From NCBI GenBank assembly GCA_004195035.1, contig SGBD01000006.1:1-61680 (forward strand): a stretch of DNA of 61,680 nucleotides, written 5' to 3'. The notes under the pieces are model-generated. The model was given only the letters and a program-made list of their open reading frames with translations, made no database searches and was not told the DNA's origin. The stretch is from Candidatus Acidulodesulfobacterium ferriphilum. Lineage in GTDB: Bacteria > SZUA-79 > Acidulodesulfobacterales > Acidulodesulfobacteraceae. This document shows, in pieces, positions 1 to 61,680 of the stretch. Each line of letters starts with the position of its first letter. Positions within the stretch are counted from its first letter, which is position 1. The position numbers and the translations under genes were made by a program.

Positions 1-1
1 T

Positions 2-127
2 ACAATTAATGAATTTGATATTACCGTATCAAAAAATCCTTTTTCAAACGGCAGAAACAAATTCGGCATCGGTTTCAAAGTATCCATAGACGCCGGCGAA
101 AATATTCAGGCTGTCGTCCCTTCGTAA
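2..127 (+). CDS. C-terminal tail of an unidentified protein (5' end outside window)
   Basis: An open frame enters from the left edge and ends at TAA 125-127, giving 41 residues that end in ENIQAVVPS. The composition, alternating polar and hydrophobic residues with a glycine-rich FGIGFKVSIDAG stretch, looks like the last beta strands of a real protein rather than noise. I do not recognise the family. It overlaps the last codons of the opposite-strand soxB fragment, and the two cannot both be native over 75-127. The simplest reading is that this tail is the true gene here and soxB is the broken partner. Moderate to low confidence because so little is visible. Confidence 0.4.
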   Translation, partial: TINEFDITVSKNPFSNGRNKFGIGFKVSIDAGENIQAVVPS

Positions 128-569
128 GGAGGGCTATGCCCGTTCCCTGCCACGAATCCCCCGTATCGAGCATTATCGTCTTGCCGTGCCTTTCTTCCTT
201 TATTTTATTAAAGACGGCTGCCATATGCGCGTAACCGCCCATAGGGCCGTACTGATTTGCATGCTTTGCGAAATTATTATATGAACAGAAATAATCCATT
301 GCGGAACCGGGGTTTATATCGTAGTAAAGGTTGAAAGAATCGCCGACAAGGTGTCCCGGCCTGCCGTTCATTGCGCGGGGGCCGATATTGACGGAAGGCT
401 CGCGGTATAATACGGGCTTGAGATGGGCGTGCGAATCGGAGTTCCACATTATGGTAAGGTTGCCCACGGGCTTAAACTTTAAGAGATTAACCGGATTAAT
501 CGCGGCAGCGCCCGCGAAAAGAGCCGTGCTTTTTATGAAGTCCCTTCTGGTAATCTTTCGTAAATCCAT
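75..569 (-). CDS. soxB: SoxB thiosulfohydrolase, N-terminal fragment (truncated)
   Basis: SoxB is the periplasmic dimanganese sulfate thiohydrolase of the Sox thiosulfate-oxidation pathway. The 164-residue product begins with a Tat-type signal (RRDFIKSTALFAGAAA), followed by the metallophosphoesterase start WNSDSHAHLKP and the conserved block MLDTGDSWQGTGIALLTKG. Normal SoxB is about 560-600 residues, so about three quarters is missing. Similarity stops near position 130; the last 13 residues (RQPEYFRRRLWIL) are unrelated and come from the antisense of another gene's tail. The start at 569 has a good ribosome site (AGGAGG about 9 bases upstream). No other sox gene is visible, so this copy is probably non-functional, or the junction is an assembly error. 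Confidence 0.7.
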   Translation of the reverse strand: MDLRKITRRDFIKSTALFAGAAAINPVNLLKFKPVGNLTIMWNSDSHAHLKPVLYREPSVNIGPRAMNGRPGHLVGDSFNLYYDINPGSAMDYFCSYNNFAKHANQYGPMGGYAHMAAVFNKIKEERHGKTIMLDTGDSWQGTGIALLTKGRQPEYFRRRLWIL

Positions 570-631
570 TTACTATCAGCCTCCTGTTTTTGAAAGTTTT
601 GTATAAGTTTATATCAGGGATGCAAAGATCT

Positions 632-1144
632 TTAAAATCCGGTCTTTACGGAATCCATAATTTGAATAATCTGTTTCGTTACGGCTATGATTGTTTTTTT
701 CTGCTCGGCATTATTCTTAAAAAATCTGGAGAAATAAGAGGGCAGAAATGAAATCATTACGGTGTATTTACCCTCCTTATAAATGGCAATCCTGCAAGGC
801 ATAAACGCGGCATAGTTCATATTGTATTTTAAAAGTTTATAGCCGTCCATCAATTTGCAAAAATCGATAACTTTAAGGTCCGGAATCTTGTATCCTATCC
901 CTTTTATGCCGGTGGATATAGGGGCAATCGCAAGAATGCTGTAATTCGCATCTTCTATTCCCTGCTTCAGGTCGAACAGGGCGCTTTTAAAGCTCTTCTT
1001 GACCTTGACGATATAAAACGGCCCCTTGGGAATTTTTGTAGCAAACGAGTTTGCGGGAAAAAAAACCGCGATAAAAAAGGATAAACCTAAAATAAACGCC
1101 AGACCGGCAACGGGAGGCGTTACAGCAAGCCTTCTTTTCTTCAT
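632..1144 (-). CDS. Exported DUF302-domain protein
   Basis: About 170 residues. I start at the internal Met (1144), which has an AGAGGTAAAG ribosome site, rather than at a Met 15 codons earlier. A basic start (MKKRR) and a long hydrophobic stretch ending near PANSFA form a signal peptide or membrane anchor. The rest matches the DUF302 fold: a helix starting near SFKSALFDLKQGIEDANYSI, then AAFMPCRIAIYKEGKYTVMIS, which corresponds to the family's 'LPCNVVVY' strand with its conserved Cys. DUF302 proteins are small, often periplasmic and often found with sulfur or metal genes; the biochemical role is not established. It lies downstream of the TetR gene and upstream of the soxB fragment, all on the minus strand. 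Confidence 0.7.
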   Translation of the reverse strand: MKKRRLAVTPPVAGLAFILGLSFFIAVFFPANSFATKIPKGPFYIVKVKKSFKSALFDLKQGIEDANYSILAIAPISTGIKGIGYKIPDLKVIDFCKLMDGYKLLKYNMNYAAFMPCRIAIYKEGKYTVMISFLPSYFSRFFKNNAEQKKTIIAVTKQIIQIMDSVKTGF

Positions 1145-1257
1145 CTTTACCTCTTGGTTTGTATTATAGTCAAAGTGTAAAAATAACATTCAAAAATTAA
1201 CTTACAGAATTATAGTTGTAAATTTCCATGACAAACCGACCCGACCCAGTTTTTGCA

Positions 1258-1863
1258 TTAATCACTGCCTTCTGGTTTGAGAATACCCCAAACTATCTCA
1301 AAAACTTTATCTTTATAGTCGGCTATGTTGCCTTTAATAACACCATCCCAGCTAGAAATAATAAACCTTATCGCAATTCCGGTTAAACTAATAACACCTA
1401 AATTTATATCAATAACCCTTAATCTCTTATTTTTTATTTCAAACTTTAAAAATTCTTTGAGTAAATCAAGGGGCGCAGATGAACAAATGCTCTTTCCACC
1501 GGAAAATATATCTTTATGCTTCGTATAAAATGCATATTCCATCATGCCCCTATTAGTTTCAGCCAATATAAAGATAGTGTCAATTATTCCCCTTATCTTA
1601 TCCTTTGTCGTATTTGCATTTTTAATCGAAAATTCTAATTTTTCCTTAATAAAATTTGATGTCATTTGAAAAAGCTCTTTTGCAATATCTTCTTTGCTTT
1701 TAAAATGAACGTATAAGGCGCCGGTGCTTAAACCCGCTCTTTTAGCAACATCTCTTAATGTAGTGTTAAAATATCCCCATTCAATGAAAAGACTCATTGC
1801 AGCATTCATTATGTTATTTTTTGTTACGATAGACTGTTGTTGTTTTTTATTATAATTAATCAT
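1258..1863 (-). CDS. TetR/AcrR-family transcriptional repressor
   Basis: 201 residues. The N-terminal helix-turn-helix is clear: NIMNAAMSLFIEWGY, then TTLRDVAKRAGLSTGALYVHFKSKEDI, the TetR signature that binds operator DNA as a dimer. The C-terminal two thirds is a helical ligand-binding and dimer domain without recognisable specificity; the spacing and the motif GMMEYAFYTKHKDIF resemble regulators of the AcrR/FadR-like type. A 30-base perfect palindrome at 1984-2013, upstream of this gene, is the likely operator. That makes the protein a probable autoregulator, and it could also control the divergent binding-protein gene at 2201. Confidence 0.9.
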   Translation of the reverse strand: MINYNKKQQQSIVTKNNIMNAAMSLFIEWGYFNTTLRDVAKRAGLSTGALYVHFKSKEDIAKELFQMTSNFIKEKLEFSIKNANTTKDKIRGIIDTIFILAETNRGMMEYAFYTKHKDIFSGGKSICSSAPLDLLKEFLKFEIKNKRLRVIDINLGVISLTGIAIRFIISSWDGVIKGNIADYKDKVFEIVWGILKPEGSD

Positions 1864-1983
1864 AACAATGGCTATGTAAAGTTAAAATCCGCCATTCTCC
1901 TTTCACTAAAAAAATTAACGGGATATTATTTATGTTATTTCCCGTCATTATAGACTGCTATCTGTATTAGCCTTTGTTAATAG

Positions 1984-2013
1984 TTATACATAACGGATGT
2001 CCGTTATGTATAA
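1984..2013. promoter_or_regulatory. Palindromic operator candidate for the TetR regulator
   Basis: Two 14-base arms (TTATACATAACGGA and its exact complement) flank a 2-base centre TG. The site lies 121 bases upstream of the TetR start and 187 bases before the divergent gene at 2201. Arm length and symmetry fit a TetR dimer-of-dimers operator. The assignment is by position and symmetry only. Confidence 0.55.
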
Positions 2014-2200
2014 TATAATATTCTTTTTTTATACCGTGTGTCAAGCTTTTTTATTTTTTTTATTTTTGTGTAAATTTTTTATAAAAAGGCAAATTAGGCT
2101 GCACTTATTTCACTTTATTCTTTTTATTCAATTTGATTATTTCATTAAATAATGATATAAATAAAAAAAAGAGATTTCCTTTCCGATTTAAATAAATCCG

Positions 2201-3847
2201 ATGATTTTTAAAAATAAAATAAAATCCGCATATATTTGGCCGTTTATAATTATAATCGCATTAACCGGCATTTTTGCTCTGATTTTGCACGCGAAATTTT
2301 TCCATAAGCCGCAAAATATATCGCCGGTAAACAATATCAGTCAAAACAACGGCAAAAAGAATGCCTTGATTATCGGACTGCCTGCGGATGCCACCAATCT
2401 TATCGGCAATATGGCCGCCGACGCCCCTACGGCGGAAGTTACCTCTCAAATTTACGACGGGCTCGTAAGATACAACAGGAATTTTAAAATCGTCCCGGAT
2501 CTTGCAAAATCATGGAAAATCGGCAACGGCGGAAAAACTATAACATTTTACCTTCATCATAATATTTACTGGCAAAACGGGCAAAAATTCACAGCGAAAG
2601 ACGTGCTGTTCACATATCGTTTAATGGTGAATCCAAAAACTCCAACCCCTTATTCCGCGGAATACCTTAAGGTTTATAAAGCAAGAATTATCGGCAGGTA
2701 TATTTTCCGGGTAACTTATAAAAAACCTTATGCTCCGGCTTTATCTTCATGGGGACTAAGCATTCTGCCCGAAGCCCTGCTTAAGGGGAAAAACCTTTTA
2801 ACCACAAAGTTAAGAAGCCGTCCCGTGGGCACAGGCCCTTACGAGTTTTATAAATGGGTTCACGGATATGAGATAATATTAAAAGCAAATCCGCGTTATT
2901 TTATGGGGGCGCCCCATATAAAACGGCTAATTTATAAAATAGTTCCCGATTCTTCCACAATGTTTCTGATGCTTAAATCAAACGGCATAGACTATATGGG
3001 TTTAACCCCGCTTCAATATAGATATGAAACGGGCGGCAAAAAATTCAATTCACGCTATAAAAAATATATCCATCCATCCTTAAGCTTTACTTTTTTAGGC
3101 TATAACCTCTTAGACCCGCTTTTTAAAAGCGTCAAAGTAAGGCGGGCTTTAAGTTACGCGATAAATAAAAAAGAAATAATCAAGGGGGCGCTTTTGGGAT
3201 TGGGCATAAAATGCTACGGCCCGTTTATGCCGGGAACATATTTTTATAATAAAAATGTTAAAAAATACGGATATAACCCTCATAAAGCCCTGCAGCTTTT
3301 GAATAAAAAAGGATGGCGCCTTAAAAACGGAATTCTGGAAAAAGGCGGCAGACCTTTTAAATTTACCATATTAACCCCGCAGGGAAATTCGGAGCGGTTA
3401 GCGGCTGCCGAAATTATCCAGCAAAATCTAAAAAAAATCGGCATCAGTGCAGGCATAAGGGTGATGGAATGGACATCTTTAATATCAGAATTTATTATGA
3501 AAAAAAGATTTCAAACCGTTCTGCTCGGGTTTACCATTACACCAAACCCGTATGACAACGCATCCATATTTATGGGTTCTAATATCGTCCCGAAGGGATT
3601 AAATTTTACATCGTTTAACGACCCCGAAATAGACGGTTTATTCAGAAAAGCGCGCGGGACATTTAATTTAAAAAAACAAAGAAAATATTACTTCGAGATT
3701 CAAAGATTAATTGCGGAAAAAGAACCTTACACATTTTTGTATATCCCTTACGCAATGCCCGTAGTAAAAAGGACGGTTAAAGGAATAAAACCCGCCCCCG
3801 CAGGCATCGGATATAATATAAGGAAATGGTATTATGCAGGGCAATAA
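2201..3847 (+). CDS. ABC transporter substrate-binding protein, family 5 (oligopeptide/nickel type)
   Basis: 548 residues of the SBP_bac_5 family, which captures peptides, nickel or similar ligands outside the cytoplasmic membrane. One hydrophobic segment (about residues 12-30) without a lipobox suggests a membrane-anchored, periplasm-facing protein. Family hallmarks are present in order: TSQIYDGLVRYNRNFKIVPDLAKSW near the start, the ENGQKFTAKDV-like block IYWQNGQKFTAKDVLFTY, the PVGTGPYEF motif, and the late VRRALSYAINKKEII helix. No permease or ATPase gene is adjacent; both neighbours are P-type ATPases. It is therefore an orphan binding protein that must borrow a transporter from elsewhere. 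It may be controlled by the divergent TetR gene. Confidence 0.88.
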   Translation: MIFKNKIKSAYIWPFIIIIALTGIFALILHAKFFHKPQNISPVNNISQNNGKKNALIIGLPADATNLIGNMAADAPTAEVTSQIYDGLVRYNRNFKIVPDLAKSWKIGNGGKTITFYLHHNIYWQNGQKFTAKDVLFTYRLMVNPKTPTPYSAEYLKVYKARIIGRYIFRVTYKKPYAPALSSWGLSILPEALLKGKNLLTTKLRSRPVGTGPYEFYKWVHGYEIILKANPRYFMGAPHIKRLIYKIVPDSSTMFLMLKSNGIDYMGLTPLQYRYETGGKKFNSRYKKYIHPSLSFTFLGYNLLDPLFKSVKVRRALSYAINKKEIIKGALLGLGIKCYGPFMPGTYFYNKNVKKYGYNPHKALQLLNKKGWRLKNGILEKGGRPFKFTILTPQGNSERLAAAEIIQQNLKKIGISAGIRVMEWTSLISEFIMKKRFQTVLLGFTITPNPYDNASIFMGSNIVPKGLNFTSFNDPEIDGLFRKARGTFNLKKQRKYYFEIQRLIAEKEPYTFLYIPYAMPVVKRTVKGIKPAPAGIGYNIRKWYYAGQ

Positions 3848-3849
3848 TT

Positions 3850-6300
3850 TTAAACTTCAAGTCCGGCCGGATATTTTAACCACGTTTTTCCGATTAATTT
3901 TTTGATCTCCAATAAGCCTACAATGAAAATTGTTGCCGAAAAAATCGTCATTAATTGAACAAAGCTAATTTGAACAAGATTGAATCTTTCGCCAAAAACA
4001 GGAATATAAACCGCCGCCATAAGGAAAGTTATCGCTCCCGCCCCCCATATGTCTATGGTGCCGTTTTTCAGTAACCCTAAAGAAAATACGGATTCTTTAT
4101 CCGAGCGGGAAACGAAAGCTAAAGAAATGTGCGCAAAAATCCAGGCGGAAAATGCAAAAGTTTGAATTTTACCGATATCAAAGCCCTGTATTCTTGCCCA
4201 AAAATACGCGGCCATTACGGCAAAGAATAACACCGTGCCTTTTAGCAAGACATCCCGGATAGATTTACCGCCGAACATGTTTTCTTCCGACTTTTGCGGC
4301 GGCCTTAAATATATCCCTTTTTCTTCGGGTTCGGCCACAAAACCGGCGGATGCGCCTAAATCCACAAATAGTTCCAGAACAATAATCTGGATTGGCGAGA
4401 ACGGCAGAGGCAAACCCAGCAAAACGGCGGTAAAAAAAATCAATACCAGGCCTGTTTTTACCGAAAGATAATATTTCACAGCCTTTAAAAGATTGTCAAA
4501 AAACTTTCGCCCTTCAAAAATTCCGTGGGTGAGCGTAATATAATTATCATCGGCTAAAACAATACCTGCTGCGTCCTTAGCGACATCCGTCCCTTTTTGC
4601 CCCATTGCAATACCGATATCCGCGGCTTTAAGCGCCAAAACATCGTTGATTCCGTCTCCGGTCACGGCTACTACTTCGCCCATTTCCTGCAATATCTTCA
4701 CTATACGATATTTATGCCCTGCGGCTGTCCGCGCAAAGACGGATGTTTCCTTCAAAACGGTTTTAATATCGTTATCGCTTAATTTATCTAAATCATCGCC
4801 GGTCATTACTTTATCTGTTCCAAAAATGCCTACTTTTTCGGCAATATAACCCGCCGTCAAAGGATGATCTCCAGTTACCATTATTGTTCTGATACCCGCT
4901 TTCTTAGCAATACCGATAGTTTCTTTTACTCCCTTCCTCGGCGGATCTTCAAAACTGATAAGTCCCGCAAAATCCATTTCTTTCTCCATAGCATCAAAAT
5001 CAAAATCATTTTGATGGGGACTCAGCCTCTTTGAAGCTGTTGCAATAACCCTTTTTCCCCGGGAAGTCTCTTTCTCCAGCATCGCTTTTGTTTCATTATC
5101 TATATAGGAAGATTTTGAAAAAACTTCTTCGGGAGAACCGCTTACATACAATTTAATAACTTCTTTGTCCTTTCTGACGACTGCTTTCGTTTTTCTGTTA
5201 TTATCTATATTGCTTTGGGCTAAAATTTCACCGGGAGAAAAAAGGAGGCTTTTTTTCACTGCCCTTTCTTTAATGGATTGTTCTATATGGGAAAAAGAGT
5301 ATTCGGTCGTTGCCCCGAGAGCATTTTTTAGAATTTCGTCTTCTTTTGCCTCGGGATAAATTTTGTCGATATTCATCTTCCCTACCGTTACCGTTCCAGT
5401 TTTATCGGTAACAATACAGGTGGCATTGCCAAGAATTTCTGCCGATTTTATTTCCTTGATAAGGAAATTGTGCTTGGAAAGGGCATATGTGCCTAACCCC
5501 AACACCATGGTTATGATAATCGGCAACTCTTCCGGAATAGTTACAAAAGCAATCAGAAGCCCTGTTAAAACCATCCTGCGCAAATCCTCGCCTTGCAAAA
5601 TTCCAACGACGGGAATTAAAATAGAGAAAAAAAGGGCCAGATATACCAGTTTTCCGGCTAATGATTTCATCGCTTTCTGTAATGCCGTCTTAGGCGGCTT
5701 TAATTCTTTAAGCGTCGCGGCAATCTCTCCCATCTTTGTCTTTTTGCCGGTTTTTACCGTTTCCGCCTCGCCTTCTCCGCTTATTAATATAGTGCCGGCA
5801 AAAATTTCATCCCCCGCAATTTTTCTTTGGGGAAAAGATTCACCTGTCAGGGCGGATTCGTCTATTTCCGCTCCAATCGCTTTTTTAAGCACGGCATCGG
5901 CGGCAATCTTTGTTCCGCGAGTCAATACCAGTATATCGCCCGGCACAATCTCTTCCGAGGCAATTTCTTGAACCTTTCCATCTCTTTTGACTTTTGTTCT
6001 GGGCGCGGTAATTTTTTCCAGAGAAGCAATGGCTTTCTTTGCGCGAAATTCATTATAAACTTCGGCTAAAACCATAAGAAAAATAATGATAAAAATTGCG
6101 AGCGAATCGTGTAATTTTCCCCAAAGGGAATAAAAAAATCCCACCGCAAGCAAAAGCAAAATCATCGGCTCCCTAATTTCATGCCAGACAATTTTAAAAA
6201 AACTAATTCTGTCTGCCTTAAAAATTTGGTTATGTCCGAACTTTGCAAGCCTTTCTTTTGCTTCTTGAGCGCTAAGCCCGCTGTCGAGCGATTGATTCAT
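3850..6300 (-). CDS. P-type cation-transporting ATPase (Ca2+/heavy-cation PMR1/SERCA-like group)
   Basis: 816 residues from the ATG at 6300; a TTG 16 codons further upstream gives an extension that looks non-native. Domains in order: N-terminal cation-ATPase domain (SGLSAQEAKERLAKFG), first membrane pair, actuator loop with ALTGES, the PEELP membrane motif, phosphorylation site DKTGT near residue 299, hinge MVTGDHPLTA, and GDGINDVLALKAADIGIAM. The C-terminal membrane helices end with the final residues TWLKYPAGLEV. PEEL in place of the Ca-pump's PEGL marks a bacterial subgroup of uncertain ion specificity. The 3' end lies only 2 bases from the stop of the opposing binding-protein gene, so the two converge. 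No clear ribosome site precedes the ATG. Confidence 0.88.
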   Translation of the reverse strand: MNQSLDSGLSAQEAKERLAKFGHNQIFKADRISFFKIVWHEIREPMILLLLAVGFFYSLWGKLHDSLAIFIIIFLMVLAEVYNEFRAKKAIASLEKITAPRTKVKRDGKVQEIASEEIVPGDILVLTRGTKIAADAVLKKAIGAEIDESALTGESFPQRKIAGDEIFAGTILISGEGEAETVKTGKKTKMGEIAATLKELKPPKTALQKAMKSLAGKLVYLALFFSILIPVVGILQGEDLRRMVLTGLLIAFVTIPEELPIIITMVLGLGTYALSKHNFLIKEIKSAEILGNATCIVTDKTGTVTVGKMNIDKIYPEAKEDEILKNALGATTEYSFSHIEQSIKERAVKKSLLFSPGEILAQSNIDNNRKTKAVVRKDKEVIKLYVSGSPEEVFSKSSYIDNETKAMLEKETSRGKRVIATASKRLSPHQNDFDFDAMEKEMDFAGLISFEDPPRKGVKETIGIAKKAGIRTIMVTGDHPLTAGYIAEKVGIFGTDKVMTGDDLDKLSDNDIKTVLKETSVFARTAAGHKYRIVKILQEMGEVVAVTGDGINDVLALKAADIGIAMGQKGTDVAKDAAGIVLADDNYITLTHGIFEGRKFFDNLLKAVKYYLSVKTGLVLIFFTAVLLGLPLPFSPIQIIVLELFVDLGASAGFVAEPEEKGIYLRPPQKSEENMFGGKSIRDVLLKGTVLFFAVMAAYFWARIQGFDIGKIQTFAFSAWIFAHISLAFVSRSDKESVFSLGLLKNGTIDIWGAGAITFLMAAVYIPVFGERFNLVQISFVQLMTIFSATIFIVGLLEIKKLIGKTWLKYPAGLEV

Positions 6301-6466
6301 TAAAGCACCGTTATGCCGGCTGTCCGCGAATAAGCCGGATATAAACAATATAAACCGAAAACGAAAAGATTATTTCCGATAGTCTAACCAGATAATTTTT
6401 AGTATAATTTAATTAAATTATTCGCCTTGTTATAATATTATACATTAAAAAAACATATAAATATTA

Positions 6467-6635
6467 AACCCAAATCCCGACTTAGAAACTGTTTTTAAGT
6501 ATTTTAGTTATAGTTAATTCTGGATTCCCGCCTACGCGGGAATGACGCCCAACGGGTGAAACGATAAATTCTCTTAAAGTCATTCCCGCGTAGGCGGGAA
6601 TCCAGAAAATAAATTTCTAAATCGGGATTAGGGTT
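6467..6635. repeat. MITE-like element, copy 1 (nested inverted repeats)
   Basis: Outer arms of 22 bases (6467-6488 and 6614-6635; core ATCCCGA-TTAGAAA) pair with 2 mismatches. Inside them, 27-base arms (6520-6546 and 6579-6605; start CTGGATTCCCGC) are perfectly complementary and each contains its own small hairpin. There is no coding capacity. The same outer arms recur at 28445-28549. The right end stops 12 bases before the start codon of the next gene, so that gene's leader is largely repeat DNA. Confidence 0.8.
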
Positions 6636-6647
6636 AAGGAATAACCT

Positions 6648-9005
6648 ATGAGTTTCTCCGATACGGGATTGAGTTCCGACGAGGTTCGCCGGCGGATTGA
6701 GGCCGGACAAGTCAACCGGACGGATCGTTTCACGAAGCGAACTATTTCCGCAATTATTCGCAATAATATTTTAACATTGTTTGTCGCCATATTGACAGCC
6801 GCGGTAGGCGCTTTATTACTTATAGGCGCATACGACGATGCGGTTGTCCTTGGCGCCGTTACGGCGGCTAATATTCTTGCGGGTATAATTGGAGAGCTCC
6901 GCGCTAAACGAGCCCTCGACCAGTTGGCTATTCTTATTCGGCGAAAGATTACCGTTATCCGCAACGGGAGCGAAGAAACCATCTGGTTAGACGAAGTAGT
7001 TAAAGACGATCTGGTTGTGCTGCGTTCTGGTGACCCCGTTATCGCAGACGGCGTCATCGCAGAGTCGTCAGGCCTCTTTCTTGATGAATCCCTGCTCACG
7101 GGGGAAGCCGATTTGATCGCAAAACATAACGGCGATCCGGTATTATCAGGCAGTTATTGTGTATGGGGAGAAGGCAGATACTTTGCTGCCGGGGTCGGCG
7201 TGGCTTCAAACGCCGGCGCACTTACCGCTCAAGCTAAAACTTACAAGATATTCAGGTCGCCTTTAGAGCGGGCTATCGGTCAAATAATCAGGGTTCTTAT
7301 TGCAATTATGATACTGTTATCCTTTCTGATAGTTATGGCTAATTACATTCAGGACTTGCCGGTTGTGGCGAGCATTCTTGAGATAGCGACAATGATCAAG
7401 GCTCTGGTGCCGGAGGGTTTAGTGCTGGTTACGACCACGGCTTTCGCGCTCGGAGCCTTTCGCTCAGCCAGACGGCATGTGCTGGTTCAGAAGCTGAATG
7501 CGGTCGAGTCGATTAGCCATTTAACCGTACTATGCCTCGATAAAACGGGTACGCTTGGAACAAACCGTCTCATATTCGATGGACTTGAGGTTCTCGATGC
7601 AACGCATGGCGATGTAGCCGATCAGCTGCAAGCATTTGTCGGCGCGGTGCGCGAGAAGAACGAAACATTGCGGACAATAGAGGCTGTATTTCCGGGAATT
7701 CCAAGTAATCTGATCGATGAACTCCCGTTTTCGTCCAAAACCAAATTAAGCGCCGTACAAATTCTATATAGGGATGAGGAAGTCTCCCTGTGGCTCGGCG
7801 CACCGGAGAGTCTTATGCAGGGGCGTGCTGCAAAGGCGCAGGAAGATAAACTTGCCGGGTTGCGCCGTTCGGGATTGCGCGTGCTCGCATTCGCAAGAAG
7901 TCAGGCCTCGTTAAAACAGCGGGGCGATTTAAATATTCTCGCCTTCATTATACTGCGTGACGAGCTTAGGCCTAATGTCCGCGAGACTGTCAGTTTTTTT
8001 GGGACGCGTGGAATTAAACTGAAGATACTTTCCGGCGACCATCCCGAAACCGTAGCGGCTATAGCGATGCAAGCCGGCTTGAATGTCGCGGACCCGGTTT
8101 ATGTCGGCGCAGATCTTGATTTGCTCACTCCTGACGAGTTTAAAACAGCGGTAATGCGGGGTCAGATTTTTGGCCGCCTCGTACCGCAGCAAAAACAGAA
8201 GATTGTCAAATATCTACAGGAAACAGGTGAATTTGTCGGAATGGTGGGGGACGGGATTAATGATATTCTGGCGCTCAAACAAGCCGACATCGGTATTGCA
8301 ATGAAGTCGGGAGCGGCGGCGGCATTAGATATCGCAGACATAGTTCTTCTTAAAAATACTTTTGCGCACCTGCCGACACTTGCACGGGAAGGAGATCGTA
8401 TCATATATAATATCAAACGGGTTGCCAAACTATTCCTGACAAAAAATGTTTATAGCCTTTTCTTCGTGCTTTTTTCCGGCTTTGTCGGGCTGCCGTTTCC
8501 GCTGAGTCCAAGATTTATTACATGGATTGATTTGCTCACCGTCGGTACGCCTGCATTTTTGCTAACTTTGATGAGCGCACATGTTCCAAAACAGACGGTC
8601 AACGATTTCTTGCGTGAAACACTGGGGTTTTCCCTTATCGCAGGACTGATTATTGCACTGGTCTCACTGATAGTTTACACGGACTTTTTCCTTTGGCAGA
8701 ACCCGATGGCAAACTACGATAAAACAGCTGCCCTGTCGATAGTCATATTGATGGGTCTTTATATCGTCTATTATGTTACTCCGGTAGAAAGGAAAAGTGA
8801 TTCTTCGCTGATGCAAAAGGCGGTAGTCTGGGCTATACTGGCGGTTGGCCTGATTTTGAATGTCCTTGCCGTCTATTGGGGCAGGCTAAGCGGCTTCATC
8901 GGACTCGTGGCGCTCGATGCAGTTTCATGGTTCATAATCATTGCGGCAGCCGTAGTCGGCAGCATTGCCTTTCATATTTTGCTTAAATCGTTTCGAGGTA
9001 TATAA
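6648..9005 (+). CDS. P-type ATPase of the CtpE-like group (cation uptake or efflux)
   Basis: 785 residues, start supported by AAGGA 8 bases upstream. Order: N-terminal GLSSDEVRRRIEAGQVN, membrane pair, actuator with LLTGEAD in the TGES position, PEGLVLVTT in the membrane motif, DKTGT near residue 298, LSGDHPETVAAI, and GDGINDILALKQADIGIAM. The C-terminus has six predicted membrane helices. TGEAD and PEGLVL are typical of the actinobacterial/Firmicute CtpE-type pumps, a different subfamily from the ATPase encoded divergently at 3850-6300. Codon choice is visibly richer in G/C (many CGG, GCG, CTC) than in the neighbours, which suggests horizontal acquisition. The transported ion is not evident from the sequence. 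Confidence 0.85.
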   Translation: MSFSDTGLSSDEVRRRIEAGQVNRTDRFTKRTISAIIRNNILTLFVAILTAAVGALLLIGAYDDAVVLGAVTAANILAGIIGELRAKRALDQLAILIRRKITVIRNGSEETIWLDEVVKDDLVVLRSGDPVIADGVIAESSGLFLDESLLTGEADLIAKHNGDPVLSGSYCVWGEGRYFAAGVGVASNAGALTAQAKTYKIFRSPLERAIGQIIRVLIAIMILLSFLIVMANYIQDLPVVASILEIATMIKALVPEGLVLVTTTAFALGAFRSARRHVLVQKLNAVESISHLTVLCLDKTGTLGTNRLIFDGLEVLDATHGDVADQLQAFVGAVREKNETLRTIEAVFPGIPSNLIDELPFSSKTKLSAVQILYRDEEVSLWLGAPESLMQGRAAKAQEDKLAGLRRSGLRVLAFARSQASLKQRGDLNILAFIILRDELRPNVRETVSFFGTRGIKLKILSGDHPETVAAIAMQAGLNVADPVYVGADLDLLTPDEFKTAVMRGQIFGRLVPQQKQKIVKYLQETGEFVGMVGDGINDILALKQADIGIAMKSGAAAALDIADIVLLKNTFAHLPTLAREGDRIIYNIKRVAKLFLTKNVYSLFFVLFSGFVGLPFPLSPRFITWIDLLTVGTPAFLLTLMSAHVPKQTVNDFLRETLGFSLIAGLIIALVSLIVYTDFFLWQNPMANYDKTAALSIVILMGLYIVYYVTPVERKSDSSLMQKAVVWAILAVGLILNVLAVYWGRLSGFIGLVALDAVSWFIIIAAAVVGSIAFHILLKSFRGI

Positions 9006-9118
9006 TTTTATTTTTTTTATTATTTTTGATACAATTGTTTTAAATTATTTTAAAGAGACGCAGGCAAAAACGAAGGTTATTTGGTATATCATTAAATAAA
9101 ATTAAAGGAACAGTATTT

Positions 9119-9616
9119 ATGAAAAAAGAAATGAAATTAACCCATCTCGATGAAAAGGGAATGCCAAAAATGGTCGATGTTTCTCAAAAAGCGGACACCG
9201 TCAGAATCGCTTCCGCCCATGCAAAGGTATCGATGTCAAAGGAGGCATTTAACCTTGCGGTAAGCAAAGGCGGCAAAAAAGGAGATGTGTTCGGAACGGC
9301 TAAAATTGCAGGCATTATGGCTGCAAAACAAACCTCGGGGCTGATTCCGTTATGCCATCCGTTGAATATCGAAGATTGCGATATTACCTTTGAACCGGAT
9401 GAAAATGAAAGTGCGATAAATATAAAATCCACCGTTAAAATATCCGGTAAAACAGGGGTAGAAATGGAAAGCTTGACTGCGGCGTCCGTTGCCGCGTTAA
9501 CTATTTACGATATGCTAAAGGCGGTCGATAAATCAATCGAAATATCGGAAATTTATCTTATCACGAAAGAGGGTGGAAAAAGCGGATTATACACAAGGAT
9601 AAAAGAAAAAGTCTGA
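9119..9616 (+). CDS. moaC: Cyclic pyranopterin monophosphate synthase MoaC
   Basis: 165 residues, full length. MoaC converts the MoaA product 3',8-cyclo-GTP to cyclic pyranopterin monophosphate, the second step of molybdenum-cofactor synthesis, in the cytosol. Diagnostic stretches: MVDVSQKADTVRIA, KGDVFGTAKIAGIMAAKQT, IPLCHPLNI, then GKTGVEMESLTAASVAALTIYDM with the conserved active-site region, and KEGGKSG near the end. A ribosome site (AAGGA) precedes the ATG. It is transcribed alone on the plus strand, about 10 kb from the other Mo-cofactor genes, which lie on the minus strand. Confidence 0.97.
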   Translation: MKKEMKLTHLDEKGMPKMVDVSQKADTVRIASAHAKVSMSKEAFNLAVSKGGKKGDVFGTAKIAGIMAAKQTSGLIPLCHPLNIEDCDITFEPDENESAINIKSTVKISGKTGVEMESLTAASVAALTIYDMLKAVDKSIEISEIYLITKEGGKSGLYTRIKEKV

Positions 9617-9629
9617 TTTAAAATCAGAC
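9611..9629. terminator. Hairpin between convergent moaC and argC
   Basis: GTCTGATTT and its complement pair around a single A, overlapping the moaC stop codon and followed by CCTTTT. It is placed to act in both directions between two converging genes. The T-run is short. Confidence 0.5.
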
Positions 9630-9643
9630 ACCTTTTCCCGCAA

Positions 9644-10753
9644 TTACGGAAAGGGCGAATATTCCGGTATCCCGAAATCCGGCTCCAGATTAAACATAAG
9701 GTTCATATTCTGGACGGCTTGAAGCGAAGCACCTTTGCCAAGGTTGTCTATCACGCTAAAAATCTTTAAAAATCCTTCTTCGCCCTTATTTTTGCCTGCT
9801 TCAAATGCTATATGGCAATTATTAGAATAAATAACATTTTTGATATCGCAGTTTTGAATGCTTTCTAATATGGAAACAAACGGGCTGTCTCCGTAAAAAT
9901 CATTATACAAGGTAAAAATCTCTCCTTCGGAAATACCGTCTTTTAATTTTAAGTATATCGTGGTCAGTATCCCCCTTGCAATGGGAATCCTATGGGGGGT
10001 AAATAAAACTTTGAGTGAAATACCGTCTTTATATTTATTATCCTTATTATTCGCTAAAAAAGCGGCGGTTATTTTTTCCTTAATTTCCGGCATATGCCTG
10101 TGCGACCAAATATTGTACGCTTTAACGGAATTTTCGACCTCGCAGAAAAGATTTGATAATTTTAAGCCGCGTCCGTCGCCTGAAATTCCAGATAGGGCAT
10201 CGATTATAACAGGATTTTTTAGGTCAACGGCGTCTTTAAAGAAAAGGGGGAGCAAGGGTAAAAGAGCGCCTGTCGGATAACAGCCCGGGTTGGCGACAAA
10301 TTGAGAGTTTTTTATTTTTTCATAAAAAACATCGCTAAGACCGTAAATAAACTTAGAATTTAAGCCGGCAAAATTGTGTTTCCCGTAAAATTCTTCATAA
10401 ATCTTTAAATCGTCAAATCTGAAGTCTGCGCCTATATCCACGATTTTAACCCGATTATTTTTTTTCAAAATATTCGGGATAAGTTTGGAGCTTTCCCCAT
10501 GCGGCAGGCAAAAAAATACTATATCGGATGATGAGGAGATAGTATCCTCATCGTAAGCGCTAAATAATAGATTCGAAATTGGATTTTTTTTAAATGCGGG
10601 CTTTATGAATAAAGGAAAAGCCTCCGAAAGCTTTTTGCCGGCAAAACTTTGGGATGTTATGAAGGATATGGAAACATCCTGCCTTAAAGAGAGCGCGTGG
10701 ATTAAGTAAATGCCGCTATAACCCGAGGCGCCTATAACAGAGACTTTTATCAT
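9644..10753 (-). CDS. argC: N-acetyl-gamma-glutamyl-phosphate reductase ArgC
   Basis: 369 residues. ArgC is the NADPH-dependent reductase of arginine synthesis (third step). It has the nucleotide-binding start SVIGASGYSGIYL, the active-site loop NPGCYPTGALLPLLPL with the catalytic Cys, and the late PHRIPIARGI block with the catalytic His. It is slightly longer than the common 340-350 residues. It follows rplM and rpsI in the same direction, an arrangement seen in several proteobacteria. No strong ribosome site is visible at the ATG; start chosen by homology (MIKVSVIGASG). Confidence 0.95.
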   Translation of the reverse strand: MIKVSVIGASGYSGIYLIHALSLRQDVSISFITSQSFAGKKLSEAFPLFIKPAFKKNPISNLLFSAYDEDTISSSSDIVFFCLPHGESSKLIPNILKKNNRVKIVDIGADFRFDDLKIYEEFYGKHNFAGLNSKFIYGLSDVFYEKIKNSQFVANPGCYPTGALLPLLPLFFKDAVDLKNPVIIDALSGISGDGRGLKLSNLFCEVENSVKAYNIWSHRHMPEIKEKITAAFLANNKDNKYKDGISLKVLFTPHRIPIARGILTTIYLKLKDGISEGEIFTLYNDFYGDSPFVSILESIQNCDIKNVIYSNNCHIAFEAGKNKGEEGFLKIFSVIDNLGKGASLQAVQNMNLMFNLEPDFGIPEYSPFP

Positions 10754-10836
10754 TAAGCATTAAAATCTTTACAAGCTGAATTTAAAAGCTAAATTTAATA
10801 AAGATTAAACAAGATTTGGCTAAAATAATAATAAAA

Positions 10837-11232
10837 TTATCTTTTTGAAAACTGGAATCTTGCACGGGCACCTTTTTGGCCATATTTTTTCCTTTCTTTC
10901 ACCCTTGGATCTCTTGTAAGCATCGAGGCTTTTGCAAGAGTTTCCTTTGTGTCGGGGTTAATTAAAAGAATCGCCTTTGCAAGAGCAAGTTTTATGGCGC
11001 CTGCCTGTCCGCTTAGCCCCCCGCCGGCAACATTAATATAAATGTCGAATTTATTTTCTATGGGATAAAATGCTAAGGGTCTTGTGGCAATCACTCTTAA
11101 ACTTTCAAGCGGAAAATATTTATCAAAATCTTTTCCGTTAATCAGAATTTTGCCTGTTCCTTCTTTGAAATATACCCTTGCAATCCCTGCCTTTCTTTTG
11201 CCGACCGAATGTATAATGCTTTTTTTTGCCAT
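10837..11232 (-). CDS. rpsI: 30S ribosomal protein S9
   Basis: 131 residues, full length. S9 contacts the P-site tRNA through its basic C-terminal tail, seen here as ARFQFSKR. Conserved blocks: SVGKRKAGIARVYF, GGGLSGQAGAIKLALAKAL-like stretch, and DPRVKERKKYGQKGARARFQFSKR. An AGGTAA ribosome site precedes the start. It is the second gene of the conserved rplM-rpsI pair. Confidence 0.98.
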   Translation of the reverse strand: MAKKSIIHSVGKRKAGIARVYFKEGTGKILINGKDFDKYFPLESLRVIATRPLAFYPIENKFDIYINVAGGGLSGQAGAIKLALAKAILLINPDTKETLAKASMLTRDPRVKERKKYGQKGARARFQFSKR

Positions 11233-11319
11233 AATCAGATTACCTATTTATTTTTATTATTTAATTTAACGCAATTAACAAAAACTTTGTATCCCCGCAA
11301 AGGCGGGCTGGAACATTGT

Positions 11320-11727
11320 TTACTTAGCTATTTCAATCTTTACGGGCTGTTGAGCCGTATGCGGATGATTTTCATCGGGATACACTTTAATTTTTTTAAG
11401 GAGGGCATCCGAAAGCCTGTTTTTAGGAAGCATTCCCTTTACGGCTTGTAAAATAGGATATGCAGGGTCTTTTTTAACCATATCTTTATAATTATAAGAC
11501 TTAAGCCCGCCGGGATACCCGCTGTGAAAATGGTATTCCTTATCCGTTGTTTTTTTACCCGTCAACTTAGCCTTTGCGCTATTTATAACGATAACAAAAT
11601 CTCCGTTGTCGGCATAAGGCGTCCAGTCAGGTTTATCCTTACCCATGAGCTTGTTGGCGGCAAAACCGGCAACCCTTCCCAAACTGACACCCTTTGCATC
11701 TATCAATATCCATTTGCTTTCCGCCAT
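11320..11727 (-). CDS. rplM: 50S ribosomal protein L13
   Basis: 135 residues, slightly short but complete relative to the usual 142. L13 is an early-assembly protein of the large subunit. Characteristic parts: WILIDAKGVSLGRVAGFAANKLMGK, FVIVINSAKAKLTGKK, and the late GMLPKNRLSDALLKKIKVY-P block. A strong purine-rich ribosome site (AGGGGG) lies upstream. It is the first gene of the rplM-rpsI pair; the gap of 87 bases to rpsI contains a half-copy of a dispersed repeat (CCCGCAAAGGCGGG). Confidence 0.98.
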   Translation of the reverse strand: MAESKWILIDAKGVSLGRVAGFAANKLMGKDKPDWTPYADNGDFVIVINSAKAKLTGKKTTDKEYHFHSGYPGGLKSYNYKDMVKKDPAYPILQAVKGMLPKNRLSDALLKKIKVYPDENHPHTAQQPVKIEIAK

Positions 11728-11857
11728 ATTTATCCCCCTGCGCTTCCTTACTTACATGAATATAATTTTAACCAAATTAAGTGTAGCTTAATATTATTTA
11801 ATAAATTTACTTTTTTGTCAAGGATTTTTTTGGGTTGGGTTGTTTATCTTGCTTTTA

Positions 11858-12406
11858 CTACCACCAATATTCTGGATATTTTCGGTATTTAGAAAGATTG
11901 TTAACGAGAAGCGCCACCATTAAAAGAATAAAAGCTCCCAAACCTGCAGGCATTAAAGCGTAAAGAAAACCAAGCTTGTATATTCCTTTTCCGCCTATAA
12001 CGGCTATAAGCGCGGTAGCCCCTCCGGGAGGGTGAAGCGTTTTTGTCGCATGCATAAGCATAATCGCGAAAGAAACTGCAACGGCAGAAGCTAAAGGCAT
12101 ACTGATATGCCCGAGCAGCTTATAACTTGCCACGCCTACAAAGCCTGAAAGTATATGTCCCCCTATAAGATTTCTCGGCTGTGCAAGGGGAGTTTTTATC
12201 GCGCCGTATATAAGAACGGCGGAGGCGCCGAACGAACCTATAAGCAGAGTCAGGTCGTACGGATTGAAAAATTTTGCCGATAAATATGCAACTACGCCTA
12301 TACCTATAATAGATGCGAATCCCGACCAAAAAATTACGTGAAAGCTTACGCCGGTCGGACTCTGCCCTCCGCCTTTCATTCTGCTTACGTATTCCTTAAA
12401 CCACAT
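11858..12406 (-). CDS. HPP-family integral membrane protein
   Basis: 182 residues from the ATG at 12406, chosen because GAGGA lies 8 bases upstream; a GTG 5 codons earlier is also open. Four hydrophobic helices are visible, and the family motif HPPGGATALIAVIGG sits between helices 3 and 4. HPP proteins are cytoplasmic-membrane proteins; some plant and cyanobacterial members transport nitrite, but the bacterial substrate is generally unknown. The gene directly follows a CBS-pair protein (41-base gap), a partnership common in this family and often found as a single fused protein. That suggests adenine-nucleotide sensing of the membrane protein's activity. Confidence 0.88.
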   Translation of the reverse strand: MWFKEYVSRMKGGGQSPTGVSFHVIFWSGFASIIGIGVVAYLSAKFFNPYDLTLLIGSFGASAVLIYGAIKTPLAQPRNLIGGHILSGFVGVASYKLLGHISMPLASAVAVSFAIMLMHATKTLHPPGGATALIAVIGGKGIYKLGFLYALMPAGLGAFILLMVALLVNNLSKYRKYPEYWW

Positions 12407-12446
12407 TTTTAAAATCCTCACAGATAACTTAATTTACTTTGTAATT

Positions 12447-13049
12447 TTAATTTTTCCCGATATATTTTATTATATCGGTCATAGATATTACCCCTGCCAG
12501 TTTTCCGTCTTTGCCTATAACCGGCATACTTTTTATTCTCTTTTCGTTAAATATTTCCGCCGCCTTTTTTATGCAAGTATCTACGGATACGGTAATTGCC
12601 GGCGAAGTCATTATGTCTTTAATATTGTTTACGTCTATAGTCCTGTGAAGATGCGGGGTAGGTTCGCCGATAAGATGCCTCACCACATCTCTGAAGGTAT
12701 GTTTCTTTACGACTCCCGCGCTGGTTAAAATATCCGAATCCGAAATAAACCCCGTAACAAAATTTGCGTCGTTAACTACTGGGGCGCAGGTTAAGCCGTT
12801 TTCCGCAAGTAAATTCATCGCCGAATTTATACCTGAATCCTCGGATAAGGAAATAAATTTTTTGGACATCACCTCCCCCACGGTAACACTGTGAACCCTC
12901 TCTATCGCTAAGTCGAATGCATGCCTGTAAATCTTCATAAAATCGTCGATAGTTATGTCTATAAAGGTTTTGTGTTCTTCAAAGGCTTCTCTGATGTCTT
13001 CTTCCGTTATTTCGACACAGTTTTTCTCTTTCTTTTCTCCGTTTTCCAT
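12447..13049 (-). CDS. CBS-pair regulatory protein
   Basis: 200 residues. Residues about 1-55 are a charged helical region (ITEEDIREAFEEHKTFIDITIDDFMKIYRHAF). Two CBS motifs follow: VGEVMSKKFISLSED...CAPVVNDANFVTGFISDSDIL and IKDIMTSPAITVSVDT...MPVIGKDGKLAGVISMTDIIKYI. CBS pairs bind AMP/ATP or similar nucleotides. The gene sits immediately upstream of the HPP membrane protein on the same strand and probably regulates it. Confidence 0.92.
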   Translation of the reverse strand: MENGEKKEKNCVEITEEDIREAFEEHKTFIDITIDDFMKIYRHAFDLAIERVHSVTVGEVMSKKFISLSEDSGINSAMNLLAENGLTCAPVVNDANFVTGFISDSDILTSAGVVKKHTFRDVVRHLIGEPTPHLHRTIDVNNIKDIMTSPAITVSVDTCIKKAAEIFNEKRIKSMPVIGKDGKLAGVISMTDIIKYIGKN

Positions 13050-13138
13050 AATGATAATGTAAATTTGATTAATTAAATTTTTATTAAGTTATAATATGCG
13101 GCATATAAAAAATATGTGACTTTTGTCATATATTAAAT

Positions 13139-14254
13139 TCAAAAATTTATTTCGAGCAAAACTCTTTCTCCAGAAATATCTTTTAAGTTTTTAGCCTTAT
13201 ACATTCTTACCGCCCCAAAACTGCATATATCCTTACACAGGTTGCATCCCGTGCATAAAAACGGCTCCAGTAATATCTTGCTTTTTTTACGGCTTAAAGC
13301 GCCTGTCGGGCATAATTCCCAGCAATTTCCGCAAAAAACACAATTTTTATTTAGTTTCGGAAGCCTTATATTTAGCGGCGACACTAAGTCTTTATTGTTT
13401 TTTAAAAAAAGAAAGATGCTCCTGCGCTTCTCGATAAAAAGTTTATTAATTTTTTTATCGTTTTTATCGCCCAAATCTATATAATTAGAATAAAGCTCGG
13501 AAAAAGGCAAATCGTCGACGGATAAGTCCTGCGCAAATTTTTTCGCGTTATCTTTAATACCTTTAATGGAATTTTTAAAAAACTCCCTTCTGCCCAAACT
13601 TTCATTTTTACCCTTACCGCCGTCATTTTTACCGCCTGTTTTTATGCCGTCTTTCATCCCTCCTGTTTTATTATCGTCATTTTTTAAGGCATCCAAAAAT
13701 GAACGGGCATCGAACTCGCTAATGTTTATCTCTTTGAAATTTTCCTCCGCATTCAAAAATCCGGCTATTTCTTTTATCCTTTTAATAGTTTTGTTATGAA
13801 AATAGCTATATTTGCACGAATCGCAATCCCCCGTAATAAAAAATAAATTATTCCCCTCTTTCAGGCAGGTAATTATATCTAAGGTATCCGCCTCATAAAT
13901 ACATTCGGCCTTATCATTAATTTTTTCTATGTTTGTTTTGGAGCAAAAATAGTATATGCCGTCATTTACCGCCAGATATTTTTTTGGCTCTTCTTCTGTT
14001 TTTTGTTTAACGCCGAACACATAATTGGGACACATATAAAGGCAGGCATTGCAGTTTGTACAGCTTTTAAGAATTTGAATATCGGTATCGGTTATTTTTA
14101 TCGACAAATCGGGGCATCTGTCTATACATTCATAACAACTCGCCATCGGGCTTTTCAGCCTGACGCAATAATCCGGGCTGACGGATATGCCGCCGCTTCC
14201 GCTTCCGTTATTTAAAAATTTTTCCAATAAATTAAAAAAGCTTAAGGGATTCAT
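13139..14254 (-). CDS. Cytoplasmic multi-cluster ferredoxin-like protein
   Basis: 371 residues. The N-terminus has Cys groups CYECIDRC and CTNCNACLYMC, one or two [4Fe-4S] sites. A middle region contains a CDSC pair, then a low-complexity Lys/Gly/Asp linker (about residues 195-220). The C-terminus has two typical ferredoxin motifs, CVFCGNCWELCP and CTGCNLCKDICSFG. GRREFFKNSIKGI after the linker resembles the RR-x-F start of ferredoxin domains in other Fe-S proteins, but it is internal and not a Tat signal. It lies 5 bases after mobB, so it is translated with Mo-cofactor genes. Likely an electron carrier for a Mo or sulfur enzyme; the partner is not evident. Confidence 0.75.
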   Translation of the reverse strand: MNPLSFFNLLEKFLNNGSGSGGISVSPDYCVRLKSPMASCYECIDRCPDLSIKITDTDIQILKSCTNCNACLYMCPNYVFGVKQKTEEEPKKYLAVNDGIYYFCSKTNIEKINDKAECIYEADTLDIITCLKEGNNLFFITGDCDSCKYSYFHNKTIKRIKEIAGFLNAEENFKEINISEFDARSFLDALKNDDNKTGGMKDGIKTGGKNDGGKGKNESLGRREFFKNSIKGIKDNAKKFAQDLSVDDLPFSELYSNYIDLGDKNDKKINKLFIEKRRSIFLFLKNNKDLVSPLNIRLPKLNKNCVFCGNCWELCPTGALSRKKSKILLEPFLCTGCNLCKDICSFGAVRMYKAKNLKDISGERVLLEINF

Positions 14255-14259
14255 GGTAT

Positions 14260-14811
14260 TTAAACGCCTATTATCTCTTTTTCAATGAAACCGGCGATCT
14301 TTTCGGTATCGTTTATATTTATTTGGGGTATTTTTAAATCTTTAATAAAATCGTCCCCGCAAACAAGAATCAAATTAGGGTCGTTTTTATATTTAATATC
14401 CATATCAGGAGAAATTTCTTTTCTTAAAAGTTCTATCTTGGGTATATTTAAGTCCTTAAACCCTTCTATTATAACTATGTCGGAACCGCCGAAAAATTTT
14501 AAGACTATATCTTTAACTCCGTGCGGCTTTTCCGCCTCCTTTACATCGCTAAAAAAAGCCATTTTTTTCTCCGAAAGAAGCATGGTTGAGTAGGCGCCCG
14601 CGTTTTTATGCCTCCATGAGTCTTTTCCCTGAATATCGGCATCGAAATCATGGTCGGTATGCTTGAGGGATGAAACCCTGTAGCCCTTTTCCGCCAGTAT
14701 TTTTATTATCTTTTCGATTAAGGTAGTTTTGCCCGTACCCGATTTGGCGATAAACGAAACGATTTTAGGAGGGGGTTCCGCGTTATTAATATTTGCGTTA
14801 TTTTTTGCCAT
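14260..14811 (-). CDS. mobB: Molybdopterin-guanine dinucleotide biosynthesis adaptor protein MobB
   Basis: 183 residues. MobB is a GTP-binding accessory protein in attachment of GMP to molybdopterin, the step catalysed by MobA. The P-loop AKSGTGKTTLIEKII is at about residues 22-36; SSLKHTDHDFDAD, SWRHKNAGA and IVIIEGFKDLNIPKIEL are the family's other signatures. It is a single-domain form, here separate from MobA (18013-19014). The short gaps to dusB upstream (23 bases) and the ferredoxin gene downstream (5 bases) indicate one transcription unit. Confidence 0.95.
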   Translation of the reverse strand: MAKNNANINNAEPPPKIVSFIAKSGTGKTTLIEKIIKILAEKGYRVSSLKHTDHDFDADIQGKDSWRHKNAGAYSTMLLSEKKMAFFSDVKEAEKPHGVKDIVLKFFGGSDIVIIEGFKDLNIPKIELLRKEISPDMDIKYKNDPNLILVCGDDFIKDLKIPQININDTEKIAGFIEKEIIGV

Positions 14812-14834
14812 AATCTTAGTTTATAACATTAGTT

Positions 14835-15824
14835 TCAGGCGAAATCCCTCTCGTCTGTTATCGTTTTTAATATGCTTACCAATTCTTTTTCATTTTGGGC
14901 ATTATTGACCCCACTTCTTAAACCCTTTGATCCCTTAAATCCCCTTAAAAAACTGTACAGATGAGGCCTGATGAGTTTATGCCCTCTTTCTTTTCCGTAA
15001 AACAGGTTCATTTCTTCCATAAGCTCTATAATTATGTCTGTTTTTAGCTTAATATCGATTAAATATATTTTTTCCGGAAGAGTTCCCGCGTTCAAATATT
15101 CCGTAAATATCCACGGCTTGCCGATTGCGCCCCTTGCAAACATAATTCCGTCGGCAGAGATAAAATCCTGTATCCTCAAGGCGTCATTTATGGTAAAAAT
15201 ATCGCCGCTTGCATATACCGGAATAGCAATTTCTTCCTTAAGCTTTTTTGTCAGCGAGTGGTCTGCCGCTCCTCCAAACATAAGCGACCTTGTCCTCGGA
15301 TGAAAAAATACCGCATCGACGCCGTATAATTCCGCAGTTTTACCGATTTCCAAAAAATTGACCGAATTTTCATCAAATCCGCTTCTGATTTTAATCGTAA
15401 AGATAGAATCTTTAACTGCCTGCCTGACGGCTTTAACTATAAGGGAAAACAACTTTACATCTTTCAAAATTGCGCTGCCCGCCCCTGTTTTCACAACCTT
15501 TTTGACGGGACACCCCATATTCACATCGATAACTTTAAAACCGTTATCGGCCGCCTTTTTTGCGGCTTGAGCCAGAATAACGGGGTTGCTTCCAAAAAGC
15601 TGGATACCGGTTTTATCTATGTCGTTTCCGGCTTTAAGCAGTTCCAGCGTCCCTCTGTCGTTATGCAAAAAACCGTCGGCGCTTATCATTTCGGTAAAAC
15701 AAAATTCCGCTCCGTATTTTAATGCCATTTTCCTGAAGGGATAGCCTGTTATCCCGGCCATGGGGGCAAGAATAGAACTTCCTATATGTGGATTTCCGCC
15801 TTCGCGGGAATGACAATTTTTCAT
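14835..15824 (-). CDS. dusB: tRNA-dihydrouridine synthase (DusB-like), N-terminus built from a repeat
   Basis: 329 residues of the FMN-dependent Dus family, which reduces uridines in tRNA. Family features: ILAPMAGITGYPFR, VDVNMGCP-like IDVNMGCPVKKVVKTGAGSAIL with the catalytic Cys, TIKIRSGF, FHPRTRSLMFGGAADHS, IPVYASGDI and GIMFARGAIGKPWIF. The first 13 residues, including CHSREGGNP, are the translation of a dispersed palindromic repeat (15788-15815), with native-looking sequence beginning at IGSSILAPMAG. No ribosome site precedes the ATG; TATTATATAAA lies immediately upstream, so the message may be nearly leaderless. Confidence 0.93.
   Translation of the reverse strand: MKNCHSREGGNPHIGSSILAPMAGITGYPFRKMALKYGAEFCFTEMISADGFLHNDRGTLELLKAGNDIDKTGIQLFGSNPVILAQAAKKAADNGFKVIDVNMGCPVKKVVKTGAGSAILKDVKLFSLIVKAVRQAVKDSIFTIKIRSGFDENSVNFLEIGKTAELYGVDAVFFHPRTRSLMFGGAADHSLTKKLKEEIAIPVYASGDIFTINDALRIQDFISADGIMFARGAIGKPWIFTEYLNAGTLPEKIYLIDIKLKTDIIIELMEEMNLFYGKERGHKLIRPHLYSFLRGFKGSKGLRSGVNNAQNEKELVSILKTITDERDFA
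15788..15815. repeat. Half-copy of the CATTCCCGCG dispersed repeat inside dusB
   Basis: GGATTTCCGCC-TTCGCGGGAATGAC matches the inner arm of the MITE-like element at 6520-6546, with a few changes. It is read through in frame as CHSREGGNP at the start of dusB. Confidence 0.7.
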
Positions 15825-15850
15825 TTTATATAATAAGCAGCAAATAAATA

Positions 15851-16087
15851 TTAATTAGGAAAGCTTGCGGGATTGTCCTGCGGATATAAGCTTACGGCAT
15901 AATTAAGGTATTTTATAAATTCTTCTTTTGTAGGCGCTTTTCTGATTCCTATGTTAAAAACTTTCCTCTTTTTTTCGTACCATTTGCCGAAATCTTCTTC
16001 GCTAACATCCCTGACCTCTAAGAGCAGCTGTTCTATTATTATGCTCAATCCCGTTTTATTGTCAAAGCTTGCGCTATTTTCATCCAT
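15851..16087 (-). CDS. Small protein of unknown function
   Basis: 78 residues from the ATG at 16087, which has GGAG 9 bases upstream; that GGAG overlaps the stop codon of the preceding oxidoreductase gene. The protein is acidic, probably helical, without cysteines or membrane segments; a typical part is VRDVSEEDFGKWYEKKRKVF. I do not recognise the family. Tight coupling (the oxidoreductase stop is 5 bases upstream) suggests it is made together with the FAD/NAD(P) oxidoreductase and the ferredoxin and could be an accessory to them. Confidence 0.75.
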   Translation of the reverse strand: MDENSASFDNKTGLSIIIEQLLLEVRDVSEEDFGKWYEKKRKVFNIGIRKAPTKEEFIKYLNYAVSLYPQDNPASFPN

Positions 16088-16092
16088 AAACT

Positions 16093-17421
16093 TTATCTCC
16101 AATTTGTTCTTGAAAACTCCGGCAGGTCTTCAAAATCACCCCTTATAGCATACCCTTCGTTTATATTATATATTTCAAATTCGTTATCTATAACAAAGGA
16201 ATATATATTTCCGTTTAAAAATTCATCTTTATATTTAAGACATTTTAACCCCTGCCTTATAATAGCCGATAATATTCCGCTGCCGGCAATATCTCCGAGT
16301 AAAATTGCCCCGACTAATACCTCTCCGTCATAAACAAGCTTTCTATATACCTTTTCGCCGTCCTGAAAAATATATACTTTTTGCGACTCGTTGGCAGGAT
16401 TTGTAAGGCCTATAGTTACTATAGGCAATCCGTATATTTCAACCGAATTTAGCCCCATCCCTCCCGGATATTCCCTGTAAACCCCCGCCATATTTGTGCC
16501 CGCCACCCTTCCTTCTTCGCACGCAAGCGGAACAATGGCAATAATGTTCGGGCGTTTATTAATAACATCGTAAATAACCGCGGCATCCCCTCCGGCGTAA
16601 ACATCTTTTACGCTTGTCATCATTGTTTTATCGACAATAATACCTCTGTCTATCTTTACGCCGCTTCCCTCGAGAAAACCTACATTGGGCCTGACGCCGA
16701 CGCCGACCACGACAATATCCGCAACAAGTTCTTTCCCGCTTTTCAAGATAACGCTCACAGGGTTGCCCGATTCATCCAGATTGATTTTTGTAACGGTTTC
16801 GCCAGTTGCGGTATCGATTCCATTCTCGTTTAACCTTTTTGCCGTCATATTTCCGGATATTTCATCTAATGCCAAACCTAAAACGCGGGGTAAAAGCTCC
16901 ACGATAGTAACATGAAGTCCTAACCCCCTTAAACCTTCCGACGCCTTTAAACCTATTAATCCGCCTCCGACAACGATAGCTTCTTTATGTTTAGCGGCTT
17001 TGGCCGCCCTTTCCATTTTTTTCGCGTCATCGAACCTTGTAAATGTCCCCATCATAGGGGACTCAGGATTAAATCCCTCGGTCGGCGGAACAAAGGGGGT
17101 TCCCCCCGGTCCGACAAAAAGTTTATCGTAGCCTAATTTAGTCCCATCCTCGATAATAACCTCTTTGGAGGCTGTATCGACAGAAACTACTTTTTTTCCC
17201 AGCATCAGTTTAAAATTGTTCTTTTCGTAATAGTCGTCATCTTTGTACCAGATGGTTTCATCCGTTGTTTTTCCTTCCAAATAGTAAGAAATTAAAGGCC
17301 TCGCGTATGCCCTATAATTCTCATCCGATATTATCGTAACCTCTCCTATTTTATCGAACCTTCTTATAGCATCGGCACAGGATAAACCTGCGTACGAATT
17401 TCCAATAATTACATATTTCAT
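16093..17421 (-). CDS. FAD/NAD(P)-dependent oxidoreductase (pyridine nucleotide-disulfide family)
   Basis: 442 residues. N-terminal FAD site GNSYAGLSCADAIRR, NAD(P) site AIVVGGGLIGLKASEGL, and DVYAGGDAA of the second FAD contact define the NirB-N/NADH-oxidase/rubredoxin-reductase group. There is no redox-active CxxC and no NirB-type C-terminal Fe-S or sirohaem domain. It directly follows a four-cluster ferredoxin gene (17438-17992, 16-base gap). Such ferredoxin plus flavoprotein pairs pass electrons between NAD(P)H and a partner enzyme; by location the partner is one of the Fe-S/Mo proteins of this cluster. Substrate inferred from context only. A ribosome site AAGGGG precedes the ATG. Confidence 0.85.
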   Translation of the reverse strand: MKYVIIGNSYAGLSCADAIRRFDKIGEVTIISDENYRAYARPLISYYLEGKTTDETIWYKDDDYYEKNNFKLMLGKKVVSVDTASKEVIIEDGTKLGYDKLFVGPGGTPFVPPTEGFNPESPMMGTFTRFDDAKKMERAAKAAKHKEAIVVGGGLIGLKASEGLRGLGLHVTIVELLPRVLGLALDEISGNMTAKRLNENGIDTATGETVTKINLDESGNPVSVILKSGKELVADIVVVGVGVRPNVGFLEGSGVKIDRGIIVDKTMMTSVKDVYAGGDAAVIYDVINKRPNIIAIVPLACEEGRVAGTNMAGVYREYPGGMGLNSVEIYGLPIVTIGLTNPANESQKVYIFQDGEKVYRKLVYDGEVLVGAILLGDIAGSGILSAIIRQGLKCLKYKDEFLNGNIYSFVIDNEFEIYNINEGYAIRGDFEDLPEFSRTNWR

Positions 17422-17437
17422 AATCTAATCCCCTTTT

Positions 17438-17992
17438 TTATCCTTTTATGTTGGATTTTATATACGGACCGTAAATTTTTTTTGCTACCATAAGTCTTCT
17501 TTCGTAAGAATAGTTTTTAATCCCGGTTCTCTTTAAAGCCCCTTTTTTGCATGCTTCTACACATTTTGGAGTATCTTCGTCGGCACATCCGTCGCACTTT
17601 GCGGCAAAATGATCTTTCCCTACCCTTTCAATCGCCCCGAACGGACATGACATCACGCACATCCAGCATCCGACGCATTTTTTATAATTAGTAACAGTCC
17701 AGCCCGTTTCCATATCCTTATATCTTGCTCCGGGCATGCAGGCATCCACGCATGGCGCTTCCTCGCAGTTATGGCATATTATCGGAAAAAATTTATCGGC
17801 CTTTTTCTTTATATTAATCCTTGCCCCTGCGTATTTAGAACCATATTTCTCTCTCATATGCGTTTCGCATGCCTTAATGCAGGACATAAATTCCTCGCCC
17901 TCGCAACCGTTGCATTTTGAGGGATAAAGCATTATTTCGATCTGGTTTTTCTTGAGATCTTCTTTTAGGTTGGTAAGTTTATTTTTATTCAT
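17438..17992 (-). CDS. Four-cluster ferredoxin subunit (DmsB/NrfC/CooF type)
   Basis: 184 residues, no signal peptide. Cys groups run CNGCEGEEFMSCIKAC, CHNCEEAPCVDAC, CVGCWMCVMSC, then CDGCADEDTPKCVEAC, the layout of DmsB-like subunits that carry up to four [4Fe-4S] clusters. The protein relays electrons between a catalytic subunit and a flavoprotein, here probably the oxidoreductase encoded next. A GAGG ribosome site precedes the ATG. It follows mobA by 20 bases. CooF-type proteins of CO dehydrogenase have a similar flavoprotein partner, but no CO dehydrogenase is visible in the window. Confidence 0.88.
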   Translation of the reverse strand: MNKNKLTNLKEDLKKNQIEIMLYPSKCNGCEGEEFMSCIKACETHMREKYGSKYAGARINIKKKADKFFPIICHNCEEAPCVDACMPGARYKDMETGWTVTNYKKCVGCWMCVMSCPFGAIERVGKDHFAAKCDGCADEDTPKCVEACKKGALKRTGIKNYSYERRLMVAKKIYGPYIKSNIKG

Positions 17993-18012
17993 AAAAACCT
18001 CTTATTATATTA

Positions 18013-19014
18013 TTATAATGTTATTATATTCTTCAAATCCGGCAATATTTTTATTAATTTATTGCCCATAAAATTTAATCCGTTTTTAAGATAAGCGGCG
18101 CTGTCCTTTTTAAAAAAACCGATAGATTTTTCAAAATATATATAATTCTTTGTTGTAGCATAAACCCACCAATAATATAGCGCCTTTGCCATAATACCGT
18201 AAGGTATGTTTTTAGGGTTTTTAACATCAAAAAATTTGTTTACTTTTTTAATTTTAACACTTTTTGCATTATCTTTCATTAAAGATTTATTATATGCCGA
18301 AAATACTTTTTTACCTTTCGCCATTTTATCTAAATCCTGTTTATTATTTATATTTATAAATATATAAGGCGGCAGATTTGGGCTATTTTCTGCTATATCC
18401 AAAATGGAATAATAATACACGGACGGCAGAAGTCTTAAAATATTTATCGCATCGTTAAACAAAAAATCATCTTTTAGACCGAGAGAATAATTATTGAGCA
18501 AGTCTAATATATGAATAACATCCTTTCTTTTATAGCATGCAAGCAAAGGTTCGACAACGGAATCCGGCCACAGCGGCACAACAGCCCCTGCCTTCTCTGC
18601 TTTAGCCTTGCTTATCAGCGCCCTTGCAGCCTCCGTATTAAAAAACGGGGCATCGCACTCCATGACCAAAATAAATTCGCCTGTCAGACTCTTAATGGAA
18701 CTAAAAATACCCTTGACGGGACCCCTGAGCCCGCAATTTATATCATCGGAAATTAACTTAATATTAAATTTTTCTTTTTTATTTTTTCCGCATCTTTTTT
18801 TAATTATTTTATCCACCGCCAAGCCATACTCTTTTTTTTGTATCTCTTCCCTGACGGATATAACTATATCGGCGCTGACATCCAATGCGACATTTAATGC
18901 CCTTTCAATAAATGTAAGTCCTGCAAAATGAAATAGCGCCTTATTTTCCCCAAACCTTTTGGATTCGCCGCCCGCAAGAATAAGGCAGCTTAATTCCTTA
19001 TGTTGTTTAATCAT
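18013..19014 (-). CDS. mobA: Molybdenum cofactor guanylyltransferase MobA with C-terminal extension
   Basis: 333 residues. The first ~195 match MobA: LAGGESKRFGENKALFHFAG (GTP site), then LISDDINCGLRGPVKGI and EFILVMECDAPFF with the metal-binding Asp, and GAVVPLWPDSVVEPLLACY. It transfers GMP to molybdopterin to form the guanine dinucleotide used by DMSO-reductase-family enzymes. The C-terminal ~135 residues (after about LPPYIFININNKQDLD) are an extra, basic, aromatic-rich domain (ALYYWWVYATTKNYIYF) that ordinary MobA of ~190-200 residues lacks; I do not recognise it. The ATG overlaps the previous stop codon by 4 bases. Confidence 0.88.
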   Translation of the reverse strand: MIKQHKELSCLILAGGESKRFGENKALFHFAGLTFIERALNVALDVSADIVISVREEIQKKEYGLAVDKIIKKRCGKNKKEKFNIKLISDDINCGLRGPVKGIFSSIKSLTGEFILVMECDAPFFNTEAARALISKAKAEKAGAVVPLWPDSVVEPLLACYKRKDVIHILDLLNNYSLGLKDDFLFNDAINILRLLPSVYYYSILDIAENSPNLPPYIFININNKQDLDKMAKGKKVFSAYNKSLMKDNAKSVKIKKVNKFFDVKNPKNIPYGIMAKALYYWWVYATTKNYIYFEKSIGFFKKDSAAYLKNGLNFMGNKLIKILPDLKNIITL

Positions 19015-19499
19015 TTCAAATCCAAACGCAATTTTCCGCGTTGACCGTGTCCTTCGCTGAGTGTAACCTCAACATAGTTAAGCGTTTTAAATAATTCGTC
19101 TTCCTTCAGATCGCGGGCAAGCTCTTGAGCGAAGTAAACCGTGAGGTCTTCGATGTTCAGAGACGGGATTTCGATTTTAAAAATATCGGTTTTAGGAATC
19201 AGGTAAAGCTTATTATTTATTTCTATCCTGTAATGTGAATCCTTGTCCTCAATACGCTGAACACTTTCGGGATAATTTGCAACCAGAATTCTATCTTCAA
19301 AAGCAGCGCATATTCTTTTAGTCACGGCTTTCAACTTATATAAATGAACAATCCTTCTTTTATCGTCAAACTCGCCGTCAACCAGAACATCGACATAATG
19401 AAAATGGGGATGTATCCTTGAACAATCGCCTTTTCCCGGCACGATGTGCATGCATTCGAATGTTAAATCGGCCTCTTTCCCGATTAGTTCTACTATCAT
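19011..19499 (-). CDS. 6-pyruvoyl-tetrahydropterin synthase-like protein
   Basis: 162 residues. I assign the PTPS/QueD fold from the pattern of H18 and the HPHFHYVDVLVDGEFDD block (H32/H34 in place of the family's HGHNY zinc histidines), IEDLTVYFAQELARDL in place of the 'PTxENLA' helix, and VEVTLSEGHGQRG in the place of the final strand that ends in a Glu. Family members act on dihydroneopterin triphosphate or make 6-carboxytetrahydropterin for queuosine. The catalytic Cys is not clear here, so the reaction is unknown. It lies between moaA and mobA, overlaps mobA by 4 bases, and so probably belongs to pterin or Mo-cofactor metabolism. Confidence 0.6.
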   Translation of the reverse strand: MIVELIGKEADLTFECMHIVPGKGDCSRIHPHFHYVDVLVDGEFDDKRRIVHLYKLKAVTKRICAAFEDRILVANYPESVQRIEDKDSHYRIEINNKLYLIPKTDIFKIEIPSLNIEDLTVYFAQELARDLKEDELFKTLNYVEVTLSEGHGQRGKLRLDLK

Positions 19500-19515
19500 A
19501 GTCTATAAACCTCTT

Positions 19516-19708
19516 AAATTATTCATAAAAAATCTTTTAGTAAACAAAAAATCTGGATTAACGCTTCGCTCTCGGCTTTTCAAGCCTCGTGAAGTCTTTT
19601 TAAGGACTTTCCTGCCTTCGCAGATATTCCCGTCTGCGTTTATCAAAGCATGTCTTTGATGCAGACGGGAATGACAATCTAAAATTATTCATAAAAAAAA
19701 TCTTTTAG
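19516..19708. repeat. REP-like insertion flanked by a 25-base direct repeat of the moaA 3' end
   Basis: AAATTATTCATAAAAAATC... occurs at 19516-19540 and, with two extra A, at 19682-19708, where it forms the last codons of moaA. Between them lie about 141 bases with a strong hairpin (CCCGTCTGC at 19628 with GCAGACGGG near 19660-19668). The hairpin core also occurs at 61496-61577. There is no coding potential. Confidence 0.65.
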
Positions 19709-20527
19709 ACAGCCGTTTGGAAGAAGCCTTAAGCCTGAGCATCTACCGCTGGAAGATTCGCGCAAATTTTTTATGTTTTTGCAAAGGGTTGCTTTAATTC
19801 CATTTATTTTAAAAAACTTCCTGTCGTTTATTTTTTCGGCATTAAAATCTAAACCGATTTTTCGTAATGTTTTAATCGGGTCGGCATAATATTTTCCGTA
19901 AATATCTGCCGTTGTTTTATCCGATAATTCGATAAACTGCAAGTCAAATTGATTTTTTGCGCAGTAATCTATCATGTTTTTTAAGCTTCGTTTATTCGTA
20001 TTTAAACCCTTTAACAGCAGGTTATCTATCTCGACCCTGTATCCGTTTTTTTTTAAAAGATCAAGTCCCGATAAAACATCGTTAAACAAGTTTTTACCTG
20101 TAATGAATTTATAATTTTCTTCATTCAGCGTATCGAGGCTCACCGATATTTTGCTTATTATGTTTGGGCTTAAATCTTTTATTCTTTTTTTTATAAGCGT
20201 TCCGTTAGTCGTAATAAATATGTCTATGTCTCCGATATGCTTCACGCTGTATAAGAGATTCTTCAAATCCTTAAACAAAAGCGGCTCTCCGCCGGTAAAC
20301 TTTACCTTTCTCAACCCATAATCTTTTACCGAATATATCGTGTTGATTATGTCCCCTGTTTGAATAACCTTAAGGCTTTTTGACGAAATCCCCTCGTTAT
20401 GACAATAAAAACACTTCTCGTTGCAATTACCCGCAAGAGATATTCTCAAAGAAGGTATTTTAAATTCGAATTTACCGGTTTGAAATTCTTCTTTGCCTGT
20501 AAATGTCCTGAATAAAAACGGTCTCAT
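19685..20527 (-). CDS. moaA: GTP 3',8-cyclase MoaA-like radical SAM protein
   Basis: 280 residues, shorter than the usual ~325. MoaA opens Mo-cofactor synthesis by rearranging GTP. The radical-SAM site is C35-x3-C39-x2-C42 (NCNEKCFYCHNEG); VKFTGGEPLLF and SVSLDTLNEENY follow in family order. The C-terminal substrate cluster normally uses C-x2-C-x13-C; here the visible cysteines are in ATLCKN, SGRCSGL and NGCLK, so the spacing differs and the tail ends in DFFYE. The last codons lie in a 25-base duplicated segment (19682-19708), so the C-terminus may be altered. It is 2 bases after moeA, on the same strand. Confidence 0.85.
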   Translation of the reverse strand: MRPFLFRTFTGKEEFQTGKFEFKIPSLRISLAGNCNEKCFYCHNEGISSKSLKVIQTGDIINTIYSVKDYGLRKVKFTGGEPLLFKDLKNLLYSVKHIGDIDIFITTNGTLIKKRIKDLSPNIISKISVSLDTLNEENYKFITGKNLFNDVLSGLDLLKKNGYRVEIDNLLLKGLNTNKRSLKNMIDYCAKNQFDLQFIELSDKTTADIYGKYYADPIKTLRKIGLDFNAEKINDRKFFKINGIKATLCKNIKNLRESSSGRCSGLRLLPNGCLKDFFYE

Positions 20528-20529
20528 TT

Positions 20530-21816
20530 TTACCTGATAATATCGTAATCGTTTAATGTGACTTCCACAGTGCTTCCAGCCTTAATAACGGTTGTATTTT
20601 CATCCATAACAAAACTTCCCGCCGCCTTGATCATGGGACTTAAAGACCTTGCCGCTGAAGGGGGTTTGGGAGACGGTATAACGGAGGCAAGCAAAACGCC
20701 TTCCTCCTGAGCTATTTTAACCTGAAAATATTTCCTGACGCCCTCTTCGGATGACGCGTCCTCCGTAAGTTTGGCAAAAACCGCAGGATATTTTTTATAA
20801 ATATTTTCGCTATTCATCATCTTTTGCATATACGGTCTTACAAAGATATCAAATGTTATTATAGCCGAATACGGCCAGCCTGCAAGAGCAAATATAGGCG
20901 TTCCATAATTTAAAACCCCAAAAGATGTAGGCTTGCCCGGCACAAGCCTGACTCCGTGAAACAGAAGTTTTCCAGTCTTTTCGATAGCGGACGGCATCAA
21001 ATCGTAAAAGTTGGTAATTTCTTTATTTTCTAAGACTAAAAAACTGGCGCCTGTGCCGCCGGTTGAAATTATCAAGTCATATTTTTTGGATTTATCGGAA
21101 TAGGCAAGGGTATCGATTAATTTATCTAATTTATCCTCTATCGCTCCGATAACCTCTGGAATACCGCCGGCATCTTTAATAAGGGATTTAAGAACCGTCG
21201 TATTTATATCATAAATTTTGCTGCCGCTTATATTCTCGCCGGGGGATGCCAGTTCATTTCCGCCGGATAATATTCCCACTACGGGTTTTTTGTAAACGGA
21301 AACATATTTCAACCCGATGCCGGATAGCGCCGCAATATCGCAAATTCTTATCTTATGTCCTTTTCTAAAAAGTAATTCTCCCGCTTTAATATCGTCGCCG
21401 ACAGGAGATATATAGGAACCCTTTTCTATTTTTTTTCTATATATCATTTGTCCGCCGGAATATTCATCGGCGTCTTCGATCAAGATTACGCTGTCCGCAT
21501 TAGGAGGGACAGGGGCGCCCGTAGTCACAAAGGCCGCTTCGCCTGAAATTAAAGGCTTTAATTCATCCTGGTAACCGGCGGTGATTTGACTTTTAACTTT
21601 AAATCTGTCCAATTTTTTTTCGGAAACATCGGAATACATTAAAGCAAAACCGTCAACCGCAGACCTGACAAACGGAGGGACATTATTCGCAGGAACAATA
21701 TCTACGGATATAATCCTGTCTAAGCTATCCTCGACGGGTAATTCTTCCGATAACTCTACCCTTTTTATATTCCCAAAGGCTAATTTTAATAAGTCTTGCG
21801 TTATTTTACCCTGCAT
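20530..21816 (-). CDS. moeA: Molybdopterin molybdenumtransferase MoeA
   Basis: 428 residues. MoeA inserts molybdate into adenylylated molybdopterin. Conserved parts in order: SLDRIISVDIVPANNVPPFVRSAVDGFAL, GEAAFVTTGAPVPPNADSVI, VVGILSGGNEL (domain III start), IISTGGTG with the metal-binding region, RLVPGKPTSFG and FALAGWPYSAII. The C-terminal domain IV ends near VTLNDYDIIR. It precedes moaA by 2 bases and is separated from the Fe-S genes upstream by a terminator-like hairpin, so moeA-moaA may have their own promoter. Confidence 0.97.
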   Translation of the reverse strand: MQGKITQDLLKLAFGNIKRVELSEELPVEDSLDRIISVDIVPANNVPPFVRSAVDGFALMYSDVSEKKLDRFKVKSQITAGYQDELKPLISGEAAFVTTGAPVPPNADSVILIEDADEYSGGQMIYRKKIEKGSYISPVGDDIKAGELLFRKGHKIRICDIAALSGIGLKYVSVYKKPVVGILSGGNELASPGENISGSKIYDINTTVLKSLIKDAGGIPEVIGAIEDKLDKLIDTLAYSDKSKKYDLIISTGGTGASFLVLENKEITNFYDLMPSAIEKTGKLLFHGVRLVPGKPTSFGVLNYGTPIFALAGWPYSAIITFDIFVRPYMQKMMNSENIYKKYPAVFAKLTEDASSEEGVRKYFQVKIAQEEGVLLASVIPSPKPPSAARSLSPMIKAAGSFVMDENTTVIKAGSTVEVTLNDYDIIR

Positions 21817-21827
21817 ATTTTTATGAA

Positions 21828-21857
21828 TAAAAAGCCGGCATAAAATAACCTGCCGGC
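21828..21857 (-). terminator. Rho-independent terminator candidate after the 81-residue gene
   Basis: On the minus strand GCCGGCA and its complement pair around a 10-base loop, and the second arm is followed by TTTTT. It lies between the small gene (ends 21911) and moeA (starts 21816). Confidence 0.6.
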
Positions 21858-21910
21858 ATAATAGTTTAATTTTAATCCAAGCTATAGTGAAACAGCGAAA
21901 TCAAGCTTAA

Positions 21911-22156
21911 TTAAAAGTATGGCTCTACCGCGTAAGTCTTAATGCCTGCTTTTTTAACTAAATTTATTGCCTTTTCTTCATCTTTTAAACCAACGAATAT
22001 AGTAGCATGATAAGGCGTCACGCTTGCAACATTCCTTCCCACAATATGAATATTGGCTTTTTTTAGAATTTCTTCGGCCTTATCGAAGTCTCCGTTAAGA
22101 TATTCAACCCTTATTGGCGCGTTATAAATGGTTCCAACAACTCCAATATCTGCCAT
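21911..22156 (-). CDS. Small ACT-like protein of unknown function
   Basis: 81 residues with a strong ribosome site (AAGGAGG). The order strand, strand, helix (FDKAEEILKKANIHIVG), strands (VASVTPYHATIFVGL) and helix (DEEKAINLVKKAGI) is compatible with a small ferredoxin-fold or ACT-like domain; this is a structural guess from pattern, without a recognised family. It follows the ferredoxin and Mo-enzyme genes and lies between two hairpin terminators, so it may be an abundant small transcript of its own. No cysteine, so it is not an Fe-S protein. Confidence 0.8.
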   Translation of the reverse strand: MADIGVVGTIYNAPIRVEYLNGDFDKAEEILKKANIHIVGRNVASVTPYHATIFVGLKDEEKAINLVKKAGIKTYAVEPYF

Positions 22157-22202
22157 ATAAAATCCTCCTTCTTTTAAGTTTCAAAATAATTAATCATTAA
22201 AA

Positions 22203-22235
22203 TTAAAAATCCGGCGGCTACGACACGAGCCGCCG
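22203..22235 (-). terminator. Rho-independent terminator after the ferredoxin subunit gene
   Basis: AGCCGCCG pairs with CGGCGGCT around an 8-base loop; on the minus strand the second arm is followed by ATTTTTAATTTT. It lies directly after the ferredoxin stop (22245) and before the 81-residue gene. Confidence 0.7.
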
Positions 22236-22244
22236 CAAATAATT

Positions 22245-22898
22245 TTAGCCGACCTTGACGGTGTTTTCCGTGTCCTGTACATTGGAAGTACCCATCGTCG
22301 AATGAGGGGTAATAAATCCAAAAAGATGTTCGGTCAGTTTCCTTGCCGTCTTTTCTCTATCGATTGTCGATATCCTGTTTATATTGCCAAACCATAATGC
22401 ATCGGTCGAACAAAGCGTAACGCATGCCGGCAAAAGTCCTTCGTCAACTCTGTGCTTGCAATAATCGCATTTTGTGACCTTTCCGGTTGCGTCGTTAAAC
22501 TGGGGAGAACCAAATGGACAGGCATGGATACAGGATTTACACCCGATACATGTATTTGGGTCGTTAAACACGATACCGTCGGCGCGTTTTTGCATAGACC
22601 CTGTCGGGCAGGCTTTTACGCAGGCTGCGTCGTCGCAATGAAAGCAGTTCATAGGCAGATACACTGTTTTTAACTGTCCTTTTTTTACGAAATAAGGCCC
22701 GACCTGAATGACTCTCATTCTGCGGGGACCTACGGGAAGATTGTGCTCCTTTTTACATGACACTTCGCATGACATACAGCCTATACACCTATCTACATTT
22801 ACCTTCATTGAATATTTTGGAGTGGAAGATTGAAGCGTAATCCTGGACGCCCTTTCCTCTCCAAGATGAAACCTATCGAATCCGTATTCTGATGACAT
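22245..22898 (-). CDS. [4Fe-4S] electron-transfer subunit of the molybdopterin oxidoreductase
   Basis: 217 residues, no signal peptide. Sixteen cysteines in the DmsB/PhsB layout: CIGCMSCEVSC, CFHCDDAACVKAC, CIGCKSCIHAC and CDYCKHRVDEGLLPACVTLC. It would carry four clusters between the Mo catalytic subunit and the electron partner. It is encoded 131 bases after the Mo-enzyme gene, with a clear AGGAG ribosome site, so both form one unit. A C-terminal ~35 residues (FITPHSTMGTSN...) lacks a membrane helix, and no NrfD/PsrC-type membrane anchor gene is adjacent, pointing to a soluble enzyme. Confidence 0.9.
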   Translation of the reverse strand: MSSEYGFDRFHLGEERASRITLQSSTPKYSMKVNVDRCIGCMSCEVSCKKEHNLPVGPRRMRVIQVGPYFVKKGQLKTVYLPMNCFHCDDAACVKACPTGSMQKRADGIVFNDPNTCIGCKSCIHACPFGSPQFNDATGKVTKCDYCKHRVDEGLLPACVTLCSTDALWFGNINRISTIDREKTARKLTEHLFGFITPHSTMGTSNVQDTENTVKVG

Positions 22899-23029
22899 AT
22901 CTATACTCCTAATTTTAATTTTATTTAATTAATTTAATCGATGTTTTATATTTTTATAAATAAATTTATAAGAGCCGGGCGGAGGCGGCTTTCATTGCCA
23001 CAACCGGGCATATTATTTTATTTATAATG

Positions 23030-25573
23030 TTAATATCTGCGAACATCACAGGAATCAGGCGTACATTCTACGGGTTCTTTGAAGTTTACAAGCTTCTTCC
23101 ACCCTATGCTAAGCTCATGGTATTCCTTCCAGTGATCCTTCCATTTTCCGACGATAACATTTTTATCCTGAAACTTTGGATCCCAAACCTCCGGGAATTT
23201 CTTTTGCAAGAATTCCGTGACCCTTTTGGCCGTCTCATCAGGATTAGAGTCGCCCTTTCTATAAACCCTGCAAAGGATAGCCTTAAATTGTATCTGGCTA
23301 TAAACAGGATCTTTTATTATATCGTCTATAACGGTATTAATAGACTCGTACGGATGAAAGGGCTGATACCTGTCAAACCCGAAGTTTGCCCATATCCCGT
23401 CTTCGGGAACCATCTCTGTAACCCATGCCGGACCCTCTACCCAGCCTCTGTCATTTTCTACGATAACCATGTCTCCATCCTCGATACCCATAACAGCGGC
23501 GGTTTCAGGGTTTATTTCGATATTCCTATCCGGTTCGAGTTCGTCGTTCCAAGGCCACCAGTGTCCGCCTTCATGGAAGGACTGAGCAATACGCGTTGTA
23601 TTTAGCACCAATGGAAACTTTTTGGCCCTTTCTATATTTCCGAGCGGGGATTCCGATCCCTCAACCTGGGTTGGGACGCTATACCAGCCGATTTTTTCCA
23701 ATGCCTTTGAGGCAAGTTCGATTTTTCCTGACGGAGTTGGAAACCTTTTATCAGATTCGGGATAGTTTTCTCCCTCTTTATACATTATCCATTTTCCTCT
23801 TAATACCGCTTCGTCATCCTGGAACACGGCCTCTTTCTTTGAGAGGACAGGCCACATAAGTCCGCCCTTGGGATTTTTTTCAGGATTTAAAACATCATAA
23901 GTAATGCCTCTTGTAAGCGGCTCCTGCTCATTAAAGAAGTCGGTCATCTTAATTTCGTTAACCCTTCCTTTATCTGGACCATCTTGATAATAGCCCCATG
24001 GATTAAACTCTACCTTATCGAAATGTCCAACCTGCCCTTTAAGCCTTTTTGCAAGACCGTCGAACACATCGATATCTGGCCTGTGTTCATGCTGATAAGG
24101 TATTATTTTATTGTGCCACTGTAATAATCTGTTATTGCCGTGATGGCAGATACTGTCGGTTTCCACGGAAATCGCTATCGGAAATGCGACATGGCTGAAC
24201 ATATATGTATGGTTTGGGTATATAGAAAGATGAATATTTATAATATTCCTCTTCATCGCCTCCTCCATTTTCCATGAATTCGGAAACTGGGGCAGATGAT
24301 CGCCGTTCCATATTATACCTTTAACCGGATACGGTTTTTCATACATCATCGCATTTATTATGGCTGGAACGGAACTGTCCCCCCATGATATTAATTTATC
24401 GGTTATCTGAGGCCTTTTAGACTCGGGCAGAACTTTTAAATCGTTTCCATAATTTAGCGGAGGACGACAATTATGAAGCCAGTTCCAACCGCCGCCTTTA
24501 ACGCCTATAGAACCTGTAAGGGCTAAAAGAGCCGCGATAGATCTGTTTACATTGTTAGAGTTATAAATCTGCGCGGTGCCTAAGTTGCCGGTAACCGATG
24601 CAGGCCTTGCGGAACCGAATCTTCTTGCTGCCTCTACAATCATTTCTTTAGGCACATATGTAAGCTTTTCCGCCCTTTCGGGTGTCCATTGAGCGCATTC
24701 TTTGGCGTACTCTTCAAATCCGATAACCCATTCATCGACAAATTTTTTATCGTAAAGTTTCTCTTTAATAATAATATTCCCCATTGCAAGGAACAAAATT
24801 GCATCCGAACCGGAACGAATTCTCATTCCAATATCGCACTTCGACAATGTTGCGTTAAAGCGGGGGTCAACGCCTATTACAAACGCTCCGTTATCTCTGG
24901 CATCTAAAAGATGGGTCATAGTTATTGTTTCCTGAGCCGCCATATTTGTTCCCACGACTAAAATGCATTTTGAATTCTTCCAGTCCTGGGATGGATTCAT
25001 AAGCCTGCCAAGACCTTTTGCGCCAAAGACATAATTCATCGATACACCGGGACTTTCGCAGCAAATAGGACCCTGTCCGTAAACATTAGGAGTGCCGAAT
25101 ATTTTTCCAAACCTTGCACCCCCCTCTTTGTTTCCAAAGGAAGACCTTCCCGTTCTAAAAACCGTCAAGGCCTCAGGTCCATATTCTTTGGTTAATTTAA
25201 TTAACCCTTCGGCGGCAAAATCGAGGGCATCATCCCATGAAACTCTCTTAAAATCATCGGTTAACGATTTTCTCATCACAGGATAATGCACCCTTAAGGG
25301 GTCATACCACCATTGAATCTGCCCGACGCCTTTTGAACAAAGTCCGCCCCTGTTCTGGGGATGCTCTGAATCACCCATTACATCGACAATCTTGCCGTCC
25401 TTTAAAAATATTTTAAGCCCGCAGCCGCTTTCGCACATATTGGTGCAGGTGGAATAACGAACGGTATCGTAATCTTTGGATGATTCTTGCGGACGATGGT
25501 CAGGTTTTATTTTCATCAGCCTGTTATCTTTGACGCGCAAAAACTTTTCACTTTTTAACTCCTCAAAATCCAT
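23030..25573 (-). CDS. Cytosolic molybdopterin oxidoreductase (DMSO-reductase family catalytic subunit)
   Basis: 847 residues. The N-terminal [4Fe-4S] site is C43-x3-C47-x3-C51-x27-C79, followed by SWDDALDFAAEGL. Two adjacent cysteines (171-172, GPICCESPG) lie where the Mo ligand is expected. KCILVVGTNMAAQE, GMRIRSGSDAILFLAMGNIII and the C-terminal molydopterin-dinucleotide domain (IEINPETAAVMGIEDGDMVIVENDRG) follow. There is no Tat signal, so it works in the cytoplasm. By style it is near the Phs/Psr/tetrathionate and acetylene-hydratase branches; SoeA-like sulfite dehydrogenase is another possibility. Substrate unknown. Ribosome site GGAGG. Confidence 0.88.
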   Translation of the reverse strand: MDFEELKSEKFLRVKDNRLMKIKPDHRPQESSKDYDTVRYSTCTNMCESGCGLKIFLKDGKIVDVMGDSEHPQNRGGLCSKGVGQIQWWYDPLRVHYPVMRKSLTDDFKRVSWDDALDFAAEGLIKLTKEYGPEALTVFRTGRSSFGNKEGGARFGKIFGTPNVYGQGPICCESPGVSMNYVFGAKGLGRLMNPSQDWKNSKCILVVGTNMAAQETITMTHLLDARDNGAFVIGVDPRFNATLSKCDIGMRIRSGSDAILFLAMGNIIIKEKLYDKKFVDEWVIGFEEYAKECAQWTPERAEKLTYVPKEMIVEAARRFGSARPASVTGNLGTAQIYNSNNVNRSIAALLALTGSIGVKGGGWNWLHNCRPPLNYGNDLKVLPESKRPQITDKLISWGDSSVPAIINAMMYEKPYPVKGIIWNGDHLPQFPNSWKMEEAMKRNIINIHLSIYPNHTYMFSHVAFPIAISVETDSICHHGNNRLLQWHNKIIPYQHEHRPDIDVFDGLAKRLKGQVGHFDKVEFNPWGYYQDGPDKGRVNEIKMTDFFNEQEPLTRGITYDVLNPEKNPKGGLMWPVLSKKEAVFQDDEAVLRGKWIMYKEGENYPESDKRFPTPSGKIELASKALEKIGWYSVPTQVEGSESPLGNIERAKKFPLVLNTTRIAQSFHEGGHWWPWNDELEPDRNIEINPETAAVMGIEDGDMVIVENDRGWVEGPAWVTEMVPEDGIWANFGFDRYQPFHPYESINTVIDDIIKDPVYSQIQFKAILCRVYRKGDSNPDETAKRVTEFLQKKFPEVWDPKFQDKNVIVGKWKDHWKEYHELSIGWKKLVNFKEPVECTPDSCDVRRY

Positions 25574-25622
25574 TTTTTTACCTCCATTTTTAGAATTTTT
25601 TAAAATTTTATAAGCAATATTG

Positions 25623-26534
25623 TTAAGTTAGCTGAGCAAAATGACCGCTTCGCTTTCGGAAACCTTCTGCTTCCTCATGAAGTTCCAAAGGAACTTTACC
25701 TTCTTTAGTTTCGTCGTTAATTATCAAATCACCGCAACCATCCATGCCGAACAAAAATCCTATAAACTCGATAAGTCCGATTACCGGTGCAAAAACATCG
25801 AGGTCCGATAATTCGACGCCGTCCTTAATATTTTTTTCGCACATAGAGCATACCGTAACTATATAATCGGAATCGGTCTCGTCAGCTTTTTGGTTGATTA
25901 ATTTAAAAAAGGTGCTGATGCTGCCTACGTTTTCAACTCTTTTTGAATGCACAGGGGTAGTGTTCTGTAATTTTTCGCCGCCGCAACATTCTCCGTATAA
26001 GTTAACATTTGCGCCGAGAGAACTTAGGATATCTTTTAAAATATCAATTTTTTGTCTGTCGTTATAACAACCTGTATAAAGCAGTATTGAATGGCCTTTT
26101 AATTTCCTTGCGGCGTTGTTTAAGAGATTTTTAGATATATCATGGCAGGCGATAATATCGATAAGATGAACAGCTCCCGTAGAGCCGTTCGTAATTTTTT
26201 TCAGGTTTGCATTGAAAGGTTTAAGGCTATACTCGGCTTGATTTTCGAACATTGAATTTGAGTTTATTATTTTAAGGGCATCGTTTACCTGCTTAACGCA
26301 AACCCTGCAACCCGAATACAAAAAGTCACCGCCTCTCTTCTGTGAAATACCCAGGTTTCTAAGCGGCATTACAACTTTATTAAAAAAACTCGGCTTATAA
26401 TGGGATGGCGGGGCTCCGCAACAGTTCCATTCAGAAATCAATTCAACTTCAATACCTAATTGTTCGAATATGACTTTTAAATTTTTATTGGGGGATTCTA
26501 TGCAACCCGGGAAATATGTAATCTTTTTATTCAT
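25623..26534 (-). CDS. HdrB-like CCG-domain protein
   Basis: 303 residues with two cysteine-rich CCG domains: PGC...WNCCGAP...SGCRVC in the first half and TGCYN...ECCGGEKL...VCSMCEKN in the second. CCG domains bind unusual Fe-S clusters and, in heterodisulfide reductase subunit B and relatives, reduce or oxidise disulfides or sulfur carriers. No transmembrane segment or signal peptide. It lies 50 bases upstream of the molybdopterin oxidoreductase gene on the same strand, so the two are probably expressed together. The start codon lacks a clear ribosome site. The C-terminus, after FLFGMDGCGDLI, is a short charged tail. Confidence 0.85.
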   Translation of the reverse strand: MNKKITYFPGCIESPNKNLKVIFEQLGIEVELISEWNCCGAPPSHYKPSFFNKVVMPLRNLGISQKRGGDFLYSGCRVCVKQVNDALKIINSNSMFENQAEYSLKPFNANLKKITNGSTGAVHLIDIIACHDISKNLLNNAARKLKGHSILLYTGCYNDRQKIDILKDILSSLGANVNLYGECCGGEKLQNTTPVHSKRVENVGSISTFFKLINQKADETDSDYIVTVCSMCEKNIKDGVELSDLDVFAPVIGLIEFIGFLFGMDGCGDLIINDETKEGKVPLELHEEAEGFRKRSGHFAQLT

Positions 26535-26950
26535 TTATTCAATAGTATCAAACCCTTATTTTATTTTAAGGCAAAAAATAACCTGAGAATCTACGCTTGA
26601 TTAAATTTTAAAATTAGATAACAATATTGTAAGGATTATATTGTAATATAAAACGGAAGTTGAAATCAAGAATTTTTTTTATGACCCGAAAAATAAAAAT
26701 TAGTTTTATTCATGTTGCGGTCAAGAGGAAAATCTTAAAGAAAGGCTTAAATACTACGGTTTAAGGTGGTACCGAGAGGCGGAATCGAACCGTCGACACG
26801 AGGATTTTCAGTCCTGCGATGTGGCTTATAACATATTAAAATTATTAATAATGCAATGTGACATATTTTTTATGTAGGGGTTTTTGCAGTATTACCGTCG
26901 GAATTTAATTGTAGGCTTCGGCCGGTTCCGAATATCTTGGGATAAAAAAT
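26535..26950. other. Non-coding gap before the tRNA-bounded island
   Basis: Very AT-rich sequence without a gene. It contains only the tRNA-Phe 3' copy (26767-26815) and a GTAGGGGTTTTTG string near 26876 that recurs at about 28710. No promoter motif is convincing. Confidence 0.5.
26767..26815 (-). repeat. Partial copy of tRNA-Phe 3' half (attachment-site remnant)
   Basis: 49 bases match the 3' part of the intact tRNA-Phe (28821-28896) with a single mismatch (26771 versus 28825). The copy covers the CCA end, T arm, variable loop and anticodon loop, then stops within the 5' side of the anticodon stem. It has the same orientation as the intact gene and lies downstream of its 3' end. This is the expected arrangement of attL/attR after site-specific integration. 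Confidence 0.85.
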
Positions 26951-27382
26951 TTACGAGTTTCTTAACTCTTTCAATGGAATCTTGTGTAGAATTTTCGTCC
27001 ATACCATGCTATTTTCTTTAAATTCTTTTAGTTTTACGGTACCGGGAGTTTTAAGTTTAACAACCCCGCTCTCTACTAATTTTCCAAGTTCTTTATTGGG
27101 TGTTCCGCCATAATATTTATCGTCGTAAAATATATATTTAAAAGCATAGTAAAATGTAGCGGCTCTTTCAAGCGATTCTCTAATAATCGGATTGTTTATT
27201 ATTATAGAAGTTGCTTCCTTGACGGCATCGCTGTTAAGAATGAATTCCCCGAATATATATTTATTAAGGCGATCAATTCCGATAATGCGCTCAAGCGTTA
27301 TAGGCGCGGGACCGATAAAATCGCTTAAAAAAATAAAATTTATTGACTTGCAACCTTTATTTTTATCTAATATCTTTTCCAT
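26951..27382 (-). CDS. Hypothetical protein in the tRNA-Phe island
   Basis: 143 residues, family not recognised. The first 8 residues, MEKILDKN, and about 45 bases around the start are the same as those of the gene at 28008-28394, although the rest differs. The remainder is a mixed helical protein with ESLERAATFYYAFKYIFYDDKYYGG in the middle and a charged C-terminus. There is no signal peptide. A TATAAT box sits 8 bases before the ATG, so the message may be leaderless. It is probably a cargo gene of the island. Confidence 0.6.
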   Translation of the reverse strand: MEKILDKNKGCKSINFIFLSDFIGPAPITLERIIGIDRLNKYIFGEFILNSDAVKEATSIIINNPIIRESLERAATFYYAFKYIFYDDKYYGGTPNKELGKLVESGVVKLKTPGTVKLKEFKENSMVWTKILHKIPLKELRNS

Positions 27383-27404
27383 AATAATTAATTATAGGAT
27401 ATTT
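27360..27404 (-). repeat. Duplicated promoter and start region, copy A
   Basis: 45 bases identical at 43 positions to 28372-28416. Each covers a CTATAATTAAT promoter element, the ATG and the first 8 codons of the gene it starts (27382 here, 28394 in the other). Confidence 0.8.
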
Positions 27405-27463
27405 ACCGGCGGAATTTTCTTTTAACCTGCCTGTTTTGAAGGTCTTGAGAGAAGGCATCTGGT

Positions 27464-28066
27464 TTAGGGGTATTTGTTTCCTGTTGTTTCCTGCTCTTTC
27501 CTTTTTAAATCCTCAATTTCCTCTTGTATTGTTTTTTTATTGCCAATAAAATCACACTTAATTGTCTTTGAAATATTATTTTTTTTAATTTCACTAATAG
27601 GAAGTAACTTAGCGAGTTCAAGAAGTTTTTCTTTATTAACATAACCATATTCTATACAGAGTTTTGCGAATTCGATATCTTTCTCACGGCCGGCAGCATA
27701 TTTTGATAAAACCAAATCATGGACATCTAGACACAGCCCTTTCACTCCTTTTGTATTTTCGTTTTCAACGGCCACAAGGCGACTTTCCCATCCGAGAGGT
27801 AAAATTGCCGTTTCTTTTCCTACCCCATGGGCATAATATCCAAAGGTATCTTCAAAGAACGAAGCTTCGCCTATACTGCCATCGACTAAATCCGCAAGTT
27901 CCGGCTTATTTTTCGGATAAACATCCGCCTCCTGGGATGTCAATAAATCAGGTTTAGCTTCAGGAAACTGCCCCAGAATAGATTGGCTTCCTATAACTAC
28001 TATCTCTTTATCGTTTGATATCGCTCCAGCTGCCCTTATTATATGTTCCAATTGTAAACGATTCAT
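27464..28066 (-). CDS. DUF6036-like nucleotidyltransferase (toxin-like)
   Basis: 200 residues. Begins LEHIIRAAGAISNDKEIVVIGSQSILGQFP, the GS-containing start of the minimal nucleotidyltransferase fold, then TSQEADVYP with the paired acidic residues, and GLCLDVHDLVLSKYAAGREKDIEFAKLCIEYG, the helical part typical of DUF6036/AbiEii-type enzymes. A charged tail follows. Such enzymes modify RNA or protein and act as toxins or phage-defence proteins, neutralised by a cognate small protein. The start overlaps the upstream 128-residue gene by 59 bases, implying translational coupling. It lies inside the tRNA-Phe-bounded island. Confidence 0.75.
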   Translation of the reverse strand: MNRLQLEHIIRAAGAISNDKEIVVIGSQSILGQFPEAKPDLLTSQEADVYPKNKPELADLVDGSIGEASFFEDTFGYYAHGVGKETAILPLGWESRLVAVENENTKGVKGLCLDVHDLVLSKYAAGREKDIEFAKLCIEYGYVNKEKLLELAKLLPISEIKKNNISKTIKCDFIGNKKTIQEEIEDLKRKEQETTGNKYP

Positions 28067-28394
28067 AAATATTTTTTCTCTCTTTAGGCGTTAAAATACC
28101 GGTAAAAGGCGTGGATTGCCTTAATCTTGCACTTTCTTCCGTATTAGCCGTTATAATCCTAATAACATTATTTAATCCGCTATCTATAATATTTTCCCAT
28201 TCTTTAAAAGCGGAAACTTCTACACCCTGCATGCGCCATCTTTTAATATTGTCTTTAGCTTTTTGCAAGAGTTCCGGATTTTGCATAAGTTTTTCGGCAA
28301 TAACCCTATGCATAACTAAACTGCGTGTATCTATACGATTATGATCGGATACAAAAAGATTGCTTTCTATGTTTTTATCTAATATCTTTTCCAT
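28008..28394 (-). CDS. Small partner of the nucleotidyltransferase (antitoxin-like)
   Basis: 128 residues, mostly helical. The pattern RSLVMHRVIAEKLMQNPELLQKAKDNIKRW...FKEWENII...ARLRQSTPFTGILTPKERKNI matches, from memory, a widespread family of small proteins encoded just upstream of DUF6036-type nucleotidyltransferases; this was not searched. I infer an antitoxin or partner. It starts at an ATG preceded by an extended -10 box (TGCTATAAT) 8 bases away, so it is probably leaderless. Its first 8 codons are duplicated before the gene at 26951-27382. Confidence 0.7.
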   Translation of the reverse strand: MEKILDKNIESNLFVSDHNRIDTRSLVMHRVIAEKLMQNPELLQKAKDNIKRWRMQGVEVSAFKEWENIIDSGLNNVIRIITANTEESARLRQSTPFTGILTPKERKNIYESFTIGTYNKGSWSDIKR

Positions 28395-28416
28395 AATGAT
28401 TAATTATAGCATATTT
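28372..28416 (-). promoter_or_regulatory. Duplicated promoter and start region, copy B (leaderless promoter candidate)
   Basis: Minus-strand TGCTATAAT lies 8 bases before the ATG at 28394, placing the transcription start at or near the start codon. It repeats 27360-27404 with 2 differences in 45 bases. Confidence 0.6.
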
Positions 28417-28444
28417 TTAGTTTACTTTCTCCAGTCGCCTATTC

Positions 28445-28549
28445 CCCGAATCCCGATTTAGAAATTTATTTTCTGGATTCCTGCGTAAGCAGGAATCCAG
28501 ATTTACTTAGCATTGGAATATATAAATATTTTCTAAATCGGGATTCGGG
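28445..28549. repeat. MITE-like element, copy 2
   Basis: 20-base perfect terminal inverted repeats (28445-28464 and 28530-28549) of the same sequence family as 6467-6635, with core ATCCCGATTTAGAAA. Inside, CTGGATTCCTGC and its complement form a short hairpin. It lies inside the tRNA-bounded island. Confidence 0.8.
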
Positions 28550-28820
28550 TATTCCGTCCCATTCAATCGTTAAATATCCCGTTTTTCTAATTATTATGCA
28601 AGACAGGGCCAGCGCAAGCTTTTTGTCCTTCGTCCTGCAGGATATCGATAACGCTTGTTATCGACTATAAATTCAGTCCAGTACACGCTTCCGCGTTTAT
28701 AAATTCTCATAAAAAAGCGTAGGGGTTTTTGTAGGGAAATTTTGCATAATTTTACCTATTTTTTACTTTTTGCCAAACTGAGTGATTTGCTCGGAAAGGT
28801 TTTATTTCAGTGTTAAGAAG
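28550..28820. other. Non-coding gap between MITE copy 2 and tRNA-Phe
   Basis: No gene. It contains a small hairpin TCGATAAC...GTTATCGA (28645-28664), a CTTCGTCCTGCAGGA stretch and the GTAGGGGTTTTTG string at about 28710 that is also near 26876. It may be the remains of island ends. Confidence 0.4.
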
Positions 28821-28896
<76 letters not shown>

Positions 28897-28995
28897 ATAT
28901 AAATGCTGTCAAAATCACCAACTGTGAAATGGGGATTTAAGTTCAATAATTTTAGCATAAAAAATTTTATAATTCAAACAAAAAAACCGCTAAAG

Positions 28996-29406
28996 CTATT
29001 TTAAAAATATTCCCTTAAACGGATTTGCGTAGAAAAGAATAAAGGTGATTAAAAGCGCGTAAAGAGCCAGAGACTCCATAATTGCCATACCCGTAATCAT
29101 CCATACTATAAGCTTTTTTTCCATTCCTGGATTTCTTCCCATCGATTCTAATGCCCCCCTTACGGCATTACCCATGCCGATACCTGCGCCGATAACGCCC
29201 AGGCCTATTGCAAGGCCGCCGCCTAAAGCCGATAATCCGAAAAATAAACTTTTCGAAAATAAAACAGAATGCGCCGATATAGCCGGTATATGATGTTGAA
29301 CTGCGGGCGCTTTATCCATGGTTTTCTCGGCAAAAGCCTTAACGCTGAACATAAACACCGTTATAAATGTAAAAATTGAAATAAAATACTTAGACATCTT
29401 AGACAT
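28996..29406 (-). CDS. atpE: F-type ATP synthase subunit c, with N-terminal extension
   Basis: 136 residues from the ATG at 29406, which has GGAGG upstream. Subunit c forms the proton-carrying rotor ring. The first ~55 residues are an extension beginning with a signal-like hydrophobic helix (YFISIFTFITVFMFSVKAFA), then a Ser/His-containing linker; many c subunits lack this. The two rotor helices follow: GGLAIGLGVIGAGIGMGNAV and MAIMESLALYALLITFILF, with the ion-binding Glu in MES. The helix-1 position that is Gln in sodium-type rings appears to be Met, favouring protons. It is the last of the F0 genes here. Confidence 0.93.
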   Translation of the reverse strand: MSKMSKYFISIFTFITVFMFSVKAFAEKTMDKAPAVQHHIPAISAHSVLFSKSLFFGLSALGGGLAIGLGVIGAGIGMGNAVRGALESMGRNPGMEKKLIVWMITGMAIMESLALYALLITFILFYANPFKGIFLK

Positions 29407-29440
29407 TGGGCCTCCAACTATTATTTTATTATTATAAATT

Positions 29441-30097
29441 TTAATGTTCTTCTTCCAAAGAAAGCGCAATATAAATAATTGCAAGCAAATAAAACACAAA
29501 CGCCTGCATTAAGTCTGTGAAAACTTGCATGTACATCATTATAACAGGAATTACCCATGGAAGTAAGAACAACAGAACCGTCACCATAAACTCTTCTGCA
29601 AAAATATTTGCAAATAGCCTTAACGCATGAGAAAAAGGGCGTGATAAGGCGGACATAACTTCGATGATTATCATTATCGGAGCAATTATTATAAGCGGAC
29701 CGAGGAATTTTTTTATATATTTTGCTCCATGTTTTTTAATTCCTACGATATGCGAAAGAAAAAACACGATTAATGCCAGCGTTGCCGTTGTGTCGATAGT
29801 AGCCGTCGGGGAGGTGAAACCGGGAATGCTGCCGATTAAATTAGAAAAAAGGATAAAGATAGCAAAGGATGCTATTAAAGGTAAATATACGCCGCCTTCC
29901 TCGCCGATTATTTCTTTGAGGAAGTATTCGGTCATAATGAATATTAATTCAAAAAAGCTCTGGACGCCGTTAGGGATAACCTTTAAATTCCTTCCGACAA
30001 GAAAAGCGGCCAATAATATTAGACACATCACAAGCATAGTCATCGTCCAATATATAGGTATGCCTGGAATACTAATAAGTATAGGTGCCTTTAACAT
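29441..30097 (-). CDS. atpB: F-type ATP synthase subunit a
   Basis: 218 residues, integral membrane protein with about five helices. Subunit a forms the proton half-channels. The essential Arg lies in SRPFSHALRLFANIFAEEFMVTVLLF, and the IYWTMTMLVMCLIL start, GSIPGFTSPTATID and AFVFYLLAIIYIALSLEEEH end are typical. It precedes atpE by 34 bases (minus strand) and follows the AtpI-like gene. F1 genes (alpha, beta and so on) and b subunits are not in the window, so the operon is split. Confidence 0.95.
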   Translation of the reverse strand: MLKAPILISIPGIPIYWTMTMLVMCLILLAAFLVGRNLKVIPNGVQSFFELIFIMTEYFLKEIIGEEGGVYLPLIASFAIFILFSNLIGSIPGFTSPTATIDTTATLALIVFFLSHIVGIKKHGAKYIKKFLGPLIIIAPIMIIIEVMSALSRPFSHALRLFANIFAEEFMVTVLLFLLPWVIPVIMMYMQVFTDLMQAFVFYLLAIIYIALSLEEEH

Positions 30098-30115
30098 ATT
30101 CGTACGGTGGTTTCG

Positions 30116-30544
30116 TTAATCTTTTGCATTAATTAATTTTAATGGGAAAAACAGCCAAAGGATTATCATAGAAACAGGAGTTATCGTAATTCCGACAGCC
30201 TCAAAAATAAAATTCGGTTTAATAAATTTATAAGATATTATAAAAAAAAACAAAATGATGAGCAAGTCTTTTATCAAGGACAAATTAATTTTAATTACGC
30301 TTAATTTCTTTATATTTCTGAATAAATACATGGCCGTATCGATAAATAAAAAATAGGAAAACCCAAAGCCTAAAAATATGCTTATTAGAGCGTTATTTTG
30401 TTTAAAAAACAGTTCCGATGCAATGCCCGCAGTTAAAATTAAAATTAAGCCGATTATAAATTCCCATAAAATTAAGTTAAACTTTAACGATTTTCCATTA
30501 AAGTTTTGTATTAAGTTCTCTTTTAATTGCCCTATATATTTCAT
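30116..30544 (-). CDS. AtpI-like membrane protein of the ATP synthase operon
   Basis: 142 residues with four hydrophobic helices and little else; WEFIIGLILILTAGIASELFF and LWLFFPLKLINAKD are the first and last. Small four-helix proteins encoded just before atpB are the 'subunit I' group that helps assemble the c ring or supply Mg2+. Sequence conservation in this group is poor, so the assignment rests on position (between the AtpZ-like gene and atpB) and topology. The start overlaps the preceding gene. Confidence 0.7.
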   Translation of the reverse strand: MKYIGQLKENLIQNFNGKSLKFNLILWEFIIGLILILTAGIASELFFKQNNALISIFLGFGFSYFLFIDTAMYLFRNIKKLSVIKINLSLIKDLLIILFFFIISYKFIKPNFIFEAVGITITPVSMIILWLFFPLKLINAKD

Positions 30545-30713
30545 AAATTCCCGCCGAAAAACCTAAAATAGAAAAAATTACCAAAAAAAGATATTCGTAA
30601 CCAAAGTATTTATCGATTTCAATCCCTATAAAAATTCCGATTAATACGGAAATTATTAAATTTAAACCTAAAGAACTCATTCTGGCTATCTGCTTAATAA
30701 ACTCTTTGTCCAT
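30498..30713 (-). CDS. AtpZ/AtpI-like small membrane protein
   Basis: 71 residues from the ATG at 30713, which has GGAA just upstream; an upstream TTG is less likely. Two helices: LGLNLIISVLIGIFIGIEIDKYFG and YLFLVIFSILGFSAGIYEIYRAI, with the conserved G..G...D-rich start of the AtpZ/'putative F0F1-ATPase subunit' family. It opens the F0 block, overlapping the next gene by 47 bases in another frame. The family is thought to help ion uptake or assembly of the synthase. Confidence 0.75.
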   Translation of the reverse strand: MDKEFIKQIARMSSLGLNLIISVLIGIFIGIEIDKYFGYEYLFLVIFSILGFSAGIYEIYRAIKRELNTKL

Positions 30714-30728
30714 TTTTAATTCCAAATA

Positions 30729-30796
30729 AAAAAGGCATTTACCTGATATTATTATATCTTAATTATATAAGATAATAAAATGGTAAACGCCTTTTT
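30729..30796. terminator. Long hairpin between the cytochrome operon and the F0 genes
   Basis: AAAAAGGCATTTACC (30729-30743) pairs with GGTAAACGCCTTTTT (30782-30796) with one mismatch. The A/T ends give a T-run on either strand, and an inner TTATTATATCTT-type stem lies in the loop. It can stop the cytochrome operon before the F0 genes. Confidence 0.75.
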
Positions 30797-30828
30797 ATTA
30801 AACAATTATCAAATATTTACGGCAATAT

Positions 30829-32628
30829 TTATTTAAGCGATTCTAAATACTCGGCTACCGTTTTCAGCTGTCCCTGATTTAAGTTATGGTCAGGCATCAT
30901 GGTTGACGGGCTATGAACCTTTGGCGTATTAATCTGCACTTCGAGCCAGTGCAAACTATGTCCTTTGGTTCCTTCGTTCGAAAGGTTAGGGCCAACCGCC
31001 CCGCCCTTGCCGTTAATTGTATGGCAGCCTAAACACCCCTGCGCATCAATTATTTTCATTGCCGCCTTTTTGATATTTGCATTACTCCGGGCAGCCGGTT
31101 TCTTAACAGGCTTTCCTGCCTTTTCCGGCGCGGACGTCTTGGATGCCGATGCAGGCTTTCCCCATGGAAGAGAAGCGGGCGGAACCCATTTTTTATGCTC
31201 TTTTTCAAGGTGTTGATTATAGGCGATAATATTTAAGGAATCTAAATAATGAACGACTTCTTTGCCTTCGGCAATCGTTATCGGACAGCCGTTTACATCT
31301 TTCATTTGATGTAAAACGGTATTTTTCCAATCCCCGTAAGACTTTCCGTTATACCTTTCGACTCTGTTCAATGTATGGCAGATAACGCACTTGTCATGCA
31401 GCAGGCTGAATCCTTTTTTAACGGGCCACGGATAAACAACAGGCGGAACATATTTCGTTCCGTTCAAATTCATGGTTTGATATATAATCCTGTTGGTCCC
31501 TCTTGCGGCAATCTTCATATAACCCATAACGGGGACATTGACCGCAACGCATAACCCGCTGAATATTAAAAGGATTTGCGGAAATTTTGAAATATTTCCA
31601 AATTTGAAATTCGGGGTAAGATCCTTTAGATAATATCCAAGCACTAAAAAACCTGTTACAAAAAGTCCCGCCAGCGATAGATATTTAACCGGCTGCATAT
31701 TTCCCAAAATGCCTATGGACAAAGGAAGCATCCCGAAGGCCAATGAAACTATTCCTGCTACTATCAGGAAAAGTATCAAGCCCACCGAAACGGTAGGCCT
31801 TTTTTTGTCCCTGCCGTTAATTAATTTCCACAACATATAAATATAATTAAGAATAAGGGCGCCGCCCATTGTTCCCATAAATGTGTACATAATCCACTGA
31901 TACTTGCCGAGCATTATCCTGTTGAATCCGCTATCGGCGGTAGCCCTGAAATGTTTAAACCATCCAAAATATATTATGGGATACATTATTAAAAACATTA
32001 AGGTTATAATACTGGCAAATGACCCAAGCCAATCGTAATACTCTTTGTCCGATTGTTTGGAAGAAGCTATATATTTAACTCCTGCCCATAATGCCAGTAA
32101 AGCGCCGGACAGGGCAAATATTTCGATATTTTTTTCTATTATTAAAAGCAAAACCATTGGAGTCCTGATAGCGGTATCCGGCGTCGGTCCAATAGTGTAA
32201 CTTTCGGAAATGGTATAAAATACATCCGAAGTAAAACCAAATAGAAATGCCATAATTCCGATAAATACATTCCATCCGTGATGCTTATTCGATGCCTTGC
32301 CGTCAAACCCGTAATAATATACCGCGCCTAAAATCAAAAATGCCAAAAGAAACTCCATCGAATAGCCGATAACCCCGGGCTGAAGTTTATTCATAAGTAT
32401 CCAGAAATTCGGGATTCCGTCTCTCAATAGACTTAAGAAATAGAAATAGAGTATAGTTTGGACGGTGCCGATTATTAAAGATGCCAGAATGAGGGGTTTT
32501 GCAAGGCGGAAATATCTGCCTTCTTTCTTAAATATCCCTATATAATGGGATATAAAGGCTATCGCCATAAACCCCAGCGCTAACCTGTTTATAAATAGAT
32601 TTACTATATTGATAACTCCTAAATTCAT
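30829..32628 (-). CDS. Polytopic membrane protein fused to two haem-c domains (third gene of the bc-type complex)
   Basis: About 599 residues; ATG 32628 is preceded by GGAG. Roughly the first 375 residues are about ten membrane helices (start NRLALGFMAIAFISHYIGIF), with KHFRATADSGFNRIMLGKYQW in one loop. Two class-I haem-c sites follow, CVICH near residue 415 and CLGCH near 533, separated by a Pro/Ala/Lys linker. The last domain (GCHTINGKGGAVGPNLS...AEYLESLK) is related to the repeats of the cytochrome at 59819-60478. I cannot place the membrane part in a family. Encoded after Rieske and cytochrome b, it is the likely cytochrome c1 substitute, which would pass electrons to a periplasmic acceptor. 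Confidence 0.75.
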   Translation of the reverse strand: MNLGVINIVNLFINRLALGFMAIAFISHYIGIFKKEGRYFRLAKPLILASLIIGTVQTILYFYFLSLLRDGIPNFWILMNKLQPGVIGYSMEFLLAFLILGAVYYYGFDGKASNKHHGWNVFIGIMAFLFGFTSDVFYTISESYTIGPTPDTAIRTPMVLLLIIEKNIEIFALSGALLALWAGVKYIASSKQSDKEYYDWLGSFASIITLMFLIMYPIIYFGWFKHFRATADSGFNRIMLGKYQWIMYTFMGTMGGALILNYIYMLWKLINGRDKKRPTVSVGLILFLIVAGIVSLAFGMLPLSIGILGNMQPVKYLSLAGLFVTGFLVLGYYLKDLTPNFKFGNISKFPQILLIFSGLCVAVNVPVMGYMKIAARGTNRIIYQTMNLNGTKYVPPVVYPWPVKKGFSLLHDKCVICHTLNRVERYNGKSYGDWKNTVLHQMKDVNGCPITIAEGKEVVHYLDSLNIIAYNQHLEKEHKKWVPPASLPWGKPASASKTSAPEKAGKPVKKPAARSNANIKKAAMKIIDAQGCLGCHTINGKGGAVGPNLSNEGTKGHSLHWLEVQINTPKVHSPSTMMPDHNLNQGQLKTVAEYLESLK

Positions 32629-32650
32629 CACATTTACTCCTCTTTTGATT

Positions 32651-33757
32651 TTATACGGTAGCGGGCGCTTTCGGTTCGCCGCCGATTAATGTTAAATAGA
32701 CTAACAAAAGGAGAAACAAAATCCCCAGAACCGTCGCTGCCGGTCTTTTAAACGGGCTTCTTTCATGCCCTCTATCGATAAACGGCAACGCAAATAATAT
32801 TGCAAACCCGATTGTAGGGACAAGGAATGTAGAAAATATAATCAGTCCGTTACCCGGGAAATATTTTAACAATTCCTCGTTTGCAAGAAAATACCAGTCG
32901 GCCTCGGGAGCAAAGTTAAGAGCCAGAGGTCTGTACATCGGCCCGATTGCCGCCCCATAGTAAACTGCGAGGAAATAAACTACCGCAAATACCCCTAAAG
33001 CTACTATCATATCTTTATAGAACTGATCCGGGAAAAACGGAACCGTTCCATCCGGTTTAATCCATTTATTCGGGTCGTCATCGGATAATTTGCTGTTTTT
33101 GTATTCCAGTGCCATACCCTGATGACCTGTTTTTCTTATTAAAAATAGGTGCATCGGAATAAACATAATAACCACAAGCGGCAAAAGCCATACATGAACG
33201 GCAAATATATGCTGCATAGTTAAAACGGATGTTTCCGTCCCGCCTCTTACGACAATTCTTAAAAAACCGCCGATAATCGGGGTATGCGATGCGACATTCG
33301 TAAGAACATTAATCGTCCACCAGGAGTTTTCGTTACCGATAAGCATATATCCCGTCAAACCCAGAACGACGACAACGGAGAATAGAACCATGCCTGCGAC
33401 CCATTGAAGCTCCCTCGGCTTTTTATAAGCGCCTGAAAAATATACCCTTGCCATATGAACGAGCAGGAAGAATATCATAGTAAACGCGCCCCATAGATGA
33501 ATGCCGAGAAGTATATTGCCGAGCAGGACATGGTGTTTTATATAATATGTCGCATTCCTTGCCATCGGAAAATACGGAACATAATAGAACAGTAAAAATA
33601 TTCCCGTTACGACCTGAATCGTAAAAAGAAACGCAAGAAGGCTCCCAAAAGTATATGCCCATCCCCCTCTTCTCGGTATTCTTTCGCCGTTAAATTCATT
33701 TATTAATTCGGTAAGCCCGATTCTTTCATCAAACCAATCTTGAATTTTTTTAAACAT
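32651..33757 (-). CDS. Cytochrome b of a bc-type quinol:cytochrome complex
   Basis: 368 residues, about eight helices, in one chain. Haem ligand pairs: H in GIHLWGAF with H in LLVHMARVY (13 residues between), and H in AVHVWLLP with H in IPMHLF (14 between, as in b6). APEADWYFLANEELL takes the place of the PEWY loop at the quinol site (PDWYFL style, as in other non-canonical bcc complexes). It oxidises menaquinol or ubiquinol and passes electrons to Rieske and the b haems. It follows the Rieske gene with a TAATG overlap and has a GAGGGGG ribosome site. Confidence 0.95.
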   Translation of the reverse strand: MFKKIQDWFDERIGLTELINEFNGERIPRRGGWAYTFGSLLAFLFTIQVVTGIFLLFYYVPYFPMARNATYYIKHHVLLGNILLGIHLWGAFTMIFFLLVHMARVYFSGAYKKPRELQWVAGMVLFSVVVVLGLTGYMLIGNENSWWTINVLTNVASHTPIIGGFLRIVVRGGTETSVLTMQHIFAVHVWLLPLVVIMFIPMHLFLIRKTGHQGMALEYKNSKLSDDDPNKWIKPDGTVPFFPDQFYKDMIVALGVFAVVYFLAVYYGAAIGPMYRPLALNFAPEADWYFLANEELLKYFPGNGLIIFSTFLVPTIGFAILFALPFIDRGHERSPFKRPAATVLGILFLLLLVYLTLIGGEPKAPATV

Positions 33758-34278
33758 TAGATCCCCCTCTCTTTTGGATTATTCAAAAACTTATTTTGAA
33801 TAAATACGGTATCTTTTTCTATTTTATGAACCCATTCATACAATGGTCTGGGCGGAGGACCTCCGACAACTTTACCGAGAACATTAAACATCCCGCCATG
33901 GCACGGGCACAGGAACTTTTGTCTTGCAGGAATCCAGTGTAAAGGACACCCTAGATGGGTACACTGATTTGAGAAGAAATAAAAATTACCGTTAATATCT
34001 TTAACTACAACAACCTGCCTTGGAAGAGTATTTACCGACCACCCCTGCTTAACCCTGAAATATACAGGAACAAACTTCGGCGTCAAGGGTGCAATTTTTT
34101 GTAAGTCGTTCATGCTGCCAAGTTCAGTCCATACAATATCCCTTTTTTTAAATAACGGGCTTAAAACCACTCCCAGAATAGGAACTGCCACCGCAACGCC
34201 TACTATGGCAGAAATTAAACCGATAACAACCGTCATAAAAGTCCGCCTTGAAGGCGACTCTTCTGAACTTTTTGCCAT
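33757..34278 (-). CDS. Rieske [2Fe-2S] protein of the bc-type complex
   Basis: 173 residues. An SRRTFMTVVIG Tat-type N-terminal anchor spans about residues 11-40. The cluster motifs are CTHLGC and CPCHGG (two Cys, two His), with the GPPPRPL loop after them. It is the movable electron carrier between quinol and the c-type partner, located outside the membrane. First gene of the three-gene operon Rieske, cytochrome b, membrane-cytochrome c fusion. Start has a strong GGGGGG ribosome site. Confidence 0.96.
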   Translation of the reverse strand: MAKSSEESPSRRTFMTVVIGLISAIVGVAVAVPILGVVLSPLFKKRDIVWTELGSMNDLQKIAPLTPKFVPVYFRVKQGWSVNTLPRQVVVVKDINGNFYFFSNQCTHLGCPLHWIPARQKFLCPCHGGMFNVLGKVVGGPPPRPLYEWVHKIEKDTVFIQNKFLNNPKERGI

Positions 34279-34400
34279 TTTAACCCCCCTTTGGTTTATT
34301 ATTTAATTAAATTATTCGATTATTCGACTTTACTAATTTATAAAGCTGTTATCATTGCATATTTATCTTATTTAATATGGTTTCTAAACCTTATCTATTT

Positions 34401-34416
34401 GATATATCGATATATC
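34401..34416. promoter_or_regulatory. Perfect 16-base palindrome upstream of the Rieske operon
   Basis: GATATATCGATATATC is its own complement and lies about 125 bases before the Rieske start, in a 289-base AT-rich gap between the divergent-side uvrA end and the Rieske gene. It could be an operator. No protein is assigned. Confidence 0.3.
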
Positions 34417-34567
34417 GGTAAAATTTTAAATACTAAATAAACTTTTTTATCACTATAACCTCAAAAAGTCAATAATTTTTTTAATTAATTTTTTATAAAA
34501 TTTTATGTCTGCGTAATATTGCCATATTCCGCTTCAACAACGCAAACCGCATATTTATTAAGCCAAT

Positions 34568-37402
34568 CTATTGATTCCAAACTTTGCTTATTGCTGTTTT
34601 TTTAATGGCATTAGCCAGATATTTGCCCGTTACCGAGTCATTATTTAAAGCTAAGTCTTCCGGTGCGCCGCACGCCACAATATAGCCCCCTTCATCCCCG
34701 CCCTCTGGTCCCATATCTATAACATAATCGGATGACTTGATAACATCGATATTATGTTCGATAACAATAACGGTATTGCCTGAACCTACAAGTAAATTCA
34801 GAATATGCAGCAGTTTATTTATATCGTCGAAATGCAGACCCGTGGTTGGCTCGTCAAGTATATACAGGGTTTTAAACTGGCCAGGCCTTGACAATTCTCT
34901 TGAAAGCTTAATCCTTTGAGCCTCCCCGCCTGATAAGGTAGTTGCAAGCTGGCCCAGGTTTATATAATCAAGCCCTACATCGATTAAAAACTTAATTTTA
35001 TGATTAAGCGCGGGTATATTGGCAAAAAATTCATAAGCTTCCCTGACCGTCATATTTAAAACATCATAAATATTTTTGTTTTTATAAGCTATCTCTAATG
35101 TTTGTTTATTATACCTCTTTCCCTTGCAGACATCGCATACGACATAAACATCAGGCATGAACAGCATCTCTATCTTTTTTACGCCGTCGCCGCTGCATGC
35201 CTCGCATCTGCCCCCTTTTACATTAAAGCTGAATCTGCCGGGGTTATAGCCTCTTGCCCTTGCCTCTTTGGTTCCCGCAAAAATCTCCCTTATCAGCGTA
35301 AAAATACCAGTGTATGTAGCAGGATTTGACCTTGGAGTTCTTCCGATAGGAGATTGGTCTATATCGATAATTCTATCGATTAAATCGATATTTTCTATGT
35401 TTTCTATTTCAAACCTCTTAAAATCCTTTATGCCGTTTTTGTAATTGGAGACAGCGGCATAAAGGGTGTCGATTATAAGCGTGCTTTTTCCCGAACCGGA
35501 AACCCCTGTTATGCAAACCAGATTTTCAAGGGGGATGCGGGCATTTATATTTTTTAAATTATTCTTTTTTGCGCCTTTTATTTCTAAAAAATTCTTATCC
35601 TGCTTTCTCCTTGCACCCGGAATATCGACCGCCGCTTTTCCGCTTAAATATTTGCCTGTCAACGACTCAGGATTACTCATAATTTCGGCAGGGGTTCCCT
35701 GTGCCACCACATACCCTCCGTTTTTACCCGCCCCGGGACCCATATCTACAATATAATCGGCTTCCAACATCGTAAGCGTATCATGTTCCACCACAATAAG
35801 ACTATTTCCTTTATCCTTAAGGTCTATAATAGTTTTTAGCAAGCGCTCGTTATCCCTCATATGAAGCCCGATACTCGGCTCGTCGAGAACATACAGCACG
35901 CCCGTAAGGCCCGACCCTATTTGCGAGGCGAGCCGTATCCGCTGAGATTCGCCGCCAGAAAGCGTTTGAGCAGGCCTTGATAATGTAAGATAGTTAAGCC
36001 CTACATTTACGAGAAACTTCAACCTGTCTTTAATTTCATTAATTAACCTGACGGCTACATTTTGCTCATATTCATTCAAATCGACATCTTTAAAAAATTT
36101 TGAGGCGTCCTTAATGCTTAAATTGGCAATATCTATAATCGACATATTATTAATTTTATAACTTAAGGACTCTTTCTTTAATCTAAAACCATGACATTCG
36201 GGACAAGCCTTTTCGTTCATAAATTCGTGAGCGTTGATTATGTGGTTAGAACCGTTTATGCTTGCCTCCAGCATTGGAATTATTCCTTCCCATTTTTTTA
36301 ACCTGAAAGAAGTATTTTCGGTTACGGCATCGTAAAATTTTATTTTATCATCGCCTGAACCGTACATAATTGCATGCCTATCGTCATAAGTTAAATCTTC
36401 GTAAGGCGTGTCCATCCTAAACCCGTAATGTTTCGATAATGCGCTTATTATCTGGTTTTTATAAACGGGGCTTGAATTGTTTAAAACGGTTATCGCCCCT
36501 TCTTTTAACGACAATCCCTTATTTGGGACTATGAGATCCTCGTCCAAATATTTCGTATATCCTAAGCCGTCGCAAAAAGAGCAGGCGCCCTGGGGGCTGT
36601 TAAAGGAAAATGCCGCAGGTTCAGGTTTTCCGTAGCTTATACCGCAATCCAAACAGATAGAATTTTCGGTTAGTATTTCTTCTTTATCTTCGAACTTTAA
36701 TTTTAGAATGCCCTGCGATAATTTTAAAGCAAGTTCGATAGAATCTGCCAGCCTTTTTTTGTTTTCATCTTTTATAAAAATTCTATCTATAACTAAGTCG
36801 ATATCATGTTTTTTATTTTTATCTAAGGTTATAGCATCCTCGAGATTATACTCCTTTTTATCTACATATACCCTGTAAAAGCCGTGCTTTAAATATTCCT
36901 CGAATTTTGCCTTAAATTCGCCCTTTCTATTAATCGCAATAGGCGACAATATAATTAATTTTTCACCGATTTTGTGTGAAAAAACCGCCTCCGTCATCTG
37001 GTCGATAGTCTTGGGTTCTATTTTTTTACCGCATTTATAACAATATGGAACTCCGATACGGGCAAATAGAACTCTTAAATAGTCATATATTTCGGTAATA
37101 GTTCCTACGGTGGAACGGGGATTTTTACTAACAGACTTTTGCTCTATGGAAATGGTGGGAGACAACCCCTCTATGGAATCGACATCGGGCTTATCCATCT
37201 GCTCCATAAACTGCCTTGCGTATGAAGAAAGAGATTCTAAATACCTTCTTTGCCCCTCCGCAAATATTGTATCAAATGCCAGCGACGATTTTCCCGAACC
37301 GGAAAGACCTGTTATTACGACAAGTCTGTCCTTCGGAATTTCTAAATTTATATTTTTTAAATTATGCTGCCGCGCACCCTTTATTATTATTTTTCTTTCC
37401 AT
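34568..37402 (-). CDS. uvrA: Excinuclease ABC subunit UvrA
   Basis: 944 residues, full length. UvrA finds bulky DNA damage and loads UvrB. Both ATPase halves are present: Walker [13 protein letters not shown] near residue 31 and [13 protein letters not shown], signatures [12 protein letters not shown] and [11 protein letters not shown], and DEPSIGLH / DEPTTGLH. Zinc sites CLDCG...CSFCDGLG and CEACSGDG...CDVCKGKRY are intact. The start overlaps the end of pdxA by 16 bases, so they are co-transcribed. Confidence 0.98.
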
Positions 37403-38415
37403 TTCAATCTATTTTTAGAAATTTCATAAGCTAATTTTATAGATTCTTTCATACTGTTAGAATCCGCTAAATTTTTCCCTGCTATATTATAAGCCGTTCC
37501 ATGCACGGGCGATGTCCTTACTATTTTAAGTCCCGCGGTTACATTTACTCCCTCATTAAAGGAGAGCAGTTTAAAAGGTATTAACGCCTGGTCATGATAC
37601 ATTGCGACTATCAAGTCGTAACCTTTATATACTTTAGCAAAGAAGCTGTCGGAAGGAAAAGGGCCGTCGATAAAAAAACCGTTATTTTTAAATTCCGTTA
37701 TAACCGGGGATATAATATCTTTCTCTTCCGTCCCTATCTCCCCATTTTCTCCCGCATGCGGATTTAAACCTAAAACGGCAATTTTAGGACTTCTTATGCC
37801 AAAATCGTTTGTCATGGACGAGATAGAGATTTTTAGTATATTTCTTAAAGATTCTTTGGTGATGCTCCTTGAAACCATAGATAACGGAATATGAATTGTC
37901 GCAAGAACGGTTATCATTGTTTTTGAATAAAAAAGCATTGCATAGTCTTTTGAAGAAGTTAAATATCCCAAAAGCTCCGTATGTCCGCCGAACTTTGCGC
38001 CTCCTTTTATCATCATTTCCTTATTTATCGGGGCTGTTGCAAATCCCGAAATTCTTCCGTCCAATGAAAAATCCACTGCGGCAGAAATAAATGATTCGAC
38101 ATCTCTAGCATATTCGGGATTAATTTCGCCGTATTTCACGGATTGATACGATTTAGAAGATAAATCTATTACATTGATATGGGTATTTTTGTAAGAATAT
38201 TCAAGGAGAGAGTCCTGCCTGATTAAATTTACAGGGGCATCTTTTTTGATTATACTTTTTAAAACATAATCAATATGTTCAAAAGACCCGAAGATAACCG
38301 GTTTAATTGGCGTGTTGATTTTTATGAAGTATTCCGCAGCCTTAACTGCTATTTCAGGACCGATGCCGGCGGGATCCCCCATTGTAATGCCGATAAAGCT
38401 ACTTTCCTTAAGCAA
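37387..38415 (-). CDS. pdxA: 4-hydroxythreonine-4-phosphate dehydrogenase PdxA
   Basis: 342 residues, TTG start. PdxA oxidises 4-phosphohydroxy-L-threonine in vitamin B6 synthesis (DXP-dependent route). Family blocks: [42 protein letters not shown] with metal/substrate His, [16 protein letters not shown], and [13 protein letters not shown] and [17 protein letters not shown] near the end. No ribosome site is visible before TTG. It lies between surA (upstream) and uvrA. Confidence 0.96.
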
Positions 38416-38432
38416 TTTTATTCATGTAATCG

Positions 38433-39458
38433 TTAAACAGGGATTTTGATTTTAATATAAGCATTTTTTCTGGCTCTTTTTAAAAGCCTTGCAAGATACT
38501 CGTTTGTTTTATGTTTTTCAAGAATCGAAAATATCTCCGGCTTTACCTGCTTAAAGGTTTTAAATGCCCCCATTTTTTTTCCGACAGATTTAAATATGGT
38601 ATAGCCGAATGGAGATTTTATAACCCTGCTTATCTGCCCCACCTTTAACCTAAAAGCTATCTTAGAGAAATTAGGGGATAATTTATCTTTATAAACATAG
38701 CCGATTCTTCCTCCATTTTTTTCCGAAGGGTCTTCGGAATATGTTCTTGCTAAGGATGAAAAACCGGTATCGCCGTTTATTGCCAGCTTTCTAATTTTTA
38801 ACATTTTTTCATAAATTTTTTTCTTTGCTTCTTTACTTGCGTTACGAGGCACGGCTAAAAATATAAGCTTCAGGTCTGCCATAGGCATACCTCTGAATTC
38901 TTCTATGTTTTTCTTATAATAATCCTGCATTTCTTTTTGAGTTATAATCATCTTATTGCCGTAAACCTTCCTCAGAAGTTCCATCTGGATAAAGTGGGCT
39001 CTAACCCGTTTAATGTACGCCTCTTTACTTATCCCCCTTTTTTTTAAAAAATCGAAGAACTGATTTTCGGTAAAGTTATTTGCATGGGCGACATCCTTTA
39101 TATAACCGCCCAATTGTTTTGGAGATACATAAATAGCTGCTCTTTCCTCTTCCTGCTTAAGTAAAATATTATCCGCCAAAAGATTGATAACGCCTTTTGT
39201 TTTCGACATTATCAAGGAATCGGAGCTTGTAAAAATACCCTGAGAGGCATTGTTTTGCATCTGCTCATATTCTTCGAACGCCTGCCTGTTAAATTTTGCA
39301 AAATCATACAGCGTTATAGGGGTTTTATTTACAACGGCAATTACCTGGTCTATTATTACGGCGTTTGCATTTTTTGCGCTTACCGGAAATAAATTAATTA
39401 AGAAAATGGAAGCGGCTATAAATGCGAAAATCCTGCCCTTTTTTATTATACTTTCCAT
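38433..39458 (-). CDS. surA: SurA-like periplasmic peptidyl-prolyl isomerase
   Basis: 341 residues with an N-terminal signal peptide (FAFIAASIFLINLFPVSA). A SurA N-domain (IIDQVIAVVNKTPITLYDFAKF...) is followed by one parvulin domain (DLKLIFLAVPRNASKEAKKK...SLARTYSEDPSEKNGGRIGYVYKDKLSPNF...GQISRVIKSPFGYTIFK). SurA proteins escort outer-membrane proteins in the periplasm of Gram-negative cells. E. coli SurA has two parvulin domains; one is common elsewhere. It is 9 bases after the PpiC lipoprotein gene. Confidence 0.88.
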   Translation of the reverse strand: MESIIKKGRIFAFIAASIFLINLFPVSAKNANAVIIDQVIAVVNKTPITLYDFAKFNRQAFEEYEQMQNNASQGIFTSSDSLIMSKTKGVINLLADNILLKQEEERAAIYVSPKQLGGYIKDVAHANNFTENQFFDFLKKRGISKEAYIKRVRAHFIQMELLRKVYGNKMIITQKEMQDYYKKNIEEFRGMPMADLKLIFLAVPRNASKEAKKKIYEKMLKIRKLAINGDTGFSSLARTYSEDPSEKNGGRIGYVYKDKLSPNFSKIAFRLKVGQISRVIKSPFGYTIFKSVGKKMGAFKTFKQVKPEIFSILEKHKTNEYLARLLKRARKNAYIKIKIPV

Positions 39459-39467
39459 ATTTAAATT

Positions 39468-40436
39468 TTAACCCTGCTTTTTACCTGCAACGCCCTGCTT
39501 TTCAGGAACGGGAGCGGGAACAGGAGCAGCTTCAAAGTTTGGTAAATTATTGTAATAATATTTAATGTTTGACTTAGCCCTTAACTTTTCCACAAAGTTT
39601 TTAAGAATTTTAGAGGCTTCTTTTTGTTTCATCATAACGATAATATCGTTCTTTACCTTAGAAAACGGTTTTGGCTTGCCTGCTATTATATTATTAAGCC
39701 TTATTATATCAAAGTTGTTCCCGACCTTAACGATATTTGAGTACTCCCCTATTTTGCGAAGGTTGAAGGCGGCATTGTTAAATGCCGGCGTTGTTTCTTC
39801 GAATTTAATCCACCCCAAAGTTCCGCCCGATTTGGCATTTGGAGCGGTTGAGTATTTTTGCGCAACGGCGGCAAACGGTTTTCCGCTTTTAAGTAAATTG
39901 TAAGCGGTCTGAGCCTGTTTGAGCGAACTTGACTGAACATAACTGACATTAATCTTTGACGGCAGATTAAAGCTTAAGAAATGTTTTTTATAGTAAGCCT
40001 TTGCATCTGCGGCTGTCACGCTGACTTTATTCGATATCTCCTTGTGCAAAAGAAGCTGCACCAAAAGGCCCTTTTTAAAATCAGACACTTGGGATTTATA
40101 ATCTTTCGACTTATTAATCCCTTCTTTAACGGCTTCGTTAACCAATATTTGCCTATCGACAAGACTTCTAATAAACCTCTTTGAACCTGCGGGGGTTTGA
40201 AGATAATCTTTTAAATTCGGCGGAAATTTGGCGATTTCGGATTTAAATTTGCCGACCGTTATAGGCTTTCCGTTAACCGTGGCAATAACATTTGAAGATG
40301 GAGCACTTTTTTTGGCGCAGCCATAAAGACTCATTGAAATTATAACCGCAAATAACGCTATAAATAAAATTTTACCCTTAATTTTAAATTTTTGAGCTTC
40401 GCTATAAAAACGCATGCCGTCTTTGTTCGTTTCCAT
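39468..40436 (-). CDS. PpiC-type peptidyl-prolyl isomerase lipoprotein
   Basis: 322 residues. The start MRFY... is followed by a membrane stretch (ILFIALFAVIISMSLYGC); the C of LYGC is a lipobox, so the protein is lipid-anchored outside the cytoplasm. The parvulin core includes SYVQSSSLKQAQTAYNLLKSGKPFAAVAQKYSTAPNAKSGGTLGWIKFEET. The C-terminus is rich in Pro and Lys (PAPVPEKQ). Related to PrsA and SurA folding helpers. It precedes surA and follows mfd. Confidence 0.88.
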   Translation of the reverse strand: METNKDGMRFYSEAQKFKIKGKILFIALFAVIISMSLYGCAKKSAPSSNVIATVNGKPITVGKFKSEIAKFPPNLKDYLQTPAGSKRFIRSLVDRQILVNEAVKEGINKSKDYKSQVSDFKKGLLVQLLLHKEISNKVSVTAADAKAYYKKHFLSFNLPSKINVSYVQSSSLKQAQTAYNLLKSGKPFAAVAQKYSTAPNAKSGGTLGWIKFEETTPAFNNAAFNLRKIGEYSNIVKVGNNFDIIRLNNIIAGKPKPFSKVKNDIIVMMKQKEASKILKNFVEKLRAKSNIKYYYNNLPNFEAAPVPAPVPEKQGVAGKKQG

Positions 40437-40497
40437 TTTTCCCTCTGAATATTTTTAATATTAAATAGATTGTCTCAAAATTGCCTTTAAATTATCT

Positions 40498-43400
40498 TTA
40501 AATATTAACATAGCTATATAATCGTTGCAAGATAATTTTAGAAGCATTAAGTTTATCAAGCGGCGTAGGCCCTTTTTTTGGCCTAAGTTTAATTATAAAT
40601 TCCCCGAGAAAGTTCATAACATATTCCGATGAAATATCTCTGTCATTTACAAACCTGATTAAACCATCCGAAAGAGCTTCCGCCGAGCCGTGAAATTCGA
40701 TTATAAATTCATTTTCTTTTATCTCTATGAGTTTAACCCTTGAATTTTTCATATAAACCTTGAGTTCTTCCACCGATAAAAGATTATTTACCGTCTCAGG
40801 AATTTTCCCAAATCTGTCGGCGAGCTCTAACCGTACCGCCTCAACATCGTCTAAGCTGTTGCAATTCGCAAGCTTTCTGTAAATGGATAATTTTATTTTA
40901 CTATCATTTATATAAGAATCCGGGATATATAAAGATAGATTAGTTTTTACCTCGGGGTTAATTTGCGGAGGAAGTGTAATGTCCTGCATTTTTTCAACCT
41001 CTTCTTTAAGCATTTGCATGCACATTTCAAGCCCAACAGCGTCAATGTGCCCCGACTGGGCGCCCCCCAGAATATTGCCTGCCCCCCTTATCTCCAGATC
41101 TGCCATAGCAAGTTTAAAACCCGCCCCCAATTCGCTGTATTCTTTTACCTTATTCAGCCTTTTTCTTTGTTCTTCCGTTAAATCGGCCAAACCGCACCCG
41201 ATTACAAGCAAACAATAAGCCTGAAGATGGGACCTGCCTACCCGTCCCCTTAGCTGGTACAGCTGGCTTAAACCAAGATTTTCCGCATTATTTATAATAA
41301 TTGTATTAACATTGGGGTTATCGAGCCCCGATTCGATAATCGATGTGCTAAGAAGCATGTCATACCCTTTATTATAAAAAAGGTGCATCACCTGCTCGAT
41401 ATCATTTACGCCAAGCCTCCCGTGAACGACGCCGATTCTTATATCCGGCATTATTTTTTTAATCTTTTTAAATACCGCGTCCAGATGCGAAATCCTGTTA
41501 TCGATAAAATAAACCTGCCCGCCCCTTGCAAGCTCCTTAAAAACGGCATCCTTAATGATTTCATCGTCGTAACCGACAATATCGGTTATAACATTCTTTC
41601 TTCCTGCGGGAGGGGTATCGATAATGCTTAAATCCCTGATGCCGGACATGGAAAGATATAAGGTTCTTGGAATAGGGGTGGCGCTCATTGCAAGAACATC
41701 TATAGAAGAACGGATTTCTTTGATTCCTTCTTTCTGCATCGCTCCAAACTTTTGTTCTTCATCGATAATTAGAAGCCCGATATCGTGAAATTTAATTTTT
41801 TCGGATAATAGTTTGTGCGTCCCTATTATTATGTCGATTTCTCCGCTTTTAATCTGATTTAAGATTTTCTTTTCCTCGCCCCTACCGACAAATCTTGAGA
41901 TATAGGCTACTTTAATCGGATATTTTTCAAATCTTTTTTTAAAATTATTGTAATGCTGCTCAACTAAAAGAGTAGTAGGAGCAATAAGAGCCACCTGCTT
42001 TCCATCCATGGATGCCTTAAATGCCGCTCTAATCGCTACTTCCGTCTTCCCAAATCCCACATCGCCGCATATTAACCTGTCCATAGGTTTATTAAGATGC
42101 ATATCCGAAAGGACATCTTTGATTGCCTTTGCCTGATCTTCTGTTTCTTCAAACTCGAAGCTTTCTTCAAATTCTCTGTAAACCTCATCTTCTTCCGAAA
42201 AAGCAAATCCCCTCCCGGTCATTCTTTTGGCGTATAATACTTTTAAATCAAGGGCGACTTCCTCTATTTTTTCTTTAGCCTTTATTTTTGCCCTTTCCCA
42301 TGACTTATTTCCCAATCTGCTTAATTTTGGCGAATTTTCCTCTGAAGAGGCAATATATTTATGGATTAAATAAATCTTATCCGCAGGAACAAAAACCTTG
42401 TCCCCGCCTTCGTACAGGAGTTCGAAATAATCCGATATGGCGCCGCTTACGGTAATTTTTTTTATCCCTGTAAATTTTGCCACGCCGAATTCATTGTGAA
42501 CTACAAAGTCGCCGGGATTAAGCTCGCTTATTTCGTTAAAAAAATCCGGTTTTGAACCCTTATACGGCGGCTCTTCAATCAAATTAATATGTTCCCTGAA
42601 AAGTTCTTCGCCGGTAAATATCAGAAATTTATGTTTTTTCGATATAATTCCCGCTGAAATCTCACCGATAACAATATGAAACCTGCCTTCCGTTTTATCC
42701 TTATCTAATTGAACGGAAGCAAAAATCTCTTTTAATCTTTGATGATGAATTTCGTTTTTAGAAACTAAAATTATTAAATATTTTTTTTCGATTAATCCGG
42801 AAAATACCCTTTTTATTAGTTTTAGATTTAGCTGCCCGTTTTTATATTTAAAATTTTTAATAAAATTTACATCGTTAAAATTTTCAAACAAAATATAAGC
42901 GTTTTTGGAATTTTCAAAACTTTCATCGCCGTAATAGACCTTTAATTCATTGAGGTCATAATAGAATAATTTGTATGCTTTATTTAATGCTTCTAAATAA
43001 ATAGTTCTGTTGCCTGCATCATGATTTAAAAAATTTTGAAGTTCCGTTTTTGGTTTTTCGACATAGAATACGGGACTTTCCGTAATATCCAATAAATTAA
43101 GTTTTTTTTCATAGATGCCTTCTTTAACGGGAAATACGGTAAAACCGTCTATGCTTTTAACGCTCCTCTGAGTATTAAGATCGAAATATCTTATGTCTTC
43201 CACTATTTCATCAAAAAAATCTATCCTGACGGGTGAAGAATTTTCTGCATCGAACAGGTCGATTATTTCCCCTCTAACCGCAAACTCCTTTTGACTTTCT
43301 ATCTGGCTTACAGGGTCATAACCGTAAGATATAAGAGCGGAGATAAATTTATCTCTGGAAAGTTTTAAACCCCTTTTGATATTAATGCAGGATTTTGAAA

Positions 43401-43746
43401 GGATATCTAATTCTGGAACTTTTGAGAAAAAAGAGGCGGGGGTTAAAATTATAACAGCGTCTTTTTCCGTCTTTATTTCGTATAATAAACTCAGCGGGAT
43501 AATCTCTTCGCAAAAAAAAACCTTTTTTTTCTTTAACGAAGAGTCCGTCAGGAATAATGCATTTTCAAAAAATGTTAAATTTTTATATAAATCCCTCGCC
43601 GATAAATAATTGTCGCACAAAAAGACCGATAAATTATTTTCTGAATTAAGCGTGAGGGCTTCTTCCAGCGCAAAAGCCGTTGAAGCCCCCTTTTTTAATC
43701 CCCGTACTTCGTAAACATTATTTTTGAAATCCAAATCTAAATTCAA
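40498..43746 (-). CDS. mfd: Transcription-repair coupling factor Mfd
   Basis: 1082 residues, TTG start with an AGGATTTAAAG ribosome region. Mfd removes stalled RNA polymerase and recruits UvrA. Order: UvrB-like N-terminal domain, RNA-polymerase interaction domain (PGDFVVHNEFGVAKFTGIKKI), then the DEAD-type translocase with GDVGFGKTEVAIRAAF, DEEQKFG (DEEQ), TATPIPRTLY-type block MSATPIPRTLYLS, and STSIIESGLDNPNVNTIII. C-terminal D7 domain completes it. Slightly short but complete. Located between ppdK and the PpiC genes, with uvrA two genes further on. Confidence 0.97.
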   Translation of the reverse strand: MNLDLDFKNNVYEVRGLKKGASTAFALEEALTLNSENNLSVFLCDNYLSARDLYKNLTFFENALFLTDSSLKKKKVFFCEEIIPLSLLYEIKTEKDAVIILTPASFFSKVPELDILSKSCINIKRGLKLSRDKFISALISYGYDPVSQIESQKEFAVRGEIIDLFDAENSSPVRIDFFDEIVEDIRYFDLNTQRSVKSIDGFTVFPVKEGIYEKKLNLLDITESPVFYVEKPKTELQNFLNHDAGNRTIYLEALNKAYKLFYYDLNELKVYYGDESFENSKNAYILFENFNDVNFIKNFKYKNGQLNLKLIKRVFSGLIEKKYLIILVSKNEIHHQRLKEIFASVQLDKDKTEGRFHIVIGEISAGIISKKHKFLIFTGEELFREHINLIEEPPYKGSKPDFFNEISELNPGDFVVHNEFGVAKFTGIKKITVSGAISDYFELLYEGGDKVFVPADKIYLIHKYIASSEENSPKLSRLGNKSWERAKIKAKEKIEEVALDLKVLYAKRMTGRGFAFSEEDEVYREFEESFEFEETEDQAKAIKDVLSDMHLNKPMDRLICGDVGFGKTEVAIRAAFKASMDGKQVALIAPTTLLVEQHYNNFKKRFEKYPIKVAYISRFVGRGEEKKILNQIKSGEIDIIIGTHKLLSEKIKFHDIGLLIIDEEQKFGAMQKEGIKEIRSSIDVLAMSATPIPRTLYLSMSGIRDLSIIDTPPAGRKNVITDIVGYDDEIIKDAVFKELARGGQVYFIDNRISHLDAVFKKIKKIMPDIRIGVVHGRLGVNDIEQVMHLFYNKGYDMLLSTSIIESGLDNPNVNTIIINNAENLGLSQLYQLRGRVGRSHLQAYCLLVIGCGLADLTEEQRKRLNKVKEYSELGAGFKLAMADLEIRGAGNILGGAQSGHIDAVGLEMCMQMLKEEVEKMQDITLPPQINPEVKTNLSLYIPDSYINDSKIKLSIYRKLANCNSLDDVEAVRLELADRFGKIPETVNNLLSVEELKVYMKNSRVKLIEIKENEFIIEFHGSAEALSDGLIRFVNDRDISSEYVMNFLGEFIIKLRPKKGPTPLDKLNASKIILQRLYSYVNI

Positions 43747-43763
43747 CTTTAAATCCTAAAATC

Positions 43764-46415
43764 CTAATTTTTAAGCGCAGCGTGGGCGGCGGAAACGATA
43801 GCAACCGGAACTCTGTACGGAGAACAGCTGACATAGTTAAGCCCCAAGCTGTGACAAAATTCGATGGAACCAGGATCTCCGCCGTGTTCTCCGCATATTC
43901 CGAGTTTAATATCAGGCCTTGTCCCCGTTCCCTTCTGCACTGCAATCTTCATAAGTTCGCCTACGCCGTTTCTATCAAGCTCGATAAACGGGTCGGTCTT
44001 TAAGATATTTTTATTTAAATAATCCGGTAAAAACGAACCTATATCGTCTCTCGAAAAGCCGAAAGTAGTCTGCGTCAAGTCGTTTGTGCCGAACGAGAAA
44101 AACTCCGCCTCTTTTGCAATCTCATCCGCAACCATGCATGCCCTGGGAAGTTCAATCATGGTTCCGACAAGAAAGTTAAACCCGACTCCGTAACTTGACA
44201 TAACATCATTGGCTTTTTTAACGACTAGTTCCTTTAGCAATTTTATTTCTTCATAAATACCGACGACCGGAATCATAATTTCTGGTATTATAACATTTCC
44301 GCCTTTATGGAATTCACACGCCGCTTCCATAATAGCCTGAACCTGCATTTCATAAATCTCTGGATAACTCACCCCAAGCCTGCACCCTCTGTGTCCAAGC
44401 ATAGGGTTGACCTCATGAAGCGATATGACCTTTGTCTTTAACCTTTCATACGGAACATTCGTAATATCTGCGAGCTCTTTTATCTCCTGATCCGTTTTCG
44501 GCAAAAATTCATGAAGCGGCGGATCAAGCAAACGGATGTTAACGGAATATCCTTTCATTTCATTGTATAGCTCTATAAAATCAGACTTTTGCATCGGCAA
44601 TAGCTTGTTCAGGGCTTTTTGCCTTTCTTCCACCGTACCCGCAAGTATCATTTCCCGAACGGCTTTTATTCTGTCGCCTTTAAAAAACATATGCTCCGTC
44701 CTGCAAAGTCCGATTCCTTCCGCCCCGTAATTTCTAGCAACTTTAGCATCTTCCGGGGTATCGGCATTTGCCCTTATTCTTAATTTTCTGAATTCATTTG
44801 CAAAATTCATTATAGTTATAAAATCCTCGTTTATCTCGGGTGTCACCATCTTCACATATCCCGAATAAACTTCACCGTTGGAGCCGTTCAAGGTTATAAC
44901 ATCGCCCCTTTTTACCGTTCTGTTTCCAACGGCTATTTCACCTCTTTTTTCATTTATTTCAAGAGAAGAACAGCCTGTTATAGCGCATTTTCCCATTCCC
45001 CTTGCAACGACAGCCGCGTGCGATGTCATTCCGCCTCTTGCCGTAAGGATTCCTTCCGCAACGCTCATTCCGTGAATATCTTCGGGCGAGGTTTCCATCC
45101 TGACTAATATTACTTTTTTCCCCTTTTTTGCCTCTTCTTCCGCTTCCTCCGCCGAAAAAACAACTTCTCCGCTTGCGGCGCCCGGGGATGCCGGCAGTCC
45201 TTTTGCCAGAACATCCTTTTTAGACTTTGCATCTACCGTGGGATACATTAATTGGGCAATGGAGTTGGGATCTATCCTTAGTATAGCGGTTTTTTTATCT
45301 ATCATGCCCTCTTTTTCCATATCTACGGCTATCTTGACAGCGGCCTTAGCGGTTCTCTTACCTGTTCGAACCTGGAGCATGTAAAGGACGCCTTCCTGTA
45401 TCGTAAATTCTAAATCAAGCATATCTTTATAATGTTTTTCCAAGAGCGCCGCATATTCTAATAGGTCTTTAAATACCGAAGGCATAGCATGTTCAAGTGA
45501 AACATCGTTCGGGTTTTTCTTCGAGATCTCGTTTATAGGCTGGGGGGTCCTGATTCCTGCAACAACATCCTCTCCCTGAGCGTTTATAAGATATTCCCCG
45601 TAAAACCCGTTTTCCCCTGTTGACGGATTTCTCGTAAAAGCGACGCCGGTTGCCGAAGAATTCCCCATGTTTCCATATACCATGGAAACGACATTTACGG
45701 CCGTCCCCCAATCTTCAGGAATTTTGTTAAGTTTTCTGTAAGTAATAGCCCTGGGCACATTCCATGATTCAAATACCGCCGATATTCCCATCCACAGCTG
45801 CGTCTCTGGATCGTCGGGAAAAGCTATGCCTTTTTCTTTTTTAACCACATCCTTGAACTCGTAAACAAGGCCTTTGAGGTCTCCTGCGCCAAGCTCGTTA
45901 TCATTTTTAACATTTCTTTCTTTCTTTTTCTTTTCGAGAATGGACTCCATAATGCTTGAATCTATGCCCAAAACCACATTCGAAAACATCTGGATAAATC
46001 TTCTGTATGTATCATAAGCAAATCTTTCATTTCCAGATTTATTTATAAGCCCTTTAACCGTTTCATCATTTAATCCTAAATTAAGAACCGTATCCATCAT
46101 GCCGGGCATGGAAATTCTTGCACCGCTTCTAACGGAGACCAAAAGAGGATTTAATGTATCGCCGAATCTTGCGCCCATAGCTTCTTCAATCATTTTGAGG
46201 CCGCCGTTAACTTCGTTCCTTAACTCTTCAGGGTATTTTTTATTATGTTCATAATAATATGTACAAACCTCCGTTGTAATAGTAAAGCCTGCCGGCACCC
46301 TTATACCGATATTGGTCATCTCGGCAAGTCCCGCCCCTTTTCCTCCTAAAAGATTTTTCATCGAACCTTTGCCGTCGGCATTCTTATTTCCAAAAAAATA
46401 GACATACTTAGCCAT
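43764..46415 (-). CDS. ppdK: Pyruvate phosphate dikinase
   Basis: 883 residues from ATG 46415 (GGAGG 6-9 bases upstream). PPDK interconverts pyruvate, ATP and phosphate with PEP, AMP and pyrophosphate. N-terminal ATP-grasp part (KNLLGGKGAGLAEMTNIGIRVPAGFTITTE), the swivelling phosphohistidine site ILTARGGMTSHAAVVARGMGK with the catalytic His, and the C-terminal PEP/pyruvate barrel with GLCRTEHMFF, FSFGTNDLTQTTFGFSRDD and GICGEHGGDP. In a cell using acetate it would support gluconeogenesis. It follows glyS. Confidence 0.98.
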   Translation of the reverse strand: MAKYVYFFGNKNADGKGSMKNLLGGKGAGLAEMTNIGIRVPAGFTITTEVCTYYYEHNKKYPEELRNEVNGGLKMIEEAMGARFGDTLNPLLVSVRSGARISMPGMMDTVLNLGLNDETVKGLINKSGNERFAYDTYRRFIQMFSNVVLGIDSSIMESILEKKKKERNVKNDNELGAGDLKGLVYEFKDVVKKEKGIAFPDDPETQLWMGISAVFESWNVPRAITYRKLNKIPEDWGTAVNVVSMVYGNMGNSSATGVAFTRNPSTGENGFYGEYLINAQGEDVVAGIRTPQPINEISKKNPNDVSLEHAMPSVFKDLLEYAALLEKHYKDMLDLEFTIQEGVLYMLQVRTGKRTAKAAVKIAVDMEKEGMIDKKTAILRIDPNSIAQLMYPTVDAKSKKDVLAKGLPASPGAASGEVVFSAEEAEEEAKKGKKVILVRMETSPEDIHGMSVAEGILTARGGMTSHAAVVARGMGKCAITGCSSLEINEKRGEIAVGNRTVKRGDVITLNGSNGEVYSGYVKMVTPEINEDFITIMNFANEFRKLRIRANADTPEDAKVARNYGAEGIGLCRTEHMFFKGDRIKAVREMILAGTVEERQKALNKLLPMQKSDFIELYNEMKGYSVNIRLLDPPLHEFLPKTDQEIKELADITNVPYERLKTKVISLHEVNPMLGHRGCRLGVSYPEIYEMQVQAIMEAACEFHKGGNVIIPEIMIPVVGIYEEIKLLKELVVKKANDVMSSYGVGFNFLVGTMIELPRACMVADEIAKEAEFFSFGTNDLTQTTFGFSRDDIGSFLPDYLNKNILKTDPFIELDRNGVGELMKIAVQKGTGTRPDIKLGICGEHGGDPGSIEFCHSLGLNYVSCSPYRVPVAIVSAAHAALKN

Positions 46416-46521
46416 AACATCCTCCAACCAAAATGTAATTTTTTATAATTTTTATAATATAAAATAAATATAAATAGAATATTTTTGGCCCGCCATTCCT
46501 GCGCAAACAGGAATTACGCAA

Positions 46522-48666
46522 TTAGTAAGACAATTTTGAGAAATCGCACAGATTTTTTAGCAAATTCAAAATGTTGTTCAACAGTCCAAGCCTCGAATTT
46601 TTAACGGCCGCATTATCGGTTAACACCAAAACCCCGTCAAAAAAATCATTAATCGGTTTTACGAGGGTATAAAAATGATTCATGACCTTATAATAGTCAT
46701 TTTTTTTCAAAAAAGAAACGGTATCCCGTTGAACGGCCTCAAATGTTTTATAAAGATGAATTTCGTCCTGCAAAACGAGTTTACTAATGTCAAAATCTAA
46801 AATATTGCCGTAACTTAAGGTAATATTGTTAATTCGTTTATACGCCTGCGACAATTCGTAAAGTTCCTCATGCAGCTTATGTTTGGAAATGAAATCTATT
46901 TTTAAATATGATGTATAAAAATCGTAGCCGCCGTCTTCTCTAATTACGGATGTTATTGCATCGGGTTTATATTCCGAAGACAAAGACATAAGAAAATTTT
47001 TAAATCTTGTATTTGCAAAATTAATAAAGGAGGCTTTTAATTCATTTAAATTAACTTTTCTCTCCTTAAAAAAATTATTGAAGTAAAAATCAAAAACATG
47101 CTCCATCCGAATAATATATTTTTTTTCCAGAATAATTTCTATTATTCCTATCATAGCTCTTCTTAAATAAAAAGGATCGGATTCGCCGGTCGGAAGCCTT
47201 TTCAGCATTACAAACGAAAAAATGGTATCGAATTTATCTGACAAAGAGCATAAAGCCGATAAATCATTGGAAGGTAAAATCCTTTTTTTAGCTTTAACTA
47301 TAGGGTAATAATGCTCCTCTATTGCAAGGCATACGACTCCCTCTTCTTTTGCCCTTTTTGCATAAATTTTGCCCGCTATTCCCTGCATCTCCGGAAATTC
47401 ATATACGACATGGGTTGCAAGGTCAAATTTTAACAGGTTTGCCGCACGGTTAAATTGTAATGCATCATTTTCGGTAAAATTGCATTCTTTGGCTATGAAT
47501 AATCCTAATGCCTTTATTCTTCCCGTTTTATCTAAATATGAACCTAAACCTTCATAAAATAGAATATCCTTAGTCTTTTCCACAAAATACGAAAGAGGAT
47601 GTTTGATGTCTTCTTTATAAAAAAAGTCCGCATCGGCAAGCCTTGCCCCTAAAACCTTCGAATAACCGGAACGAATGTTATTTTCTATTTCCTCTTTATT
47701 TTTATTTATTTGCCAAATTGAAATATTTGAAATGCCTATAAAAGAGGGCGCCAAATTAGCTCCGCTTTTTACCGAATCATCCTTATTTTTTAAAGGAAAA
47801 AACCTCTGATGTTTGCGCATAACTATCGATAAAAGCTCTTCGGGAATGGACAGGAATTTTTTGTCAAAATTGCCTGTGATTGCGTGCGGCGTTTCGGTCA
47901 GTCCGACGATTTCATCCATAAAATCATCTTCATATTCGGCTATGTCTAATTTTAATTTTCCGGCGATAATCTCAAGTTCTTTTTCTATAAATAACCTTCT
48001 GTGCCCATTTTCTAAAATAATCCCGCTTGAAGAAATCAATTTAAAATAATCCTTTGAATTATTGACTTTCGTATATGATGTTTTATATGACCTGTTTCTT
48101 ATAAGATAGGTGTAATCCGCCGCTTTAATATCCCCGTAATAAAATCTAAGGGGTTTTCCGTCGAAAAGCGATAAAATCCATAAAACCGGTCTTGGATAAC
48201 GAACATCTTTATTTAGCCAGAACATAGACTTCTTAAAAGGAAGATCGGCAATAATATTTGGAATACTTTCGCTTAACAAGTCTTTTAATAATCTTCCTTT
48301 TATAATTTTTTTATAAGCTACATAAGGTCCTTTTTTTTGGTTAATTACATATAGCTTTTTATGGTTTAAAATCCCGTTTTTTTTCATGAATTGAGTTAAA
48401 GGCAACGCCGGCAAATCCCCGTGGTAAGATATATTTAAAGGGGGACCTACTATCTCGGTTTCTCTATCAAGCGTCTTTAAAGGCAGGCGCTTAATGAAAA
48501 CAACGACGCGCCTCGGCGTCGAAAACGATTGGATAGCGGGCTTTTCAGGGAGCGATAAATCTTTTTCAAAAAAACTTTGAAGGCGGTCCGAAAGCGCGGC
48601 AGGAATAGCCTTTACCTCGCCGTAAGGGAGTTCTCCCGAACCGATTTCCAATAAATATTCGCTCAC
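46522..48666 (-). CDS. glyS: Glycyl-tRNA synthetase beta subunit
   Basis: 714 residues, GTG start. Beta subunit of the split bacterial enzyme (alpha is encoded upstream at 48732). Start LLEIGSGELPYGEVKAIPAALSDRL is the family motif; IQSFSTPRRVVVFI, LPFKKSMFWLNKDVRYPRPVLWIL, and MRKHQRFFPLK follow. It ends with a normal C-terminal anticodon-binding-like helical region. It binds tRNA while the alpha subunit holds the catalytic centre. A short TATAAT sits just before the GTG, but alpha and beta are most likely co-transcribed. Confidence 0.97.
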   Translation of the reverse strand: MSEYLLEIGSGELPYGEVKAIPAALSDRLQSFFEKDLSLPEKPAIQSFSTPRRVVVFIKRLPLKTLDRETEIVGPPLNISYHGDLPALPLTQFMKKNGILNHKKLYVINQKKGPYVAYKKIIKGRLLKDLLSESIPNIIADLPFKKSMFWLNKDVRYPRPVLWILSLFDGKPLRFYYGDIKAADYTYLIRNRSYKTSYTKVNNSKDYFKLISSSGIILENGHRRLFIEKELEIIAGKLKLDIAEYEDDFMDEIVGLTETPHAITGNFDKKFLSIPEELLSIVMRKHQRFFPLKNKDDSVKSGANLAPSFIGISNISIWQINKNKEEIENNIRSGYSKVLGARLADADFFYKEDIKHPLSYFVEKTKDILFYEGLGSYLDKTGRIKALGLFIAKECNFTENDALQFNRAANLLKFDLATHVVYEFPEMQGIAGKIYAKRAKEEGVVCLAIEEHYYPIVKAKKRILPSNDLSALCSLSDKFDTIFSFVMLKRLPTGESDPFYLRRAMIGIIEIILEKKYIIRMEHVFDFYFNNFFKERKVNLNELKASFINFANTRFKNFLMSLSSEYKPDAITSVIREDGGYDFYTSYLKIDFISKHKLHEELYELSQAYKRINNITLSYGNILDFDISKLVLQDEIHLYKTFEAVQRDTVSFLKKNDYYKVMNHFYTLVKPINDFFDGVLVLTDNAAVKNSRLGLLNNILNLLKNLCDFSKLSY

Positions 48667-48731
48667 GGTATTATAACCATTTAAATGTTACGGTTAAACT
48701 TAAAAATAAACCTTGCAAATCCGAATCTATT

Positions 48732-49604
48732 TTATTCAACATCATCTTTTTTTGTGTAAAGTTTCGCGCAGCCCTCGGCCAAACTTCTCACCCTTAATAT
48801 GTAATTCATCCTTTCGGAAACGCTTATAAGTCCTCTTGCATCCAATAAATTAAAAACATGGGAACACTTGAGGCAATATTCATAGGCTGGTTTAATGAGT
48901 TTCATATTTTCTAACGCAAGAAGTTCTTTCGATTCCTTTTCATAAATATCGAAAAGCGAAAATAATGTTTTTCCGCCCGCAAATTCAAAGCTGTATGTAG
49001 AAAACTGAAGCTCGTCATCTTTATGAATATCGCCGTATTTCAGATTTTGGTTCCACTGCAAATCAAAAACATTGTCTTTATCCTGAAGATACATAGCTAT
49101 TCTTTCTAATCCGTAGGTTATTTCGATCGCGGGTTTAATAAGAGTGATGCCGCCAATCTGCTGGAAATAAGTAAACTGGGTAATTTCCATGCCGTCAAGC
49201 CAGACCTCCCAGCCAAGACCCCATGCTCCCAAAGTCGGAGATTCCCAATCGTCCTCTACAAACCTTATATCGTGCATATCCGGATTAATTCCGACACCCT
49301 CTAAACTTTTAAGGTAAATCTCCTGAATATTTTTTATGTAGGGCTGAATAATAACCTGAAACTGGTAGTATCTCCCAAGCCTGTTAGGGTTTTGGCCGTA
49401 TCTTCCATCGGTGGGCCTTCTTGAAGGCTGAATATAAGCAACTCTCCAGCCATCCCCCTTTAAGCACCTGAGAAATGTATAAGGCGAAAAAGTGGCGGCT
49501 CCAACTTCCATATCAAGGGGTTGGAGAATAACGCACCCAAAATCGGACCAAAAATTTTGGAGTTTAAATATTAAATGTTGAAAATCTAAGCTTTTAATTT
49601 TGAT
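48732..49604 (-). CDS. glyQ: Glycyl-tRNA synthetase alpha subunit, apparently with a non-AUG start
   Basis: About 290 residues if translation begins at ATC 49604 (or ATT 49598). The first ATG (49511) would give 259 residues and miss the conserved N-terminus. In the same frame the upstream codons give [17 protein letters not shown] and VILQPLD, which match the start of every GlyQ, and the frame is open to a stop at 49617-49619. No ATG, GTG or TTG lies in that interval. AAAGGG lies about 8 bases before ATC. Catalytic motifs follow: [39 protein letters not shown] and [12 protein letters not shown]. Makes glycyl-tRNA together with GlyS. Confidence 0.95.
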
Positions 49605-49650
49605 ATATCGCGCCCTTTAAAATTTGGTATAAAATTTTTATGTATATATA

Positions 49651-49685
49651 TAATATATAAATATGATGTACATATTTATATATTA
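49651..49685. terminator. AT-only hairpin between nadA and glyQ
   Basis: TAATATATAAATATG pairs perfectly over 15 bases with its complement around ATGTA. It lies 24 bases after the nadA stop. A hairpin of only A/T without a T-run is a weak terminator, so it could instead be a protein site or leader structure. Confidence 0.35.
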
Positions 49686-49709
49686 AAGATATTAAAAGAT
49701 AATATTATA

Positions 49710-50636
49710 CTAAAGGGCAAGCATATTTTCAATAGATTTTCTTGCTTTAATCCTGATATCCTCGGAAATCCTGATAATATTTTTCATATTTGCCAAAGAA
49801 TTCATAACATCTTCCAGATGGGTTTTTTTCATATTCGGACAGATAAGGCCTTTGTTTGATGAAATAAAAACCTTATCGGGATTTTCCTTTTTCATCTTAT
49901 ACATTATGCCCTGCTCCGTCCCGATGATAAAATATTTTGCATTAGATTCACGGACAAACTTATACATGCCTGAGGTCGAAGAAACATGATCCGCAACATC
50001 GATGGTTTCGGGAGTTGATTCGGGGTGGGCTACAAACACGGCTCCGGGATACTTTTCCTTGAGAGTTTTAATATCTTCGGGCGTGGTTCTTTTGTGAGGA
50101 GGACAATATCCCGGCCAGCTTATTACTTCTTTATCGGTAAATCTTTGCACATAGCTTCCCAAATTTTTATCCGGAACCATTATGACCCTTCCCGCCGGCA
50201 AGGAATTCACGACCTTAACCGCATTGGCGGAGGTGCAGCATATGTCGGAAACCGCTTTGCATTCAGCCGATGTATTCACATAGGCGACAACAGGAGCGCC
50301 CGGATAATCGTTTTTTAAATTAATAATATCTTTGGCGGTTATCATATCGACCATCGGACATCCCGCATTTTCGTTCGGAAGAATAACAATCTTATCCGGG
50401 TTCATAATAGCGGCGCTTTCCGCCATAAATCTGACCCCGCAAAATACGATAATATCCGCATCGGTTTTATTTGCCTTGATCGAAAGTTCCAACGAATCCC
50501 CTTGAAAATCGGCAATGTCTTGAATCTCCTCCCTCTGGTAATTATGTGCCAGCAATATTGCATTCTTTTTTTTCAACAGGTCTTTTATTATCCCCTGTTT
50601 TGTTTTTATATCGTTTTTGTCATCTGTATTCACCAT
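49710..50636 (-). CDS. nadA: Quinolinate synthase NadA
   Basis: 308 residues from ATG 50636, which has GGAGAGGAAAG upstream overlapping the end of the acetyl-CoA synthetase gene. NadA condenses iminoaspartate and dihydroxyacetone phosphate into quinolinate for NAD synthesis, using a [4Fe-4S] cluster. The three cluster cysteines are recognisable in NTSAECKAVSDICC, in WPGYCPPHKR and in GLICPNMKKT. AHNYQREEIQDIADFQGDSLELS and PDKNLGSYV are other signatures. It follows the acetyl-CoA synthetase gene at once, so probably is on the same transcript. Confidence 0.97.
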   Translation of the reverse strand: MVNTDDKNDIKTKQGIIKDLLKKKNAILLAHNYQREEIQDIADFQGDSLELSIKANKTDADIIVFCGVRFMAESAAIMNPDKIVILPNENAGCPMVDMITAKDIINLKNDYPGAPVVAYVNTSAECKAVSDICCTSANAVKVVNSLPAGRVIMVPDKNLGSYVQRFTDKEVISWPGYCPPHKRTTPEDIKTLKEKYPGAVFVAHPESTPETIDVADHVSSTSGMYKFVRESNAKYFIIGTEQGIMYKMKKENPDKVFISSNKGLICPNMKKTHLEDVMNSLANMKNIIRISEDIRIKARKSIENMLAL

Positions 50637-50640
50637 TTTT

Positions 50641-52776
50641 TTATCTTTCCTCTCCAAAATGTTCAAGATCTTCCGGCCTTTTCCGCGTTATAACCGGTGC
50701 TTCCCCCTGCACGAGCAGTCTAATCTTTTCCACGGCTTCTGGATTGGCAAGCGTTGTAATATCCCCTATATCAAATTTATTCGGTATGGCGGAAAGCACG
50801 CGGCGCATAATTTTACCCGAACGCGTTTTTGGCATATCGGGGACAATGTACACATACTTTGGCCTTGCTATTTTGCCAATCTCTTTTTCTATGGTTGAAA
50901 TCACCTTTTGGGTAGTTTCCCGTTCTTTATCCTCGAAACCCGGTTTGAGCGTTATGTAAACGGCAGGAACCCTGCCTTTTGTTTCGTCTATAACCGGCAC
51001 GGCGGCGGCTTCCGCTACCTCAGGCACTGTTAAGCACGCAGATTCCAGTTCCTTTGTTCCGAGGCGATGCCCCGAAACATTTATTACATCGTCTATTCTT
51101 CCTAAAATCCTATAATATCCGTCGGAAGCGTCCACGGCACCGTCGCCCGCGAAGTACGGCCAATCGCGCCAGTCTTTGCTATCTTTGTTTTTATTATATT
51201 TTGAATAATAAGTATTTACAAAGCGCTCGGGGTCGCCCCAAATCGTTTGCATAATGCCTGGCCATGGGTTTCTTATGCATATATTCCCAGCCTTTCCCGA
51301 ACCCGCTTTAACCTCTTCTCCGTTTTCATCATAAATAATGGGGTATATGCCCGGCAAACCGGGACCGGCGCTTCCGGGTTTCATTAAATCGAGAGCAGGA
51401 ATAGTACTGCACAGGAAACCGCCGTTTTCCGTCTGCCACCATGTATCCACGATAACGGCCTCTTTTTTGCCGGCAATTTCGTAATACCATTTCCATACAT
51501 CCGGCTCTATCGGCTCTCCAACCGTCGTCATATGCTTGAAATGATAGTTATACTTCTTTGGCTCATCCGGGCCAGTTTTTCGCAGCATACGGATGGATGT
51601 GGGAGAGGTGTGAAAAATATTTACATTAAGTCTTTCCGCAATTCTCCATACCCTGCCCGCATCGGGATAGGTCGGCACGCCTTCATAAATTACGCTTGTA
51701 GCCGCCAGTGCCAACGGACCGTAAACAATGTACGAATGGCCGGTAATCCAGCCTATATCCGCCATGCACCAGTACACATCCTCCGGATGTATATCCTGTA
51801 TATATTTGGAGGTGCCGGCCACATAGGATAAATATCCGCCCGTGCTGTGCTGCACGCCCTTAGGCTTGCCCGTCGTTCCGCTGGTGTACATGATAAACAA
51901 AGGTGCTTCCGCCGGCAAAGATACGGGTTCGATATGTTTGCCGCGAAAATCTTTAAGGACATCGTCTATAAAAAAATCGCGGCCTTTTACCATCGGAGAT
52001 TTTGAAACATATTTACCAGGGTATCGCCTCCATACAAGAACCTTATCGACGGGCTGACCGAGGCTTTTTGCTCTTTCCACCGCTATATCGGCATTTGCTT
52101 TATGATCTATCAGGTTGCCGGATCTGTGGTAGCCGTCTATCGTAACAAGTACCCTGCTTCCCGAATCGGCAATCCTGTCGCCGCATGCTTGACCGCTAAA
52201 GCCGCCGTAAACCTCGGAATGGATAATGCCGAGCCTTGCGGCCGCAAGCATGCTGACCGGAAGATCCAGAACCATCGGAAGATGAAAAGTTATTCTGTCG
52301 CCCGTTTTAAGTCCGGCAAAATCCTGTAAAAGCACAGAAAATTCGTTTATCCTTGCATAAAGCTCCTGATATGTAATTACTATATTGGATTCCTCTTCCG
52401 GCTCAGGTACGAATATCAATGCGGCTTTATTTTTATACTTTGCTAAATGCCTGTCGACGCAGTTATAGGACGCGTTTATTTTACCGCCGACAAACCATTT
52501 CCAGAAAGGCGGATTGTCGGCGTCGAGCGTTGTATGCCAGTATTTATCCCATGTAAGCATATCGGCGTATTCCCTGAAACATTCGGGAAAATTTTCCATC
52601 TTAAAGCGTTCGCGGATATCCGGATCAGCCATGTTCGCCTGCGCAATAAATTTAACGGATGGACTGACCAGCGCTTCTTCTTTCCAGTAAACGGAGATTT
52701 GTGCTTCAGTTGCCTCAACGCCTTCCGAATTAACGGCATTTTTATTATTTTTATTCTTATTCTTAATATCGTTCAT
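50641..52776 (-). CDS. acsA: Acetyl-CoA synthetase (AMP-forming)
   Basis: 711 residues from ATG 52776 (AGGAGA 6 bases upstream). Converts acetate, ATP and CoA to acetyl-CoA. AMP-binding core MYTSGTTGKPKGVQHS, WWQTENGGFLCS, YFAGDGAVDASDGYYRILGRIDDVINVSGHR, and the C-terminal PKTRSGKIMRR with the catalytic Lys are all present. The N-terminus is a little longer and Asn/Lys-rich (NKNKNNKNAVN). It directly follows the acetate-uptake gene satP on the same strand, a functional pair. Confidence 0.97.
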   Translation of the reverse strand: MNDIKNKNKNNKNAVNSEGVEATEAQISVYWKEEALVSPSVKFIAQANMADPDIRERFKMENFPECFREYADMLTWDKYWHTTLDADNPPFWKWFVGGKINASYNCVDRHLAKYKNKAALIFVPEPEEESNIVITYQELYARINEFSVLLQDFAGLKTGDRITFHLPMVLDLPVSMLAAARLGIIHSEVYGGFSGQACGDRIADSGSRVLVTIDGYHRSGNLIDHKANADIAVERAKSLGQPVDKVLVWRRYPGKYVSKSPMVKGRDFFIDDVLKDFRGKHIEPVSLPAEAPLFIMYTSGTTGKPKGVQHSTGGYLSYVAGTSKYIQDIHPEDVYWCMADIGWITGHSYIVYGPLALAATSVIYEGVPTYPDAGRVWRIAERLNVNIFHTSPTSIRMLRKTGPDEPKKYNYHFKHMTTVGEPIEPDVWKWYYEIAGKKEAVIVDTWWQTENGGFLCSTIPALDLMKPGSAGPGLPGIYPIIYDENGEEVKAGSGKAGNICIRNPWPGIMQTIWGDPERFVNTYYSKYNKNKDSKDWRDWPYFAGDGAVDASDGYYRILGRIDDVINVSGHRLGTKELESACLTVPEVAEAAAVPVIDETKGRVPAVYITLKPGFEDKERETTQKVISTIEKEIGKIARPKYVYIVPDMPKTRSGKIMRRVLSAIPNKFDIGDITTLANPEAVEKIRLLVQGEAPVITRKRPEDLEHFGEER

Positions 52777-52851
52777 GGATATTCTCCTCATATTTTTTAT
52801 CTTTTTATTCCTTTTTGCAGCCCGCTCATCTTAGGCATTGTTTATACGATA

Positions 52852-53454
52852 TTATTTAGTTCCGAGCGGCCATACGGTTCTTCCGTAAATTTCATTCAAA
52901 ACCTGGGCAAGTCCTGCATAAATAGCCGATAATCCGCAAAATATCCCTTCCCAGCCGGCAATAGTAAGAATAGCAGGATTGTCTGTTCCTTCACCGATGG
53001 CGAGAAGGAAGAATAAAATAAACAGCGTGAAAAATACAACTTGCAATGCCCTATTAAGCCTGAGCGTTCCGATGAACATAATAAATGTAAAAAGACCCCA
53101 CATAATAAAATAGGCAACCATGCCGCCTTTGTCCGTCGCGGGTATCCAGCCCCATTTCGGAAAGAATATTAAAGCTACCAACGAAAGCCAAAAAGCTCCG
53201 TAAGAAGTAAATGCGGTTGCGCCAAATGTATTTTTCTTTTTCCATTCTTCTATGCCCGCGATAATCTGCGCAAGCCCCCCGTAAAAAACGCCCATTGCGA
53301 GAATCATGCTTCCAAGACTATAAATTCCTGCATTTGCCAAGTTCAACAGCACCGTCGTCATACCAAAGCCCATTAAACCAAGCGGAGCTGGATTTCCGGT
53401 TGTATCCTGAATTGTAATCATAGTTGAAAGAACCCCTTGTTTTTCTTCAGGCAT
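52852..53454 (-). CDS. satP: Acetate/succinate transporter of the SatP (GPR1/FUN34/YaaH) family
   Basis: 200 residues, six membrane helices. The family motif [23 protein letters not shown] opens the protein; [39 protein letters not shown] follows. It imports acetate with protons, and sits just upstream of the acetyl-CoA synthetase gene (gap 75 bases). A strong AAGGAGG ribosome site precedes the ATG. Together they form an acetate-assimilation unit. Confidence 0.97.
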
Positions 53455-53581
53455 AATTACCTCCTTATTGTTTATATTATTTTTGTTTTCGCAGAACTTG
53501 CGAAATCGATTTTACTCCTTGATTTTATTCTTGTTTATATTATTATAACATATTATAATTTAACTTCCACATATAAAACCA

Positions 53582-54649
53582 ATGTCTAAACAGGTGCAAA
53601 CAATAATGGATTTAAAAACGGAAAACGCCGCAATAGCCGATGAATCTAAATTTGAATACAAAAGGATATTAACTGGGGACAGGCCCACAGGCCCCCTTCA
53701 TCTCGGACATTATGCCGGTTCGTTAAGAAACAGGGTAAGGCTTCAGGGCAAGTATGAAACATTTATATTAATTGCGGACATTCAAGCGCTTACGACAAAT
53801 TTTGAACATCCGGAAAAACTGCAAGAAAATATTTTTCTTGCCGCTCTCGACTATCTTTCATGCGGCATAGACCCCAATTTGTCCACTATAATCATTCAAT
53901 CGATGATTCCCGAGATTTCGGAACTTACGACATTTTTTTCAATGCTCGTATCTATAAATCCCTTAAAACACAATCCGACGATTAAAACGGAAGCAAAGGA
54001 AAGGGGATATAAGGAGCTAACTTATGGTTTCTTGGGCTATCCCGTAAGTCAAACCGCCGATATCGCAATTTTTAAAGCCGATTTGGTGCCTGTCGGCATT
54101 GACCAGCTTCCGCATATAGAACTTGCAAGAAAAATAGTTAGAAAATTCAATGAATTATATAATGGAAACCTGATAGAACCCTTTGCCCTGATAGATAAAT
54201 TTCCAAAGTTAGTCGGGCTTGACGGAAATCTTAAAATGAGCAAATCTTATGGAAATGCGATTAACCTTTCCGATGAGTTTGATCTGATTAAGTCGAAAAT
54301 AAGAGCGGCTTTAACGGATAAAAATAGAATTCACCCGACCGACAAGGGAAACCCCGAAATTTGCACGATTTATTCCTATCACAAGGCTTTTGCAGGTGAA
54401 ACCCTTATTAAAGAAACGGACTACAATTGCAGAAACGGAAAAATAGGCTGCGTGAAATGCAAGGAGAACCTTTTCGAGGTAATTAAAAAACTCCTCGAGC
54501 CGATGAATGAAAGACGGGCTTGCTATTTAAGCAATAAAGACGAAATATGGGATATACTGCTAACGGGAACCGCCAGAGCCAAGGCTATCGCTTCGGAAAC
54601 CATTAAGGAAGTAAAAGAATCGATGAAAATATTATATATTCTTCCGTAA
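53582..54649 (+). CDS. trpS: Tryptophanyl-tRNA synthetase
   Basis: 355 residues. Class I synthetase with KRILTGDRPTGPLHLGHYAGSL (HIGH-type motif) near residue 27, ILIADIQALTT, GFLGYPVSQTADIAIFKADLVPVGIDQLPHIELAR, and LDGNLKMSKSYGNAI (KMSKS). The start is uncertain: ATG 53582 has no clear ribosome site, and ATG 53606 (MDLKTENAA) is an alternative. It is transcribed opposite to satP and alone. Confidence 0.96.
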   Translation: MSKQVQTIMDLKTENAAIADESKFEYKRILTGDRPTGPLHLGHYAGSLRNRVRLQGKYETFILIADIQALTTNFEHPEKLQENIFLAALDYLSCGIDPNLSTIIIQSMIPEISELTTFFSMLVSINPLKHNPTIKTEAKERGYKELTYGFLGYPVSQTADIAIFKADLVPVGIDQLPHIELARKIVRKFNELYNGNLIEPFALIDKFPKLVGLDGNLKMSKSYGNAINLSDEFDLIKSKIRAALTDKNRIHPTDKGNPEICTIYSYHKAFAGETLIKETDYNCRNGKIGCVKCKENLFEVIKKLLEPMNERRACYLSNKDEIWDILLTGTARAKAIASETIKEVKESMKILYILP

Positions 54650-54675
54650 TCCAAATTATGGACGTGATTTTGCTA

Positions 54676-54735
54676 TTGCAAATAAACGGTTTTTAATGCT
54701 ATCATATCATATTAAAAACTACTGCTTATTTGCAA
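54676..54735 (+). promoter_or_regulatory. Two-step stem in the leader of the DsrE-like gene
   Basis: TTGCAAATAA pairs with TTATTTGCAA (10 bases), and inside it GTTTTTAAT pairs with ATTAAAAAC (9 bases). It lies 27 bases after trpS and ends just before the GGAGGA ribosome site of the next gene. It could be a trpS terminator or a leader structure. Confidence 0.4.
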
Positions 54736-54759
54736 AAATTAAATGGAGGATTTATTGTA

Positions 54760-55137
54760 ATGGCAAACAAACTTTTTATGATGCTTCAAAATACTACGCC
54801 TTCTAACCCCCATGCGCTCGGAGCGCCATTCTTTCAGGCTGCCGCAGCTGCAACAATGGACTATGAAGTGGAGGTCGTACTAACGGCTGATGCAGGTCTC
54901 TTAATGAAAAAGGGAGTAGCCGAAAACTTAAGGGTCAAAGAGGGGAGCCCGAAGTCTGTCTATGATTTTATCAAAGACGCTTACGATGCGGGCGTCGTGT
55001 TTAAGGTATGCACGCCGGCTCTTGAATTAAACAATTTCACAAAAGACGATCTTATAGAAGAATGCAGCGGAGTTGTAGGTGGGGCTTATGTTGTTGAAAT
55101 GGTAATGGATGACGATGTTAAAACCCTTTCATACTAA
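54760..55137 (+). CDS. DsrE-family sulfur-relay protein
   Basis: 125 residues from ATG 54760 (GGAGGA 8 bases upstream). The DsrE/DsrF-like fold is seen in LFMMLQNTTPSNPHALGAPFFQAAAAA, VEVVLTADAGLLMKKGVA, FIKDAYDAGVVFKVCTPALE with C84, and LIEECSGVVGGAYVVEMVMDDD with C102 near the end. DsrE-type proteins carry or transfer persulfide sulfur in the cytoplasm; C84 lies at the expected position after the fourth strand. It is monocistronic here and ends close to a perfect 56-base palindrome. Confidence 0.85.
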   Translation: MANKLFMMLQNTTPSNPHALGAPFFQAAAAATMDYEVEVVLTADAGLLMKKGVAENLRVKEGSPKSVYDFIKDAYDAGVVFKVCTPALELNNFTKDDLIEECSGVVGGAYVVEMVMDDDVKTLSY

Positions 55138-55164
55138 ACAGGTTTAGGAAAAAGGGTCAGGAAA

Positions 55165-55220
55165 AAGGGGTCAGCAACTGTGTTATTTATTCGAATAAAT
55201 AACACAGTTGCTGACCCCTT
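55165..55220. repeat. Perfect 56-base palindrome, AAGGGGTCAG family
   Basis: 27-base arms (55165-55191 and 55194-55220) are exactly complementary around CG. The ends AAGGGGTCAG / CTGACCCCTT are shared with elements at 59758-59810 and 60724-60775. It lies between convergent genes, so it can also terminate both. Confidence 0.85.
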
Positions 55221-55241
55221 GACCCCTTTTCTTCTTTTTCT

Positions 55242-55901
55242 TTATTTATTATTTATAAGATTATTGAGCGCATATTCTTTCACCCCTTCCAATAAGGTAA
55301 ACCTGTCGAGGGTTACGGTTTCGCACGGCATCGACCTTACAAAGAGCTGGTTATTTACAAGCCCGCCGGTTAAATATATCTTTTTGGGCTTTCTTGCAAA
55401 CCTGTACATAGAAATACACACGCCTTTGATTAACATTGCGGCGGCTATCCCCGGCTCTACGCCTGTCGCCACGGAATCAAAAACATGTCCCATCCCGAGA
55501 AGTCCGCATGTGGCGGTTATAAATTCTTTCTGCGGCTCAATCTTTGAATAATCTACATTCAGGTAATTACCCAAAATTTCGATAGCCTGACCCGTAAATG
55601 CGCCGCATTCGGTATTCCAGTCCGAATGTATAAAATTCCTATTCTCAAAAACGACATATTTTGCATCTCTCGAGCCTATATCAAGCAAGGTAAAAGAGTC
55701 TTCTCCTATAAGTTTTTTACCGGCATTAGCTAAGGCTATAATCTCATTAACCGAATGATTGGCAAACCTGTTAATGTTATGACCCGTGCCTGCGTCGGCT
55801 TTAAATGTTTTTTCAAGGTCAGACACTCTTTTAACCGTCCTTTCGTCTGTTTCGGTATCCAGTATCTTGGCATAGGTCGTTCCCGCATCAAGTAGTATCA
55901 T
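55242..55901 (-). CDS. BadF/BcrA-type activase-like ATPase (2-hydroxyacyl-CoA dehydratase activator family)
   Basis: 219 residues, shorter than the usual ~260. ASKHA-type ATPase start MILLDAGTTYAKIL; LLDIGSRDAKYVVF replaces the family's DIGGQD, NTECGAFTG with C99 replaces NDKCAAGTG, and TATCGLLGM with C132 replaces SSTCTVFAE. The two cysteines that hold the [4Fe-4S] cluster between subunits are thus kept. YLTGGLVNNQLF is the phosphate-2 region. Such proteins inject low-potential electrons into dehydratases or double-cubane proteins by ATP hydrolysis. The HgdB-like gene encoded just upstream is the likely target. Confidence 0.82.
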   Translation of the reverse strand: MILLDAGTTYAKILDTETDERTVKRVSDLEKTFKADAGTGHNINRFANHSVNEIIALANAGKKLIGEDSFTLLDIGSRDAKYVVFENRNFIHSDWNTECGAFTGQAIEILGNYLNVDYSKIEPQKEFITATCGLLGMGHVFDSVATGVEPGIAAAMLIKGVCISMYRFARKPKKIYLTGGLVNNQLFVRSMPCETVTLDRFTLLEGVKEYALNNLINNK

Positions 55902-55923
55902 ATTATATTTGTATCTCCGCTTT

Positions 55924-56043
55924 GCTGGATTCCTGCTTACGCAGGAATGACGATATGCCTGTATTAAGCAGTATCTTTACCGCATCTGCATTATGTCTAA
56001 TTGCAACCTTTTACCGTCATTCCTGCGCAAGCAGGAATCCAGC
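55924..56043. repeat. CTGGATTCCTGC inverted-repeat element
   Basis: 29-base arms (55924-55952 and 56015-56043), one mismatch, flank 62 bases; each arm has its own hairpin. It fills the gap between the activase gene and its upstream partner and is related to the inner arms of the MITEs. Confidence 0.75.
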
Positions 56044-56069
56044 GTCATTATTAAATTTTTAAGATAATT

Positions 56070-56978
56070 TTATATAACATTATTTAATTGCAAGAATGCG
56101 GTTAATTTGGCTACAGTACTTCTCGTAAGCCCGATGTCCATATCGATAAAAATCCCCCTTGGATGCTTGTTTGCAAGATAAGATGCGAGACCCGCCTTTG
56201 GGCAAAAACTCTGGGAAAAAAATACCGTCGGCACATCCGGGTTGAATTCCAATTCTAATTTAAGATCGCCGGGGGTAAGGTTTTCGACGCACCTTGTCCA
56301 GCCGTAAACATGGGTTTCGTCAGGAAAATAATTTGCGATACTAAAATCCCCCCAGGGCGGAGTCCCCCAGAAAGCGCATTTCGGTTTAACGTACTCCGGC
56401 CTGAACGGTTTTTTCTTCTCCATATCGCGGTAAAAATAGCCGGCTATTTTGCCAAATTTTTCATCTAAAGGAATACCGCTTTTACAAATAAAATCCCCTT
56501 TTCTTTCCAAGTCGTTATTTTTTACCCGCCTTAACTTAATTTTAAGTTCATTTTCGATAAAATCGGCAACGAACCCCATTTCGTTGCATCTGCAAATCTC
56601 GGAATCCTCGATAATTATCTCCGAAATCGGATTTCTGCCGACCAAAACCGAATCCATCACATCCTCGGTCCAATAATCCGTAACCGACAAAATATTGGCA
56701 ATTATTCTTTTTATTTGAGCGCAATATGCTTTGGGAAGTATATTGTCGGTCGGCTCCGTTATAAGCTGGTCAACTTTATACATATCGAGCGATAAAATTA
56801 TGGCGCTTTTTTGTATTAATTCGTCCATAACTTCTTTAGGCGGAATACCTATAATACCGACAAACGGCTTGTCTTTGGGATTTTGAAGAAAAGATTGTTC
56901 CTTTCCTTTAATAAACCCGTGTCTCGTCAACACCATATCCTGCATCGGATTGTAATTTTTATCATCCTTATTTTTCAA
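56070..56978 (-). CDS. Divergent HgdB/HgdC-partner-like protein of unknown function
   Basis: 302 residues from a TTG at 56978; a Met at codon 12 (MQDMVLTRHG) is an alternative start. It has cysteines in YCAQIKR, EICRCNEMG, KCAFWGT, RCVENL and SFCPKAGL, and ends with SYLANKHPRGIFIDMDIGLTRSTVAKLTAFLQLNN. Position upstream of an activase suggests it is the activase's target, a 2-hydroxyacyl-CoA dehydratase or double-cubane-type protein. However, the usual D-component motifs are not evident and the length is short for that family. I therefore call it related by context only. It has no signal peptide or membrane helix. Confidence 0.45.
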   Translation of the reverse strand: MKNKDDKNYNPMQDMVLTRHGFIKGKEQSFLQNPKDKPFVGIIGIPPKEVMDELIQKSAIILSLDMYKVDQLITEPTDNILPKAYCAQIKRIIANILSVTDYWTEDVMDSVLVGRNPISEIIIEDSEICRCNEMGFVADFIENELKIKLRRVKNNDLERKGDFICKSGIPLDEKFGKIAGYFYRDMEKKKPFRPEYVKPKCAFWGTPPWGDFSIANYFPDETHVYGWTRCVENLTPGDLKLELEFNPDVPTVFFSQSFCPKAGLASYLANKHPRGIFIDMDIGLTRSTVAKLTAFLQLNNVI

Positions 56979-57098
56979 TATTATACATACCCTTTTTAAA
57001 TTTAGCGGATAAAAGTATCTTACAGGATTTTAAATTATAGGTAAATGACTTTTGTCACGAAAATTGGTTTATTAAACGGCTGCCGTTCCCATTTTAAG

Positions 57099-58013
57099 CT
57101 AACAAACACCGCAAACAAACTCTATTGCAGATGTTGCGGCAAGAGCGCCTTCGCCGACCGCCGTTGCAACCTGGAGTAATTTTTTTGAATGGGCATCGCC
57201 TGCGCAAAATACGCCGGGCATTGAAGTCATTAAGGTGTAATGATCGGTTTTTATAAAACCGTTTTCATCCTTTTCTAAATTTTTTAAAAATGACGTCTGG
57301 GGTATTATTCCGATGAAAATAAAAACGCCTTTTACTGGAACAGTTGTTCTTTCTTTGGTCTTAACATTTTCGATCGTCACAGATTCCACGGTTTTTATTC
57401 CATTAATAGAAACGGGTATATGTTCTAATTTTAAGATGACATTTTCAGCATTATGAAGCCTTTCCTGGATTATTTTCTCTGCCCTTAATTCCTTTCTTCT
57501 GTGAATTAAAACAGTTGATTTTACGATTTTTGTAAGATAATTAGCCTCTTTAACCGCCGTGTCTCCTCCGCCGATAACGGCAATATCCTCATCCTTAAAG
57601 AATGGACCGTCGCAGGTTGCGCAATACGACACTCCTCTTCCCGTAAATTCTCTTTCCCCTGGTATATTAAGCCTTTTAGGAGATGCTCCGACCGTTATAA
57701 TAACGGTCTTTGACTGGTAAGTTCCGTCAACGCCTCTTATAATCTTATATTCTCCAGCGTCGGTTATGTCTTTTATTTCATCATAAATAATATTCAGGCC
57801 AAGTCCTTTGGCATGTTCCTCAAACTTTTGCATAAGCTCAACGCCCGAAAGAGATGGAAAACCCGGATAATTTTCGATATTATCGGAAAGAGCAATTTGC
57901 CCTCCGACAGCCATTTTTTCTATTAAAATAAGATTAAGGCGCGCTCTGAGACCGTATATTGCTGCGGATAGGCCGGCAGGTCCGCCGCCAATTATGACCA
58001 AATCGTAAATCAT
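57099..58013 (-). CDS. trxB: Thioredoxin reductase
   Basis: 304 residues. FAD-binding GGGPAGLSAAIYGLRARLN, redox pair CATC in GVSYCATCDGPFFKDE, NADP-binding VIGGGDTAVKEANYL, and GVFCAGDAHSKKLLQVATAVGEGALAA near the end. It reduces thioredoxin for disulfide repair in the cytoplasm. An AAGGGGG ribosome site precedes the ATG. The C-terminus has CGVC (FVCGVC), an extra Cys pair at the very end that classical TrxB does not require. Confidence 0.95.
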   Translation of the reverse strand: MIYDLVIIGGGPAGLSAAIYGLRARLNLILIEKMAVGGQIALSDNIENYPGFPSLSGVELMQKFEEHAKGLGLNIIYDEIKDITDAGEYKIIRGVDGTYQSKTVIITVGASPKRLNIPGEREFTGRGVSYCATCDGPFFKDEDIAVIGGGDTAVKEANYLTKIVKSTVLIHRRKELRAEKIIQERLHNAENVILKLEHIPVSINGIKTVESVTIENVKTKERTTVPVKGVFIFIGIIPQTSFLKNLEKDENGFIKTDHYTLMTSMPGVFCAGDAHSKKLLQVATAVGEGALAATSAIEFVCGVC

Positions 58014-58177
58014 TTACCCTTACCCCCTTTATTTTATTTATAAATTAATTTATTTTATGTTGTTTTATTTAAAGGCGATTAATATAATACTTATACCGGC
58101 AATGTAAAAAATATCATTATTTATATATATTTAATCATATATAATCTTTTTAATCAAATAAGCTATATCTCAAAATT

Positions 58178-59749
58178 ATGAAAAAATCTCTCAATCTATT
58201 ACAATTAACATTTGCTTCGACAAGCGCAATTATCGGTTCTGGATGGCTTCTGGGCGTATATGTCAGCGCAAAATACGCAGGCCCCGCCTCGATATTTTCG
58301 TGGTTTATCAGCGGATTTGCCGTAATGCTGATAGCATTAGTTTACAGCGAGCTTGGAGCTATGCTTCCAGCCGCCGGAGGACTCGCAAGATACCCAAAAT
58401 ATACCCACGGGGCATTTTTAGGATTTATAACAAGCTGGATACTTATTATAGCCGGCGCGGCTGTCAGCACCATCGAGACGGAAGCGACCGTCCAGTATTT
58501 AAATTTTTATTTCCATAACCTCTTTATAAATAATTCGCTGACCCCCGCCGGACTGATTTTTGCTTTTTTTATTCTTATTTTTTTCTTTTTACTCAATCTG
58601 TTCGGGGCCAAAATATTTGCCAAAACCAATACTTTTCTTACTTATTTTAAAATCTCGATACTTATAACGGCCGCAATCGCGCTTATTTATGTTTCCGTCA
58701 AAAACGGCAATATCAAAAATCTTGCAAGTTATAATTTAATGCCTTATGGATATGACGGCATTATGAAAAGCGTATCTTTGGGCGGAGTAATCTTTTCGTA
58801 TCTCGGTTTCAGGCAGGCTATCGATCTTTCGGGGGAAGCCAAAAAACCGGGAAGGGATGTCCCCATTGCAACTATATTATCGGTTATTATAGGAATTATG
58901 GCTTACACATTGCTTGCATTCAGCTTTATAATATCTGTTCCGCAGGTAAAAAACAATTCATGGAATATGCTGAATTTTTCATCTCCTTTTGTAAATTTAT
59001 TAAATCTTCACGGATTACCCGTATTTGCTTTGATAGTGGTATTTGGGGCTGTAATATCCCCGTTTGCAACAGGACTCGTATATATGGGAACCACATCGAG
59101 GGTAACATTCGCTATGTCTAAGATGAAATTTTTGCCCAAGAGTTTTCATTTAAACTTTAACAGGTATGGAACGGCTTATATAGCCTTGATTTTCACCTTT
59201 TTCCTTTCCGCATTATACCTTCTTCCATTTCCAAGCTGGCAGTCTTTGGTCGGCATAATCACATCGGGAATGGTTTTTACTTATATCTTAGGACCTGTCG
59301 GGCTTATGGCCTTTCGGAAATTAGACCCCCATAGAAAGAGGCCTTTTTATCTCCCGTTTGCGAATACTATTTCTTTACTGGCATTTATAGTCGGAACGCT
59401 GATAATTTACTGGTCAGGCTTCGATGTCTTATGGAAACTCGGGATAGGAATATCCGCGGGGGTTATACTTTTTATTTTTACGAATTTTAATAAAATTAAA
59501 AAGAAATTAAAAGAAACGGTTATACCGGGGCTCTGGTTTCTGTTTTATATAATTGCTATTTTAACGACATCCTTTTTCGGCAGTAAAAGTTTTGGCGGAA
59601 AAAATTTGATTAAATCGCCCTACGACTTGATTGCCGTGATTTTAATCGCCGTCCTGTTCTACTTCATCGCGATTAATACCTCGATAAAAAAAGAAGAGAT
59701 GAAAATGATAATAGAGGAAGAATTTATCGGGGAAGAATTCGAGATTTAG
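58178..59749 (+). CDS. APC-family amino-acid permease
   Basis: 523 residues with about twelve membrane helices. Start LQLTFASTSAIIGSGWLLGVYVSAKYAGPAS is the APC substrate-binding glycine motif; ELGAMLPAAGGLARYPKYTHG is the second signature. GVIFSYLGFRQAIDLSGEAKKPGRDVPIA is a family loop, and GFDVLWKLGIGISAG is a late helix. It most resembles the aspartate/proton-symporter group, but substrate cannot be read directly. The C-terminal end is strongly acidic (EEEFIGEEFEI). Monocistronic, and ends close to a GGGGTCAG palindrome. Confidence 0.92.
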   Translation: MKKSLNLLQLTFASTSAIIGSGWLLGVYVSAKYAGPASIFSWFISGFAVMLIALVYSELGAMLPAAGGLARYPKYTHGAFLGFITSWILIIAGAAVSTIETEATVQYLNFYFHNLFINNSLTPAGLIFAFFILIFFFLLNLFGAKIFAKTNTFLTYFKISILITAAIALIYVSVKNGNIKNLASYNLMPYGYDGIMKSVSLGGVIFSYLGFRQAIDLSGEAKKPGRDVPIATILSVIIGIMAYTLLAFSFIISVPQVKNNSWNMLNFSSPFVNLLNLHGLPVFALIVVFGAVISPFATGLVYMGTTSRVTFAMSKMKFLPKSFHLNFNRYGTAYIALIFTFFLSALYLLPFPSWQSLVGIITSGMVFTYILGPVGLMAFRKLDPHRKRPFYLPFANTISLLAFIVGTLIIYWSGFDVLWKLGIGISAGVILFIFTNFNKIKKKLKETVIPGLWFLFYIIAILTTSFFGSKSFGGKNLIKSPYDLIAVILIAVLFYFIAINTSIKKEEMKMIIEEEFIGEEFEI

Positions 59750-59757
59750 TGAAAAAG

Positions 59758-59810
59758 GGAAAAGGGGTCAGATTTATTTATTTTTTACAAATAAATCTGA
59801 CCCCTTTTCC
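59758..59810. repeat. AAGGGGTCAG palindrome, second copy
   Basis: Perfect 22-base arms (59758-59779 and 59789-59810) around a 9-base loop; GGGGTCAGATTTATTT and its complement. It lies between convergent genes. Confidence 0.85.
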
Positions 59811-59818
59811 ACTCGGGA

Positions 59819-60478
59819 CTATTTTAACGACTCAAGATACTTAGCGATTGTGTTGAGCTGCGACGCCGGAATGCTTTTTAATCTCGGCATTATCACAAGA
59901 TAAGTATGTCCGTTAATGGTAGCCGGTATTCCGTATGTAAAATGCACTTTGGGGTCGATTATTTGAGTTTCTATCCATGATAGGCTTTTTGTTTTTCCGA
60001 CATGGGAAAGGTTAGGACCGACGGTGCCGCCTATTCCATTTATCCGGTGACACGCGATACAGTTATCCGCCCTGAAAAGCTTAAGTCCTTCCGGCAGTTT
60101 TGGATAAGCTAAATTTGCCCTTTTATACGGAAAAGTTTTGATATATCCTGCTAATCTATCAGCCACGGAAGACGGAATAGCTTGAAACCCCGGCATTCTG
60201 ACAAGATAAATCTTACCGTTAATTTTCTTTTTAGTTCCTAAAATAAAATGGCTTCCGGGATGAAATATCTGCGCTTTAATCCATGAAAGACTTTTTGTTT
60301 TTCCGATATAGGAAAGATCCGGCCCCACTGTCCCGCCCTGATGCCCCAGAGTGTGGCAGTCGATGCAGTAATACTCCTTAAAAAGTTTAGGCCCGGAAGG
60401 CAATGCAAAAGCAAAATTTGAAATAAAAAAAATAGCAGCCAAGCAAAATGTCATAATAAAAAAAATATACCTTTTCAT
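59819..60478 (-). CDS. Periplasmic diheme cytochrome c with tandem-duplicated domain
   Basis: 219 residues. Signal peptide IFFIMTFCLAAIFFISNFAFA, then two nearly parallel haem domains: CIDCHTLGHQGGTVGPDLSYIGKTKSLSWIKAQI... and CIACHRINGIGGTVGPNLSHVGKTKSLSWIETQI... Each ends with a methionine-containing VRMPGFQAIPSS or VIMPRLKSIPAS stretch that may supply the haem axial Met. The repeats are clear internal duplicates. The second repeat also matches the C-terminal domain of the membrane-fused cytochrome at 30829, down to the shared ending YLESLK. Likely a soluble electron carrier to or from that complex. AGGAGG ribosome site. Confidence 0.93.
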   Translation of the reverse strand: MKRYIFFIMTFCLAAIFFISNFAFALPSGPKLFKEYYCIDCHTLGHQGGTVGPDLSYIGKTKSLSWIKAQIFHPGSHFILGTKKKINGKIYLVRMPGFQAIPSSVADRLAGYIKTFPYKRANLAYPKLPEGLKLFRADNCIACHRINGIGGTVGPNLSHVGKTKSLSWIETQIIDPKVHFTYGIPATINGHTYLVIMPRLKSIPASQLNTIAKYLESLK

Positions 60479-60530
60479 TTTTTGTTCCTCCTTAATCTTA
60501 TTTATTTAACCATCCCGTCCGCCTTTTAAA

Positions 60531-60580
60531 AATTATCCCTCCCCTACCAAAGGGGGGCTTCGGAGAGAGGGGAGGTAATT
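60531..60580. repeat. C/T-rich inverted repeat near the cytochrome promoter
   Basis: AATTATCCCTCCCCT and AGGGGAGGTAATT form an imperfect stem with a GGGGGGCTTCGG inner part. It lies upstream of the diheme cytochrome start (60478) within a 335-base gap; the rest of the gap before 60724 is AT-rich and holds no gene. Confidence 0.45.
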
Positions 60581-60723
60581 TAACAAGCCGTCAAGATGTA
60601 TTGCTTATTCTTTATTAATAATTATATTGCGCATTATTCCCAATTTATGCAGGATAAATGCTGATTTTTGTAAGGTAAATCTTTAAAGAAAATGTAGGGA
60701 AAAACCTTATACTCTTAATATTA

Positions 60724-60775
60724 ATAGAAAAAGGGGTCAGATTTATTTGTAAATAAATCTGACCCCTTTTTCTAT
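60724..60775. repeat. AAGGGGTCAG palindrome, third copy
   Basis: Perfect 25-base arms (60724-60748 and 60751-60775) around GT. GGGGTCAGATTTATTT arms are the same as at 59758-59810. It lies just after the response-regulator stop, so it can terminate that gene. Confidence 0.85.
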
Positions 60776-60813
60776 TTTTCTTCTTTTCTCCTCTTTTTTC
60801 GCTTTTTTCATTT

Positions 60814-61470
60814 TTATTGTTTTAAAATTTTAAGTTTTTCTATAAAATCCATAAGATCGGATTTATTCTCAAGACCCAATTTTTCCATTCCCCTTAAGCG
60901 GTATGTGGCAACGGTTTTTTCGCTCAAGAAGTGCTTTTCCGCGATTTCTTTATTTGTAAAGCCCTGCACGATACCGATCACAACCTCCTGCTCCCTCGAG
61001 CTTAAGCTATTCCAGAGAAGTTTTTCCCTGCTTAATTTGCCGGTACCGGTTTTAGATTGCAGACCGCTTATAAAACCCTCTATCATCGAAGGATGAATAT
61101 ATATTTCTCCTCTTGCCACCGTTCTGATCGCGTAAATTAGATCATAATCCATTGCTTTTTTTATTAAAAAACCGGATGCTCCCGAATCAATGGCTCTTTC
61201 AAGGTATTGTTTATCTTCATGCATGGTCAGCATTAATATTCTCGATTCCGGCGATATTGTTTTAAATTTTGGGATTAAGTCAAGCCCGTTTATATCATGT
61301 AAAGATATATCGAGTAGTACTACATCGGGGGTTTTTGCCTTTATAAGTTTAACGGCGGACAGCGCATCAGTTGCCATGCCGGTTACTTTTATGTCATCCT
61401 GCCCGTCAAGCAGAACCTTTAAAGCAGTGAGCAATATATAATGGTCGTCAACCATGCATATTGTTATCAT
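60814..61470 (-). CDS. NarL/FixJ-type two-component response regulator
   Basis: 218 residues. Receiver domain with D8/D9 (MVDDHY), phosphoacceptor D54 (VVLLDISLHD), LTMHEDKQY and a Lys in FLIKKAMDYDLIY. LuxR-type HTH follows: LSSREQEVVIGIVQGFTNKEIAEKHFLSEKTVATYRLRGMEKLG. It is an output DNA-binding regulator of a two-component system. No histidine-kinase gene is identified next to it. An AAGGAG ribosome site precedes the ATG. Targets unknown; the neighbouring cytochrome is a possible one. Confidence 0.94.
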   Translation of the reverse strand: MITICMVDDHYILLTALKVLLDGQDDIKVTGMATDALSAVKLIKAKTPDVVLLDISLHDINGLDLIPKFKTISPESRILMLTMHEDKQYLERAIDSGASGFLIKKAMDYDLIYAIRTVARGEIYIHPSMIEGFISGLQSKTGTGKLSREKLLWNSLSSREQEVVIGIVQGFTNKEIAEKHFLSEKTVATYRLRGMEKLGLENKSDLMDFIEKLKILKQ

Positions 61471-61495
61471 TTCTCACTCCTTATTTCAAAGTATG

Positions 61496-61577
61496 GATTA
61501 CCGCTTCGCCATCTCCAGCACGCATCAAAGACATGCTTTGACAGACGCAGGCTGGAATATCTGCGAAAGCGGTAATC
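61496..61577. repeat. REP-like inverted repeat related to 19541-19681
   Basis: GATTACCGCTT (61496-61506) pairs with AAGCGGTAATC (61567-61577). Inside, CATCAAAGACATGCTTTGA forms another stem that recurs in the element inserted next to moaA. Confidence 0.6.
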
Positions 61578-61594
61578 AAGAGTCTTTAAGGCCT

Positions 61595-61680
61595 TTACGC
61601 TTTTTCCACCCTGACCGGCGCATAGTAGTAAACCATAGAGCCGCCCACGGGGTCGGTTAAGACGGTCGTCCATCCGTCTT
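61595..61680 (-). CDS. C-terminal end of an unidentified protein (5' end outside window)
   Basis: 28 codons ending at TAA 61595-61597, reading DGWTTVLTDPVGGSMVYYYAPVRVEKA. The glycine-rich GWTTVLTDPVGGSMVYYYAP phrase looks like a real protein terminus (perhaps a sensor or membrane-associated redox protein), but too little is visible to name a family. It lies 125 bases upstream of the response-regulator start on the same strand; no join is established. Confidence 0.5.
   Translation of the reverse strand, partial: DGWTTVLTDPVGGSMVYYYAPVRVEKA

Follow-up and report, generated by a model that had tools for sequence, protein, structure and literature searches.

An apparently undescribed cytosolic Mo/W enzyme operon conserved among sulfur-metabolising prokaryotes

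Several described enzyme systems resemble parts of the gene cluster analysed here. PhsABC and PsrABC share with it a catalytic subunit of the DMSO-reductase family, an aligned Cys ligand, a four-cluster ferredoxin and a suspected sulfur chemistry. They differ from it in having a Tat signal and an NrfD/cytochrome b anchor, in using quinol where the present system would have an NAD-linked module, and in forming a separate clade (100/100) of catalytic subunits. SoeABC and SreABC likewise consist of a cytosol-facing Mo enzyme of sulfur oxidisers with a ferredoxin subunit, but the SoeC/SreC anchor has no counterpart in the operon (SoeA and SreA sequences were not part of the comparison). AorABC of Aromatoleum and the phenylglyoxylate dehydrogenase with PadI and PadH combine an oxidoreductase, a polyferredoxin and an FAD subunit that delivers electrons to NAD+. 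A polyferredoxin and an FAD protein that may form a module of this kind are encoded here, and among named profiles the flavoprotein scores best with PadH, whereas the catalytic subunits of those two systems belong to other families (W-AOR or 2-oxoacid oxidoreductase). The NAD-dependent formate dehydrogenases (FDH) and HDCR are among the closest solved structures and give the best profile score of the catalytic subunit, but the FDH His and Arg are missing here, and the putative NAD module is PadH-like, not FdhB/NuoF-like. Finally, one product of the operon shares with the CCG proteins HdrB, SdhE and sHdrB the pair of CCG motifs that serve non-cubane [4Fe-4S] clusters, but it has no HdrA or HdrC partner.

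In the first-pass annotation no such combination of genes was known as a described operon, and the literature searched contains no match to it. The publications searched on Nitrospirae, Sulfobacillus and Hydrothermarchaeota do not describe the enzyme directly, and Tan et al. 2019 (PMC6776010) makes no mention of molybdenum. Justice et al. (PMC4378227) mention that AMDSBA1 has a second putative tetrathionate reductase without an anchor (AMDSBA1_3_25), which could not be matched to the locus here. The observations below show that the operon is real and conserved; it apparently represents an undescribed cytosolic Mo/W enzyme of sulfur-metabolising prokaryotes.

Organisation of the operon and properties of its products

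The window, which is the whole stretch of DNA that was analysed (61,680 nucleotides), represents one whole contig of the 1.87 Mb genome of Candidatus Acidulodesulfobacterium ferriphilum. All genes that had been named earlier are present on the minus strand and have profile support. The earlier description had left x81, x83, dusB, the CBS and HPP genes and moaC on the plus strand without names. In the order of transcription, the features are:

25623..26534, minus strand: HdrB-like CCG protein, first operon gene (PF02754, 5.8e-13)
23030..25573, minus strand: Mo/W-bisPGD catalytic subunit (Mo subunit), 847 aa, DMSO-reductase family
22245..22898, minus strand: FerB, ferredoxin-type electron-transfer subunit, DmsB/TtrB-like, 16 Cys
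21911..22156, minus strand: x81, small protein of 81 aa, predicted ACT-like fold
20530..21816, minus strand: moeA, molybdopterin molybdotransferase (profile match)
19685..20527, minus strand: moaA-like, GTP 3',8-cyclase (profile match)
19011..19499, minus strand: PTPS/QueD-like protein, divergent (profile match)
18013..19014, minus strand: mobA-like guanylyltransferase with a C-terminal extension (profile match)
17438..17992, minus strand: Fer2, ferredoxin-type subunit, AegA/PadI-like, 16 Cys
16093..17421, minus strand: PadH/AorC-like FAD oxidoreductase (NF045765, 287.8 bits, cutoff 475)
15851..16102, minus strand: x83, 83-aa protein, kept after PadH within the SZUA-79 family
14835..15824, minus strand: dusB
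14260..14811, minus strand: mobB (TIGR00176, above cutoff)
13139..14254, minus strand: Fer3, multi-cluster ferredoxin with 21 Cys, confined to the family and evolving fast
9119..9616, plus strand: moaC, nearby on the other strand (PF01967, 8.9e-55)

The gaps between the operon genes do not exceed 185 bp. The 3' end of the cluster, beyond Fer3, carries the CBS and HPP genes.

The expected placement of cofactor-making genes in the operon of the Mo enzyme holds for moeA, moaA, mobA and mobB. The proposal that the cluster is self-contained is not supported, since moaC lies on the opposite strand and moaE is found elsewhere in the relatives. MoaE was not found in the window genome. The PTPS-like protein, which is also encoded in the Bacillota operon, was considered as its replacement. 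MoaE is, however, present in most relatives and in most Bacillota carriers, so that this idea was rejected and an assembly gap is the probable cause of the absence. A normal PTPS is encoded elsewhere in the window genome.

The enzyme was predicted to be soluble, and the sequences agree with this. Neither a Tat motif nor a strongly hydrophobic segment is present in the Mo subunit, FerB, Fer2 or x81, the Mo subunit contains no TM segment, and no NrfD-type anchor occurs among the recurrent neighbours of the Mo gene in the 38 loci analysed. The HPP protein at the end of the cluster is the only clearly membranous product. The HdrB-like protein has a hydrophobic segment near its C-terminus, and its Bacillota homologue has a similar one; it was read as the hydrophobic stretch usual in CCG proteins and not as a TM anchor. 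Both CCG motifs of the HdrB-like protein are complete (C11/CC38-39/C76-C79 and C156/CC183-184/C229-C232).

The proposed NAD(P)-linked flavoprotein module is also plausible. FerB and Fer2 have 16 Cys each, which fits four [4Fe-4S] clusters per protein. PadH scores 287.8 bits with its best named profile (cutoff 475) and Fer2 66.6 bits with PadI, and the motifs are present. PadH has an FAD motif and a second Rossmann motif of NAD(H) type, GGGLIG...VTIVE, with an acidic residue. As this motif ends in VE, NAD rather than NADP would, by the usual rule, be the partner of PadH. The Cys of CoA-disulfide reductases is absent from PadH at the corresponding place.

The small protein x81 matched no family in profile searches. 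Its predicted fold (pLDDT 76) is ACT-like, with the order beta-alpha-beta-beta-alpha, and its fold matches, all with weak E-values, go to ACT domains rather than to a NapD-like chaperone, which was therefore dismissed. Its role probably lies in regulation or assembly.

Relation of the Mo subunit to known enzymes

The Mo subunit belongs to the DMSO-reductase (MopB/CISM) superfamily, with PF04879, PF00384 and PF01568 all above gathering score. Two signatures, GP[IL]C[CT]ESPG and GWNWLHNCRP, run through the enzyme family, and Cys171, within GPICCESPG of the window protein, is the predicted metal ligand. The His that follows Cys or Sec in formate dehydrogenases is replaced by Cys or Thr, and the region of the PxRGQNN Arg reads WLHNCRP. 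The Fdh-alpha profile scores 260 bits (cut-off 666) and PhsA, the second-best named profile, 227 bits (cut-off 694). As the best named-family scores are less than half of the curated cut-offs, the substrate is not readable from homology. The formate dehydrogenase of the window genome itself (L001) scores 857 bits, passes the cut-off and has the FDH motifs.

In a maximum-likelihood tree of 38 rows, the 22 members of the enzyme family form one clade (100/100) on a long stem. Outside this clade stand PhsA+PsrA (100/100), FdhF, HDCR, the genome's own FDH, NapA and DmsA. The enzymes of SZUA-79 and of Bacillota are sisters in this tree, which was built without SoeA, SreA, TtrA, ArrA and acetylene hydratase sequences. 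The best PDB match is HDCR FdhF. A fold model made from a 19-sequence alignment (mean pLDDT 72) is about equally close to FDH-H, NapA, AHy and PcrA, and a fold search with this model did not separate the substrates. Within the DMSO-reductase family, the Mo enzyme is thus a deep clade that had not been assigned before. The earlier expectation that it lies outside the known substrate clades is thus borne out among the enzymes in the tree (SoeA, TtrA and acetylene hydratase not being included), and its neighbours are kept across SZUA-79. Membership in PhsA/PsrA was ruled out by the tree, the score and the missing anchor, and identity as a formate dehydrogenase was rejected on motif and score.

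Conservation, distribution and linkage to sulfur genes

The gene order is kept in the fetched loci of SZUA-79 (Acidulodesulfobacterales), which cover six genera; some of these loci end at contig ends. They vary mainly in the position of mobB and dusB and in a few inserted genes. The Mo protein is present in 25 of the 30 genomes of the family, at 89-98% identity; in 31 other genomes no match exceeds 38%, and this over partial length. Within the family, the Mo subunit and FerB are 87-98% identical, which matches or exceeds AprA, DsrAB and ribosomal proteins. A comparison of the window genome with a genome of another genus (G007) gives 89% for Mo, 88% for FerB, 82% for PadH and 79% for Fer2, next to 83% for AprA, 85% for AprB, 81% for Sat, 71% for DsrB, 68% for DsrA and 69-75% for ribosomal proteins. 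The accessory genes are less similar (moeA 69%, moaA 62%, HdrB 51%, mobA 42%). The names of the AprA and DsrA reading frames in the locus used here (L133) come from profile positions, the other names from reading the sequences. Because Mo and FerB exceed AprA, Sat, DsrAB and the ribosomal proteins in identity, and PadH and Fer2 are close to AprA and Sat, the Mo operon looks like a core catabolic unit. Mo, FerB, Fer2 and PadH thus are a unit constrained together at the rate of the core sulfur enzymes, and the HdrB-like protein evolves like the accessory genes. The enzyme is not obligatory, since several SZUA-79 genomes (G006 and G025) have dsrA and LipS1 and lack it.

Outside the family, one alignment-based scan of GTDB genomes yielded 57 loci in all; it relied on two short peptide patterns, so that members with neither of them would be missed. 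The loci come from the SZUA-79 family, from acidic Bacillota including Sulfobacillus benefaciens AMDSBA1 (Mo 62-63%) and, at 48-60%, from Nitrospirae, Actinomycetota (Thermoleophilia, Gaiellales), Chloroflexota, Altiarchaeales and Hydrothermarchaeota. Only one further true member (G312, 54%) turned up among 386 sampled genomes, the next matches being at 30-38%, and plasmid searches returned distant homologues and the PhsA reference only. FerB follows the Mo gene in 36 of 38 loci analysed. Directly after FerB, x81 is found in six groups (22 loci); Fer2 with PadH occurs in five groups (PadH in 15 loci), and four groups (17 loci) encode a TorD/NarJ-like chaperone, with a PF02613 match in L099. 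Five acidic Bacillota loci have the same order from HdrB to PadH as the window. The Hydrothermarchaeota loci have a second FerB-like gene in place of Fer2 and PadH, and the NAD link is therefore not universal.

Sulfur genes lie near the Mo gene in four different arrangements, all outside SZUA-79: 1) dsrA-B-C-M-K and molT, then Mo-FerB (L107); 2) in Anaerolineales (L108), genes for a GcvH/LbpA-like protein, LipS1, LipS2 and lipoate ligases and molT, then Mo-FerB; 3) an AprA-like end, QmoAB-like genes and a QmoC-like gene, then Mo (L086); 4) QmoAB-like and HdrCB genes beside Mo-FerB-x81 (L089, L090 and L097), with an AprA-like reading frame at the far end of L090. Of these neighbours, DsrA/B/C/K, LipS1/2, the GcvH-like and the HdrA-type proteins were named by profile, and Apr, Qmo, DsrM, the ligase and molT by reading the sequence. 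No sulfur gene stands beside the operon in the SZUA-79 or Bacillota loci. The window genome encodes aprAB and sat, has dsr genes and carries a complete sHdr cluster (hdrC1B1AC2B2-lbpA-LipS1-lpl-LipS2). Among the carriers outside the SZUA-79 family, 18 of 33 have dsrA; in the sampled genomes it is found in 26 of 356. The Fisher p of 9e-11 for this difference is uncorrected for relatedness and hence inflated by kinship among the carriers.

Coupling to Dsr is not obligatory. In genus g2 of SZUA-79, dsrA is missing from several genomes that keep the Mo operon, one member (G004) having apr and sHdr, and the Bacillota carriers have LipS1 and neither dsrA nor aprA. Hdr clusters have been published for Sulfobacillus (PMC4378227). 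The Hydrothermarchaeota carriers mostly have dsrA and no aprA, and in some carriers, such as the genome of L096, profile searches found neither dsrA nor LipS1. The earlier proposal of a sulfur-compound chemistry is supported by the linkage to dsr, to apr/qmo and to lipoate/LbpA genes.

Proposed function and its alternatives

By combining these observations, it is possible to propose a role for the operon. It would encode a cytosolic NAD(H)-linked Mo/W-bisPGD oxidoreductase of a small sulfur oxyanion within dissimilatory sulfur metabolism, an assignment that is rather probable. A plausible electron path would link the substrate, at the metal ligated by Cys171, with FerB, Fer2, the FAD of PadH and NAD(H), and the products of moeA, moaA, mobA and mobB would supply the cofactor. 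Sulfite is a cytosolic intermediate common to the sHdr, Dsr and Apr pathways, and for this reason sulfite and thiosulfate are put first among the candidate substrates. Sulfite would be oxidised to sulfate with reduction of NAD+; thiosulfate would be reduced, giving sulfite and sulfide, or be made from these two. Within the sulfur-oxyanion assignment the largest share is given to sulfite, a smaller one to thiosulfate or polysulfide, and the rest to other sulfur compounds.

An NAD+-linked sulfite dehydrogenase, taking cytosolic sulfite from sHdr or reverse Dsr to sulfate and passing the low-potential electrons through FerB, Fer2 and PadH to NAD+, is a tentative possibility. The sulfate/sulfite couple, at about -0.52 V, is able to reduce NAD+. 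Sulfite is common to the sHdr-type carriers (Bacillota, g2 and the Anaerolineales of L108) and the Dsr carriers, and the Bacillota carriers, being without aprA, would need another cytosolic sink for it. However, SoeABC-like proteins have already been assigned to all Sulfobacillus (Justice et al., PMC4378227), and such an activity has no obvious use in Hydrothermarchaeota, which resemble sulfite reducers without aprA. A cytosolic enzyme that uses NADH to reduce thiosulfate (or polysulfide) and supplies sulfite to DsrAB, or the reverse reaction making thiosulfate, is rather unlikely. In its favour, the carriers among these archaea mostly have dsrA and no aprA and are expected to draw their sulfite from something else than sulfate. 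The rank of PhsA among the named profiles and the Cys ligand, which aligns with that of PsrA, also agree with it, but the tree sets the enzyme well apart from PhsA+PsrA, its score is under the PhsA cut-off, and sulfur oxidisers with only sHdr would have less need of thiosulfate reduction.

Three further alternatives are much less probable. A soluble enzyme of the Nas type, using NADH to reduce nitrate, arsenate or selenate, is improbable. PadH shares its flavoprotein family with NirB, the Mo subunit is structurally similar to NapA, PcrA and ArrA, and a TM_HPP gene, of a family reported to include nitrite transporters, closes the cluster, but nitrite reductase and arsenic genes do not recur as neighbours and sulfur genes do. 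The first-pass annotation had seen a resemblance to a soluble, possibly bifurcating complex, in which the HdrB-like protein would work like heterodisulfide reductase. The two CCG motifs and the adjacency of the gene to Mo throughout the SZUA-79 genomes checked speak for this idea, which is nevertheless highly improbable, as HdrA, HdrC, Etf, a NuoF-like partner or another bifurcating flavoprotein is not encoded in the operon, PadH is a single-FAD protein, and the HdrB-like protein drifts fast and is not beside Mo in most phyla. The window cluster, whose order is shared by the syntenic copies, contains neither HdrA nor HdrC. An unusual formate dehydrogenase or CO2 reductase has the smallest probability. 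It would account for the top profile and PDB scores, those of Fdh-alpha and HDCR FdhF, but not for the replaced active-site His and Arg region or a score so far below the cut-off, and the genome has a formate dehydrogenase of its own.

The expected conservation of the HdrB-like gene next to the Mo gene is found in part. The gene lies directly upstream of Mo in all 18 sampled family genomes that have the Mo gene and also adjoins it in acidic Bacillota, but these two lineages are the only ones, and most phyla lack the arrangement. Within the family it is 49-85% identical, against 87-98% for Mo and FerB. Its fast evolution and its restriction to two lineages make a place in the catalytic core, as an obligatory subunit, doubtful. 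In SZUA-79 and Bacillota it may act as a lineage-specific accessory through which a disulfide or persulfide carrier is linked to the complex.

Both domains and no fewer than six phyla have kept the enzyme clade, which in SZUA-79 is constrained like AprA and DsrAB. The enzyme is probably a missing central step of the sulfur metabolism of its carriers. The motifs GP[IL]C[CT]ESPG and GWNWLHNCRP provide a short signature by which the enzyme family can be annotated. Should the enzyme act in the cytosol on sulfite or thiosulfate with NAD(H) as partner, it would fill a gap between the Dsr, sHdr and Apr pathways and NADH, and current pathway annotations of these organisms would be missing a central step. 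A more specific and still speculative idea, on balance unlikely, is that it is a soluble NAD+-reducing sulfite dehydrogenase common to acidophilic, subsurface and hydrothermal bacteria and archaea. If this were true, sulfur lithoautotrophs of the sHdr and Dsr types would obtain NADH straight from sulfite, and thus the reducing power to fix CO2 with no need for reverse electron transport.

Sulfur-oxidation clusters

A complete sHdr-LbpA-LipS1/LipS2 sulfur-oxidation cluster is located at positions 222000-241900 of contig C2 (locus L129) in the window genome, G000, where dsr and apr are present alongside it. A cluster of this kind is also found, at locus L130, in G004, a genome of genus g2 without dsrA. 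On an Anaerolineales contig (L108:505-9911), the molybdenum enzyme is adjoined by genes encoding GcvH/LbpA-like (three), LipS1, LipS2, lipoate-ligase-like (two) and EtfD/HdrD-like (one) proteins. Neither dsrA nor aprA was found in the Anaerolineales genome that carries this locus.

Cofactor genes and x81

The molybdenum-cofactor operon of the window includes one divergent member of the PTPS family:

19011-19499, minus strand: divergent PTPS/QueD-like gene

A divergent gene of this type is likewise part of the cofactor operon in acidic Bacillota, and a normal PTPS is encoded elsewhere in the window genome, at C1:438365. No MoaE gene was found in this 97%-complete genome; since most of its relatives possess one, the missing gene probably reflects an assembly gap. 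The Hydrothermarchaeum counterpart of x81, the small protein with a predicted ACT-like fold encoded after FerB in the window, lies about 8 kb from the molybdenum gene (L116:20252-20593) and carries an N-terminal extension.

The TM_HPP membrane protein

The 3' end of the window cluster encodes a membrane protein:

11858-12421, minus strand: TM_HPP membrane protein

A homologue, 53% identical, is encoded immediately upstream of the molybdenum gene on a Nitrospirae contig (L114:2210-2758). Possibly, the TM_HPP protein is an anion transporter for the substrate of the molybdenum enzyme.
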